Notes under the pieces: generated by a model
Database searches by the model: none
Told to the model about the DNA's origin: nothing
What the model saw: only the letters and a program-made list of their open reading frames with translations
Part shown: positions 1 through 41,298 of the stretch, one piece after another
How the letters are laid out: every line of letters begins with the position of its first letter
Numbering within the stretch: the first letter of the stretch is position 1
Made by a program: the position numbers and the translations under genes
Origin: a virus
DNA length: 41,298 nucleotides
Virus record (IMG/VR): IMGVR_UViG_3300030329_002402
Coordinates: 1-41,298 of that record
Strand: one strand, 5' to 3'

Positions 1-209
1 TTCGATTTTTTTATTGCTTTGTTGCGCTCGTATTGTATTCCATTGTCACCCTTCACTTGCTCATGGTGGTCAATCACCCCCGCTAATATTCCGAGAGGTA
101 TCCCCTTAGGGAAGGCTTTGCATTTGTCATCAGGCATTTTCACTCCCTTATTGCTGACCGTTGTGAATAGATTTTTACAGTTAAGACAGCTATCTGAGTT
201 TTTTGCCAT
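1..209 (-). CDS. Small cysteine-containing phage protein, cut by window edge
   Basis: The 69 visible residues begin MAKNSDSCLNCKNLF and run off the left edge. They show a CxxC pair, a third Cys followed by the motif AFPKGIP, and then a DHHEQ-GDNGI stretch. I know this pattern (Cys, FPxGIP, conserved His, GDxGI) from small uncharacterised proteins of phages and bacteria. A metal-binding role is an inference from the Cys and His residues. The ATG lies 3 nt after the stop of the upstream gene, so it is the fourth gene of a leftward operon. The C-terminus is missing. Confidence 0.65.
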   Translation of the reverse strand, partial: MAKNSDSCLNCKNLFTTVSNKGVKMPDDKCKAFPKGIPLGILAGVIDHHEQVKGDNGIQYERNKAIKKS

Positions 210-212
210 AGG

Positions 213-446
213 CTAAATTACCACATCTTGCATTAGGTTATCTACTTCGGTTTTTAAGGTGTGACAGTTGGCATCCTCTAAGGCAAAAGACACAACTTTC
301 ATAATAGAGTCAGGACTCCATTCAAAATATTTAGACAGCAACAAGCCAAACCCTTCTTCATCAGAATGTTTTGACGGATTAATAAAAGCGGTTTTCATCA
401 CCATCATTAAACACGCCCTGAGAATGTTTTTTAATTCATTATCCAT
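213..446 (-). CDS. Hypothetical protein, 77 aa
   Basis: The protein is small, helical and soluble (MDNELKNILRACLMM at the N-terminus), with a conserved-looking middle around KYFEWSPDSIMKV. I do not recognise the family. A GGAGG site lies 9 nt before the ATG at 446 and 6 nt before an overlapping GTG at 449, so either could start; I prefer the ATG. The gene follows the preceding stop (449-451) with no gap and is followed 3 nt later by the edge-truncated Cys gene, so it is co-transcribed. Confidence 0.6.
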   Translation of the reverse strand: MDNELKNILRACLMMVMKTAFINPSKHSDEEGFGLLLSKYFEWSPDSIMKVVSFALEDANCHTLKTEVDNLMQDVVI

Positions 447-448
447 CA

Positions 449-634
449 CTAACGTCCTCCTGCGAAATCATAGGTTAATTTTGCCATTGAGAGGATAAAA
501 GCAACTTTCTTTTTGCTATCAGCCCACTCCGATGGGGTGATCCCTGCCTCTGGGGCTATTTCAGCACAAAACTTCACAAAATCTTTATCCGTGGCAAGAT
601 TAAAGATTCTGTCTATTTTACTTTTAAAATTCAT
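449..634 (-). CDS. Hypothetical protein, 61 aa
   Basis: The gene encodes MNFKSKIDRIFNLATDK and onward, a small soluble helical protein of unknown function ending FAGGR. A GGGGAG site lies 6 nt before the ATG at 634. The in-frame ATG at 640 directly abuts that site, so 634 is the more likely start. It lies 11 nt after the first gene of the leftward operon and runs directly into the next gene. Confidence 0.6.
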   Translation of the reverse strand: MNFKSKIDRIFNLATDKDFVKFCAEIAPEAGITPSEWADSKKKVAFILSMAKLTYDFAGGR

Positions 635-645
635 TGTCATCTCCC

Positions 646-903
646 CTATGCGTTTGCATAGTTATTTACCAGACCTTTGGCGAGGTGGTTAAAAAAGTGC
701 ATTACATTACCGTTTAAGAAATCTATTTTAACGATGGTGTTTTTTATCTGGGCCTGTTCTGCTTTGGATGCTGATTTCACAGCTTCTATTACGACTTCTG
801 ATGTGATGAAGTGGTCGAGGCCATTTTTGTCTGTTATTACCCATTCCTGCACTGGCAGATTTTTTTCGTCGATGAAGGTTTTAAACCATTTTAAGAAAGT
901 CAT
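646..903 (-). CDS. Hypothetical protein, 85 aa, first gene of leftward operon
   Basis: The protein begins MTFLKWFKTFIDEKNLPVQE. It contains an alpha/beta-looking region ending in FLNGNVMHFFNHLAKGLV. It resembles a small conserved protein I associate with environmental phages, but no function is known to me. The start at 903 is chosen because an AGGAG site lies 7 nt upstream. An in-frame ATG at 975 has no such site and would place the promoter inside the gene. It is the first gene downstream of the leftward promoter at 947-975. Confidence 0.65.
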   Translation of the reverse strand: MTFLKWFKTFIDEKNLPVQEWVITDKNGLDHFITSEVVIEAVKSASKAEQAQIKNTIVKIDFLNGNVMHFFNHLAKGLVNNYANA

Positions 904-946
904 GTTTTGCTCCTGTTTGTTGTGTTTGTTTATCATATCTATAACA

Positions 947-975
947 ATTCTAACACACCTAACATTAAGACGCAA
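947..975 (-). promoter_or_regulatory. Candidate leftward sigma70-type promoter
   Basis: On the minus strand TTGCGT (970-975) is separated by 17 nt from TAGAAT (947-952). Transcription would begin about 35 nt before the ATG at 903. The -10 matches consensus at five of six bases, while the -35 matches only its TTG. The position between divergent operons supports the call. Confidence 0.4.
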
Positions 976-990
976 GTAAAAAAATGATTT

Positions 991-1012
991 CCCTTAAAAT
1001 TATTTTTAAGGG
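991..1012. promoter_or_regulatory. 9-bp perfect inverted repeat in the divergent intergenic region
   Basis: CCCTTAAAA (991-999) and TTTTAAGGG (1004-1012) flank a 4-nt loop. The repeat sits between the leftward promoter and the rightward -10 at 1023 and overlaps where a rightward -35 would lie. It could be an operator for a dimeric repressor or a weak bidirectional hairpin. The AT-rich arms make an efficient terminator less likely. Confidence 0.5.
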
Positions 1013-1028
1013 TATATTAATATATAAT
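1000..1028 (+). promoter_or_regulatory. Candidate promoter for the virion gene block
   Basis: A consensus TATAAT lies at 1023-1028, about 20 nt before the scaffold ATG. The -35 position (about 1000-1005) has no good TTGACA match and overlaps the inverted repeat at 991-1012, so the promoter may need an activator. A GAGGG ribosome site at 1034-1038 precedes the start codon at 1049. Confidence 0.35.
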
Positions 1029-1048
1029 AAAATGAGGGATTAGTTCAG

Positions 1049-1606
1049 ATGAACGAAGAAACAACAAAAAATGTTGATGAGCAGGATGCTCAGACTACAT
1101 TACCAGAGGGAGATGTAGACTACGAGGCACTATATCACAAGGAAAAGAAATATTCACAGTCTTTAAGATCGCGAGCGCAGGACGCCGAAGGCCAAAACGA
1201 GAAACTTTCGCTAAAAGCGGAAGAGGAACGACAGGCCAAGCTGATAGCAGAGGGGAAAAAGGATGATCTCATTGCTGAGCTGAAAGAAAAAAACAAGGCA
1301 ATGGAGGAACGGCTTTCCGTCTTTGATAAACAGGACGCTGAGAAGCGTGAGGCGATAATGGAGAAAATTCCAGAAGAGGATAGAGTGCATTTTGAAAATA
1401 TGACATTACAACAACTCGAGCATTTCTCAAAACAAGGCCAATCTCCAGAAGTCTCCAACCCTGGCGAAGCCGTACAAGGCAGGACTCGGACTGTTAATGA
1501 CCTTGATTCATTTATGAAGCAAGATGATAAATTCAGGCGTGAGAACTTTAATGAGATGGTGAAGGCTTACGATAGGAGTGCTACGAATAAAGTTAAGGTA
1601 AACTAA
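1049..1606 (+). CDS. Capsid scaffolding protein (probable)
   Basis: This 185-residue protein is highly charged. It has an acidic disordered N-terminus (1-30), a long coiled coil rich in E, K and Q (about 30-115) and a basic C-terminal helix around RRENFNEMVKAYDRS. This layout is typical of phage scaffolding proteins, which bind capsid subunits through a short C-terminal helix and leave the prohead. It lies 1 nt before the major capsid gene, the usual position. There is no Ser-His-Asp protease domain. Terminase and portal genes, normally upstream, are not in the window. Confidence 0.75.
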   Translation: MNEETTKNVDEQDAQTTLPEGDVDYEALYHKEKKYSQSLRSRAQDAEGQNEKLSLKAEEERQAKLIAEGKKDDLIAELKEKNKAMEERLSVFDKQDAEKREAIMEKIPEEDRVHFENMTLQQLEHFSKQGQSPEVSNPGEAVQGRTRTVNDLDSFMKQDDKFRRENFNEMVKAYDRSATNKVKVN

Positions 1607-1607
1607 A

Positions 1608-2495
1608 ATGGCAACACCATCTGGAACCGTTTTTGATACTGGTGTCACTCAATATTTCATCCCAGAACTCTGGGGTGACTTGATTTACAAGTATTTTGAG
1701 GAAAAACTGGTATTCAAAAACACCATTGAGGATTATTCCTCACTCGTTCAGGGTAGTGGTAAAATTATCCATATCCCTGAAATTGCAAAAATGACGGCAT
1801 CAAGCCTCACTGATGGAGCGGCAGTAAGCTACGTCGCACCAGCAGAAACCGAAACCCAGCTAACCATCGACAAGCATTACTATTCCGCGAAGATGTTCAC
1901 GGACGTTTTGCAGGTTCAATCATCTTATGACCTGATATCATCTTATGCTTCTGCTATGGCTTACGCTCTGGCTAAACAGGTCGATTCTGATATCGCCGCC
2001 CAGTTGATCACGGTCAATCAGGGAGCGACATTGACGACAGATGACCAGATCACTGCCGCAGAGTTTGAGGCGGCTATCGCGAATCTGGGCGAGAATGACA
2101 TCGATTACACTTCTGGTGATGTGTATTTTGTAGTCAATCCAACGCTCTACGCTGATATGCTGAATCCTGCTGGCACATTCGGGGCTTCTTTTGTCAGGGC
2201 TGACATTACAGGCTTTAACTCAGGAAACAGCCCAGCACTTACTGGTGTAGTGGGACGTCTAATGGGAATGCCTGTTCTGATGAGCAACTCTCTATCAGCC
2301 GGGGGAACCAATGTTTCTGGCGTGATCTATCACAAATCAGCCTGTGCCATAGCTGTACAGCGTTCGATTGATGTGAAAAGCCAGTTTGATATCGATTACT
2401 TAGGGACTAAAGTAGTAGCCCATACGCTTTACGGTGTCAAAATATTGGATGACTCTGATAATAAAAGAGGGTACAAATTCACTAACGCAAGTTAA
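1608..2495 (+). CDS. Major capsid protein (probable, HK97-type fold)
   Basis: The 295-residue protein begins MATPSGTVFDTGVTQYFIPE. It has features common in HK97-fold coat proteins. These are an N-arm (VTQYFIPELWGDLIYKYFEE), an E-loop-like region about residues 50-85, a long spine-like helix (SAMAYALAKQVDSDIAAQL, about 120-138), and a P-domain segment YFVVNPTLYADML followed by a GMPVLMSNSL strand. The family call rests on this pattern and on the gene following the scaffold. A hairpin follows the stop, as after many highly expressed coat genes. Confidence 0.8.
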   Translation: MATPSGTVFDTGVTQYFIPELWGDLIYKYFEEKLVFKNTIEDYSSLVQGSGKIIHIPEIAKMTASSLTDGAAVSYVAPAETETQLTIDKHYYSAKMFTDVLQVQSSYDLISSYASAMAYALAKQVDSDIAAQLITVNQGATLTTDDQITAAEFEAAIANLGENDIDYTSGDVYFVVNPTLYADMLNPAGTFGASFVRADITGFNSGNSPALTGVVGRLMGMPVLMSNSLSAGGTNVSGVIYHKSACAIAVQRSIDVKSQFDIDYLGTKVVAHTLYGVKILDDSDNKRGYKFTNAS

Positions 2496-2508
2496 TCCTT
2501 GCTAACGT

Positions 2509-2542
2509 ATATTTGGGGTCGTTTAAACACGGCCCCAAATAT
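2509..2542 (+). terminator. Strong hairpin after the capsid gene
   Basis: ATATTTGGGG (2509-2518) pairs perfectly with CCCCAAATAT (2533-2542) and the stem can extend inward by three more pairs. No T-tract follows, so this may be an RNA-stabilising or processing structure, or a partial terminator that lowers expression downstream, rather than a full intrinsic terminator. Confidence 0.55.
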
Positions 2543-2557
2543 GATTAGGGAATTAAT

Positions 2558-2794
2558 ATGAGAACATTTAAATGGCCAAATGAAGAGGAATCGTTTCAGG
2601 TTGATGATTCTACTGATGGAGGGAAAGATACTTGTGCTGACTTACTGGCAAATGGTGCTTTGGAAATAAAAAAAAGTAAATCCAAAAAACCAGATAAGTC
2701 GTGGAAGATCAACGACATCCGTGAATATTTATCTGATAACGATATCGACTTCGAGAGAGGCGATTCAAAGGCGCAGTTGTTAGCACGACTTTAA
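2558..2794 (+). CDS. Small protein with C-terminal HeH/LEM-like domain
   Basis: This 78-residue protein has an N-terminal segment (MRTFKWPNEEESFQVDD) and a basic linker of KSKSKKPDKS. Its last 33 residues have the pattern KINDIREYLSDNDIDF...SKAQLLARL. That matches the helix-extended loop-helix (HeH, LEM/SAP-like) fold often found in small structural or DNA-associated phage proteins next to the capsid gene. Function is inferred only: head completion or decoration. An AGGGA site precedes the ATG. Confidence 0.6.
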   Translation: MRTFKWPNEEESFQVDDSTDGGKDTCADLLANGALEIKKSKSKKPDKSWKINDIREYLSDNDIDFERGDSKAQLLARL

Positions 2795-2862
2795 CCTAAA
2801 AAATCAGCCTGTTCACGGACAAGTCAAGTCCTTTAATGGCGGCCTAACAAAAAGGTGATAAA

Positions 2863-3432
2863 ATGGCAATCGACTTACATAAGCACTCTGCACAAGAGGC
2901 AAACAACATCACATCCAGAAGGGCTGTGATCAGGGTTACTCCTACGATCACGGGCGTTCAGTATTCTAATAATGATGTGCTTTTCACAACCACAGAGATA
3001 CCTGAAGCTGTAGGCTATGCTGGAGGTGCTTCTAAACTTATAAACATAACCATAAATTCCAAATCATCCAGCTTATTTGATGCCACATTGTGGTTTTTTC
3101 AAGTGAATCAATCGGCTGGTACAGTGAATTCTGCTTGGAATATGAGCGACAGCGATTTTGCGACAGCAAAAAATTTGGGTTGTATTTATATAGATGGCGA
3201 TAATTTACAACAAAACCCGGGCGGGGGCAGGGTCTACACGATAATGCAGGGGTATAAAGCGTTCACGAGCGCGACTAAAACATACCCTCAACTACCATTA
3301 ATGTTACAGGCGGCATCTGGGTCTACAAGCGTTTATGTGGCGGCAAAGGTGCAAAGCGAGGACGATCCTGGTAACACAACACCATCATTTAGCGTTGGCG
3401 ACATCGAGCTGGTGTTTGGAATAGATTATTAA
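2863..3432 (+). CDS. Virion protein candidate sharing its N-terminus with the next gene
   Basis: The 189-residue protein is beta-rich and begins MAIDLHKHSAQEANNIT. The next gene begins MADIHKRSVQEAMNIS, so both carry an HKxSxQEAxNI N-terminal signature. The rest (segments such as VAAKVQSEDDPGN and GDIELVFGIDY) looks like a jelly-roll or decoration domain, but I do not recognise the family. It lies between capsid and fibre genes, which suggests a head decoration or fibre attachment role. The AAAGGTGAT site before the ATG is good. Confidence 0.55.
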   Translation: MAIDLHKHSAQEANNITSRRAVIRVTPTITGVQYSNNDVLFTTTEIPEAVGYAGGASKLINITINSKSSSLFDATLWFFQVNQSAGTVNSAWNMSDSDFATAKNLGCIYIDGDNLQQNPGGGRVYTIMQGYKAFTSATKTYPQLPLMLQAASGSTSVYVAAKVQSEDDPGNTTPSFSVGDIELVFGIDY

Positions 3433-3452
3433 TAAAAAATTAGGAGTCAATT

Positions 3453-3791
3453 ATGGCTGATATACATAAGAGATCGGTACAGGAAGCAATGAACATCTCG
3501 GTGGGTGGGGCTTGGACAGTCGCCAGTGTAGCCACTCACGGAGGCACATCTAACACAAACACGATCCACTATTCAATAGATGAAACCACGACGCAGATCG
3601 GTGTATATAGTGCCGTGGAATTATATTTTAATTTTTCAGCATCAACAACAGATGTCACTATTGCCAATGATCTAATAATCCCCAGTTCGACGCTTGTATT
3701 TTTAACTTGCCCCCGAGGACTCGGCGACACTTTATATTTCAATCATCTGGGTAAGGGTTCGGCTGGCGCAGTCAGGATTGTAGAGGTCTAA
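3453..3791 (+). CDS. Small virion or fibre-adaptor candidate, paralogue by N-terminus
   Basis: This 112-residue protein shares the N-terminal HKxSxQEAxNI signature with the gene before it. Its body is different: Ser/Thr-rich beta segments and a C-terminus ending KGSAGAVRIVEV. It has the size of a small beta-sandwich of the kind seen in phage trimming or decoration proteins. It ends 1 nt before the fibre ATG (3793) and is preceded by TAGGAG. A structural role is inferred from position only. Confidence 0.5.
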   Translation: MADIHKRSVQEAMNISVGGAWTVASVATHGGTSNTNTIHYSIDETTTQIGVYSAVELYFNFSASTTDVTIANDLIIPSSTLVFLTCPRGLGDTLYFNHLGKGSAGAVRIVEV

Positions 3792-3792
3792 C

Positions 3793-6648
3793 ATGATAGA
3801 ATCAGTCTTAGGAAAATCAGTATCTGCGAATCTGTCAACAGGCGGAACTGTCGCCGGTGACCTTACTGTTACGGGCGATTTAGGCGTCGGCGGTGATGCG
3901 TCCATCAATCTGACATCTGTTGTATCAAACAGCACTATAATAGACGCGACGGGGACAGAGGCTTTACTTGTTAGGGCCAATAGTGACGGCGGTGATGTTT
4001 TAATCGTTAATACCAGCACAGCAGGGGTCACGGCGAAAGGTACGCTGACTGTGGGGACTGACGGGTCTGGTCACGACGTTACTTTCTACTCTGGAACTGC
4101 TGGTGACTCGTTTATCTGGGACTCGAGTGAAGAAAAACTCACAATCACAGGAACTAATGGTCAGGTAGCTTTAGCTGTTGCCGATGGTAATGTAACTATT
4201 ACTGATGACCTTGATGTTGACGGCACAACGAATTTAGACGTTGTTGATATTGACGGTGCGGTAGATATGGCAAGTACAGTAGCTATTGGAGATGCGGTGA
4301 CAATTAGTAAGGATACTGATGCTGAATTTGTTGCTTCAATTTTAGTGAATCAGAGTGATGCCGCAGATACGACTGGCATTGTTTCACAGAGGTTTGACTT
4401 AGAGGATACTGGTGGTACTGCTGTTGATTCCGGTAAGATACTTGTTGGAAAGGAAGCATCATTCACAGCTACCGCATCCACACAAGACTCTTACATGGCA
4501 TTTCACACAAGCCTAAATGGTACATTAGCAGAGAAAGTAAGAATTGACTCTGGTGGAAATGTAGACGTCAGAAATTCTGTGGCAAGTGCGGCAGATGCAG
4601 GAGCAAAGCTCAGATTATATTCTAATGATGGTGCGGCTATGGGTTCAGGTCATAGACTTGGAGTCGTTGAATTTGCTGGTGCTGAAGATTCAAGTAGTAA
4701 TTTGATTAATGGTGCAAGAATTGAGGCGGTTACGGATGCCGCATGGTCAGCAAGTGAAAACGGTGCTGATATGGTTTTTTATACTACTGATGGGAACGCA
4801 TCTGAGACAGAAGCCATGAGGATGACTGCTGAAAGTAATGTTGAATTGCTAAGTGGTAGGTTTCAAGTCAAACACGCTGGTACAGACACAGGTCTTACCG
4901 GTTCTGGTATGGAGATACATGGAGGTTCTAACCCTGTACTTTTATCGTATAATCGTGGTGGTAGTGCCTATTTACCGATGGTGTTTGATGCTTTAAATTA
5001 TAGTGTAAAAGTTTCCAATACTGCAAGAATGGTTATTGATTCCAACTCCCGAATCAGCCTATCGAATAATGATAGTGGTGGAACTGGTGGATTAGACAGT
5101 ACCAGTGGGAACACCACGCTGGGTTATTTAGCCGGCAATGCAATTGCTTCGGGTGGTCACGATAATACATTCTATGGGCATGGTGCAGGGAAGTTACTTA
5201 CGACGGGTGAGGACAATTGTGCTTTCGGGGCTGGGGCATTATCTGGTAGTTTAGATGGTGATGGTAATACAGCTATCGGCTTTGAATCATTAGCTACTTA
5301 TGAAGGTTCAGACACACAAGGTAAGAATACTGCATTAGGGTTTAAATCATCGAGAGCCTTAACTACAGGTCAGTCAAATACATCAGCCGGTTATAATTCT
5401 GCGGCTTTGATGACAACAGGTGATGGAAATGTTGCCATAGGCGCATTGACTCTTGGGGCGGCAGTATCAGCCGAATCTTTCAATGTAGCTCTGGGCTATA
5501 ATAGCATGGGTGCGGCAGATGAAGGTTCTGGTAATATTGACAATAATATAGCTATTGGGGTGAATGCGTTGAATTTAAAAGCTGACGTCAATTCGAATCT
5601 TTATAACAATATTGCGATTGGATACTATGCCTTAAGCGATGCCAATTATGTTGGTTCTGGAATGATTGCTATCGGAAAAAATTCTTGTAAAGAGCTTGAA
5701 GATGGAGATGCAAATACAGCAGTGGGGAAAGAGACATTGAAAGTTCTTACATCGGGGGATAATAATACAGCCTTCGGAACAAATGCTGGAGATGTCATTA
5801 CCACAGGGAGTAATAATACTTGTATAGGTAAAGGTGCAGACACATCTGCAAACAACGCATCAAATCAAACTGTAATAGGCTCAGGGGTTACAGGAGTTGC
5901 AGATAATTCAGTCACTCTTGGGGACGCTTCTGTTACAGCAGTATATATGGCATCGGATAGTGGGGCTAAGGTTTATGCCGGTGGGTTAGGTATAGGGACT
6001 ACTACTGTCCCTCATGGTGGGGTAGGTGTTGGATTAGTGTCGGTCGAAGGTGCTAATGCTGACCTCGCTACCGGGCCTAATATTAGTTTCACGACAGCGA
6101 GCGATGACTATCCATTGATGGTGCTTCAAAACTATCAACATGACGATGTTTCTATTGTATTCGATGCTTATCACGACGGGTCAGCGTGGAAATCGTCTGA
6201 CGCCTCAAATTTTATGATTCAAAAAATAACTAATACGTTTACTTTTCAGTACGATAGCGCAGTAACTGCTGGTTCTGCACTGACATGGAACACAGGCTTT
6301 TCGATGAACGCAAGTGGAGTAATGAGTGGCGATTTCAATGATACTTCTGATGTTGGGTTAAAAGAAAATATAAAATCCATTGGTGATGGTCTTACTATTG
6401 TTAACCAAATGAATCCAGTCTCTTTTGATTGGAAACAAAAAAGTAAAGGTAGTAATTCTGGCTTTATCGCACAAGAGCTTGAAAAAATACTTCCAAATGA
6501 TGTTAGCGGTGAAGATTATATAGCGTCAGATGAAGAAGGAAAGGCTGGAAACATCGGCAAGTCAATTAATGTTACTGGTATTGTGGCTCATTTAGTCAAA
6601 GCAGTACAAGAATTGTCCGCAAAAGTGGAAGCATTAGAAAGCAATTAA
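3793..6648 (+). CDS. Tail fibre with YadA-like repeats and S74 autochaperone
   Basis: The protein has 951 residues. Residues 1-430 contain repetitive beta segments (GDLTVTGDLGVGGDA, VRIDSGGNVDVRNS) typical of trimeric fibre shafts. Residues about 430-715 carry many NTAxGxxA and TGxxNTxxG repeats of the YadA/trimeric-autotransporter head type, which form a left-handed beta roll. Residues about 848-951 form an S74 intramolecular chaperone. Its Ser852-Asp...Lys857-Glu-Asn-Ile site would supply the Ser-Lys dyad for self-cleavage after trimerisation, and a C-terminal coiled coil (VQELSAKVEALES) follows. It likely determines host binding. Part of it is 85 percent identical to the truncated fibre at 40464. 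Confidence 0.85.
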   Translation: MIESVLGKSVSANLSTGGTVAGDLTVTGDLGVGGDASINLTSVVSNSTIIDATGTEALLVRANSDGGDVLIVNTSTAGVTAKGTLTVGTDGSGHDVTFYSGTAGDSFIWDSSEEKLTITGTNGQVALAVADGNVTITDDLDVDGTTNLDVVDIDGAVDMASTVAIGDAVTISKDTDAEFVASILVNQSDAADTTGIVSQRFDLEDTGGTAVDSGKILVGKEASFTATASTQDSYMAFHTSLNGTLAEKVRIDSGGNVDVRNSVASAADAGAKLRLYSNDGAAMGSGHRLGVVEFAGAEDSSSNLINGARIEAVTDAAWSASENGADMVFYTTDGNASETEAMRMTAESNVELLSGRFQVKHAGTDTGLTGSGMEIHGGSNPVLLSYNRGGSAYLPMVFDALNYSVKVSNTARMVIDSNSRISLSNNDSGGTGGLDSTSGNTTLGYLAGNAIASGGHDNTFYGHGAGKLLTTGEDNCAFGAGALSGSLDGDGNTAIGFESLATYEGSDTQGKNTALGFKSSRALTTGQSNTSAGYNSAALMTTGDGNVAIGALTLGAAVSAESFNVALGYNSMGAADEGSGNIDNNIAIGVNALNLKADVNSNLYNNIAIGYYALSDANYVGSGMIAIGKNSCKELEDGDANTAVGKETLKVLTSGDNNTAFGTNAGDVITTGSNNTCIGKGADTSANNASNQTVIGSGVTGVADNSVTLGDASVTAVYMASDSGAKVYAGGLGIGTTTVPHGGVGVGLVSVEGANADLATGPNISFTTASDDYPLMVLQNYQHDDVSIVFDAYHDGSAWKSSDASNFMIQKITNTFTFQYDSAVTAGSALTWNTGFSMNASGVMSGDFNDTSDVGLKENIKSIGDGLTIVNQMNPVSFDWKQKSKGSNSGFIAQELEKILPNDVSGEDYIASDEEGKAGNIGKSINVTGIVAHLVKAVQELSAKVEALESN
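5488..5841 (+). repeat. Fibre repeat segment, inverted partner of 40941-41294
   Basis: This 354-bp segment of the YadA-like region aligns without gaps to the minus strand of 40941-41294. The first 23 nt (5488-5510) are identical to 41294-41272. By hand count, 95 of 112 residues in the encoded alignment are identical. Because the two copies are inverted, recombination between them would flip the intervening 35 kb. Confidence 0.85.
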
Positions 6649-6677
6649 ACAAAGGAAGAGAATAAAAAGAGGGACAA

Positions 6678-7028
6678 ATGAAAAACTATAAAACATTAAA
6701 AGAAAAATCTAAGGTAACTGTACGAAAAAAGAAGGTCATTGATCAGGCTGAAGTCCGAGAGGTCACTGACGAGAATGGAAATATTTTAAGGAACCACCAG
6801 CCTGAAAAGTCGCATGAAGAATTGCAGATTATATCCAAGCAATTCGACCCCGCGACTGGCGAAGCTCTCGAGGATCGGGCTGAGACTGTTTCTGTAAATA
6901 ATATTCAAAGTCAACTGAAAGCGAAAAAAGAAGAAAAGGCCAGAGTAGATTCCGAGGTCGCAGATTTTGAACTGTTGCTGGCTGACTTAAATAAAATTAA
7001 TGTAAAAAAAGAGGGACAAAATGGATAA
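6678..7028 (+). CDS. Hypothetical coiled-coil protein downstream of the fibre
   Basis: This 116-residue protein is highly charged. It starts MKNYKTLKEKSKVTVRKKKV and ends in a coiled coil of about 40 residues (NNIQSQLKAKKEEKARVDSE). It has no membrane segment. Small coiled-coil genes after fibre genes often encode fibre assembly helpers, but that is inference here. Its start follows GAGGGACAA, and the next gene overlaps it by 8 nt and uses almost the same ribosome-binding cassette. Confidence 0.55.
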   Translation: MKNYKTLKEKSKVTVRKKKVIDQAEVREVTDENGNILRNHQPEKSHEELQIISKQFDPATGEALEDRAETVSVNNIQSQLKAKKEEKARVDSEVADFELLLADLNKINVKKEGQNG

Positions 7029-7302
7029 TAATGAAAAACCACGCGAATACACTATGACCTTTGGAGATGTAAAGGTCGTTAAAACAGCGAATGAATTGAC
7101 AGGAGCTGAAATATTTGCGTGTGAGAAGATTGTCCATCATAATCAAGAGATAGGGCGTTTAAACACTGCGCTGGCAGATAATGTTATCATAAGGGATCAC
7201 TATAAATCTGTTGCCGAACCTGTATTTAAGGCATCCATTGAGAAGGAGGCTGGAGCAGATGATGATGTGGCGGAAAGTATAGAAAAAGAGGCGGAGGTTT
7301 AA
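7021..7302 (+). CDS. Small hypothetical protein, possible counterpart of the gene at 40207
   Basis: The 93-residue protein has a short beta N-terminus (EYTMTFGDVKVVKTANELTG), a coiled-coil middle (CEKIVHHNQEIGRLNTALAD) and an acidic tail. The small gene after the second fibre (40207-40449) has the same plan: short beta hairpin, helix with xRLQ or xRLN, acidic tail. Both may be fibre-associated small proteins. The similarity is in layout, not clear sequence identity. The TAA stop at 7300 is in frame with the open frame that follows. Confidence 0.5.
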   Translation: MDNNEKPREYTMTFGDVKVVKTANELTGAEIFACEKIVHHNQEIGRLNTALADNVIIRDHYKSVAEPVFKASIEKEAGADDDVAESIEKEAEV

Positions 7303-7572
7303 ATCTTATATAGGAAATCACACAAGGGTAAGGACATTAAAATATTCTTTGCACCCTACGACTTTGATGATGATATTCCATCGTCAACGACCAAAAGTTA
7401 TGTCGTCTGGGCCGATGGCGCGATTGTATTAAGGACGGATAGTTTGAAAAGTGCAGAAGATGAATACACGAAGCAGTGCGAAAAATACTATGATGATGTG
7501 CATGGCAGATTTGTCGTCGGTACTCATACCATTGATGACGGGGTCATTAAGACGATAGGGGATGAAATATGA
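7303..7572 (+). CDS. Open frame of 89 codons without a standard start codon
   Basis: This frame runs from just after the stop of the preceding gene to TGA at 7570-7572. It would encode LYRKSHKGKDIKIFFAPYDF and onward, with a coherent alpha/beta-looking sequence (SYVVWADGAIVLRTDSL, GRFVVGTHTIDDGVIKTIG). The next gene overlaps its end by ATGA, as genuine neighbours here do. It has no ATG, GTG or usable TTG near its beginning. A strong GGAGG (7293-7297) lies 5 nt before ATC at 7303. It could use an ATC start, arise by UAA readthrough from 7021, or carry a damaged start. Function is unknown. Confidence 0.5.
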   Translation: MLYRKSHKGKDIKIFFAPYDFDDDIPSSTTKSYVVWADGAIVLRTDSLKSAEDEYTKQCEKYYDDVHGRFVVGTHTIDDGVIKTIGDEI

Positions 7573-7976
7573 TTTTCATTGCAGTGTCCCCAGGAGAATA
7601 TATATCGATATTATATCAAAACAGGCACTCAATCCATCCATTAAATAATGGTGTGCGAATTGATGTCATTAGAAAATATCAGTATTTAAGAGCTAAATGT
7701 GCGATTCTCAAGTCAGATAACCAACTTGAAATGGGTAAATGGTTCGGGGTGTTTCAGTCATTTCGGTGGGATGTCGAAGTGGTCAGCAGTAATGAATGGA
7801 AAAATTATTTCGGTTTATATCCAGAAAATCCTGACGATGAAACTGCCCACTGGATCAATGTTGTGAAACTACGATATCCTATGATGAGCGTAAGACCAGA
7901 TAATTATGAACCAATATTAATGGCTTGTTATTTACGCGACAGGACAGAACAGGCAGGGAAGGCCGTATTTGCATGA
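7569..7976 (+). CDS. Hypothetical protein, possibly a degenerate RuvC-like fold
   Basis: The 135-residue protein begins MIFIAVSPGEYISI, which resembles the first RuvC strand (IGIDPG) with Ser in place of the catalytic Asp. It also has FRWDVEVVSSNEWKNYFGL (about 65-83), like the VxPxxWKKxFG segment of phage RuvC-type resolvases. Near the end it has RPDNYEPILMACYLRD (109-124), like the final DGxAEALLIA motif, with D111 and E114. The second acidic position reads AILKSD. If the match is real, two of four catalytic acids are lost. This is weak homology by eye. It overlaps its neighbours by 4 nt at each end. Confidence 0.4.
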   Translation: MIFIAVSPGEYISILYQNRHSIHPLNNGVRIDVIRKYQYLRAKCAILKSDNQLEMGKWFGVFQSFRWDVEVVSSNEWKNYFGLYPENPDDETAHWINVVKLRYPMMSVRPDNYEPILMACYLRDRTEQAGKAVFA

Positions 7977-8458
7977 AATTCAATGATTTTATTGACAGCG
8001 TCATAGAACGCGAGGGCGGTGCTAAAATCGTCGTTGATACAGGAGGAACTACGAAATATGGCATCTCTGAAAGGGGTACAGGGTTGCCGCCCGATGAAAT
8101 CAAGGCTCTGACCAAGCGGAAAGCGATAGAAATCTATCGTGAGCATTATTATGAGCCGTCGAAATGCGATAGATTGCCAGAACACTTGCAGGAGGCTTTT
8201 TTCGACGCTGTTGTCAATCAAGGGAGGTCGAGAGCTACTAAAATATTGCAATCTGCGGCAAATAATAAAAATGGTAAGGGCAGGGCGATATCAATAGATG
8301 GGCGTATAGGCCCGAACACGCTGAAAGCTGTCCAGAATTTAGAGACTGAGCGTTTTCAGGCGTATAGAATTATGCACTACGCATCTATTACAATTAAACG
8401 GCCAGATAAGTATGAAAAATATTTTTATGGATGGTATAGAAGGGCGTTATCCGTTTGA
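7973..8458 (+). CDS. Endolysin, glycoside hydrolase family 108 muramidase
   Basis: The 161-residue protein begins MKFNDFIDSVIEREGG and carries the GH108 signature EREGG followed by DTGGTTKYGIS. The Glu of EREGG is the expected catalytic residue. The second half (AFFDAVVNQG, then SIDGRIGPNTLKAV about 105-120) matches the C-terminal peptidoglycan-binding domain of this family. It cuts the glycan strand at lysis. There is no signal peptide, so export would depend on the adjacent membrane proteins. The start is the ATG overlapping the previous stop (GCATGA); the open frame extends upstream without support. Confidence 0.88.
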   Translation: MKFNDFIDSVIEREGGAKIVVDTGGTTKYGISERGTGLPPDEIKALTKRKAIEIYREHYYEPSKCDRLPEHLQEAFFDAVVNQGRSRATKILQSAANNKNGKGRAISIDGRIGPNTLKAVQNLETERFQAYRIMHYASITIKRPDKYEKYFYGWYRRALSV

Positions 8459-8676
8459 GCGATAAATTTCAAACTGATGTCGTGCATACGTTAGCCACTC
8501 ACACGGAGAAGTTGGACAATATAGAAATGCAACTGAAATCAATAGATCGTAATTTATCACATAATATGGGCAGAATTAACAAACTGGAAACAGGTCACGC
8601 ATTTATGAGGGGCATGACTATCTTTGTTGGTTCTGTCCTGAGTATATTCATAGGGCTTTTAGCATACTTAAAATGA
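8455..8676 (+). CDS. Small coiled-coil protein with C-terminal membrane segment (holin-like)
   Basis: The 73 residues form a coiled coil (about 10-48, THTEKLDNIEMQLKSIDRNL) followed by one membrane helix (about 51-71, MTIFVGSVLSIFIGLLAYL). The start is a TTG overlapping the lysozyme stop (TTGA). The layout, cytoplasmic coiled coil plus tail anchor directly after the endolysin, fits lysis accessory or holin-like proteins. The same plan occurs at 37893-38129 on the other strand. Confidence 0.6.
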   Translation: MSDKFQTDVVHTLATHTEKLDNIEMQLKSIDRNLSHNMGRINKLETGHAFMRGMTIFVGSVLSIFIGLLAYLK

Positions 8677-8683
8677 GGTTATC

Positions 8684-8836
8684 ATGGAACAATGGCTGAT
8701 TAACAATTGGGAATATGTAATCATCGGACTGCTCGCAGTCGATAAAGCGGTGGCATTAAGCCCAACAAAGTGGGATGATTTATTGTGGACTTCTGTAAAA
8801 AAAATTATTTACAAAATAGCGGGGAAAAATAAATGA
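8684..8836 (+). CDS. Small membrane protein, holin candidate (50 aa)
   Basis: The translation begins MEQWLINNWEYVIIGLLAVD. It has one membrane helix (about 11-27) followed by KWDDLLWTSVKKIIYKIAGK, a short amphipathic basic helix. I recognise this as a common small membrane protein type in phage lysis cassettes. It starts 7 nt after the previous gene, with TGAGGT just before the ATG, and its stop overlaps the next gene by ATGA. Confidence 0.65.
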   Translation: MEQWLINNWEYVIIGLLAVDKAVALSPTKWDDLLWTSVKKIIYKIAGKNK

Positions 8837-8988
8837 GCTTATTAAGTTCTTATATTAAGAGAGAAATTAAAAAAAGAGGCACAAAAGGCTTTATTTTAAG
8901 GATTCTAAGCATCGTTACAAAATTAACGCCGTCAAAAGCTGACGATATACTTGTTGAGCAAATAAAAAAAGTTCTGGATAAGCATTAA
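8833..8988 (+). CDS. Small basic helical protein (51 aa)
   Basis: The translation begins MSLLSSYIKREIKKRGTKGF. It is a basic amphipathic protein (middle ILRILSIVTKLTPSKADD) without a clear membrane helix. It overlaps its upstream neighbour by ATGA and the next gene by TAATG, so translation is coupled. Function is unknown. The position suggests lysis or a small virion component. Confidence 0.55.
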   Translation: MSLLSSYIKREIKKRGTKGFILRILSIVTKLTPSKADDILVEQIKKVLDKH

Positions 8989-9104
8989 TGCCGTTTAAAA
9001 AAATTAAGCGTGGTAAAAAAAGGGGAAAATACAAAAGCCCATCAGGTCGAACATATTCAAAAAAACAAGTTCGATCATACTATGCAAAGAAAAAAAAGAG
9101 GTAA
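8988..9104 (+). CDS. Very basic 38-aa peptide
   Basis: The gene encodes MPFKKIKRGKKRGKYKSPSG followed by RTYSKKQVRSYYAKKKKR. About half the residues are Lys or Arg, and the middle PSGRTYSKKQVRSYYA looks like a conserved core. The TAATG overlap with the gene before and the 3-nt gap to the gene after support real translation. It could bind nucleic acid or be packaged with the genome. I cannot assign a function. Confidence 0.55.
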   Translation: MPFKKIKRGKKRGKYKSPSGRTYSKKQVRSYYAKKKKR

Positions 9105-9107
9105 TTT

Positions 9108-10130
9108 ATGGCAGTAACATCAACTATCGAATATTGCACAGACAGAGATATATACGATGTCTATCCTCAAGTAAAATCAACGGATGCAAAGACGCGCGTT
9201 TATGGCTGGGTGACTCACAGCTCAAATTTATACAGAGCTGATAATTGTGGTTTAATTACTCAGTTATTCGCCAATGGTCAGGATTTAGGCAGTGCTGAAG
9301 CAAACAGTGGGGTAGTGAATGGTAATGATGAGTGGTTTTACGAGTCTACACTGGACGCTGTTTATTATTATAATAGCGCAACAAGCCCCAGTGATATGAT
9401 AATGGAAGCGGGTGAGGATGCGTCTACATTTACTCAGAGGTATAGGCGTAACGCCAGTAGGTATGTGGAATCCAAGCTGGATTCTCGTTTAGCCTCTGAG
9501 ATTAATCTTGATAGAGAAGGTTCTTATCCATATATAATCAAACGATCCACAGCATTGATCGCTGTGGCGATGATGATTAAATCTGATGATCCTTTGAGCG
9601 AAATAGCTGGAGCATTTACAGAGGAGGCTGAGGAATATTTAAACGGATTAAAAACTGGAGACATTCAACTGCCTCACCAGGTGACCGGAGACTCATCTTA
9701 TGGTGTTATCAGGGATGTGACATATACGTCTGGCGGTGTTCGGCCTGTGCAGACACGGGGATTCTATTCTGGCACATACGACTTATTGAAAGTTAAAATT
9801 ATTGATGCGGGGGCAATCGGGACAGCTACATATTCAGTATGGGAGAAATCAGCAACAGATTTAAAAGCGAATCAAATTATTACTGCCGAAACAATAAACG
9901 GGGATTTTCAGGAATGCGCTGGAGGTCTTGAGATAAGATTTTCAGGGGCAACTGACAGCACTGCCGCGACAGCGAACAATGAATGGGAAATAGAAGTTCA
10001 CGGGATTTCTGAAGATGTTAGAATCGGCAAGTCTGGTAATGTAACAATGACGCGGGGGTCGTCCCATTTAGGCGCAGGTAGTTATAAAGGCGGATATGTC
10101 AGGGCTGGACATAGGCGATTTAAATTATAA
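9108..10130 (+). CDS. Head-tail connector or neck protein (probable)
   Basis: This is a 340-residue protein. Its N-terminus (STIEYCTDRDIYDVYP) resembles the start of phage head-tail connector (adaptor) proteins. Helices around 108-185 (RYRRNASRYVESKLD, STALIAVAMMIKS, AEEYLNGLKTGD) match their usual helical core. The C-terminal half is beta-rich and larger than in standard adaptors, so an extra domain is fused. It overlaps the tail-completion candidate that follows by one base. This assignment depends mostly on synteny. Confidence 0.55.
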   Translation: MAVTSTIEYCTDRDIYDVYPQVKSTDAKTRVYGWVTHSSNLYRADNCGLITQLFANGQDLGSAEANSGVVNGNDEWFYESTLDAVYYYNSATSPSDMIMEAGEDASTFTQRYRRNASRYVESKLDSRLASEINLDREGSYPYIIKRSTALIAVAMMIKSDDPLSEIAGAFTEEAEEYLNGLKTGDIQLPHQVTGDSSYGVIRDVTYTSGGVRPVQTRGFYSGTYDLLKVKIIDAGAIGTATYSVWEKSATDLKANQIITAETINGDFQECAGGLEIRFSGATDSTAATANNEWEIEVHGISEDVRIGKSGNVTMTRGSSHLGAGSYKGGYVRAGHRRFKL

Positions 10131-10585
10131 TGGCCCTTGTTCTCAATACGACATATAATAATGTATTCTATACAAATGTTTTGGCAAAGGTTCGTTCCAT
10201 TATTACAACCGATAGAGCTTGCACTGTTTATATATCTCCTACATATCGCGATCACGGATCTTATTCTATAAGATTATGGGGGCTGAGTGCAGAAACGGAT
10301 GAATTATTTGCGACGGAGTGGAGAAAATTGTACAATACAGAAATCGCAGTTTATTCAATGGGTGATGATAATGATGAAAGATTTTATGAGCAGTTATATT
10401 CAGACGCGGAGAGATTATATCAGTTACTATTTAATAATGTCAATAATGGGGCGGCATCATTTCCGTGGCACGATGGAGTGGTCGGGGAGATCACCTTCGA
10501 CGATTTTACAGGGGGTGAAGAAGCTGTTGACGGCCTCCATGTTGCCAGATTCACATTTTCATGTAGACTATCAAGAGTATCTTAA
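10130..10585 (+). CDS. Tail terminator or tail completion protein candidate
   Basis: This 151-residue alpha/beta protein begins MALVLNTTYNNVFYTNVLAK. Its size and place, between connector and major tail protein, match siphophage tail-terminator proteins, which cap the tail tube and join it to the head. Strands near the end (HVARFTFSCRLSRVS) fit the usual final beta strand. I see no diagnostic motif, so the call rests on synteny. Confidence 0.5.
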   Translation: MALVLNTTYNNVFYTNVLAKVRSIITTDRACTVYISPTYRDHGSYSIRLWGLSAETDELFATEWRKLYNTEIAVYSMGDDNDERFYEQLYSDAERLYQLLFNNVNNGAASFPWHDGVVGEITFDDFTGGEEAVDGLHVARFTFSCRLSRVS

Positions 10586-10606
10586 ATTAAATTAGGGGAT
10601 ATCAAT

Positions 10607-10801
10607 ATGGCAAAAGATTTAAAGTCAAAAAATAAAAAAATGTATTCAGCAACAAGTGACTATAAAGTGTTTATGAAAAATAGGGGTTCACTAACCGATG
10701 CACAGCACAAAAAACTCTTAAAAGGTGAATCGGTTAATTTAAGCGGTGTACCAGATAAGCAGATGGTTTATTTGGTTGCGAACAACCTTATTAAAAATTA
10801 A
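10607..10801 (+). CDS. Small basic hypothetical protein (64 aa)
   Basis: The protein begins MAKDLKSKNKKMYSATSDYK. It is soluble and Lys-rich with a short helical pattern (TDAQHKKLLKGESVNLSGVP). I do not recognise it. It is preceded by TAGGGGATAT and followed 11 nt later by the major tail protein gene, so it is co-transcribed with tail genes. Confidence 0.5.
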   Translation: MAKDLKSKNKKMYSATSDYKVFMKNRGSLTDAQHKKLLKGESVNLSGVPDKQMVYLVANNLIKN

Positions 10802-10812
10802 AGGAGATAGTT

Positions 10813-11850
10813 ATGGCAACTAATGCGTCAGGGAGAGAGTATAAAGTCATCGTAGGTAAGCAAGATGTATCAGCTTTAGCGATTGGGGGAGATGGGAGCC
10901 TTGCAGATGCTGATTTTGTGTCAGGTTCTCGTTTATTTATGAGATTAAACCAATTAAGCGGAATTAATTACGATGGTGCTTTCACCACGGCGACTGTATT
11001 AAGATCCGGTCGCAGGGCTTATGAAGATGGTGATTTTATTCGTCATTACGGTTCCGGCACATGGACATGGGACTTCGATTATCTGGTGGAGAATGAGGTT
11101 ATGCTCCAAACTCTCTTAAGTTTGGTCACTGGGGTGGCTGATTGCTCGAGCGCGATAACAATAAACGCCGCAGTGCATGATGCACACGAAGATTTATCGC
11201 ACGGATCGACCACTGCTGATAATGTTGGCATTATTTTACTCGAAGCGGCTACGAGTACGACAGGGCTTGATTCAGATGACCAGATAATGCACTCGGCAGT
11301 CCTTCAGAACCTTACGCTCTCGATGTCGATGGGGACGGATTCGGGTCGTCTGCACGCCAGTGGCCAGTTTATGAGTGGATATAAACCTATTATTAAGGAT
11401 TCTGGTGTTACTGGAGCAACAACGGCATCTAATTATGAAAAAGGTTTATTTGATTTCACAAACGCCTTAACAGTCGGAGGCCACGCTGTGACTTGCTCCG
11501 ACTTCTCGATGACGTTTACGAATCCGGCAAGCCGAGTAGGCTGGCAAGGTACAAGTGCTGAAACTGATGGATATGTAAGGGGTGGACTGTTTGATATATC
11601 TGGCTCCATTACAGTGAAATATGACGCAAATATGGCAGATGCACTTTCTACTGATTGGGTAAATAACACACCAGCCGCTTACGCATTGGCATTAAATGAC
11701 GGATCTAATTTTGACATTTCTATCCCATCGGCAAGAATGACAGGGCATAATATCGATTTCTCCGATGAAGGAATGTTCGTTGAAATTCCGTGGACAGCCA
11801 CAACAGGGGCCGCCGCAAGCGGCAGTCTCGCAGTGCTGACCATGTCATAA
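10813..11850 (+). CDS. Major tail tube protein (probable)
   Basis: This 345-residue beta-rich protein begins MATNASGREYKVIVGKQDVS. It contains strands and loops consistent with a tube protein (TWTWDFDYLVENEVMLQTLL, about 72-95) and repeated segments such as LQNLTLSMSMGTDSGRLHAS. It is followed directly by the frameshifted assembly chaperones and the tape measure, the order nearly universal in siphoviruses. The length exceeds a minimal tube domain, so an extra surface domain is likely. AAGGAG precedes the ATG. Confidence 0.7.
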   Translation: MATNASGREYKVIVGKQDVSALAIGGDGSLADADFVSGSRLFMRLNQLSGINYDGAFTTATVLRSGRRAYEDGDFIRHYGSGTWTWDFDYLVENEVMLQTLLSLVTGVADCSSAITINAAVHDAHEDLSHGSTTADNVGIILLEAATSTTGLDSDDQIMHSAVLQNLTLSMSMGTDSGRLHASGQFMSGYKPIIKDSGVTGATTASNYEKGLFDFTNALTVGGHAVTCSDFSMTFTNPASRVGWQGTSAETDGYVRGGLFDISGSITVKYDANMADALSTDWVNNTPAAYALALNDGSNFDISIPSARMTGHNIDFSDEGMFVEIPWTATTGAAASGSLAVLTMS

Positions 11851-11879
11851 TAAACTTATTAAAACGGAGGGACAAATAA

Positions 11880-12179
11880 ATGACTGAGAAAAAACTCAAG
11901 TCAGGCCGAAAAGTACAAATAAAATCAATGTCTGTTGATCAAATGGACGAATGTACTGACATTCCTGAAGTCATCTTTTCTGGTGGCTCGATCAAAACCA
12001 TTAAAAACTCATCCAAAGCCCGGACGCAGTGGATTCGGTACGGATTAGGCGGTGGCGACTTTAAGGACTATGAAGAAAAAGACGGGATTGCCACAGACAG
12101 CGTAATCAAGCAGATGAATCTGGAAGAAAAAGATGAATTGATGAACTTGATCCAAGACGCGCAAACTCTGGGGGAGTAA
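11880..12179 (+). CDS. Tail assembly chaperone, G-type (zero frame)
   Basis: The 99-residue product begins MTEKKLKSGRKVQIKSMSVD. It lies between the major tail protein and tape measure genes, where siphophages encode two chaperones sharing an N-terminus. Strands then helices (DSVIKQMNLEEKDELMNLIQ) fit that small family. A GGAGGGACAAA site precedes the start. It ends CTG GGG GAG TAA, and that run of Gs is the probable slip site for the longer product. Confidence 0.7.
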   Translation: MTEKKLKSGRKVQIKSMSVDQMDECTDIPEVIFSGGSIKTIKNSSKARTQWIRYGLGGGDFKDYEEKDGIATDSVIKQMNLEEKDELMNLIQDAQTLGE

Positions 12180-12634
12180 ATGGCCTGTTACTGGGGCTTA
12201 ATGTAGTCGCCAGTTTAAAGGGGACGCCGGAAAGCAGGCCGGAATTCAAGGCGTTTCCATATCGATCTCCATCGGTATTACAGAATGAAAAATCTACATC
12301 ATTTAATTCATTACAGGAGTTAAATGATTATTTATTAAAGGTTTATGATGAATCTTTAGACTTTAATAGTGGCGACATATATGGATCTATGATCGACACT
12401 TTCGCCCAATTGCCATTTTTCTGCAACCCATCAATATTTATATGTGATAAATTCCAGAATGATATTCGCCGATATATGTACGCAGAACAAACATCAACGC
12501 CTGCATATCCGGGTGGGTATGGTGAAACTCCGCAAATATGGGTTGAAAAATATTACATTATCCGGGGAATTATTAACACAAACCAAAATAGAGAGCTAAA
12601 GAAACATCATGGCAAACCTAAAGCAAACCATTGA
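11880..12634 (+). CDS. Tail assembly chaperone, GT-type product of -1 frameshifting
   Basis: The -1 frame is open from about 12137 to the TAA at 12632-12634 but has no ATG, GTG or TTG until a Met codon at 12389. The roughly 70 open codons before it therefore cannot be started independently. Slippage at the five Gs at 12170-12174 would fuse the first 98 residues to GVNGLLLGLNVVASLKGTPE and onward, adding about 154 residues. Long GT-type extensions of this kind bind the tape measure protein, whose gene starts inside the end of this frame at 12609. The exact slip point is inferred. Confidence 0.7.
12168..12179 (+). promoter_or_regulatory. Probable -1 ribosomal frameshift site
   Basis: The zero frame reads CTG GGG GAG TAA. 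A tRNA on GGG (12171-12173) can re-pair perfectly on GGG at 12170-12172, moving into the frame that stays open to 12634. It is not a canonical X-XXY-YYZ heptamer, because the A-site GAG would have to re-pair as GGA. A stop codon directly after the slip site may favour pausing. Confidence 0.55.
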
Positions 12635-14957
12635 ATTTCAAGCCAAAGGCATCGCGAAACTAAAGTCTCAATATAAAGAACTGGAATCGAGGACAAAAAG
12701 ACTGGAGGGTTCAACAAATCGGGCAGGTAAATCTATGGGGGCATTTGCCGCTAAATTAGGATTAACTACGGCGGCTCTCTATGGTACAATGAGGGCCATG
12801 TCTGGTGTGGTTAGTGTAGGCCGCCAATTTGAGAAAAATATGAGTAATGTGGAGGCGATATCTGGAGCTACAGGCAAAGAACTTGAGGCCCTTGAAAGAA
12901 ACGCCAGGGAGTTAGGATCCACAAGTGTTTTCACGGCTTCAGAAATTGCTAATTTGCAAGTCGAATTTGCAAAACTTGGATTTTCAAGCAAGGAAATCAG
13001 GGGAGTAACCAAAGACACGGCAGCTCTCGCATCTGCAACAGGTACTGATCTGGCTACATCTGCGGCTGTAGCTGGGCAAACATTACGGGCTTTCGGTTTA
13101 GATGTCAGTCAAACGTCACGGGTGACTGATACGATGGCGAGTTCATTCTCGCAAAGTGCGCTGGATATGGATAAATTTTCAAATTCTATGGCGTATGTCG
13201 CTCCAATAGCCAAGCAGGTGGGGGTTTCAGTTGAGTCGACCACGGCTATCCTCGGGACGCTTGCGAATGCTGGTATTTCTGGCTCAATGGCGGGAACGGC
13301 TTTGCGTAAGATTCTCCTCGAAGTAGGGAACGAAAGTTCAAAACTAAGCAAGCGAATAGGTTTTCCGGTTGAGTCGACTAAAGATTTAGATAGGGCGTTT
13401 AAACAGCTTAACAGAGAGGGATTGAGTACGGCAGAAATGACTGACCTTGTAGGGCAAAGGGCGGTTTCAGCCTTTGGGATATTGTTGGATGGTGTTGATA
13501 ATACTGTAGAATTGACGAAGTCGTTTAAGGAATTAGAAATCACTGCTCAGGGGATGGCTGACGTCCAGCTTGATAATTTAGATGGAAAAATAACATTATT
13601 AAACAGCGCGATGGAGGGCTTGGGACTGCGGATGTTTGAGCTTGTGGAAGGCCCATTGACGAGTATGGTGGTCGGGCTTACTGACATCGCTGGGGAGATT
13701 GATGCGAACACCGTGAAATCGATGTTATCATTCGCTACTGGTCTTGGAGGTGTTATCGGCGCAATAAAATTATATAATGGGGCCATGCTTTTGGCTAAAT
13801 ACAGGACAGTGGCTTTCAATGCTGTCTTTGTAAAAACACCGTGGGGGGCTGTCGCAGTTGCGATTGGACTTCTTGCAGGGGCAGTATTTAAACTGGTCGG
13901 CGTATTCGACAATATCGGTAAAGATGTTGAGGGTACATCTGATAAATTAGACAGTCATAAAAAGGCAGTGGATAGCGTAAAAAAATCCTATGATAATTTA
14001 AAAGCCTCAGATATTGATGATCTCTGGGAAAAAATGCATAACATGAGCGATGAAGAGATTTGGAAATGGGCAGATGAAGGTGGTAAAAAGACTGAGGAAG
14101 CATCTGAGGCTACTAAGAAGCTCGATGATGAATTAGCGGAATATAATAAAACTTTTGATGAATGGCTCGCGACTCAGAAAGAGGCGGTAAAGGCTAAGGA
14201 GCAAGAAATTTTATTTAATGAGGTTTTAATTGAAAATTACCCAGAAATGGCTGAATCATTAGGCTTATTGAAGGACAAGACCGAAGAATTGACAATGTCT
14301 GAGCAAAAAAGAGCATCCATCATGGAAGAATTCAGAACCAAGCAGACAGAATCTATTGAAGGTACTTTTGCTAAGGAAATTGAATTACTTGAAAAGCGCA
14401 GAGATTTATATATACAAGCAGGTGCAGATCAGACTGAAGCTGATAAAATGTTCGAGAAACAAAAAATGGATTTATATATGAAAACTGCACAGACTCAGAT
14501 ATCTGGATTCGCGAGCAGTATGCAGGCAATGGCTGACGCTGGAATGGTCAGCGAAAAGACTGCGAAAAGAGTGGCACAGGTTCAGGCTCTTGTCGATGCT
14601 TATGCATCCGCTAACGCCGCATATAAGGCTATGGCGGGGATTCCAGTTGTCGGGCCTGCTTTGGCAGTTGTGGCGGCTGGGGCGGCTATCGGTGCAGGGT
14701 TGGCTAATGTAAAAATGATCGAACAGGCTGAGACAGGATTCGAAGGTGTAGTCAGTCAACCGACTATGTTTATGACAGGTGAGGGAAATAAACGGGAACA
14801 TGTCGCAGTCACACCACTGGAAGGCCCAAACATCAACGGACCACAGGGCGGTGGCGTTGTTAATGTGAATATATCTGGCGGAGTCGTTGACGAGTCTTAT
14901 GTGAGGAATGAATTGATTCCTGCTCTCAATAAACAAGCCCCGTGGATGCTCTCATAA
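12609..14957 (+). CDS. Tail tape measure protein
   Basis: The 782-residue protein has an N-terminal coiled coil (about 1-45) and a phage TP901-type tape measure core (about 60-330, including KNMSNVEAISGATGKELEAL and TDMASSFSQ-like segments). Hydrophobic helices follow about 370-440, then long charged coiled coils (about 450-650), and an Ala/Gly-rich membrane-like segment (about 680-715, VVGPALAVVAAGAAIGAGLA). Such proteins set tail length and pass into the host envelope at infection. With roughly 1.5 angstroms per residue, tail length would be about 115 nm. This is firm evidence for a long non-contractile or contractile tail. No sheath gene is seen, so a siphovirus is likely. Confidence 0.9.
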   Translation: MANLKQTIEFQAKGIAKLKSQYKELESRTKRLEGSTNRAGKSMGAFAAKLGLTTAALYGTMRAMSGVVSVGRQFEKNMSNVEAISGATGKELEALERNARELGSTSVFTASEIANLQVEFAKLGFSSKEIRGVTKDTAALASATGTDLATSAAVAGQTLRAFGLDVSQTSRVTDTMASSFSQSALDMDKFSNSMAYVAPIAKQVGVSVESTTAILGTLANAGISGSMAGTALRKILLEVGNESSKLSKRIGFPVESTKDLDRAFKQLNREGLSTAEMTDLVGQRAVSAFGILLDGVDNTVELTKSFKELEITAQGMADVQLDNLDGKITLLNSAMEGLGLRMFELVEGPLTSMVVGLTDIAGEIDANTVKSMLSFATGLGGVIGAIKLYNGAMLLAKYRTVAFNAVFVKTPWGAVAVAIGLLAGAVFKLVGVFDNIGKDVEGTSDKLDSHKKAVDSVKKSYDNLKASDIDDLWEKMHNMSDEEIWKWADEGGKKTEEASEATKKLDDELAEYNKTFDEWLATQKEAVKAKEQEILFNEVLIENYPEMAESLGLLKDKTEELTMSEQKRASIMEEFRTKQTESIEGTFAKEIELLEKRRDLYIQAGADQTEADKMFEKQKMDLYMKTAQTQISGFASSMQAMADAGMVSEKTAKRVAQVQALVDAYASANAAYKAMAGIPVVGPALAVVAAGAAIGAGLANVKMIEQAETGFEGVVSQPTMFMTGEGNKREHVAVTPLEGPNINGPQGGGVVNVNISGGVVDESYVRNELIPALNKQAPWMLS

Positions 14958-17314
14958 TGCTCAGTTTTGATTCCGCGCTAAGTGAACCGTTAAAATTAGG
15001 TAACACTACAGCCTTCTGGGTCTTAAAACTGTATTATAACGATGATTCAAGCTCGTCTAATTTTATCGGGGTAAGCGACCAGCATCGCGTTGATGGGTCT
15101 GATATATATTACGGGATAGTCAGATCATGGGGTGAATACAATCAGTCATGTGATTTTTTCGATTTCTCGACATCTACGGGGTCAATGTCGTTGACATTAA
15201 TTAATTCATCTGATGCTATTAATGGCGGTCGATTCAGTGATTTATTTTCATCATATAATTTTGCTAATCGAAAATGGGAACTATTCTTAAATACGAATAC
15301 TGCCGGGACTTATGATACGGCGGCCCGAATGATAGGGACAGGTATTATTTCGGGTAATATAGATTATGATTATAAGTCGATAAAATTCAGTCTCTTAGAC
15401 AACAGTAATAAAGTCCATAATCAAATTCCGAAAAATGTAGTCGACTCAAGCACATACACAAATGCCCCGAAGGGTAATATCGACAAGCCTATCCCGATTA
15501 TGTACGGCGACTGCTCTGCTGATGCTGTAGCTTTAGCATCAGGAACATCTGGTAATTTTGACCACCATTTTACGAAAGGTAAATTTCCGGCAATTATTAC
15601 AGATAAGTGGAATAAGTCGGCGGCGCAAGTATATGCACAGCCCGATTCTGTTACAGTCAACGCTCTTTCAGATGAAAATATTTTTTCATATAAGGATGGA
15701 TTTTATTACCAAGTCAATGGGGCCAATGCAGATGAGTCAGACTCAAGCTACCGCGTCGATTTTAGCGGGGTAGATTGGAGGGTGTTTATACCTCTGTCTG
15801 CACATTCTACGGAGGGTGATGTTTCTAATTTTGATAATACCGTTGATGGTGATTTAACAACATCAGGTTCCTTACTTTCTCAAGGGAGTAAAGGATATAC
15901 TGTTGATGCTTATTGGAGAATCCCAAAAGTGCCAAATTTGGGAATAATTGATTCCATTTATTTTGTAATTCATTATAAAGACTTCACACCGGATTCGGGT
16001 GGAGCCGGAATAGATATTAACGAATTTAGAGTAAGAGTTGGATCGCATACCTACGAAGATTTGACATGGGGAACTGGTGCAGGTAGTCAGGCGGTTACAG
16101 ATGCGAGTTGGTTCACCGATGCAGAAAAGGAGGCGTGGAACTTAGAAGATTTTATTCAACTTAATCTCCACGCTGGAGCCGATACAAGTACAAATCATAC
16201 TTTGGAAATTTACCAGGCTGGGTTAGAAGTAAGATTTTCACCAAGCCAAACCTTTGAAAAGCAAGTGACAGATTATTATGAAATTTTAACTGGAGAGACT
16301 CAGTCAAACATAGCCTACCGGGATACAAAAGGGGCTGACGGTGTGGCCATAAGAAAAAAAGTTGCCCGTACAAGGACTGTATCCACCCCGGATGTCACCG
16401 ATTATGTTTATGTGTCGGGGAAGGGTCGTGAATATGGGGCGTGGATTGATACGGTAAATTCTGGAGCAAGAGATGGCCAGAACGGTGGATCAGCAGACCC
16501 TAATTACGCATCGGGCGCGTTAATTGAGAACCCTATTTACATGATAGAGGATCTTCTGAGAACCGAATTAGGTCTTGATGGCAGTACAACAGGGGTAGAC
16601 ATTGATATTGAGACATTCGATTTTGCCGGTGCAGGCCAGACAGGTTCATCAACAAAAGGTAAAATATCATTCCTATTCAACGACGCAGTCGCCGACATCA
16701 AATTTGCATTTTCACAGTATAAATTTATCAATTCGAAAGACTTAATAAATAAAATATGCCGTCAATGTATGAGTTTTGTCTGGTTTTCAGGGTCTGGAAA
16801 ATTTAAAATAAAAACACTTTTATTACCCTCAGATACATGGGACTTAGATGATACTGTCGATTTTAACTCAATTAACATAAAAAGAATTGGTCGGTCCCCA
16901 CTAAATAATGTCAGAAATAAAATCATTGTTAATTACGCTTATGACTATGCGCGAGATAAAATGATGGAAAGCACAAATGTAACAGACTCCACATCAGCAG
17001 GCACCACCGTAAACGGCAATAATTCAACGCTGACGCTCGAATTAGATGCTGACTGCATACTGGACTCCACTACAGCAGATAACCTCCGTAACGCATATAA
17101 AGCCCATTATAAGGATCGGAAAGTGGTTGTTGATTTTGATATCGTCACTCCTAAGCACTCAGCTCTTGAGATAACAGATTTTATCACATTCACAAACTGG
17201 CCATCAGATCTAAAACTATATGGTACTGCATTTAATGCAGATGTTTTTATGATTTTTGACATCAGTAAAAAAATAAATTCAACATCAATTAAAGCAATAA
17301 AGGTAGATGAATAA
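14957..17314 (+). CDS. Tail tip or baseplate hub protein candidate
   Basis: This 785-residue protein comes directly after the tape measure. It starts MLSFDSALSEPLKLGNTTAF at an ATG overlapping the tape-measure stop (TAATG); an upstream in-frame GTG at 14942 is less likely. Residues about 155-185 contain GNIDKPIPIMYGD, a pattern I associate with marine siphophage tail hub proteins. Beta-rich domains and a C-terminal segment on dimension-type strands follow (about 600-780). Distal tail, hub and fibre-attachment genes are expected here. There is no visible peptidase motif. Confidence 0.6.
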   Translation: MLSFDSALSEPLKLGNTTAFWVLKLYYNDDSSSSNFIGVSDQHRVDGSDIYYGIVRSWGEYNQSCDFFDFSTSTGSMSLTLINSSDAINGGRFSDLFSSYNFANRKWELFLNTNTAGTYDTAARMIGTGIISGNIDYDYKSIKFSLLDNSNKVHNQIPKNVVDSSTYTNAPKGNIDKPIPIMYGDCSADAVALASGTSGNFDHHFTKGKFPAIITDKWNKSAAQVYAQPDSVTVNALSDENIFSYKDGFYYQVNGANADESDSSYRVDFSGVDWRVFIPLSAHSTEGDVSNFDNTVDGDLTTSGSLLSQGSKGYTVDAYWRIPKVPNLGIIDSIYFVIHYKDFTPDSGGAGIDINEFRVRVGSHTYEDLTWGTGAGSQAVTDASWFTDAEKEAWNLEDFIQLNLHAGADTSTNHTLEIYQAGLEVRFSPSQTFEKQVTDYYEILTGETQSNIAYRDTKGADGVAIRKKVARTRTVSTPDVTDYVYVSGKGREYGAWIDTVNSGARDGQNGGSADPNYASGALIENPIYMIEDLLRTELGLDGSTTGVDIDIETFDFAGAGQTGSSTKGKISFLFNDAVADIKFAFSQYKFINSKDLINKICRQCMSFVWFSGSGKFKIKTLLLPSDTWDLDDTVDFNSINIKRIGRSPLNNVRNKIIVNYAYDYARDKMMESTNVTDSTSAGTTVNGNNSTLTLELDADCILDSTTADNLRNAYKAHYKDRKVVVDFDIVTPKHSALEITDFITFTNWPSDLKLYGTAFNADVFMIFDISKKINSTSIKAIKVDE

Positions 17315-18420
17315 TGAGTTATAATAGAATTTTAAAGCCAAGAGCCTATGTGGATTTTATGCAATTTTTATATGGGATGGGATGGGCTACGCCGGGGAAT
17401 TTAGGCTATGGTTCGGGAACTGATATAGCAAGCACCCCAGGGGCTAATTTAATTCAGGATGACGGCTCGACTGCTGTTACACTTGACTCCGGCCATATAA
17501 TGAATCTATTTGATGGGCATCCGAATAATTATATTCAGGTAGCACATGATACGAAGGCTTTTTGGATTACCTTAAACACTGGTTTAGCTTCGCCCAACGC
17601 GATGGCAGGCACAAGTTTTATCGCTTTTTTAAACCATAATTTCGCATCTGCTGACGCAGTTATTAAAGTTGAGGCTGATGATGTCTATAATATGACAGGG
17701 ACTCATATTATTACGACGACAGGCAATCATACTAAATTAATCAATGCCGCCGCCGATGCTGGTTCTGGATACATAGATCCGGCTTATGATGGTTGGACTC
17801 TTATTGAGTACCCTGTCCGTGAGGGAGCCAACAATCAATATATCAGAATTACGATTGAGGATGATGGTGGAGCTGGCTCAAACTTCGATGAGGATGTAAT
17901 CATCGGATCAGTTTGCTGGGGAGAATTTCACGATTTTCAAAGGGTTAATATGAGCGCGAGGACAGCTTATGATTATGATGGCGTAGATTTAGTCGAGAGT
18001 TATGGAGGCCAAACATTTTCAAATAGTAGACATTCCGGGCCTCCTATGTGGTACAGGGTTCCAGCGTGGTCAAACTATTGGGGAGATGGGAGTTCAGCAT
18101 CTACATACACATTCGGTCAACGGACAGGGCGTAAATCATATTCTCTTGATTTTGATTATCTGGATGACTCAGATATATTCCCTGAATCAGGTTATTTAGA
18201 CTATTCAGCCACGAACCTCGTCTGGGATGATGATTCATTATTTGGGCGATTTTTACGAAAAACGCTTGGATCTCATAACCCATTTATATTCACCCACGAC
18301 AGTACATCTACATCTGAGGGCGATTATGGTTACTACAGGCTTACAGATAATGGATTCTCAGCCACCCAGGTGGCTCATCAGATGTGGAATGTCGGATTGA
18401 ATTTTCGCGAGTCTTGGTAA
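17314..18420 (+). CDS. Distal tail or minor tail protein candidate
   Basis: This 368-residue beta-rich protein begins MSYNRILKPRAYVDFMQFLY. It overlaps the hub candidate by one base. Segments such as WITLNTGLASPNAMAGTSFI and SCWG-like strands alternate with loops rich in Gly, Asp and Tyr, as in carbohydrate-contacting tail proteins. The C-terminus (QVAHQMWNVGLNFRESW) resembles the final strand of tail-tip proteins that join a ring. It is the last gene before the terminator at 18424. Specific function is not determinable. Confidence 0.5.
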   Translation: MSYNRILKPRAYVDFMQFLYGMGWATPGNLGYGSGTDIASTPGANLIQDDGSTAVTLDSGHIMNLFDGHPNNYIQVAHDTKAFWITLNTGLASPNAMAGTSFIAFLNHNFASADAVIKVEADDVYNMTGTHIITTTGNHTKLINAAADAGSGYIDPAYDGWTLIEYPVREGANNQYIRITIEDDGGAGSNFDEDVIIGSVCWGEFHDFQRVNMSARTAYDYDGVDLVESYGGQTFSNSRHSGPPMWYRVPAWSNYWGDGSSASTYTFGQRTGRKSYSLDFDYLDDSDIFPESGYLDYSATNLVWDDDSLFGRFLRKTLGSHNPFIFTHDSTSTSEGDYGYYRLTDNGFSATQVAHQMWNVGLNFRESW

Positions 18421-18423
18421 AAT

Positions 18424-18493
18424 AAAAGCCCCGAAGCAAATCAGTAGGTGAGGTTTTGTCTCTCCACCAGCCTTGACGAGCGACGGGGCTTTT
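18424..18493. terminator. Bidirectional terminator with unusually long internal loop
   Basis: AAAAGCCCCG (18424-18433) pairs perfectly with CGGGGCTTTT (18484-18493), and T-rich tracts follow on both strands. It lies between convergent genes ending at 18420 and 18515. The 50-nt interior is not a simple loop: GGTG (18447-18450) can pair with CACC (18465-18468), giving a branched RNA. Confidence 0.75.
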
Positions 18494-18514
18494 TACGCAG
18501 TGTTTAAACGTTCT

Positions 18515-19003
18515 CTATTCCCTTGTCTGTAAGTCCTGCTTGCTCGTTCCTTGATCTGTAATTAATTCAGCGTCATCTACTATTCTGGCGTTCCAGCCGA
18601 ATTTCATCACACCTTTAGGAAAACACCACAGGTGAAATTGGTTGGCTGTGTTCACCAGCCGGGATTCGGCAGGGAATAGTTCACAGGCTTCCATCTCTTC
18701 CCCCACGATATCGTTTTTGATCCATTGTTTATGTTGCCAGCTTATCTCGGTCGTCTTTTCGTGGTTTTTTATTGAAAGGTGGGGGATATCCATATCGTAA
18801 TCCACACGGCACTCATAAAGGTCATTAATATAAACGGCCTCCTTATTCTGCAATTCCAGCGATCTCCTGACGTCTGCCATCTTCAGCTTAATCCCGTTTT
18901 TAGACATCACCTTTTTTAGTTGCTTATAATGGGTTTTGACGGTATCCCTGTCAATATCGACCTTATCGGGTTCGCTTATTTTCCGCATTTTTTGCCAACT
19001 CAT
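18515..19003 (-). CDS. DUF7694-like hypothetical protein
   Basis: The 162-residue protein has a charged helical N-terminus (MSWQKMRKISEPDKVDIDR). Its C-terminal domain of about 90 residues has the pattern YECRVDYDM...HLSIKN, IKNDIVGEEMEACELFPAES and NQFHLWCFPKG. This matches a small phage domain I know as DUF7694, of unknown function. It is the second gene of a leftward pair and overlaps the first by ATGA (19000-19003). The pair is transcribed away from the recombination operon. Confidence 0.6.
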   Translation of the reverse strand: MSWQKMRKISEPDKVDIDRDTVKTHYKQLKKVMSKNGIKLKMADVRRSLELQNKEAVYINDLYECRVDYDMDIPHLSIKNHEKTTEISWQHKQWIKNDIVGEEMEACELFPAESRLVNTANQFHLWCFPKGVMKFGWNARIVDDAELITDQGTSKQDLQTRE

Positions 19004-19287
19004 AAGTCCTCCAATCGATGTGTTAAGTCAAGCCCCCTGATATATGGGTAGGGCATCAGTCCAAATTCGCTTTTGAATTTGTATTCTATTTTACCATTGA
19101 TTCTGGCCTTGATGATCATACCTGCTTTATACTGGCACAGAGCCAGATCATAGGTGCTTTTCCACTCACACCTCTTCAGACCACGCTTACCGTTAGAAAC
19201 CTTACCTGAACTCGTCACGGTATAACCGGCATCGGCGGCAAACTTAGAACCCAGAGGAGAAAGTTTCTCTTTGGTTGGGTATTTCAT
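19000..19287 (-). CDS. Hypothetical protein, first gene of a leftward early pair
   Basis: This 95-residue basic protein begins MKYPTKEKLSPLGSKFAADA. It has alternating short strands (GYTVTSSGKVSNGKRGLKRC, ARINGKIEYKFKSEF). I do not recognise it. The start at 19287 is preferred because AAGGA lies 7 nt upstream; the ATG at 19293 is too close to that site. It lies just downstream of an extended -10 promoter and, with its partner, may be a regulatory or host-takeover gene. Confidence 0.55.
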   Translation of the reverse strand: MKYPTKEKLSPLGSKFAADAGYTVTSSGKVSNGKRGLKRCEWKSTYDLALCQYKAGMIIKARINGKIEYKFKSEFGLMPYPYIRGLDLTHRLEDL

Positions 19288-19333
19288 TGTCATGTCCTTT
19301 TTATTTAGTTAAGGGTTACCCCCTAATCTAACA

Positions 19334-19339
19334 ATTATA
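19334..19339 (-). promoter_or_regulatory. Candidate leftward extended -10 promoter
   Basis: On the minus strand TGTTATAAT gives a TGnTATAAT extended -10 with a consensus hexamer at 19334-19339. The -35 is poor, as is usual for extended -10 promoters. It would serve the genes at 19287 and 19003. The direct AACAATT repeats here (19330-19345) could bind a regulator shared with the rightward promoter. Confidence 0.45.
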
Positions 19340-19378
19340 ACAATTAAAGTCAATAGCTAAATTAAAACAAAAATAACA

Positions 19379-19408
19379 TTGACAACACTTACGATAGTTT
19401 ATTATAAT
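19379..19408 (+). promoter_or_regulatory. Near-perfect sigma70 promoter of the recombination operon
   Basis: TTGACA (19379-19384) and TATAAT (19403-19408) are both consensus hexamers, separated by 18 nt. This is the strongest promoter in the window. Transcription should begin at about 19415, at or just after the ATG at 19414, so that gene would be leaderless or untranslated from this message. The operon through the methyltransferases runs downstream without an evident terminator. Confidence 0.8.
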
Positions 19409-19413
19409 GTGGT

Positions 19414-19599
19414 ATGAAAATATATGAATTTATCGCGAATTTCTTCATCGCCACGATTTCGACTGGTATGTTCGCTGTGTTTTCATTTGTTCTCAGCGTA
19501 ACAGCAGAGGAGCTTTTGCGTCGATTTAAATTCGACGATCGGCAACGAGGTGTCATAATAATTATACTTTTAATCATCATACTCATAGTTTTTTATTAA
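19414..19599 (+). CDS. Two-helix membrane protein (61 aa)
   Basis: The protein has one membrane helix at about 7-28 (ANFFIATISTGMFAVFSFVL), a charged loop (EELLRRFKFDDRQRG) and a second helix at about 46-60. That topology fits small phage membrane proteins such as superinfection-exclusion or early host-modifying proteins, but I cannot assign one. There is no ribosome site before the ATG, which lies at the predicted transcription start, so translation may be leaderless. Confidence 0.5.
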   Translation: MKIYEFIANFFIATISTGMFAVFSFVLSVTAEELLRRFKFDDRQRGVIIIILLIIILIVFY

Positions 19600-19617
19600 T
19601 ATAATAAGGAGAAAATA

Positions 19618-19794
19618 ATGGATGTCTTAAAACCTAAAAATGGGTTCAGACTACAGGTCTTACTTGGTGACGATCAGGCTCTTAGAAGTGAGTTTTTAAT
19701 AGCTTGCAAGCGGATCAACAAGTCGGGCAGTTCGGTCATCATTAAGTTGATGAAGGAGTTTATCGCGAAGCAGAAGGGTAAAAGCGGTGAATAA
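19618..19794 (+). CDS. Ribbon-helix-helix type DNA-binding protein (58 aa)
   Basis: The translation begins MDVLKPKNGFRLQVLLGDDQ. A short strand (FRLQVLL) is followed by a helix (ALRSEFLIACKRI), a turn with Gly and Ser, and a second helix (SSVIIKLMKEFIAKQKG). This is the plan of Arc/MetJ-type ribbon-helix-helix regulators. An ideal AAGGAG site lies 6 nt before the ATG. It overlaps the next gene by 8 nt. As the first well-initiated gene after the strong promoter, it may repress that promoter, possibly through the AACAATT repeats. Confidence 0.6.
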   Translation: MDVLKPKNGFRLQVLLGDDQALRSEFLIACKRINKSGSSVIIKLMKEFIAKQKGKSGE

Positions 19795-20161
19795 GCATCA
19801 GGAAGAGGCGAGTTTTCAGGCTAAGATCAAAAAAACAGCCATTCGCAATTACCTATTCAGCTACTCTGGGCATGATAATCCACTCACATCGTCGAAATTA
19901 CAGTCGATCTTTCATGTGGGTGATGTGGTAGTTCGGCAGGCGATTGGCCTGTTGCGGGATGACGGCGAACCGATCGGGAGTTGCTCAAAGGGCTTTTTTT
20001 ATGCTAAAACGCCAGATCAGCTTGAAGGCACACTAAATGACTTCAGAAGCAGGATCGGGGCATTATCAATGCGTTTACGGGCTTTAGAGGGTACTTATGA
20101 CAGAATGGATGGTAACAAACCCCAGCAGGCCCTATTTAAAGATATGGAGGTGGTTAAATGA
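19787..20161 (+). CDS. Winged-helix DNA-binding protein
   Basis: The 124-residue protein starts at a GTG. It contains PLTSSKLQSIFHVGDVVVRQ (about 32-51) and then IGLLRDDGEPIGSCSKGFFY, a helix-turn-helix followed by a wing. A coiled segment follows (FRSRIGALSMRLRALEGTYD). This architecture recurs in phage early operons near recombination genes and probably regulates them. It overlaps the next gene (ATGA). Confidence 0.7.
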   Translation: MNKHQEEASFQAKIKKTAIRNYLFSYSGHDNPLTSSKLQSIFHVGDVVVRQAIGLLRDDGEPIGSCSKGFFYAKTPDQLEGTLNDFRSRIGALSMRLRALEGTYDRMDGNKPQQALFKDMEVVK

Positions 20162-20712
20162 GCGAAAAATATATACCTAATGACCTTGATGAATTTTATT
20201 ATAACGTAGCTGACGATGATGTTAATTCAATGGAGAACAGCCACATTGATCCTAAGAAGGCGGATGCTTTGCTGTACTGCATCACGAAAGAGAGAGAAAA
20301 GATCAATAAAATAAATCAAGAGGCATCAGATCAGATCGTAGCGATCGGCGAATGGCGTGACTCGATAGTCGCGAAGCACGAAAAGTCGATCGATCACATG
20401 ACTGCTGGCCTACAGGAGTTTTTTAGCAGGCTGGTGGCTAACGATCCAAAATTAAAAACAAAATCATTTCCGAATGGAGTGATGAAATTACGGAAGCAAC
20501 AACCTCTATTGATTATAGAGGATGAAAATAAGTTTTTCAGCAATTTAAAGAACAGGGCAAATTTTACGATACATACCGAGAAGGTAAAACCTGACAAAAA
20601 AAAGATAATGGCGCATATTAAATCTACCGGCGAGATACCACCTGGTTGCAGAATATCAATACGAAATGATAAATTTTCAATAAATACAAATGAGGGACGA
20701 AATGACAAATAA
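20158..20712 (+). CDS. Mu Gam-like nuclease-inhibitor family protein
   Basis: The 184-residue protein has a long N-terminal coiled coil (about 40-75, REKINKINQEASDQIVAIGE). A compact domain follows with TKSFPNGVMKLRKQQP (about 101-116), VKPDKKKIMAHIKSTGEIPP and GCRISIRNDKFSI. This order matches Gam-type host-nuclease inhibitors, which coat double-stranded DNA ends, and the related siphovirus Gp157 family. I cannot separate the two by eye. It is adjacent to a Rad52-like annealase, as expected for a phage recombination module. Confidence 0.65.
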   Translation: MSEKYIPNDLDEFYYNVADDDVNSMENSHIDPKKADALLYCITKEREKINKINQEASDQIVAIGEWRDSIVAKHEKSIDHMTAGLQEFFSRLVANDPKLKTKSFPNGVMKLRKQQPLLIIEDENKFFSNLKNRANFTIHTEKVKPDKKKIMAHIKSTGEIPPGCRISIRNDKFSINTNEGRNDK

Positions 20713-21670
20713 TGAAGGTTTTAATTTAGAAATACAGAATGCACTGCGCGAACCGACACCCCACGAACGGGTGAACTTTCGCGTGGGCTTTAAAAATCAG
20801 GAGAAGGGTTACGCCATTATGCTGGCCTATATCGATGCTCGTTATGTACAGGATCGGCTCGATGAAATTGTAGGAGCATCTAATTGGGAAGTAGAATACA
20901 TCGAAGTCGCCGGCAATATGTTCTGCGCTATTACGATACGCTGGCCAGAGGGACAAGTGACCCGTAAAATGGATGTCGGTATAGAAACTGATGTCGAGAA
21001 GGAAAAAGGTCAGGCATCCGATGCGTTTAAACGCTCTGCTGTTATGTATGGAATCGGCCGTGACCTATATGGATATCCAAAACACTATGCAGACTTGGAT
21101 TCGGGGGGGAAAGTCCCCTACGATTGGAAACCTGCGGGCTGGGGTGACACACCATCAAATGGTCGCGATAGTGTCATGTCTGGCGACCAGATAAATAACA
21201 CAACTAACCCCAGCCCCCCTCCTAAAACGTCGATGAAGCAGGCCGATGTGGCTCAGAAACCGGATGAGGAAGAGACTTTAAAGGAGATGGCAGATAGAGT
21301 CACCCGGAAAGCCGCCGAGACTGCGCCGGATAAATTCCCTGAAGGTTACGATGATAAGGGCTTAAAAACAGGGACGCCGCCAGAGCAACAGTTCGTTCTG
21401 GTGAAAAACCTAAAGGCTAAAATGACTTCGCAAAAAGGGGCGGTTCTATACATTCCCCCTGAATATAGTGGTGATATGGATGATCGCGCCGCTACGAAAA
21501 AATATTGGGTTGGGGCAGGAGAAATTCAAAATGAGGACGCCAATATGAACGGACTATTTAATGTGACGATTAAACGGTGGAAGGCTGAACAGAATGGTTA
21601 TGTGTATGAGGAACTTTCTGAACAAGCAGATGAACCTGTAACTCTTAGTGATGACGATCTGCCCTTTTAG
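20702..21670 (+). CDS. Rad52-like single-strand annealing protein with SSB-like tail
   Basis: The 322-residue protein has a Rad52/Rad22-type domain at about 18-135. Visible segments are RVGFKNQEKGYAIMLAYIDA, RLDEIVGASNWEVEY and QASDAFKRSAVMYGIGRDLY. It anneals complementary DNA strands during recombination and replication. A long polar linker follows, then about 85 residues that could form a small beta domain. The C-terminus, SDDDLPF, resembles the DDDIPF tip of bacterial SSB, which recruits partner proteins. The ATG at 20702 has GAGGGACG upstream, so it is preferred over 20690. It overlaps the Gam-like gene by 11 nt. Confidence 0.8.
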   Translation: MTNNEGFNLEIQNALREPTPHERVNFRVGFKNQEKGYAIMLAYIDARYVQDRLDEIVGASNWEVEYIEVAGNMFCAITIRWPEGQVTRKMDVGIETDVEKEKGQASDAFKRSAVMYGIGRDLYGYPKHYADLDSGGKVPYDWKPAGWGDTPSNGRDSVMSGDQINNTTNPSPPPKTSMKQADVAQKPDEEETLKEMADRVTRKAAETAPDKFPEGYDDKGLKTGTPPEQQFVLVKNLKAKMTSQKGAVLYIPPEYSGDMDDRAATKKYWVGAGEIQNEDANMNGLFNVTIKRWKAEQNGYVYEELSEQADEPVTLSDDDLPF

Positions 21671-21672
21671 GT

Positions 21673-21954
21673 GTGAAACAGGCCAAGTTTATTGTCATCC
21701 CGGCCACGGTCAGGGCCGATAGAAGTCTGCCTGATGGTGCTAAGATACTTTATGGAGACATTAAAGCTCTATCAAATAAACACGGCTACTGTTTTGCCTC
21801 CAACGGGCATTTTGCCAAATTGTTTGGAAAAACTAACATAACAATATCAAACTGGATTTCTAAGCTGAAAAAAGCTGGATATATTTCGATAAGTTACAAC
21901 CCGCACCGGAGGATTTTCATTGCGAAAAAACAAAAAAATAGCCCATCGGATTGA
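21673..21954 (+). CDS. Helix-turn-helix protein, HTH_36 type
   Basis: The 93-residue protein starts at a GTG and includes DRSLPDGAKILYGDIKALSN, then FAKLFGKTNITISNWISKLK. This matches the HTH_36 domain found in replication initiators and regulators of mobile elements. The usual C-terminal domain of replication proteins is absent. It may act as a small regulator or a truncated replication protein. It overlaps the next gene by 35 nt. Confidence 0.65.
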   Translation: MKQAKFIVIPATVRADRSLPDGAKILYGDIKALSNKHGYCFASNGHFAKLFGKTNITISNWISKLKKAGYISISYNPHRRIFIAKKQKNSPSD

Positions 21955-22111
21955 TGACCATAATGGCGTCATTCAGCAGTATCCTAAAAAGATGCGCCAT
22001 CCCCACAGGCATGGATTCGTGTGGGATGACGACGCTACAGACAAACAATTCCCATTGCGCTGGTATACTAATTTACCTGCAATCGTTAAACTGGTATATA
22101 TCGATGAATAA
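21920..22111 (+). CDS. Small hypothetical protein with TTG start (63 aa)
   Basis: The frame starts at TTG 21920, preceded at 7 nt by a strong GGAGG that lies inside the end of the HTH gene. No ATG or GTG is available in the first 24 codons. It encodes a basic, His-rich protein (HRIDDHNGVIQQYPKK, MRHPHRHGFVWDDDAT) of unknown function. It overlaps the methyltransferase start by 8 nt, which suggests translational coupling. Confidence 0.55.
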   Translation: MRKNKKIAHRIDDHNGVIQQYPKKMRHPHRHGFVWDDDATDKQFPLRWYTNLPAIVKLVYIDE

Positions 22112-23015
22112 AATACTCCAGGGGCATGTATTAGATCGGCTTAAAGACTTAAATAATGAGTCAGTCCAGTGCGTTGTAACTTCGCCTCCGTACTGGAACC
22201 TCCGAGATTATCAAAAGGATCATCAACTCGGACTTGAACTAACACCAGAAGAATATGTAGAGAACATGGTCAAGGTATTTCGTGAAGTAAAAAGAGTATT
22301 AAAAGACGATGGGACGGTGTGGCTGAATTTGGGGGACACTTATAATAGTGGCAGAGACGGAGGTCATGCTGGAGGCTCAAAACAAAATCACCCCAAGTAT
22401 CTCCAGAGAAGCGGAGCAAATGTTAGTGGTCTAAAACCCAAAGACCTTGTTGGTATTCCGTGGCGAGTTGCTTTCGCATTACAGGCTGATGGATGGCATT
22501 TAAGACAAGATATTATATGGCATAAGCCTAACCCTATGCCAGAGAGTGTTCAGGATAGATGCACTAAATCACACGAGTATATATTCTTATTAACGAAGTC
22601 GGCCAAGTATTTCTATGATAATAATGCTATCAGTGAACCCTGTGATTATCCAAATGAAGGCAAATGGGGAGGAGATAATAAAGGATACGATGGCAACCAT
22701 ACAATGAAGGCACGGAATTTATTGGCTTATCGAAATGGTGAAAAAAGAAACAAACGATCTGTATGGGCTATTAACACAAAGCCCTATAAGGACGCTCATT
22801 TTGCTGTATTCCCACCCAAATTACCCGAGTTGTGCATTAAGGCTGGTAGTAGTGAAGGTGACACCGTTTTAGATCCGTTTTTCGGTAGCGGCACAACAGG
22901 CTGGGTGGCCCAAAGATTAGGCCGTAAATGGATAGGGATCGAACTCAATCCAGAATACATAAAAATAGCAGAAAAGAGGTTTGATCAGTATGAATTATTT
23001 TCGGCAAATAAATGA
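22104..23015 (+). CDS. Beta-class DNA amino-methyltransferase (N4-cytosine or N6-adenine)
   Basis: The 303-residue protein carries the catalytic motif TSPPYWNLRDY near residue 25 and the S-adenosylmethionine-binding motif LDPFFGSGTTGWVAQRLGRK near 255-275. Catalytic motif before cofactor motif is the beta-class order. TSPPY is found in both N4-cytosine and N6-adenine enzymes, so base specificity is open. The start is set at MNKILQGHV (22104), because the frame upstream is an unsupported extension over two other genes. No restriction partner is adjacent, so it is a solitary phage enzyme that probably protects its DNA. It overlaps the C5 enzyme gene by ATGA. Confidence 0.88.
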   Translation: MNKILQGHVLDRLKDLNNESVQCVVTSPPYWNLRDYQKDHQLGLELTPEEYVENMVKVFREVKRVLKDDGTVWLNLGDTYNSGRDGGHAGGSKQNHPKYLQRSGANVSGLKPKDLVGIPWRVAFALQADGWHLRQDIIWHKPNPMPESVQDRCTKSHEYIFLLTKSAKYFYDNNAISEPCDYPNEGKWGGDNKGYDGNHTMKARNLLAYRNGEKRNKRSVWAINTKPYKDAHFAVFPPKLPELCIKAGSSEGDTVLDPFFGSGTTGWVAQRLGRKWIGIELNPEYIKIAEKRFDQYELFSANK

Positions 23016-24142
23016 AGATGCTCGATCTATTTTCAGGCATCGGCGGATTCTCACTGGCGGCCAGTTGGGTCTGGGGCGATGATCTTGAGATTGCGGGATT
23101 CTGCGAGATTGATGAATACTGCGAAAAAGTGCTTAATAAGAATTTCCCTGGAGTGCCAGTATATAAAGATATTACACAATTAGATGGAAAACAGTTTAAA
23201 AACATTGATCTTATTACCGGCGGGTTTCCGTGCCAGGATATTTCGGTAGCGGGAAAAGGGAAAGGATTATTTAATGAAGAAACTGGAGAAAAAACACGAT
23301 CCGGTCTTTGGGTTGAAATGCTTAGAATCATTAGCGAAGTACGACCCAGATACGCACTTATTGAAAACGTTCCAATGCTCACTGTTCGAGGAGGAACCAG
23401 AGTCATTGCTGACCTTACCGAAATCGGGTATGACGCATCGTGGGATATTATATCGGCTCAAGACCGGGGAGCATTGCATAAAAGAGCCAGAATCTGGATT
23501 GTTGCCTACCCCGACCTCGGGGATATACAAACAGGACGTAATGGATTCCGGGGAGTATGCTCGAAAGATAGAGAAAAAAGGACATCAAATAATGTTACCA
23601 GCCGCAGTAAAGTTAAAGCAAACTTTTCCTACCCCAAGAGCTCAAATGACAAGACCGGTGAAAATAAGAGAAGGTGGGCATCGTTCCAATCTGGAAGAGG
23701 TGGTCGCAGAGAGAATGTTTCCGACTCCACAAGCATCGGATTATCAAGAAAAACCGACAAGCAAATCGTGGAAGGCGAAGGGAGGGGTGAATTACTGTCT
23801 GTCAAACCCGGAAATTCAAGAACAATGGAAGAAATTTCCAACTCCAACAGGAAGCGATCACAAAGGATGGAGTCGCAATCACAAAAGAGCCAACGATCCG
23901 ACAAACAGACTGGACTTCAGGGTGGAACCGGAAACGGGGGTTGGTGGGACGTTGAACCCCGAATGGGTTTGTTGGCTGATGGGGTATCCACCGAATTGGC
24001 TGGATGTTGGGATCGAGAACCAGACATCCCCAGAGTCACAACAGGTATCAAAGACAGAATCCATAAATTGCGAGGACTCGGAAACGCCATAGTGCCTCAG
24101 GTGGCTTATTATATTATGAAAAAGTTACATACTGAAATTTAG
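23012..24142 (+). CDS. dcm-like: C5-cytosine DNA methyltransferase, with a dual-coded target-recognition region
   Basis: The 376 residues show motif I LDLFSGIGGFSLA (4-16), motif IV GGFPCQD with catalytic Cys74, motif VI ENV (118-120), motif VIII HKRARIW (156-162) and motif IX/X RIHKLRGLGNAIVPQ (349-363). The enzyme methylates cytosine in DNA. The region between motifs VIII and IX, where the target recognition domain lies, is low in complexity (rich in S, R, K, N, Q, G). It has four spaced repeats: VAYPD (164), FSYPK (205), VSDST (236) and ISNSN (275). This stretch is also an open frame in the +1 frame. The first codon overlaps the previous stop. Confidence 0.9.
   Translation: MKMLDLFSGIGGFSLAASWVWGDDLEIAGFCEIDEYCEKVLNKNFPGVPVYKDITQLDGKQFKNIDLITGGFPCQDISVAGKGKGLFNEETGEKTRSGLWVEMLRIISEVRPRYALIENVPMLTVRGGTRVIADLTEIGYDASWDIISAQDRGALHKRARIWIVAYPDLGDIQTGRNGFRGVCSKDREKRTSNNVTSRSKVKANFSYPKSSNDKTGENKRRWASFQSGRGGRRENVSDSTSIGLSRKTDKQIVEGEGRGELLSVKPGNSRTMEEISNSNRKRSQRMESQSQKSQRSDKQTGLQGGTGNGGWWDVEPRMGLLADGVSTELAGCWDREPDIPRVTTGIKDRIHKLRGLGNAIVPQVAYYIMKKLHTEI
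23274..24092 (+). CDS. Nested gene in the +1 frame of the C5 methyltransferase
   Basis: An open frame of 272 codons lies wholly inside the methyltransferase gene. It contains ESLAKYDPDT, KTFQCSLFEEEPESL, LPKSGMTHRGILYRL (about 48-62), four PTP motifs (78-80, 119-121, 150-152, 189-191), and near the end GGTLNPEWVCWLMGYPPNWL (224-243). I know these motifs from stand-alone phage and bacterial proteins found with C5 methyltransferases, so this is unlikely to be a chance frame. AAAGGA lies about 8 nt before its ATG. Function is unknown. It may be a partner or specificity subunit, which is a guess. Confidence 0.72.
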   Translation: MKKLEKKHDPVFGLKCLESLAKYDPDTHLLKTFQCSLFEEEPESLLTLPKSGMTHRGILYRLKTGEHCIKEPESGLLPTPTSGIYKQDVMDSGEYARKIEKKGHQIMLPAAVKLKQTFPTPRAQMTRPVKIREGGHRSNLEEVVAERMFPTPQASDYQEKPTSKSWKAKGGVNYCLSNPEIQEQWKKFPTPTGSDHKGWSRNHKRANDPTNRLDFRVEPETGVGGTLNPEWVCWLMGYPPNWLDVGIENQTSPESQQVSKTESINCEDSETP

Positions 24143-24415
24143 TTGTTTGATTACTGTAAAATAAAAGATAAGAAATGTGTGTTTGCTACGGAGTCTACGT
24201 ATGACCCTGAAGTAGATGATTATCTATGGGAAACATATACGTTTTGCGGTGCAATGGTTGGTTCAGTAGATATAAGGGTAGATAATTTAAGCCTCTGCTG
24301 GCTGGATATGAGTAATAGTCAAAGGACTAAGCACATGAAAAAAATCAACAATGAAGTCATGCCTAAACGTGGTTACTATTATGACAAAGTAAGGAAAGGG
24401 TGGTTCAAGGCTTGA
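24143..24415 (+). CDS. Small Cys-rich hypothetical protein with TTG start
   Basis: This 90-residue protein begins right at the stop of the C5 methyltransferase (TAG then TTG). No ATG occurs before residue 38. It has Cys residues near both ends of its first half (DYCKIKDKKCVFATE, YTFCGAM, LSLCWLDM), a spacing suggestive of metal binding, and a basic C-terminus (YYYDKVRKGWFKA). I do not recognise it. It is the last gene with left-part composition. Confidence 0.45.
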   Translation: MFDYCKIKDKKCVFATESTYDPEVDDYLWETYTFCGAMVGSVDIRVDNLSLCWLDMSNSQRTKHMKKINNEVMPKRGYYYDKVRKGWFKA

Positions 24416-24475
24416 ATTTGGATATAAATATCTTTCAGTATTTAACATAGGTAAAGTTACAAGGGATAATATATT

Positions 24476-24796
24476 ATGAAGAAAGAATTAGCAATAAAAC
24501 TAAAAGAAAAAGCTGAAGACATAGCAAAGAAATTCAGCATATCAGAACGTGATTTCAACTTTTCTAATGAAACGTTTAGTGTTAGCTCTATCACACCACT
24601 AAGTGAAACAACTGCGAGTGTAGAGTTTAAGAAATCCTCAGGTAAGTATGGCGTTGCCTTTTGTTACTGGATTAATATGGGCGGTGGTCAGTGGCGATAC
24701 TTCTTCCCAACGTACGATCATTGTATTGGAGCAGAGAAACTTAGAGAAGTACTCCATGATGTAGAGAGGAGAAACTTCCCATTGAATTTTAAATGA
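24476..24796 (+). CDS. Hypothetical protein paired with the endonuclease gene
   Basis: The 106-residue protein begins MKKELAIKLKEKAEDIAKKF and has an alpha-beta plan with a GKYGVAFCYWINMGGGQW core. The family is unknown to me. It overlaps the endonuclease gene by ATGA, so they are translated together. An AAGGG site lies 10 nt before the ATG. Its AT-rich composition resembles the right part of the window and differs from the genes just upstream. Confidence 0.5.
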   Translation: MKKELAIKLKEKAEDIAKKFSISERDFNFSNETFSVSSITPLSETTASVEFKKSSGKYGVAFCYWINMGGGQWRYFFPTYDHCIGAEKLREVLHDVERRNFPLNFK

Positions 24797-25206
24797 TTGA
24801 TACCACTACTAAGGGTGGTATAGGTGAACTCGTAGTAGCTATAGATTTATTAAAGAAAGGATGGACGGTATTCTTTCCGATAGTAGATAACACAGGCTGT
24901 GATTTAATTGCGATGAAAGATAACGTAATTAAAACAATACAGGTTAAGTTTCATACCAAACCAAGCTCAGGTTCATCAGGTTCTATTAGTATAGATATGA
25001 GAAAGCGTACAGGCAGGAAGAATATTATCTCATGTAAGTGTAACGTAGTTGCTGTTCCATTGCAGAAGAAAGAATTGGGGATAGATACTGTAGTTTATAT
25101 ACCATACAACGGAGAGATAACGTTGTCCATTGCATTTAAGGACGCTAAGAATAACCAGACTTCAAAGCGTAGGTGGTATAAAGATTTCCTTGATGTGCCT
25201 ATTTAA
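24793..25206 (+). CDS. PD-(D/E)XK endonuclease family protein
   Basis: The 137-residue protein has KGGIGELVVAIDLLKKGW (7-24) with Glu12. It continues TGCDLIA with Asp37, and IQVKFH with Gln50 and Lys52. This E-D-QxK arrangement matches the PD-(D/E)XK fold as seen in the family of the intron endonuclease I-Ssp6803I and in related phage nucleases. No intron or split gene is visible around it, so it may be a free-standing homing or exclusion nuclease. It ends 2 nt before the stop of the convergent giant gene. Confidence 0.7.
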   Translation: MIDTTTKGGIGELVVAIDLLKKGWTVFFPIVDNTGCDLIAMKDNVIKTIQVKFHTKPSSGSSGSISIDMRKRTGRKNIISCKCNVVAVPLQKKELGIDTVVYIPYNGEITLSIAFKDAKNNQTSKRRWYKDFLDVPI

Positions 25207-25208
25207 TA

Positions 25209-28200
25209 CTATGGATTAAACTTATTTAGTTCTTCCATTGTAAACATTTCATCAAGTAAATCCATACGTTTATAAAATATTTCCATCAACTCTTTTGTAT
25301 CTTTCTTATGTTCTTCAGATAATTGGTCTGTAAAAGCCTTATAAAATAATTGACCGCCAGCTTGATCATCCCAATCTTCAGGATAGGGTCGCATTGAAAC
25401 TTTAATAGATGATCTAATTCTACTATTAATTTCCTTTATAACGTCACTTACTGCAAATTCATCACCTTTAGCCCCCCTGCGTTTAAACTCCTCATGTACA
25501 AGAAATGATCGGGTTTTTATAAAATCATTTTTAAGTTGCTGTATATCTCCACCCATACGCCCATTTGACAGTAGTGATTCTTTTAGAATCTTAACCCAAA
25601 AAGCATTTTCATTTATCTCACCCTTGCTAATAAGAGCCGCAAAAGAACTCTTTCTTTTTCCGTCTAAGTATGGGTACTTATCAACAAACTGATACTGTAA
25701 TCTTCTTTGGTCATCAAACTTTTTATTAATATCTTCATTTCTTTCTTCATATATACTCATTACCTGATTTAAAAGAGAGACATTCTTTCTTGTATAATCA
25801 ACACCAATTCTTTTCATAGCCTCAACATCACCCATCGCACCAATTTCATTCTTAATAAAATTTAAAAACTCAAACCCAAACTCTATTGGTACTGGTATGT
25901 ATCCATCTATTACATTGTTACCATAGTTATCATATAGATTACTGAATACACCAAGCATTTCTCCCTTTACGGCATAATCAATAAACTCCATCTCTTTATC
26001 TTTAAAATCTTTACCTATTAAATCTTTACCAAGTGCCATATTATAATAGTAATCATACACAGTTTTACCAGTTAAACCAGACATGGCAGCAAACTTCATC
26101 ATCGGGAATGGGTTACCGTCAACAACAAGGGGAAGTATAGCACGGTTATATGTGTTTTCTGTGACACGATAAGCAGTTCTATAAAATAATGTAAGTGGTT
26201 TTGATGCACCTTTAGCCATCCATAATGGGATATATGGAAGTTTAGTAACACCCTGCGTTGAAGCTTGTGATTTATACAGCGCACGTTTGTATAAGTCTCT
26301 AAACTTACCATCAGTCAGTACAAGATTGTCAAAGTTTTTTGATCTTAGCTTAGACATCATATAATCTATGTCTTCATTTTGTATCTTCATTGCATTTCTT
26401 AAAGCGTCACGTGCTGACCGCTTACTTTTAAAGAAGGCACTCTTTTTATTTAATAACAAATCAAATGAATCCCTTATGGCTGAGTCTGTAACTGCTACAG
26501 ATGCCCTACGATTAAATTTCTCTATAACTTTGAATGGCTGTGACAGTAGACCAAATGCTTTACCAGTAGGGGTTTTAAATTCCATTGAAAGCTCATCAAT
26601 ATTACCGCTAAGTGCTCCAATTTCATTGGTTAGTCTTTTGTATTTACTGTAATCTCCCGTAAGAATATTATAATAAGATTTAAAAACTTTCCCGAAACCA
26701 TACGATGTAATATTTTGTGTCTGACCTGTCATAAAGTTTTTTATAACAGCACTCGGACCTGATAAATAAACATTAGCTAAAGCTTTGCTTACAAACTTAC
26801 CAGATTGAGTCCAAGGGGTTATATCCTCACCGCCTAATGAAAGTTTTACAACTTCCTTAGCCCAGTTGTAAGTATCCCTATCATAATTATTACGTAACTT
26901 TACCAGCAATGGTGACGCTATCTTACCGGAAACTCCATCAGCATCAAAGTTTCTGAATAGTGCAACTGAATTTGATACCTGATTAGAATACTTCTGCATT
27001 ATTGTTGAAAAATCTTTTTCATAAAACTCTATAACCTCACCAATAACACGTTCCCTACCATCAATATCTGTAATTGATGAACCTATTTTAACCTTAGATA
27101 TGTTAGGAACTTCATCAAGTTGTATCATTGCATTAGTACCTTTTTCAACAAGAGCGTAAGGGGGTATGTCAAATTTTCTTGTGTTCAATATACCAAGAGG
27201 TTTGTTGCTTTCTGCAAATTCAATGTAATTATTTATTAATACAGCAAGGTCTTTTTTAGAAACGCCGGGATTCTGTGCCTCTAATATTGAAATGAACTGA
27301 TCTCTGTTTTTCTTAAAAAATGTTTTACCTCCATCAGTAAGAAATCTTGGAACATAATTTTCTTCATACAAAGACTCTGATAATGTTTTATTTATATCTA
27401 CTTTAACTTTCTTACCATCAGTATTTGTGACAAATGATTTCCTCTTCTTTAATATCTTTAACATATCTCCATTATCAAAAGATTCATCTGCAACTTTAAC
27501 CTTGTTACCTGCTGTATCAAAAACAGTAAGCAATGGTTTAAATATATCCTTACCCTTCTTACCACTACGAGCATCAACTCTTGCCTCAACATTATTTCTT
27601 ACCCCAAGCAGAAAAGTATTATCCATGAAATCTCTTTGTTTCTTACTCAGTTTGGCAAGTTTTTTCTTATCCCCAAGCTTTGCAACGCTACCCTCTGGTA
27701 TAAGCTTATTAATTTTTGAATCATTCAAACCGTAGGTAAGTGCATCAAAATCAGTGCTCTTACTAAAACCAAAGTCAGATATAAGATCATCAATAAATAC
27801 AGTAAATCTACCACGTACGATCTCTTTTGTATCTGAGTGGTCAACAAGCTTTCTTGATAGTGTAGCTCCTTCAACTCCAAGCTCATTCAGATTTGATTCA
27901 GGTGAAAAAACAGCACGCTTAACAAAATTTCTTATAGCTCCTACAGTTGAAGACTTCCCAGCAAGAACATCCAACGGCTTTGTTAATGGTATTGCAGTAT
28001 TCAGTTGTGCTTTTTCTATGGATGTATAATTTCTTTTAGACCTAAGCATCTTATCATACGTCATCATCTCTTCCATATTCATGCGGTCTGTAGTTCCAAA
28101 TGATTTAGTAAAGGCACGCCTCTTAAGCATACTCGCATCTTTTTTTGACATCCCCAAAGATTCTTCAGACTTTAAAATCTTATTGGCAAGTTTTTGATGG

Positions 28201-29909
28201 TCTTGATAGGCAAGTTTATTAATTGTTCTTAGTTTTAATCCTGATTTAAAGTTTAAAGGATTCTTTTTAAAGTAATCAACTGAGAGTTCTGTCTTATCTG
28301 GCAGTACGTTCTTATATTTTTTAAAGAAACTGTTTAAAACACCTTGCCTATTCACACCCTGCATCGTAAATGTATTATTTGCTACTCCATCTCTATCATT
28401 TAATACAAGATAAGAAAGAACGTGTTTCTTATTTTTTGCTTCCTTTACTCCAAGCAGCTGAACTACTTCATTAGGATTTGATTTATTTACAAATCTATTT
28501 CTAACGTACTCAGGTCTTTTTGTACTTAAATAAGTCTTCATAACATCTATTGATTCATTCGCAGACTTAATAACTTTTTTCTGTACGTTCTTATCGCCTA
28601 TAGATATTTCTACGCCTTCTTTAATTGCCTGTTTAATTCTTATTTTATCAGCACCTACCCCTATGTAATGACCTGCTGTGAATAGAGCACCCGTCATAAG
28701 ATGATCTGTAATGCCAGCATTTTCAGTAGGCTCTATACCAGCACCGCTAAGACTTGCTCCAAAACCCGCACTAAAAGCTAATGATGATTCAAGTGCCAAT
28801 GCTTTCTTAGTGGAACCCTGCAATGTACTTAACTTCGCTAACCCAAACGCACGTGGTAGTCCAGCCGCAGTAAAGAATAACCCATCTAAAAATGGTTTGG
28901 TAAGTCGTTCCTTTACAAAGAACTCATCATTTTCACCAAGCGGTATGGTTTTTTGCATAAATATACCTGAAGCAACCATATTATTAATACCAGTATCAAT
29001 AGCATTGGCTACCTTTATTCCTTTTTCTGGATCAAATTTAAATTTATGAGGTTTAATTCCCTTAATACGTGACATAAATTTTCCAACTTCATACTCACCA
29101 GAACCTAATTTAGTTACAAATTTTCTATAGTTTTGAGACTTACCTAATAATGTATTCTCTTTTATAACTCCAGCCTTTGATAGTATCTGATCTGTTTCAA
29201 TCTCAAGATTATTAGCACGTGTCATCAACTCCTTAAACTTACCAGACTTACCCTTAGCTTTCTTTATAACATTAGCATTCTTACGCAACTTTTCTATCCG
29301 TGTATACATTTTAGACGCGTCAGCTAATGCCTTTGTAGTCTTCACACCTGTGCCAACTATTTTTAAACCACCAAGTATACCACCAGTAGCAAATAAACCA
29401 ACACCAAATCCAGCAATCTGACCAACCGCACCAGCAACCTGATCAGACAGGTCTTCGCTTGGCATTATATCTTCTGTGAAGTCAACCCCAAGTGTTCCGG
29501 CTGGTAAGGGACTAAGCCCTTCTAAAAAGTTTCTTGCAAAACGTTCTATTACACCGGGGTCGCTTTGCATATTTTTGTGATCACCCTCTACAAATCTATC
29601 GTATTGATCAATAGTACTTAGAGGGACGTAATTAGTTAGCTTAGTTTTCTGTGGTAATTCTTCTTCAGGCTCTTCATCTACTAAGTTTATACTACTGAAG
29701 AAGTCTGAAGATACAACATCTTCTTCGTCTATTAAGTTTATATTGCTAAAGAAGTTTTCAGGGACAACGAAAGCAGACTCTTCTTCATCGTCTACTAAAT
29801 TTATATTATTAAAAAAATCTAACGGTGGTAGTAGAATATCCCCCGGCTCAATAGATGGATCATGTTCCTGTAAGGGTGAACCAGAAAATGGTTGATCTCC
29901 ATTTGACAT
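25209..29909 (-). CDS. Giant internal virion protein candidate (1566 aa)
   Basis: The protein is long, mostly helical and Lys-rich. Residues 29-81 carry three tandem copies of FFxxINLxDEE (31-42, 51-63, 69-80) in an acidic disordered tail. A Gly-rich hydrophobic stretch (about 131-167, GAVGQIAGFGVGLFATGG) could insert in membranes. Further Gly/Ala segments lie about 340-400 and 1290-1330. No lytic transglycosylase, polymerase or protease motif is visible. Large last genes of this kind in podoviruses form the ejected internal core. It is the final gene of the leftward block; TAGGT precedes the ATG by a few bases. Confidence 0.65.
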   Translation of the reverse strand: MSNGDQPFSGSPLQEHDPSIEPGDILLPPLDFFNNINLVDDEEESAFVVPENFFSNINLIDEEDVVSSDFFSSINLVDEEPEEELPQKTKLTNYVPLSTIDQYDRFVEGDHKNMQSDPGVIERFARNFLEGLSPLPAGTLGVDFTEDIMPSEDLSDQVAGAVGQIAGFGVGLFATGGILGGLKIVGTGVKTTKALADASKMYTRIEKLRKNANVIKKAKGKSGKFKELMTRANNLEIETDQILSKAGVIKENTLLGKSQNYRKFVTKLGSGEYEVGKFMSRIKGIKPHKFKFDPEKGIKVANAIDTGINNMVASGIFMQKTIPLGENDEFFVKERLTKPFLDGLFFTAAGLPRAFGLAKLSTLQGSTKKALALESSLAFSAGFGASLSGAGIEPTENAGITDHLMTGALFTAGHYIGVGADKIRIKQAIKEGVEISIGDKNVQKKVIKSANESIDVMKTYLSTKRPEYVRNRFVNKSNPNEVVQLLGVKEAKNKKHVLSYLVLNDRDGVANNTFTMQGVNRQGVLNSFFKKYKNVLPDKTELSVDYFKKNPLNFKSGLKLRTINKLAYQDHQKLANKILKSEESLGMSKKDASMLKRRAFTKSFGTTDRMNMEEMMTYDKMLRSKRNYTSIEKAQLNTAIPLTKPLDVLAGKSSTVGAIRNFVKRAVFSPESNLNELGVEGATLSRKLVDHSDTKEIVRGRFTVFIDDLISDFGFSKSTDFDALTYGLNDSKINKLIPEGSVAKLGDKKKLAKLSKKQRDFMDNTFLLGVRNNVEARVDARSGKKGKDIFKPLLTVFDTAGNKVKVADESFDNGDMLKILKKRKSFVTNTDGKKVKVDINKTLSESLYEENYVPRFLTDGGKTFFKKNRDQFISILEAQNPGVSKKDLAVLINNYIEFAESNKPLGILNTRKFDIPPYALVEKGTNAMIQLDEVPNISKVKIGSSITDIDGRERVIGEVIEFYEKDFSTIMQKYSNQVSNSVALFRNFDADGVSGKIASPLLVKLRNNYDRDTYNWAKEVVKLSLGGEDITPWTQSGKFVSKALANVYLSGPSAVIKNFMTGQTQNITSYGFGKVFKSYYNILTGDYSKYKRLTNEIGALSGNIDELSMEFKTPTGKAFGLLSQPFKVIEKFNRRASVAVTDSAIRDSFDLLLNKKSAFFKSKRSARDALRNAMKIQNEDIDYMMSKLRSKNFDNLVLTDGKFRDLYKRALYKSQASTQGVTKLPYIPLWMAKGASKPLTLFYRTAYRVTENTYNRAILPLVVDGNPFPMMKFAAMSGLTGKTVYDYYYNMALGKDLIGKDFKDKEMEFIDYAVKGEMLGVFSNLYDNYGNNVIDGYIPVPIEFGFEFLNFIKNEIGAMGDVEAMKRIGVDYTRKNVSLLNQVMSIYEERNEDINKKFDDQRRLQYQFVDKYPYLDGKRKSSFAALISKGEINENAFWVKILKESLLSNGRMGGDIQQLKNDFIKTRSFLVHEEFKRRGAKGDEFAVSDVIKEINSRIRSSIKVSMRPYPEDWDDQAGGQLFYKAFTDQLSEEHKKDTKELMEIFYKRMDLLDEMFTMEELNKFNP

Positions 29910-29923
29910 TAATACCTACTATG

Positions 29924-31294
29924 CTATCCAATACCCTGTTCTCTTGCCATTGTCTCAGCAAGTCCATAAAGACCAACACTCGAAAGAAAGTCAATAGTTT
30001 TTTGACTATTCCAAACACTCTTGGGTATATTTAATGTTCCAGTTTCTTCATCTCTATACTTACTAAAGTATTGAGCAACTTTAGATTTTAAATCCATATC
30101 GTAAGTTGCATTCATCACCCTCTGAAATCTTCGTGTTGTTAATTTATTCGTTCTAAATAGCTGTTCTGGTTCCGCCTCTACTATTTTTGGCTCAACCCCA
30201 CGACCAAGTGCTACATCTAATTTGTCCTTTAGTGTAGTTGGTTTCGCTTCACTTGTATCTTGCTGTAGAATCTTTTTAGTTTCTTTTTCTATACGTTGTT
30301 CTGTTTTTATTTTTCCAACCTTAGCACCATGCTTAGCACCACCTTTAGTAATCTCAGCACCAAACAAATTCATACTGTCAAGTTTTCTCCCAAGTTCAAC
30401 CACTCGTTCACCAGCTTCTTTCCTCCTATCATTAGAAAAATTCAAATTTGCCTCTACTGTCGCCCATTGAGCCATTCCCTTAACTAAAATATCTGCCTTA
30501 GATATTTTAGTTTTTAAGTCTTCAAAGTTTGTTAGTGGCAGAGCCTCTTTAGATGATGTTAAAAGTAAATCATTATAAGATTCTGGACCAGCAACCATAA
30601 GCTTATCAAAAAACATACCTTCTTTTAAATGTGGAAAAGTTTCATAAAACTTATCTTTTCCAAGGGCTTGAGCACTGTAATAAGATTTATACTTAGTTAA
30701 ATTATTTGATTCTGTTTTTAGCCTCTCATCTAATTCCATACTAAAACTATTACTTGGTTTTATATTGGCATACTCTTTAAGTAGATTTTGATCAGTAGCA
30801 CTAAAAATATTTTTATCTTTTAAGGTTTGTTCTATTGCTATTTTTCTATTCCATTTCACTTTTTCTGCATCAAATCTATGTCGAAAAGCCCTTTTATTAT
30901 TAATACCTCTTACGCCTTTTAGTAATTCACTAAACTCTTTTTCTCCTACATTACCAAAGTTATCAATATCCTTAATAAAACTAATAGATTCTGTATTAAG
31001 TTGAGTATCTTCTCTAAATTTACTATCAGCTTTTGCCTGATTTAACGTTGCATCCCTGTAAGCATTCTGACTTGAAATCTGTTCCATCTTAACACGTGCA
31101 TCAAGAGCATCTTTATTACTCTGTACATAGGCATTTTTTATTTGAATACCAAGGTTTCCAAGGAAAGATGCTAACACTTGCTCAGTTGATGGTGGCTGTT
31201 CAGGTTCTAAATATACAGGATCATAGTCCACTAACGTATTTCTTCTACGCTGTGGTAGCTGTGATAGTATCTGTGATGGATTAAACTGTGCCAT
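29924..31294 (-). CDS. Internal virion protein candidate (456 aa)
   Basis: The protein begins MAQFNPSQILSQLPQRRRNT. It is mostly helical and charged, with long coiled stretches about 60-330 and a C-terminal helical domain (TTRRFQRVMNATYDMDLKSK). No enzyme motif is seen. It lies between a Gly-rich protein and the giant gene in the order expected for podovirus internal core proteins. A good AGGAG site lies 7 nt before the ATG. Confidence 0.6.
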   Translation of the reverse strand: MAQFNPSQILSQLPQRRRNTLVDYDPVYLEPEQPPSTEQVLASFLGNLGIQIKNAYVQSNKDALDARVKMEQISSQNAYRDATLNQAKADSKFREDTQLNTESISFIKDIDNFGNVGEKEFSELLKGVRGINNKRAFRHRFDAEKVKWNRKIAIEQTLKDKNIFSATDQNLLKEYANIKPSNSFSMELDERLKTESNNLTKYKSYYSAQALGKDKFYETFPHLKEGMFFDKLMVAGPESYNDLLLTSSKEALPLTNFEDLKTKISKADILVKGMAQWATVEANLNFSNDRRKEAGERVVELGRKLDSMNLFGAEITKGGAKHGAKVGKIKTEQRIEKETKKILQQDTSEAKPTTLKDKLDVALGRGVEPKIVEAEPEQLFRTNKLTTRRFQRVMNATYDMDLKSKVAQYFSKYRDEETGTLNIPKSVWNSQKTIDFLSSVGLYGLAETMAREQGIG

Positions 31295-31308
31295 ATATTA
31301 ACTCCTAC

Positions 31309-31926
31309 TCAAATTAATACCCAACCTGTTCCAGGTTGAAATTCCCAATTTCTACCCATAGAGTCTTTATATGTTTCCCCATCTCTTGGTGTGCCAGTAT
31401 ATCCAGTAGGGATAAAGCCGTCATCTGGTTTAGTATAACTAAATATATCATAGTCTGTTTGACTCTGAAAACGTGTAAGTAACTCTGCTAACTGATCCTG
31501 ATAACCAACACGTTCACCACGTATACCGGATGTAAGATCAAGAAGAGCACCTTTAAAAGCCTGACCGTAGCCACGTTGTATATCTTCACGTGCTCCACCT
31601 ACCTGAGCACCAATAGCACCACCGCCAGCAAATCCTGTAGCACCACGTTGAAGTCTTGCACTTGAAGTAATACCTCCAAGCTCACCTACTGATGATTGAT
31701 AAGCACCTGACACTCCTTCAGAAAACTGTGAACGATATAATTCTTCTGAGTAGGGATCGTACTCAGGTATCATACTGCCATATGTAAGACCTGTTTTAGG
31801 ATCAGTCTTACCTAAAAAATCTTCAGTAGGCATACCAATACCTATATCGGTATAGGCTTGCCCTGTACTGTAAGGATCAGAAAATGATCTATAATATTCG
31901 TATGGATTTACTGTACCGTTAGACAT
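31309..31926 (-). CDS. Gly- and Tyr-rich virion protein (205 aa)
   Basis: The protein begins MSNGTVNPYEYYRSFSDPYS. The middle is Gly/Ala-rich (GATGFAGGGAIGAQVGGARE, about 95-114), which may be a membrane-active or packing segment. The C-terminus ends in NWEFQPGTGWVLI. I do not recognise a family. It directly follows the stop of the previous gene (TAA then ATG) and lies within the internal-virion cluster, so a virion role is inferred. Confidence 0.55.
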   Translation of the reverse strand: MSNGTVNPYEYYRSFSDPYSTGQAYTDIGIGMPTEDFLGKTDPKTGLTYGSMIPEYDPYSEELYRSQFSEGVSGAYQSSVGELGGITSSARLQRGATGFAGGGAIGAQVGGAREDIQRGYGQAFKGALLDLTSGIRGERVGYQDQLAELLTRFQSQTDYDIFSYTKPDDGFIPTGYTGTPRDGETYKDSMGRNWEFQPGTGWVLI

Positions 31927-32910
31927 TTACTTTAAACCTGTAAAATTAAATATAGGTTGCTGAAAGAACGGTTTTGTATACATACCACTAACAGGCTTAT
32001 TAGAACCAAATAGGTTTCCCATTTGAGCCTGTCTGAGACCACGCAGATAAAGAGGCTTTGCACGTCCTATAACTTCTTTATTCTGCCAGTATTCATGATC
32101 GTATAAATTTGGCGTAAAAGAACCTAACGTTGGTCTACCCCGCATAGAAACTTCAGGAAGTATAGGATCAGAAAATATATTTTTCAAATTACCAACAGCA
32201 CTTGCGGCTAAATCCTGCTCGTATGGTGATGCGCCACCAAGTAAACTGCCAACTGATGGCTGTAATGATTTCATGTAATCATAAGATAACTTATCGAAGG
32301 CACTGGCACCTTCTACTGGCTTAGTTAAATATTGTTCACCAAGAGGTTTATTTAAAAATTCTTTAGTTCCCTTACCAAGACCTCCAGCCTGACCTGCGCT
32401 AACTATGGAACTGCCTACATTAATAGCAAAATCTAATATAGCTTTTTCTTTATCTATTCTACCGCTTTCAATAGCCTGTTCTCTTATATCTTCAGCACCT
32501 TCAGTAACTCTACGTGCCTCTTCACCAGCAAATAACAAATTTTCAAGAGGTTTTGTATAACCAGTATCAATACGTTTTGCGCTCTTTATATACTCAGCTT
32601 TCTCCTTGCCTTCTTGAGCACCAGCTAAGGTGGTACCTATAAGACCTAATGTACCAGCCACTGCTGCGTAAGGCTGAAGACCGGGAACTTTAGCGGCGTA
32701 GGATGCTAAAGTAGTTAGCCCACTGAATAACTTCTTCCAAGAACCCCACTTCTTAGCCTTTCCACTACGAGATTTTTTTTCTTTATTATATCTCTTAATA
32801 GAAGCTTCTATATTGTCAACAGCGAGTTGTAATCTCTCACGTTCTGACTGACTTATACGTGATGCAGCTATTGCCGCTCTTGCTCCTGTTGATCTTGTAC
32901 GTAATGCCAT
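31927..32910 (-). CDS. Internal virion protein candidate (327 aa)
   Basis: The N-terminal third is a basic coiled coil (SERERLQLAVDNIEASIKRY, about 21-40). A hydrophobic Gly/Ala segment follows (PYAAVAGTLGLIGTTLAGAQ, about 80-99), then helices about 110-190 and a Pro/Gly-rich C-terminus. Basic coil plus hydrophobic helix is typical of small proteins ejected by podoviruses. A promoter-like sequence lies in the 73-nt gap upstream. There is no clear ribosome site. Confidence 0.55.
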   Translation of the reverse strand: MALRTRSTGARAAIAASRISQSERERLQLAVDNIEASIKRYNKEKKSRSGKAKKWGSWKKLFSGLTTLASYAAKVPGLQPYAAVAGTLGLIGTTLAGAQEGKEKAEYIKSAKRIDTGYTKPLENLLFAGEEARRVTEGAEDIREQAIESGRIDKEKAILDFAINVGSSIVSAGQAGGLGKGTKEFLNKPLGEQYLTKPVEGASAFDKLSYDYMKSLQPSVGSLLGGASPYEQDLAASAVGNLKNIFSDPILPEVSMRGRPTLGSFTPNLYDHEYWQNKEVIGRAKPLYLRGLRQAQMGNLFGSNKPVSGMYTKPFFQQPIFNFTGLK

Positions 32911-32938
32911 TAAAATATATAAGGTTTTATACGCTTAT

Positions 32939-32968
32939 AATATACATAATAATACTGTTTATTCTCAA
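32939..32968 (-). promoter_or_regulatory. Weak promoter candidate before the internal-virion genes
   Basis: On the minus strand TTGAGA (32963-32968) and TATATT (32939-32944) are separated by 18 nt, and TG precedes the -10. This is the only gap over 60 nt in the right block. AT-rich sequence makes chance matches common. Confidence 0.3.
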
Positions 32969-32983
32969 GGGTGTAAACCATAT

Positions 32984-33730
32984 CTATATCGCAGTTATTA
33001 AATGTCCGTTAAATTGAGTATATTGGGACAAATTTGTTGAGAAAGTATATTGATTATGACCACTATCATGATAAAAATATACTCCGATTGTGTCGGTTTT
33101 TTCCAATTTTAAATCAACCGATATACTTATCCATAAAGATACATCAGTTATAGCATAATTTATTCTTTTAGCCCTGACAGCAACTTGATTAGTTTGGCTT
33201 GTATGTTCTGCATTGGACTCATTTTTAAAAAGAGATATAGATAGTGAATCTTCAGCAGCCCAATCCCCAGCATCTGCATTTTTATCGTTATCGATAACTA
33301 TTTGGCTGTTAAAATTATAAATACCAGACACAGGAGAAGTAAAAACATTACTTGAAAAGTTACTTCCAATATCATATATAGAAGTATCAAATGTTACTCT
33401 TTCGTATTTAGCTGTTGTTAATTCCTGCTCATCTGAAGACGCACTTTGCCAGTAATGGAAGGCAGGCATATTTCTAAAATATGGAAAACCATGTATAGTT
33501 ATATCATTTTTTACAGTAAGATTTTTTTCTACGTATTGATTACCATCATAACTCATATAAGACTTCCAGAGCTTACCATACTTTTTTCTATATAGAGCTA
33601 ACTGTTTATTGTTGCTTTTTGTTATAGCTGTCTGACCATCTAACATACCACCGACAGACGGAGTACCATTAAATTCAGTAACGTCCTGCTTGGTATTGAT
33701 TAGTTTTCTTATGTCTCTATTATTAGACAT
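32984..33730 (-). CDS. C1q-like tail or receptor-binding protein
   Basis: This is a 248-residue protein. Residues about 18-75 look like a short fibre adaptor (GTPSVGGMLDGQTAI, GKLWKSYMSYDGNQYVEKNL). Residues about 86-248 match a C1q/TNF-type jelly roll: PAFHYWQ at the start, YERVTFDTS, FTSPVSGIYNFNSQIV, TDTIGVYFYHDS and a final QYTQFNGHLIT. Such trimeric heads are used by phages for receptor binding. It starts with TTAATG overlap to the propeller gene upstream, so the two are likely partners on the tail. Confidence 0.75.
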   Translation of the reverse strand: MSNNRDIRKLINTKQDVTEFNGTPSVGGMLDGQTAITKSNNKQLALYRKKYGKLWKSYMSYDGNQYVEKNLTVKNDITIHGFPYFRNMPAFHYWQSASSDEQELTTAKYERVTFDTSIYDIGSNFSSNVFTSPVSGIYNFNSQIVIDNDKNADAGDWAAEDSLSISLFKNESNAEHTSQTNQVAVRAKRINYAITDVSLWISISVDLKLEKTDTIGVYFYHDSGHNQYTFSTNLSQYTQFNGHLITAI

Positions 33731-36700
33731 TAAGTTACAACCTTATTTTTTATTGCCCTGTACTCTATAGTCATATCATTTATTTGGTACAAACCAGCAT
33801 TCGGTTTAAATCTTATCATTATACTTTGACATGATATTGGTGATGACGGTGTAAGCTTTACAACATCCCATAGATCTGAAGTGTCAACAAGATTGCCTGT
33901 AAAACTTCCACCACCATTAGAAACATAATCACTCTTACCATCAATCGCATAGGAAAAAGGAGTGGTCTCAGCATTGTCAGATTTATATGTTACAGATATA
34001 GAATATATCTTTTTAATAATTCCGGGTAATCCAAAATCAATATCACGGGTAATTATAATACACCCAGTAGTAGAAACTGGTATAGGTAAATATTTATAAA
34101 ATTCAACATCACTTGATGCGTCATACTTACCAACAGTTAAATTATTATTCCAATCCGTAACAAAGTTAGTATATGTATGACCATGTGTAAATATCTGTGT
34201 ATTATAAACCCATCCACCGCTATCAAAATCATAAATAAAACCTTGATTTGTAGTTGATGATGAATTATTAGGAGATTTAAACATAATTAATGAGTTACTC
34301 ATTGGGTCATACCCCAACATAACATCTTTAACATTAGCTGAACCGCGAGCAAATGAATACCATGCAGGAGTCGAAGCATTATCATCAGTAGATTCGCTAA
34401 CTCCAATTATTTTTTCAATAAGATTTGAAACCTTACTGCCATCATAAATAAAACATCCAGATTCATTAACCCAAGAAACTCCATATGGTGTTCTTGTAAC
34501 GCTAAATGGTTTATTAACACCGAAGTATTTTATAGTATCCTCCAAATACCAGTTAGCAGGACTTGGATTGGCTATATTTATAATATGAACTAAGTTATGT
34601 TTAAAAGCAATCAGCCTGTCTGCATACGTTTCTAATGCAGTATACTCTCCGTAATCACCCTTGGATACGTCTATAAAATTAGGCTCAGGAAACGTATCAA
34701 ATTTATTAATCTCACTATACATTATTCTATCGCCATGCTTTTCAAGTTCACCACTTCCACCAAATATTTTTAAATTAGCTACAAACGTCCTGCGGTTAGC
34801 AATGACTGAAGACTTATACATTTCTCCCTTACCACCAATAGAAAGAAACTTAACGTCTGGAGAGAACCCATTAATAGTCTCATACGTATCTATATTAGGA
34901 GCAATAGAATTACCAGTTGCATTACCTAAGACATAGTAACCTTCACCAGATTGGTACATCCAAGGAACATGATTACCATTAAGTGTCATACGTACGCCCT
35001 TAACTATATCTATATCAGCAAGCAACGTAAGGTCATCAGTAGTATTCTGCTTCCTAATATAGATTCTTCCGCCAGTTACCCTACCATTATATGCAAAATC
35101 AGCATATATAGAAACACGTAACGCGACTGCACCAGCGCAAGTATGCGTACCAACTCCTATATTAGTACCATCATCACCATCGCTCATCTTAATTGGTAAC
35201 GATTCCTGATTACCATCATAAATAAATGACTGATAAAACTCATACGTAGCGGTTTCCCAATCTCCATCTGCTGTGCCATCACTAACACCTATATTAAAAC
35301 CTAATCCACGATTAATAATAGGAGTATCTTCATGGTTGTTTACATCAGGAGCTGTACCTACAAGCTTACCTCCATAAATCCTTTTGTATGTAACGAACTC
35401 ATCTTCACCAGCTTCCTTAGTACAAAATAAAAACTCTTTTGGAGCTGTGCCTAAATCATCACCTATGCTTATAACTTCACCTGTTTGACACTGACTCTCA
35501 TCTATCTTTATAGCACTACTTGTATCTTCAAAAACAAAAGCATTATTTCTATAAACAGTTATATTATCGAGGTCTGAATGCTGGGAGCTTGTTGTGGAAA
35601 TATTTCTAATGTGTAAAAAAGAAGTAGTATCTACAGCAGTGAAAGCATTTTTTAATTTATTACCAGCAGATGCAGACGTACCAACCGATACAGATTCAGC
35701 AGAACTATTCCAGCTATTTGTATTACTTAAGCTAAATTGAACATTGCTATTTCCTCCAGAAATAATATCAAAACCAACCTGATAATCTACTCCAGCTACT
35801 GTAGCTATAGCTAAGTATGCACTACCTGCCGCACTCGCACTATTTGTAAATATACCAGTACCTCCAGAATGGACGAATGTAGCATTTGAAGCTACAAAGC
35901 CATCACTATCTATTGCAGTTGTACCAGCATCACCATTATTACCACCAAAATCAAATATATTATCATCTGGATCAAGTAAATCAGCAAAAAAAGTTTTCTG
36001 AGCACTTGAAAGCATAGAACTCATAAACCCCTGAACTCTAATATTTGTTGATGCAGCTGAACGTTTTTGATTTGCTACACCACGATACTCACTATAAAAA
36101 TTAGTGTTAGCTGATGTAGCCCCAGTTGCAGTACTGCTATGCTCATCGTCTGGTAGATTAGCATTTGTACCGCTCGACTCCCCAACATTTGATGAATTGA
36201 CATAGCATAAAGTAAGACTTCCATTCTCAGTGGATGAAACACCAGTAGCCTTTGGCGGGTTAAGAGTGTTAGGGTGTTCTTGCCACTCTGAAAATACTGG
36301 AGCATTTACATGACCAAACTGATCTCTCTGTATATATCCATACCACTTTATTAGACTCGTATTCTCTTCATTTATATTACATACACGTAATGCCTCATCA
36401 ATAAAGTGATATATATACTTAGCATTATTACCATCAAGAGTAGGCTTAATTACCGCAGCAGTCCATCCGTTATCTTTCGCACTGTAATCACTGGTTGCAT
36501 TAGATGACCATACATCAATGTTGCCAGCACTATCTACGTCACCCAATGCTACAAGTTTATCACCAGTGGCTCTTATTACATCTATCTGTGGGTCAGTTGA
36601 ACCAGCACTACTTTCTGATGTAATAGGATTCCCTTTTAATACATAATAAACATCCCCGTTTGAACCTAATGAAGTACCATCAGTGGTAATATCAGATACA

Positions 36701-36858
36701 AAAAACACACCGTTATTACTTGCAGTCCCAGTTATTTTTATAGTATCACCAATCTTTATAAGATTTTGAGTATTACTATTATCAGAGGTATATATAGTAC
36801 TATTGGCATTATTAGTTCCACCTTCAAGTAACATATATCCTTCTTGTGGGACTGCCAT
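33730..36858 (-). CDS. Large tail nozzle or propeller protein with inserted sugar-binding-like domain
   Basis: The 1042-residue protein contains a beta-propeller-like region in its second half, with segments such as DYGEYTALETYADRLIAFKH and PYGVSWVNESGCFIYDG. These recur in tail 'stabilisation' or nozzle proteins of environmental podoviruses. A C-terminal jelly roll follows (about 900-1042). Residues about 305-440 resemble a carbohydrate-binding jelly roll (VAGVDYQVGFDIISGGNSNV, LKNAFTAV, LDNITVYR) inserted before the propeller. The start at 36858 has AAGG 5 nt upstream. The small upstream gene probably supplies its N-terminal domain. Confidence 0.6.
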   Translation of the reverse strand: MAVPQEGYMLLEGGTNNANSTIYTSDNSNTQNLIKIGDTIKITGTASNNGVFFVSDITTDGTSLGSNGDVYYVLKGNPITSESSAGSTDPQIDVIRATGDKLVALGDVDSAGNIDVWSSNATSDYSAKDNGWTAAVIKPTLDGNNAKYIYHFIDEALRVCNINEENTSLIKWYGYIQRDQFGHVNAPVFSEWQEHPNTLNPPKATGVSSTENGSLTLCYVNSSNVGESSGTNANLPDDEHSSTATGATSANTNFYSEYRGVANQKRSAASTNIRVQGFMSSMLSSAQKTFFADLLDPDDNIFDFGGNNGDAGTTAIDSDGFVASNATFVHSGGTGIFTNSASAAGSAYLAIATVAGVDYQVGFDIISGGNSNVQFSLSNTNSWNSSAESVSVGTSASAGNKLKNAFTAVDTTSFLHIRNISTTSSQHSDLDNITVYRNNAFVFEDTSSAIKIDESQCQTGEVISIGDDLGTAPKEFLFCTKEAGEDEFVTYKRIYGGKLVGTAPDVNNHEDTPIINRGLGFNIGVSDGTADGDWETATYEFYQSFIYDGNQESLPIKMSDGDDGTNIGVGTHTCAGAVALRVSIYADFAYNGRVTGGRIYIRKQNTTDDLTLLADIDIVKGVRMTLNGNHVPWMYQSGEGYYVLGNATGNSIAPNIDTYETINGFSPDVKFLSIGGKGEMYKSSVIANRRTFVANLKIFGGSGELEKHGDRIMYSEINKFDTFPEPNFIDVSKGDYGEYTALETYADRLIAFKHNLVHIINIANPSPANWYLEDTIKYFGVNKPFSVTRTPYGVSWVNESGCFIYDGSKVSNLIEKIIGVSESTDDNASTPAWYSFARGSANVKDVMLGYDPMSNSLIMFKSPNNSSSTTNQGFIYDFDSGGWVYNTQIFTHGHTYTNFVTDWNNNLTVGKYDASSDVEFYKYLPIPVSTTGCIIITRDIDFGLPGIIKKIYSISVTYKSDNAETTPFSYAIDGKSDYVSNGGGSFTGNLVDTSDLWDVVKLTPSSPISCQSIMIRFKPNAGLYQINDMTIEYRAIKNKVVT

Positions 36859-36860
36859 AA

Positions 36861-37274
36861 CTACCTTGGGGTATCTTCCATTACTGTATCCATAGCGGGA
36901 TCATCTGGATTAGTAACGGTTTTAACAAAACTTATCTCACCATTACTTGTCCCAATCGCAAGCGAAGTACCACTTTTAGTTTCATTGATGGTCTGTGTAT
37001 TGTCCCTGCCATGATCGGACTCGAAATAAAATAAACCGTAACCGCCTGAACCTACAAGGTTAGCTGTTCTTTCTACAATGTATTCTGATAAATCTGTACT
37101 ACCGTCCTGATCTTCTACGTGAGGATAGAGCTTGCCAGCAGTTTTGATTTTACCCAAGGCGTCAATAGACATATTCTGTATGGAAGTAGATTCATTTTCC
37201 TTTAAGTCTCTTGGGTCTCTTCTAATATTTATGCCACCAGACCAATCACGTATAGTATAGTACTGCTTAGGCAT
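36861..37274 (-). CDS. N-terminal part of the tail nozzle protein as a separate gene
   Basis: The 137-residue protein begins MPKQYYTIRDWSGGINIRRD. That GGxNxRxxPxDLKENE pattern is how full-length nozzle or stabilisation proteins usually begin, followed by xNMxxDxxGxxK. Here the frame stops after residue 137 and the following gene starts 2 nt later in another frame. Either the family is split here, or one base is missing or added. Its own start overlaps the endopeptidase stop by TAATG. Confidence 0.6.
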   Translation of the reverse strand: MPKQYYTIRDWSGGINIRRDPRDLKENESTSIQNMSIDALGKIKTAGKLYPHVEDQDGSTDLSEYIVERTANLVGSGGYGLFYFESDHGRDNTQTINETKSGTSLAIGTSNGEISFVKTVTNPDDPAMDTVMEDTPR

Positions 37275-37654
37275 TAGTCTCTTAATTCTATATGGACAAG
37301 GTCATCAAAGTTATTATCTTTGATCTCACCGTCACTATCCCAATCGCCACCCCAACGTATTTTAATACCCAATTGCTGACCTATACCACGTACCATACCA
37401 CCCATATAATGAAACCTTTCACGGTCATTCCAATCAATAGGATATGGAGCAACGTCAACTGCTTTACCTTCCATGTGCTTTGAATACTTAACTTTAGTAG
37501 CACCCTTTTCAAGAAGTTCTTTCTGTCTTTCCTCTGTACGTATGCCTTCAATAATAGTAACGTCCATAATTTTTATAAGCTCATTAAGAACGTTAACAAG
37601 TTTTACGTTAATGCCCTTCAGTCTTTTTCTTGACACTCTTCCAAACTTAGGCAT
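37274..37654 (-). CDS. M15-type peptidoglycan endopeptidase (endolysin)
   Basis: The 126-residue protein begins MPKFGRVSRKRLKGINVKLV. It has the M15/VanY-like zinc site: SKHMEGKAVDVAP (His and Asp ligands, about 59-71) and DDLVHIELRD near the end (third His). GIRTEERQKELLEKGATK precedes it, as in L-Ala-D-Glu endopeptidases and T5-type endolysins. It cuts the peptide part of the cell wall. The start at 37654 uses the TAATG overlap with the upstream stop; the frame extends 5 codons further. It would act together with the neighbouring membrane proteins. Confidence 0.85.
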   Translation of the reverse strand: MPKFGRVSRKRLKGINVKLVNVLNELIKIMDVTIIEGIRTEERQKELLEKGATKVKYSKHMEGKAVDVAPYPIDWNDRERFHYMGGMVRGIGQQLGIKIRWGGDWDSDGEIKDNNFDDLVHIELRD

Positions 37655-37893
37655 TAGAATATACCCCATTTAGCCTTAACAACTGCTTTGCCAACATCAA
37701 TTAATTCTTTCATGACAGCGTCTTTTTCTTTCTTAGTAAGCTTACCATCTGCATAAGCTTCTTCTAATTTCTTAAAAACATCAACGCATTCTTTGACAAT
37801 GTTTTTATACTTAGCGGCTACAAGAGTAGCAAAACCTGCTACGATTACACCTAAAAGATAAAAAGCATTTGCCCAACTTATCCATTCACTCAT
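37654..37893 (-). CDS. Holin-like membrane protein (79 aa)
   Basis: The protein begins MSEWISWANAFYLLGVIVAG. One membrane helix (about 10-28) is followed by a charged helical region (VFKKLEEAYADGKLTKKEKD). The YADGKLTKxE pattern recurs in small phage holin-superfamily proteins. It lies directly before the endopeptidase gene with start/stop overlaps at both ends, a typical holin-endolysin arrangement. Confidence 0.65.
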   Translation of the reverse strand: MSEWISWANAFYLLGVIVAGFATLVAAKYKNIVKECVDVFKKLEEAYADGKLTKKEKDAVMKELIDVGKAVVKAKWGIF

Positions 37894-38129
37894 TATATTA
37901 ACCTCATTATTATTGACACTATTACAGGCATAATAAGGATACCGATAGAACCAACCGTAGTTATTTTAGTTAGATTAGTTTTATTATCCTGCACTTGCCC
38001 ATTTATTTTTTCAATATGTTTCTCAATTCTTTGTAGTGTTTTAAAAATACTTATTTGTCGTTCTTCTAATTTAACAAGCCTTGCTGTATTTTCAGCTCTA
38101 TATTCTGCAACTGATTTACTATTTGACAT
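37893..38129 (-). CDS. Coiled-coil protein with C-terminal membrane anchor (78 aa)
   Basis: The protein begins MSNSKSVAEYRAENTARLVK. It forms a coiled coil about 15-52 and one C-terminal membrane helix (about 58-77, VGSIGILIMPVIVSIIMRLI). It has the same layout as the protein at 8455-8676 in the other half. It overlaps the preceding gene by 11 nt. It may be a lysis accessory such as a spanin-like or antiholin protein, which is inference. Confidence 0.55.
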   Translation of the reverse strand: MSNSKSVAEYRAENTARLVKLEERQISIFKTLQRIEKHIEKINGQVQDNKTNLTKITTVGSIGILIMPVIVSIIMRLI

Positions 38130-38403
38130 TTCTTATTCTATCTAATTCTTTTTCAAGATAATCAATACGTTGATTCTGTTTTATATCAGCAGGTATTTCA
38201 GCATCCTGATTTGCGTCTGCATCTTCTTCAATTCTAATTATATGTTCTTCATTCATAGCTACCTGATATTCAAGAAAAGATATTCTTGAATTTAATTCTC
38301 CATACCCATACACAAGAGCACCAATGAAAGCAACAGCCTGTATAATCATTGGTAAACTTATATTTAAGCTACTGTTATCTGATATAGGTTTAATGTCTGC
38401 CAT
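38119..38403 (-). CDS. Membrane-anchored coiled-coil protein, paralogue of 39095 (94 aa)
   Basis: After a short N-terminal region (MADIKPISDNSSLNISLPMI) comes one membrane helix containing AFIGALVYGYGELNSRISFL. A coiled coil with acidic stretches follows. The VYGYxxLxSRIxxLE block also occurs at 39095-39430, so the two are probably duplicated genes. It overlaps both neighbours. A lysis or envelope role is inferred from topology only. Confidence 0.55.
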   Translation of the reverse strand: MADIKPISDNSSLNISLPMIIQAVAFIGALVYGYGELNSRISFLEYQVAMNEEHIIRIEEDADANQDAEIPADIKQNQRIDYLEKELDRIRNVK

Positions 38404-38710
38404 TGATTCTGCTTACACTTCCTTTTACTTCCATCATTACGTCTGAAAGGTCATTAACTTCCTTAATCATGTCTTCATGCCTTCTGTCTCTAATATCATC
38501 AGACTTATTCCATCTGTCTATTAATTTAATAATCATTCCTTCCATATTCTCAAGAGTTTCACTCTGTCCTTTATTTTCAATACGCAAATCCTCCAACGAT
38601 TCCTGTTGCTTCGCACTCTTCTGACTTAAAGAAACAACAAGGTAGACAAACATGGCTCCTACCACACCTATCATTCCAGCTTCGCTGTATACTGCTAAAA
38701 AATCTATCAT
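38390..38710 (-). CDS. BhlA-type small membrane protein candidate (106 aa)
   Basis: The protein begins MIDFLAVYSEAGMIGVVGAM. An N-terminal membrane helix (about 10-28) is followed by a long charged coiled coil. This matches the layout of BhlA-type bacteriocin/holin proteins, but family membership cannot be shown by eye. Overlaps of TAATG (38710) and 14 nt (38390) tie it to its neighbours. Confidence 0.5.
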   Translation of the reverse strand: MIDFLAVYSEAGMIGVVGAMFVYLVVSLSQKSAKQQESLEDLRIENKGQSETLENMEGMIIKLIDRWNKSDDIRDRRHEDMIKEVNDLSDVMMEVKGSVSRINGRH

Positions 38711-38781
38711 TAGTTCTTTTTATTTTTACTATGAACTTCTACATAATTATGTATTTTTGCAAGCATCTCGCTAAAAGACAT
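38710..38781 (-). CDS. Tiny open frame between membrane-protein genes
   Basis: This 23-codon frame (MSFSEMLAKIHNYVEVHSKN and three more residues) ends in TAATG, overlapping the next start as the neighbouring genes do. In the same frame a TTG at 38820 overlaps the previous stop (TTGA). It would add 13 basic residues and fill the only gap in this run of overlapping genes. No good ribosome site precedes either start. Translation is likely by position but unproven. Confidence 0.35.
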   Translation of the reverse strand: MSFSEMLAKIHNYVEVHSKNKKN

Positions 38782-38816
38782 GGCTTTTACTTTCTTTTTT
38801 TCTTTCTTCAATTTAT

Positions 38817-39155
38817 TCAATTCTTATGTTTAATTATAAGTGAACCATGCTTTGATACAACTTTATTAAGAATTGCCAATGTTTCTCCACCGATACAATC
38901 CGGACACCAGCATTCATCTGTGCCATATTCAGGATGATTAAACTTAAATCTTTTCATTGTCTGTCTATGAGTTTCCTCAACAAGATTACCTTTGAAGTTA
39001 ATTCTTTCTCTCCTTATAGGAATAAAATGAAAATCTTCAAGGTGGTCATAAAACTTAGTTTTTTCCATCTTTATTGAGCATAGTAAACATTTAGTTATTT
39101 TCGCTTTTTCTTTCTCCAGCTTAACGGATTCAAGTTTAATTCTTTTTTGTACCAT
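38817..39155 (-). CDS. Zinc-finger-like protein (112 aa)
   Basis: The protein begins MVQKRIKLESVKLEKEKAKI. It has CLLC followed by HLEDFH (about 23-43), a C2H2-type spacing, and a second cluster of CWCPDC (about 82-87). A function in DNA or RNA binding is inferred. The start at 39155 has AGGA 6 nt upstream, although it overlaps the previous gene by 61 nt. A later Met at 39068 would avoid the overlap but has no better site. Confidence 0.55.
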   Translation of the reverse strand: MVQKRIKLESVKLEKEKAKITKCLLCSIKMEKTKFYDHLEDFHFIPIRRERINFKGNLVEETHRQTMKRFKFNHPEYGTDECWCPDCIGGETLAILNKVVSKHGSLIIKHKN

Positions 39156-39430
39156 TCAATTTCCTGTTCCATTTTAGCATAGCGTATCTGCTCATCTTCT
39201 ATATGCTTACTAACTAATTCAGCAATCTGGGCATCTGAAGTAGCCATCCCTTGTTCGAGGGTTTCAATCCTTGAGATAAGATTCCAATAACCATAAACCA
39301 GCATCCCGCAAAGAAATAAAATCTGTCCCAGCCATTTAATGTTAAGTTGTACTGAAAAATTGTCATCCACGATAGCGGTTCGATAACTTCGTGCTGTAGC
39401 TGGCTTTTCATTTATGATTTTATCAGCCAT
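39095..39430 (-). CDS. Membrane-anchored coiled-coil protein (111 aa)
   Basis: It begins MADKIINEKPATARSYRTAI. A membrane helix (about 35-53, QILFLCGMLVYGYWNLISRI) is followed by a coiled coil and a very basic tail (SWRKKKRK). It shares its membrane block with the gene at 38119-38403. The ATG lies inside the end of a 30-aa membrane peptide gene, so translation is probably coupled. No clear ribosome site is present. Confidence 0.5.
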   Translation of the reverse strand: MADKIINEKPATARSYRTAIVDDNFSVQLNIKWLGQILFLCGMLVYGYWNLISRIETLEQGMATSDAQIAELVSKHIEDEQIRYAKMEQEIEWYKKELNLNPLSWRKKKRK

Positions 39431-39504
39431 GACATAACATAAGACATAACAACCACAAATATTATAAGACCAATCCAGAAATGATATTCTTTATCTTCAT
39501 TCAT
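39412..39504 (-). CDS. Tiny membrane peptide (30 aa)
   Basis: This encodes MNEDKEYHFWIGLIIFVVVM followed by SYVMSWLIKS, one membrane helix with an acidic N-terminus and basic C-terminus. It overlaps the preceding stop by 8 nt and the next gene by 19 nt. Such peptides occur as holins, pinholins or toxin-like proteins. Its coherent topology and placement support translation. Confidence 0.45.
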   Translation of the reverse strand: MNEDKEYHFWIGLIIFVVVMSYVMSWLIKS

Positions 39505-39619
39505 TTAAACATTTTGTTAATCTTTTTACTACTTTACTCCAAGCTCTTTTAGACCATTTTCTACTGGCTATAATAAGCATTGCCTTTTCTCTTAGAATTT
39601 CTTCTTGATTTAGGGTCAT
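39497..39619 (-). CDS. Small basic helical peptide (40 aa)
   Basis: The frame starts at ATG 39619, overlapping the previous stop (ATGA). It encodes MTLNQEEILREKAMLIIASR and a basic second half (KWSKRAWSKVVKRLTKCLNE). It looks like an amphipathic basic helix. Function is unknown. It overlaps the next gene by 8 nt, continuing the coupled series. Confidence 0.4.
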   Translation of the reverse strand: MTLNQEEILREKAMLIIASRKWSKRAWSKVVKRLTKCLNE

Positions 39620-39738
39620 ATTTCCAAACCACCTATTGACCACCCTGAATCACATCCAAAAAAAGATGCAATAATAATTAAAATACATAAAAGTATTAAA
39701 ATAAATGTTGCAAAAACTTTTACTTCATTTGTTTGCAT
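39616..39738 (-). CDS. Tiny putative lipoprotein (40 aa)
   Basis: The frame encodes MQTNEVKVFATFILILLCIL and then IIIASFFGCDSGWSIGGLEI. A hydrophobic signal-like helix ends in FFGC-D, an imperfect lipobox with a Cys at residue 29. If cleaved, the mature part would be only 12 residues, shorter than usual outer-membrane spanins. It may instead be an anchored membrane peptide. Its stop overlaps the next start (ATGA). Confidence 0.45.
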   Translation of the reverse strand: MQTNEVKVFATFILILLCILIIIASFFGCDSGWSIGGLEI

Positions 39739-39750
39739 ATGACCATCCAA

Positions 39751-40206
39751 TCATCTTTTAACTTTTAAATACTTTGTCTCTTGATTACTAATAAACACAG
39801 ATACTATCCTTGATAGTAATTCTGATTTAGTTTCACTTGAACTATAAGAAATACCTCGTTTGTCATAAAAATCTTTTATTTCATCTTTTGTATTTGAGTC
39901 TGTAGGGTAATCTGCTTGTGATGTAGCAACTCCATTTATAAGATGATGCTTGCCAATTAGAACTCTACCATGTCCATTTTCATGTTTTTTAGCACATTCA
40001 TCAACGTAGTATTCTTCTATATTCTTAAAACTATCTGATCGCCTTACGACAGAGCCATCTACTTCTACAAAATAATCATATCCAGACGTAGGGTAAGTCA
40101 AGGTTTCAACAGTTCCATCTTTGTATGTCTTGGTTCGGGTGATCCCGGGAGTGGTATTTTTATGGAGCCTGATACGATGACCTTGACTACACCTACGGAT
40201 TATCAT
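39751..40206 (-). CDS. Hypothetical protein with C-terminal HeH-like domain (151 aa)
   Basis: The N-terminal part is beta-rich (MIIRRCSQGHRIRLHKNTTP, TYPTSGYDYFVEVDGSVVRR). The C-terminal region about 105-140 (TKDEIKDFYDKRGISYSSSE, KSELLSRIV) has the HeH/LEM-like pattern also seen at 2558-2794. It abuts the previous gene's stop without a gap. Position after the fibre gene suggests a fibre or virion accessory, which is inference. Confidence 0.55.
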   Translation of the reverse strand: MIIRRCSQGHRIRLHKNTTPGITRTKTYKDGTVETLTYPTSGYDYFVEVDGSVVRRSDSFKNIEEYYVDECAKKHENGHGRVLIGKHHLINGVATSQADYPTDSNTKDEIKDFYDKRGISYSSSETKSELLSRIVSVFISNQETKYLKVKR

Positions 40207-40449
40207 TTATGCCTCTACTTCAGAAGCTTCTGGTTCTGGCTTCTTTTCTTCTTTTTCCAAAGATTCTCTAAGAACCATTATTTGACCAGCTTCCCATCTT
40301 TGAAGTCGTGTAATCTGAATCCTGTACTGATCAATATCTGCTACAATAGATTTTTGATAATCAGTTAAGTCATCAATTACATACTCTTTACCATCTAAGT
40401 TCAACATCAGTTTATCTTTTGGCTTTGATTCGTTGTTTTCTTTCACCAT
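40207..40449 (-). CDS. DUF6447-like small protein (80 aa)
   Basis: The protein has LNLDGKEYVIDDLTDYQ (about 16-32), then a helix with ITRLQRWEAGQIMVLRESLE and an acidic tail (PEPEASEVEA). The DGKEYxxDDL start plus xRLQ helix resembles DUF6447, a small family often next to tail fibre genes. A strong AAGGAG site lies 6 nt before the ATG. It follows the fibre by 14 nt and may be analogous to 7021-7302. Confidence 0.6.
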   Translation of the reverse strand: MVKENNESKPKDKLMLNLDGKEYVIDDLTDYQKSIVADIDQYRIQITRLQRWEAGQIMVLRESLEKEEKKPEPEASEVEA

Positions 40450-40463
40450 TGTATTCTCCTTTG

Positions 40464-41298
40464 TTATTTAGCTTCTAATGCCGCTACTTTAGCGGATAGT
40501 TCTTGCACTGCTTTGATAAGTGGCATTACAAATTTCCCATATGCCAATCTTTGTTTCGTATTGATTCCTTCTTCCCATCCACTAAATTCAATACCCATTT
40601 CGTCCATCACTTCTTTTACTTCTTGAGCAATTAAACCATCCCAAGTTTTGCCGCTTGATTTTTTAGACGGATTTTTAATACCAAATTCCTTTGGATACTG
40701 AGAAGATGGTTTTGTTTGATAGGTAATTGGTCGAAGTTTTTTAATAAACTCTAATCCTAATTTTGTGTTTTTAATATTTTTCTTAGTTCTTACATCAGAT
40801 GTAACAGTTATATCACCACCGTCTAAATCATAAGTCATAGAATTATCATTATTGCCAATTTCAACAACATTATTATCTGCAGTATTTAAAGAAAGACCTG
40901 CACCAATAACAATACAACCTGATCTATCCTGAGCATCTACATCAGCACCTTGACCGATACAAGTATTATTACTCCCTGTTTGAAGTACATCTCCGGCACC
41001 TGTTCCAAAGGCTGTATTATTATCCCCCGATGTAAGAGCTTTCAGTGTATCTTTCCCCACTGCTGTATTTGAATCTCCATCTTCAAGCTCTAATAGAGAA
41101 TTTTTTCCAATAGCTACCATTCCAGAACCAACATAATTAGCATCATATAAAGCATGGTATCCAATCGCAATATTATTATATAAATTAGCATTCACATCAG
41201 CTTTTAATCTCAGTGCTTCATAGCCGATAGCTATATTATTATCAATGTTACCAGTGCCTTCATCTGCCGCCCCCATGCTATTATAGCCCAGAGCGACA
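40464..41298 (-). CDS. Tail fibre with S74 autochaperone, N-terminus beyond the window
   Basis: The frame enters from the right edge (VALGYNSMGAADEG at the first complete residues). YadA-like repeats (NNTAFGTGAGDVLQTGSNNT) are followed by an S74 domain with SDVRTKKNI supplying the Ser-Lys dyad, TWDGLIAQEVKEVMDEMG and a C-terminal coiled coil (VQELSAKVAALEAK). The repeat region is 85 percent identical over 112 residues to the left fibre. The S74 domains differ clearly more, so the binding region was shared more recently than the chaperone. Most of the N-terminus is missing. Confidence 0.85.
   Translation of the reverse strand, partial: VALGYNSMGAADEGTGNIDNNIAIGYEALRLKADVNANLYNNIAIGYHALYDANYVGSGMVAIGKNSLLELEDGDSNTAVGKDTLKALTSGDNNTAFGTGAGDVLQTGSNNTCIGQGADVDAQDRSGCIVIGAGLSLNTADNNVVEIGNNDNSMTYDLDGGDITVTSDVRTKKNIKNTKLGLEFIKKLRPITYQTKPSSQYPKEFGIKNPSKKSSGKTWDGLIAQEVKEVMDEMGIEFSGWEEGINTKQRLAYGKFVMPLIKAVQELSAKVAALEAK
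40941..41294 (-). repeat. Inverted partner of the fibre segment at 5488-5841
   Basis: This 354-bp stretch aligns gap-free in opposite orientation to 5488-5841, with an exact 23-nt match at 41272-41294. The homology begins 4 nt from the right window edge, so the window may end because an assembly broke at this repeat. Confidence 0.85.

What the first reader, a model, noticed from the sequence alone, without database searches (positions are those of the whole stretch)
23274..24092. A conserved-looking gene nested in another frame inside the C5 methyltransferase
Seen: a 272-codon open frame in the +1 frame lies entirely within the methyltransferase gene. It carries motifs (SLAKYDPDT, KTFQCSLF, LPKSGM, four PTP motifs, LNPEWVCWLMGYPPNW) that I know from stand-alone proteins found with phage C5 methyltransferases. 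Seen: the four PTP motifs at about 23505, 23628, 23721 and 23838 coincide with four repeats in the methyltransferase frame (VAYPD, FSYPK, VSDST, ISNSN). The same 15-base units are thus repeated and meaningful in both frames. Inferred: the target-recognition region is overprinted, and the nested product may be a specificity partner or a second protein acting with the enzyme. A short frameshift could also swap one recognition region for the other. I know of no description of this arrangement but cannot exclude one.
Basis: partly seen in the sequence, partly recalled or inferred. Interest (0 to 1): 0.85.

Follow-up and report, generated by a model that had tools for sequence, protein, structure and literature searches.

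The report
DNA-methylating enzyme hidden in two frames
The second reading frame inside this phage DNA methyltransferase gene is almost certainly a real gene that supplies the enzyme's missing DNA-recognition part, so one stretch of DNA encodes both halves of one enzyme, as it does in every sampled relative with the nested arrangement.

Summary
The 376-aa C5 methyltransferase ORF (alpha, 23012-24142) wholly contains a 272-codon +1-frame ORF (beta, 23274-24092) with its own ribosome-binding site. In 188 non-redundant related loci from phages, bacteria and archaea the +1 ORF is always there, about twice as long as synonymous codon shuffling predicts. Classical C5 methyltransferases in the same host genomes show nothing of the kind. 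Alpha holds motifs I-VIII and X but lacks motif IX. Its variable region is predicted disordered and its 'synonymous' sites there are frozen, while beta's are free. Beta carries PTP repeats and motif IX. In actinophages the same PTP+IX block occurs in frame in single-chain enzymes, or as an adjacent gene. So beta most likely is the target-recognition/motif-IX subunit of a two-polypeptide C5 methyltransferase, working like M.EcoHK31I and M.AquI. Near-identical alpha cores carry unrelated beta blocks, as expected if specificity cassettes are exchanged. A frameshift 'switch' is not supported. The two-polypeptide principle is known. New here are the breadth, the location of the recognition block in the overlapping frame, and the annotation gap: RefSeq lists only alpha at the E. 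coli locus checked. Activity and expression are untested.

The parts
23012..24142 (+). alpha: C5 cytosine methyltransferase catalytic subunit, 376 aa, motifs I-VIII and X, no motif IX
   Evidence: PF00145 7.6e-44; aligns to M.HhaI 13-176 and only weakly 299-318; matches classical C5 profile columns 1-165 and 319-343
23274..24092 (+). beta: nested +1-frame gene, 272 aa, PTP repeats (recognition block) and motif IX
   Evidence: phrog_1008 7.8e-26; +1 ORF conserved in 188/188 non-redundant loci; in-frame homologue in single-chain MTases
23261..23266 (+). Shine-Dalgarno-like AAAGGA, 7 nt upstream of the beta ATG
   Evidence: sequence; SD flag
23021..23047 (+). alpha motif I (LDLFSGIGG)
   Evidence: alignment; AF2 pLDDT >95
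23219..23245 (+). alpha motif IV, catalytic Cys (GGFPCQDIS)
   Evidence: near-invariant (G71, P73, C74, S78 invariant)
23363..23371 (+). alpha motif VI (ENV)
   Evidence: invariant E118/N119
23477..23506 (+). alpha motif VIII (HKRARIWIVA)
   Evidence: invariant H156/R158/R160
23534..24037 (+). alpha residues 175-342: predicted disordered; out-of-frame readout of the beta recognition block
   Evidence: AF2 pLDDT <50; in family pairs alpha 4-fold sites differ at only 0.072 in this region against 0.505 outside the overlap
24068..24100 (+). alpha motif X (LRGLGNAIVPQ)
   Evidence: AF2 helix pLDDT about 94; hhalign columns 319-343
23505..23513 (+). beta PTP motif 1
23628..23636 (+). beta PTP motif 2
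23721..23729 (+). beta PTP motif 3
23838..23846 (+). beta PTP motif 4
23952..23999 (+). beta motif IX (LNPEWVCWLMGYPPNW)
   Evidence: best local match to the classical C5 profile is at motif IX, columns 301-309; V232, M236, G237, P239 invariant in 93 homologues
21951..23015 (+). upstream N4/N6-type DNA methyltransferase; stop codon overlaps alpha ATG (ATGA), likely translational coupling
   Evidence: PF01555 3.1e-59

Best explanation
The locus encodes a two-polypeptide C5 cytosine methyltransferase in overlapping frames. Alpha (frame 0) has the SAM-binding and catalytic core (motifs I-VIII) and the motif X helix. Beta (frame +1, its own start inside alpha) has the PTP-repeat recognition block and motif IX. 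The two polypeptides are inferred to assemble into one enzyme that methylates cytosine at a site chosen by beta. Between motif VIII and motif X the DNA is selected for beta; alpha only has to stay open there, giving a long flexible linker. Specificity changes by replacement of the beta block under a nearly unchanged alpha core. Shown by computation: real coding in both frames, division of motifs, homology of the beta block to the in-frame block of single-chain enzymes. Inferred: translation, heterodimer formation, methylation activity, and that the PTP block is the target-recognition part.
For: 255 loci fetched by beta or by alpha all carry alpha with an overlapping +1 beta, including all 80 chosen by alpha alone. 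In 188 non-redundant loci the +1 ORF averages 275 codons against 124 after codon permutation, and the beta HMM beats all sims in 100%. On 94 loci outside the training set the C-terminal beta HMM beats all 50 sims in 100%, the N-terminal part in 59%. Nineteen classical C5 MTases in the same genomes have no beta and a +1 frame at chance; 11 family members have both. Forty-two independent pairs: alpha 4-fold sites differ at 0.505 outside the overlap, 0.239 over motifs IV-VIII and 0.072 in the TRD region, where beta 4-fold sites differ at 0.369. No IX-like motif in the alpha frame in 188/188, IX in beta in 185/188; motif X usually in alpha, in beta instead in L003, L006 and L073. Single-chain McProf gp6 and Shauna1 gp67 carry the PTP+IX block in frame after motif VIII (beta HMM 2.6e-15 and 1.7e-6); Peaches, Bora and Abidatro have it as the next gene. 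AF2: alpha core >90, residues 175-342 mostly <50. Alpha cores 92-95% identical carry beta blocks 22-45% identical.
Against: No expression or activity data. Beta alone folds with low confidence (pLDDT 59). The profile match of beta motif IX to classical motif IX is short and weak on its own (9 columns, E = 0.05). Beta has no sequence match to any solved structure. The window has no close relative, so the codon-position test could not be run on the window itself; only its protein-level counterpart could (nearest relative L020: 40% beta-frame vs 24% alpha-frame identity in the region).
Confidence: 0.9

Rival explanations
1. The +1 ORF is a by-product of codon and composition constraints in the methyltransferase gene and makes no functional protein.
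For: Part of the beta-like signal over motifs IV-VIII is forced by alpha: codon-permuted genes still score a mean of 37.8 bits with the beta HMM.
Against: Real loci score 143.9 bits on average; +1 ORF length exceeds the null; classical C5 MTases in the same genomes show no such frame; alpha synonymous sites are frozen while beta synonymous sites are free; the block occurs in frame in single-chain enzymes.
Confidence: 0.02
2. Ribosomal frameshifting joins alpha motifs I-VIII to the beta block, making a fused enzyme, possibly alongside separate subunits.
For: Actinophages encode exactly such a chain in one frame; beta is always in the same +1 phase.
Against: A +1 step is needed; the window has a good SD and ATG for beta; in 46 of 188 loci the beta ORF has an ATG exactly 4 nt after alpha's start, as in NTGAATG; a fusion would usually lose motif X, which lies in the alpha frame.
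Confidence: 0.05
3. Beta is a separate protein with an unrelated role (regulator, anti-restriction factor) that happens to overlap alpha.
For: Beta has an N-terminal part (about 75-130 aa) that single-chain enzymes lack (beta HMM match there starts at position 100).
Against: Alpha lacks motif IX in every locus and beta has it; motif X appears in one or the other frame; the PTP+IX block is fused to motifs I-VIII and X in actinophages.
Confidence: 0.03
4. Alpha carries its own recognition domain (as predicted for M.EcoHK31I) and beta contributes only motif IX.
For: PMC3404938 places the predicted TRD of M.EcoHK31I in the large subunit.
Against: Alpha residues 175-342 are predicted disordered and in family pairs that region is constrained in the beta frame, not the alpha frame; single-chain homologues have the beta-frame block there.
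Confidence: 0.05

Closest known systems
M.EcoHK31I (two-polypeptide C5 MTase, YGGCCR; Lee et al. 1995 as cited in PMC3404938)
   Same: Large subunit with motifs I-VIII and X, small subunit with motif IX; two proteins are required there for methylation in vitro (title of the cited paper). From memory, unverified here: the small ORF lies inside the large one in another frame.
   Different: There the predicted TRD is put in the large subunit; here the recognition block is in beta and alpha's region is disordered linker.
M.AquI (split C5 MTase)
   Same: Catalytic core and motif IX on different polypeptides.
   Different: M.AquI's small subunit also holds motif X; in the window X stays in alpha. 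Peaches, Bora, Abidatro and phiBT1 relatives are M.AquI-like in this respect.
Single-chain actinophage C5 MTases (McProf gp6, Shauna1 gp67)
   Same: Same catalytic core family and same PTP+IX block.
   Different: One frame, one chain; beta's overprinted N-terminal part is absent.
PHROG 1008 / PHROG 363
   Same: Beta belongs to 1008 (7.8e-26), alpha to 363 (1.8e-72); both are just called 'DNA methyltransferase'.
   Different: Nothing in the library entries as returned relates the two as overlapping products of one locus.
ShiLan out-of-frame HNH in mycobacteriophage methylases (PMC11855218)
   Same: Out-of-frame gene inside a phage methylase gene.
   Different: A mobile HNH insertion, not a subunit of the enzyme.

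Membership tests
C5 cytosine DNA methyltransferase (PF00145 / dcm) | motifs I, IV (PCQ), VI (ENV), VIII in the catalytic chain | tested here: met
C5 cytosine DNA methyltransferase (PF00145 / dcm) | motif X | tested here: met
   alpha C-terminus
C5 cytosine DNA methyltransferase (PF00145 / dcm) | TRD and motif IX in the same chain (single-chain enzymes) | tested here: not met
   no IX-like motif in alpha in 188/188; alpha 175-342 disordered
M.EcoHK31I-type two-polypeptide C5 MTase | motifs I-VIII and X on the large chain, IX on the small chain | tested here: met
   definition from PMC3404938
M.EcoHK31I-type two-polypeptide C5 MTase | predicted TRD on the large chain | tested here: not met
   recognition block is in beta
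M.EcoHK31I-type two-polypeptide C5 MTase | both polypeptides required for methylation | not testable with these tools
   needs expression of alpha, beta and both
M.EcoHK31I-type two-polypeptide C5 MTase | sequence homology to M.EcoHK31I alpha and beta | not tested
   sequence not held; Lee et al. 1995 not held
M.AquI-type split C5 MTase | motifs IX and X together on the small subunit | tested here: not met
   window: X in the alpha frame; met in the phiBT1, Peaches and Geodirt relatives
PHROG 1008 | profile match | tested here: met
   7.8e-26
Out-of-frame HNH insertion in methylase (ShiLan type) | HNH domain in the nested frame | tested here: not met
   no HNH in Pfam, PHROGs or NCBIfam scans of beta

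The most novel reading that the evidence does not exclude
An old C5 methyltransferase family spread over phages, bacteria and archaea is obligately encoded by two overlapping frames. Its specificity is set by exchangeable DNA cassettes that must be open in both frames but are selected in the beta frame. Beta's N-terminal part arose de novo by overprinting on the catalytic core. The single-chain actinophage enzymes are later re-fusions of the two frames rather than the ancestral form (rooted tree; quick search, several branches weak).
Probability: 0.5. Interest if true: 0.85.

Novelty: new variant of a known kind. Interest (0 to 1): 0.72.

Why it matters
Predicting or cloning such enzymes from alpha alone would give a dead or mis-specified enzyme. 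It is also a rare long same-strand gene overlap in prokaryotes with strong frame-resolved selection, two halves of one enzyme sharing DNA, and single-frame relatives to compare with, so it offers a testable case of how overlapping genes form, persist and come apart.

Tried and rejected
By-product of codon bias: rejected. Frameshift swap of recognition regions: not supported (own start sites, +1 phase). PDB sequence search with the beta profile gave only chance hits (glycolipid transfer protein, E about 1). AF2 of beta alone was poor, so no fold search was made with it. hhalign of beta against 19 classical MTases gave only the short motif IX match. Finding M.EcoHK31I itself failed: paper not held and no Enterobacteriaceae genome handle available. 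The plasmid collection holds one weak beta hit. The window's own DNA has no match in E. coli genomes. Literature searches found no paper describing this overlapping family; the library lacks most subscription journals. The regex for motif IX found none in L008, L331, L339 and L344-L346. In L008 the site reads ESMMGFVIGH on inspection; the others were not resolved.

Full report
WHAT IS THERE. The C5 methyltransferase ORF (alpha, 23012-24142, 376 aa; PF00145 7.6e-44) wholly contains a 272-codon ORF (beta, 23274-24092) in the +1 frame. Beta starts with ATG, 7 nt after AAAGGA. Alpha starts inside the stop codon of an upstream N4/N6 methyltransferase (ATGA at 23012-23015). Beta matches PHROG 1008 at 7.8e-26 and nothing convincing in Pfam, NCBIfam or PADLOC.

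IS IT MORE THAN CHANCE. I permuted synonymous codons within each alpha gene, which keeps the protein and its codon usage. For the window the longest +1 ORF is 280 codons against a mean of 97 (0 of 200 permutations as long). Over 188 loci less than 70% identical, the +1 ORF averages 275 against 124, and the beta HMM score beats every simulated gene in all loci; the +2 frame is at chance. Part of the N-terminal beta signal is forced by alpha's motifs (simulated genes average 37.8 bits). With training and test loci kept apart, the C-terminal beta HMM still beats all 50 permutations in 94 of 94 loci, and the N-terminal part in 59%.

HOW GENERAL IT IS. Scans with the beta profile (viral and genomic collections) and with the alpha profile (viral) gave 240 loci, 255 with the phage records and the window; all have alpha with an overlapping +1 beta, including all 80 chosen by alpha alone. 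As a control I took the C5 methyltransferases of 26 host genomes. Nineteen classical ones have no beta and a +1 frame at chance (p 0.16-0.99), and in at least eight of them a classical motif IX (such as LTPRECARLMGF) was recognised in frame. Eleven family members in the same genomes have beta, p at most 0.02.

WHICH FRAME IS UNDER SELECTION. In 42 independent pairs of relatives, alpha's 4-fold degenerate sites differ at 0.505 where only alpha is coded, 0.239 over motifs IV-VIII and 0.072 between motif VIII and motif IX. In that last region beta's 4-fold sites differ at 0.369 and the fastest position is beta's third base; after beta ends the pattern returns to alpha. So the DNA between motifs VIII and IX is selected for beta, and alpha is read through. 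The window has no close relative, but against its nearest one (L020, 71% identical in the alpha core) the beta frame is 40% identical in this region and the alpha frame 24%. Beta has more identical residues in 143 of 154 comparisons.

WHAT BETA IS. Alpha aligns to M.HhaI residues 13-176 (motifs I-VIII), with only a weak trace of motif X. Against classical C5 profiles it covers columns 1-165 and 319-343, that is motifs I-VIII and X. No IX-like motif occurs in the alpha frame in 188 of 188 loci. AlphaFold2 gives alpha a confident core and motif X helix, with residues 175-342 disordered. Beta's best local match to the classical profile is at motif IX (columns 301-309; weak alone, E = 0.05). The strong evidence is fusion. 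Mycobacterium phages McProf (gp6) and Shauna1 (gp67) have single-chain enzymes in which motifs I-VIII are followed in the same frame by the PTP repeats, LNPRFAEWMMGWP-type motif IX and motif X; the beta HMM finds them at 2.6e-15 and 1.7e-6. Peaches, Bora and Abidatro encode the same block as the next gene. Motif X sits in alpha in the window type and in beta in phiBT1, Geodirt and L073. The nested protein is therefore best read as the recognition/motif-IX half of one enzyme.

CASSETTE EXCHANGE. Loci whose alpha cores are 92-95% identical can have beta blocks only 22-45% identical, with different lengths and PTP counts; PTP units are spaced about 36 residues. This is what exchange of specificity blocks would look like. 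That the PTP block contacts the target site is inferred.

EXPRESSION. In 46 of 188 loci the beta ORF has an ATG 4 nt after alpha's start (NTGAATG), so both frames start together; in others, as here, beta starts inside alpha. An E. coli prophage copy (PT62, L347) has GTGAATG, and RefSeq annotates alpha only. A second E. coli copy (PCP07014) is interrupted in both frames close together. No ribosome or peptide data exist here.

ORIGIN. In a quick tree of catalytic cores rooted on classical enzymes the family is one clade (98). Nested loci are spread through its deep branches (Bacillota, Candidatus Doudnabacteria, archaeal, planctomycete, proteobacterial, viral), and the single-chain and split actinophage forms lie together inside it (99). 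This suggests that the overlapping state is older and the single chains are re-fusions, but the tree is a short search with many weak forks.

COMPARISON WITH THE KNOWN. PMC3404938 describes M.AquI (IX and X on the small subunit) and M.EcoHK31I (I-VIII, X and the predicted TRD on the large chain, IX on the small one). The window works like these. It meets the motif division of M.EcoHK31I but not the stated TRD location. I recall, but could not verify, that the M.EcoHK31I small ORF also lies inside the large one. I found no paper describing the wider overlapping family, in a library that lacks most subscription journals.

VERDICT. Observation confirmed; interpretation partly supported and refined. 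Confidence that beta is real and is the motif-IX/recognition subunit: about 0.9. Biochemical proof is outstanding.

Noticed in passing
window 21951-23015: An N4/N6-type DNA methyltransferase (PF01555) directly upstream shares ATGA with alpha's start, so two DNA methyltransferases lie in tandem in this phage.
   Followed up: partly
window 24793-25206: A 137-aa PD-(D/E)XK endonuclease (PDDEXK_5, 4.2e-12; PADLOC homing endonuclease 5.6e-7) lies about 650 bp after the methyltransferase; whether it is a homing or a cognate restriction nuclease is open.
   Followed up: partly
window 20158-21670: Mu Gam-like protein and a Rad52/22-family recombination protein upstream, a typical phage recombination module.
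   Followed up: no
L003 (NC_004664.2, phage phiBT1 gp9.1): The record notes 'DNA methylase may be inactive'; the +1 ORF at L003:2851-3780 carries the missing block, motif IX and X and is not annotated.
   Followed up: yes
L348:2861-2867 (E. coli PCP07014): A prophage copy is marked pseudogene (internal stop); both frames are interrupted within a few bases of each other.
   Followed up: no
L024, L026, L047, L061, L071, L083, L087: Alpha cores 91-95% identical with largely different beta blocks of different length: a natural set for specificity-swap tests.
   Followed up: partly

Follow-up and report, generated by a model that had tools for sequence, protein, structure and literature searches.

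Two unlike phage halves joined at a Dcm-type methylase gene in an IMG/VR contig that is probably chimeric

Gene content of the two halves

The IMG/VR record IMGVR_UViG_3300030329_002402 is a linear contig, 41,298 bases long, which was analysed over its whole length (hereafter, the window). Its plus strand carries a siphovirus structural block from 1,049 to 18,420, comprising scaffold, capsid, an S74-type fibre, an endolysin, tail genes, tape measure, and tail-tip genes. Downstream come genes for Gam, an Erf-like annealing protein, and a DnaD-like protein, as well as two DNA methylase genes and three small genes (Table 1). A late block occupies the minus strand from 25,209 to the contig end and encodes a giant structural protein, a 1,042-aa protein, an M15 endolysin, and a second, cut fibre. 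The initial annotation of this DNA had described a siphovirus-type half meeting a podovirus-type half tail-to-tail, either as a mosaic genome, as one phage nested in another, or as an assembly chimera. The two unlike halves are real; the position of their join and its meaning need correction. By gene assignment, the tape measure, scaffold/capsid, and Gam/SSAP genes place positions 1-23,015 in a siphovirus family, and the nozzle, confirmed by its fold, places positions 24,143-41,298 in a podovirus family.

Table 1. Features of the window with their positions, strands, and supporting evidence
Feature	Position	Strand	Evidence
Small genes upstream of the scaffold gene	1..975	-	Homologs of 3-209 (n=13) and 646-975 (n=2), only in siphovirus-family loci
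Scaffold-like protein and major capsid protein	1049..2495	+	Capsid at 1608-2495, PHROG 267 major head protein, E 3e-48
S74-type tail fibre, siphovirus half	3793..6648	+	PHROG tail fibre matches; middle common to podovirus fibres
Endolysin	7925..8458	+	PHROG 315, E 5e-36; 76-77% in siphovirus-family L200-L202
Head-tail, tail tube, and tail assembly genes	9108..12634	+	Collinear homologs in G029/G033, 53-87%
Tape-measure protein	12609..14957	+	PHROG 1533, E 4e-62; absent from 20 podovirus-family records
Tail-tip/baseplate genes	14942..18420	+	80+ relatives, all siphovirus-family; in 15/18 large records
Early genes: HTH-like, Gam, Erf-like SSAP, DnaD-like	19787..21954	+	PHROG matches; order kept in G029 at 38-62%
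Adenine-type DNA methyltransferase	21951..23015	+	PHROG 67, E 1e-83; closest homolog 66%, siphovirus L181
Dcm-type cytosine methyltransferase, probable hinge of the chimera	23012..24142	+	PHROG 363, E 2e-72
Small early gene, podovirus-family	24143..24415	+	61% in L219, 33-42% in other podovirus-family loci; none in siphovirus-family loci
Small conserved protein, 106 aa, paired with nuclease	24476..24796	+	75% in podovirus L219
PD-(D/E)XK nuclease, converging on the giant structural gene	24793..25206	+	PF11645, E 4e-12
Giant structural protein	25209..29909	-	99% in L002, 47% in G018, 39% in L219
Structural genes between giant protein and nozzle region	29924..32910	-	Homologs in podovirus-family loci only
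Predicted podovirus tail nozzle, 1,042 aa	33730..36858	-	AF2 model, pLDDT 73.7; Foldseek; 79 relatives
M15-type endolysin, lysis cassette	37274..37669	-	PHROG 465, E 1e-40
S74-type fibre, C-terminal part, cut by contig end	40464..41298	-	PHROG 4636, E 7e-43

On the left, the tape measure and the fibre named in the initial annotation are borne out, the fibre being S74-type, and a capsid gene and an endolysin are present as well. The capsid has 32 IMG/VR relatives at 74-96% identity, none of them among podovirus-family loci, and its relatives in isolate phages are all distant (24-26%). The window begins 1 kb before the scaffold gene, and TerL and portal genes could lie outside it; in the related contig G029, a RuvC-like gene, TerL, and a portal-like gene lead back to the scaffold gene. 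A small reversed patch of genes follows the tail-tip block and is a feature of the siphovirus family, given that contig G033 carries a homolog (65%) of the minus-strand gene 18515-19003 at the equivalent position. When the whole DNA was searched against isolate phages, nothing matched beyond one methylase stretch. Within the adenine methylase, 22452-22593 shares 82% DNA identity with dam of Prochlorococcus phage P-SSM7 and with Marine virus AG-345-P14. Host assignment via bacterial and archaeal genomes returned no result for either half.

On the right, the M15 endolysin and the second S74-type fibre also hold, as does the nozzle on the strength of its fold. By sequence, the protein encoded at 33730-36858 has no convincing family match. 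The top PDB matches of its model in Foldseek are podovirus tails and nozzles (SU10, cyanophage A4, VP1, Pa223, Pan3, Sf6 gp8, and P22 gp10), at E-values of 7e-12 to 1e-5 and with low global TM-scores. Because this predicted fold matches podovirus tail proteins first, the right block is podovirus-type, in line with the initial annotation; across 24143-41298, a nozzle-type tail protein is present and a tape measure is absent. The gene previously read as encoding an internal-virion-type protein does exist as a giant structural gene, but an HMM search of 25209-29909 allowed no internal-virion (core) function to be assigned, and its product may be internal-virion-like judging by size and position. 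Podovirus TerL, portal, capsid, and replication genes are absent from the right block, as would be expected if the window covers such a genome only in part. In the comparison of L002/G001 with 25209-32969, identity to G001 is 97% over 25209-31294 and ~85% thereafter, the protein of 31309-31926 being 66% identical; the drop past 31294 may reflect recombination inside the late block of the podovirus.

Two families and the genes they share

Each half was sought in other genomes, and each was found without the other. The long contigs G029 (3300030329_002232, 34.5 kb) and G033 (35.8 kb), together with G035, stand for an uncultivated siphovirus family (contigs of 35-44 kb) that carries the block 1-21954 collinearly (capsid, fibre, lysis, tape measure, tail-tip, Gam, SSAP, and DnaD genes), with G029 and G033 having TerL and portal-like genes of their own, but does not continue into the podovirus late block. 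An uncultivated podovirus family, including G018 (3300030330_001508), G007, G020, and G043, resembles 24143-41298 in gene order, in its nozzle, and in having small early genes that converge on a giant late gene. It differs from the window in that its contigs of 41-50 kb combine the right block with their own TerL, portal, capsid, and replication genes, and have no tape measure. Isolate relatives of this family were not found by tblastn of the nozzle, the giant protein, and the portal. Each half matches a different lineage that is complete without the other half.

Nor were the two families found to mix. The nozzle yielded 79 loci, and the siphovirus tail gene together with the capsid yielded more than 110; over all fetched loci, siphovirus-only markers occurred in 140, podovirus-only markers in 100, and both in 0, with some overlap among the 140 and 100 so that they do not represent independent genomes. 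Among large podovirus records, the tape measure was found in 0 of 20, and the nozzle was found in 0 of 18 large siphovirus records, though 15 of these 18 did carry the siphovirus tail gene. These counts bear on the view that the record is a single ordinary phage whose right block is an odd siphovirus module. The fibre, holin-like, and lysis genes that the two halves and the two families have in common favour it; however, the 33730-36858 protein folds as a podovirus nozzle, and the family to which it belongs lacks a tape measure and brings a portal, TerL, and capsid of its own. Tested as ordinary siphovirus parts, the right-block proteins came out negative, and we attach almost no probability to a single ordinary phage, which is refuted, as far as the collections searched go, by the marker counts and the nozzle fold.

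Fibre and lysis genes are common to both families. Inside the window, the two fibre genes form an inverted repeat of 402 nt with 81-85% identity (5484-5885 versus 40897-41298), the right arm of which reaches the last base of the contig; within it, 5484-5840 and the inverted 40942-41298 are 85% identical. The podovirus contig G043 matches the siphovirus fibre over another 809 nt at 84% (window 4574-5361). Fibre segments move between long- and short-tailed phages of the source community. Holin-like small membrane proteins, M15 and other endolysins, and small neighbouring genes (37274-40206 and 6678-8676) are also common to both families. Since fibre genes, lysis genes, and a mobile Dcm methylase are shared, both families probably use the same or similar hosts.

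Position of the join

The convergent meeting at 25,206/25,209 had been taken as the boundary of the two halves, with a 2-nt gap and no terminator. The gap is present and no terminator-like site was found, but the genes at 24143-25206 belong with the right block. In podovirus locus L219, the homologs of the 24476 and 24143 genes (Table 1) face the giant gene as they do in the window, and in G018/L087 the nuclease faces the giant gene with one small gene between them. Locus L002 is 97% identical to the window at the DNA level in the giant-gene region, and this identity stops exactly at the giant-gene stop codon, which at first seemed to support a join at 25206/25209. That candidate was overturned by the last 88 bases of L002, which hold the coding sequence for the C-terminal end of a related nuclease, convergent at the corresponding position (score 42 versus 20 +/- 3.5 for shuffles, a value reached by 0 of 500). 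The 2-nt meeting is therefore native podovirus architecture, an ordinary boundary of early and late genes. Because the arrangement is native in L219, G018, and L002, the gap and the lack of a terminator are unrelated to the join, and the foreign join must lie further left. As a two-gene unit, 24476-25206 recurs across more than 20 contigs from several kinds of phage (first protein 54-75%, nuclease ~30%).

Base composition leads to the same region. A fall in GC had been noted from ~24.4 kb onward; the fall is indeed sharp (0.42 to 0.35), but the maximum-likelihood change point lies at 24,100-24,105 (range ~24,020-24,160), with GC and canonical 2-, 3-, and 4-mers in agreement, and so at the 3' end of the Dcm gene. 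The interval 24415-24476, originally proposed for the join, is ~0.3 kb too far right and was rejected, as 24143-24415 and its neighbours are podovirus-family genes and composition switches earlier. By nearest relatives, the genes up to 23,015 are siphovirus (L181, G029), those from 24,143 rightward are podovirus (with the caveat that genes like 24476 and the nuclease occur in other phages too), and Dcm alone stands between. Taken together, these sequence comparisons bracket the join to 23,012-24,143, inside or at the edge of the Dcm gene.

The Dcm gene overlaps by 4 nt with the adenine methylase, which is the last siphovirus-assigned gene. Its first 99 aa are 97% identical to podovirus G043 (89% at the nucleotide level over 99 codons). 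Homologs occur in siphoviruses (L250, L143, and L129) and at three places in podoviruses, namely before TerL (L251-L255 and L257), against the late block (G019 and L090), and in the early region (G043); podovirus homologs occur throughout L251-L257. By this distribution, the Dcm-type methylase is a mobile accessory gene common to both families. Residues 176-330, a putative target-recognition region, match almost nothing among the fetched sequences. Comparing segments of the gene to each family gave no clear switch point. The 24143 gene has a TTG start flush with the Dcm stop where its homologs start with ATG, which fits a join there but does not prove it. Given that identity to G043 begins 5 nt before the Dcm ATG, a join at the 5' end is possible; a switch inside Dcm or at its end is favoured by its GC and by the 4 nt that it shares with the upstream methylase, and the bracket is accordingly set to span the entire gene.

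Origin of the composite record

We consider it probable that the record is a chimeric contig, produced as an assembly artefact via a shared gene; most likely, ~23 kb of a long-tailed phage have been spliced to ~17-18 kb of an unrelated short-tailed phage. Among the possibilities raised initially, the assembly chimera is thus the one that is well supported, by two unrelated families, the 140 and 100 loci with no case of both, and a join in a shared gene. The join lies in a gene common to both families, as does the right contig end, and a crossing inside one shared gene with an ending in another is what an assembler yields at a shared repeat. Bases 1 to ~23,015 would derive from a siphovirus and ~24,143 to 41,298 from a podovirus of the same kind of community, and the assembler (or an amplification step) would have crossed over within the shared Dcm gene, going in on siphovirus sequence and coming out on podovirus sequence. 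The join leaves every reading frame intact, presumably because the crossing went through this shared gene. More generally, a methylase gene common to two genomes is a likely crossing place for assemblers. Taken at face value, the record describes one phage equipped with both tail types, and IMG/VR-based gene-sharing networks and taxonomy would be distorted by it.

The source metagenome, 3300030329, holds contigs of both families separately, namely siphovirus G029, the capsid of which is 96% identical to that of the window, and podovirus G043. The latter (3300030329_003399, 26,635 bases) carries TerL, portal, capsid, and a replication region, stops 299 bases into a Dcm gene, and has its other end inside a fibre gene, ~120 bases before the start of the window's cut fibre in fibre coordinates. 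By their sequences, the right part of the window and G043 look like complementary pieces of such a podovirus genome, their breaks falling in the same pair of shared genes.

In simulated viromes, fewer than 5% of contigs with a length of at least 10 kb were chimeras (PMC5610896), so that such artefacts are rare but expected. The chimeric viral-metagenome contigs of that study resemble the present case in that two genomes are fused where co-existing viruses have similar sequence; they differ in that the parents here are unrelated phage types, the shared stretch is one mobile gene, and the join is known from the contig alone. Several findings speak against a chimera. The search for a parent contig that matches either half identically across the join was negative; the closest Dcm gene has 89% DNA identity, and we therefore infer an exact stretch common to both parents in the source sample. 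In addition, the join breaks no gene and keeps the 4-nt methylase overlap, as real recombination would, and fibre genes have moved between these families, so that exchange does happen.

The same findings would suit a real recombinant, in which homologous recombination in the shared Dcm gene of a co-infecting siphovirus and podovirus joined a siphovirus structural and early half to a podovirus late half. The join is seamless and lies in a gene carried by both families, fibre DNA that is 84-85% identical across families and homologous lysis genes show exchange, and a published report describes hybrid phage contigs obtained from cloned marine DNA (PMC3861242). Such a product would, however, hold two full tail systems, which no other record does; moreover, the visible part is without any terminase or portal gene, and more than 25 kb beyond the contig would be needed to complete the podovirus part. 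We regard a real recombinant as unlikely, and it is more doubtful still that the contig is part of a replicating phage of >65 kb that combines long- and short-tail structural systems through recombination in the shared methylase. Lambdoid-style phage mosaics keep one head and one tail module. Their modules are swapped at gene boundaries, as in the window, but two complete tail types in one genome are not their usual outcome.

A nested arrangement, with the podovirus integrated in the siphovirus or the reverse, would account for both parts being only partly visible, as the outer genome could continue past either end. The search of annotated genes and repeats in the window yielded no integrase, attachment-like repeat, or tRNA, however, and the podovirus part starts in the middle of an early region beside a convergent late block rather than at a genome end, and is without all its replication and head genes. 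We judge a nested phage or prophage very improbable and retain the assembly chimera as the preferred reading. As by-products, the analysis brought to light two uncultivated phage families, one long-tailed and one short-tailed, with common fibre and lysis genes and a mobile Dcm gene.
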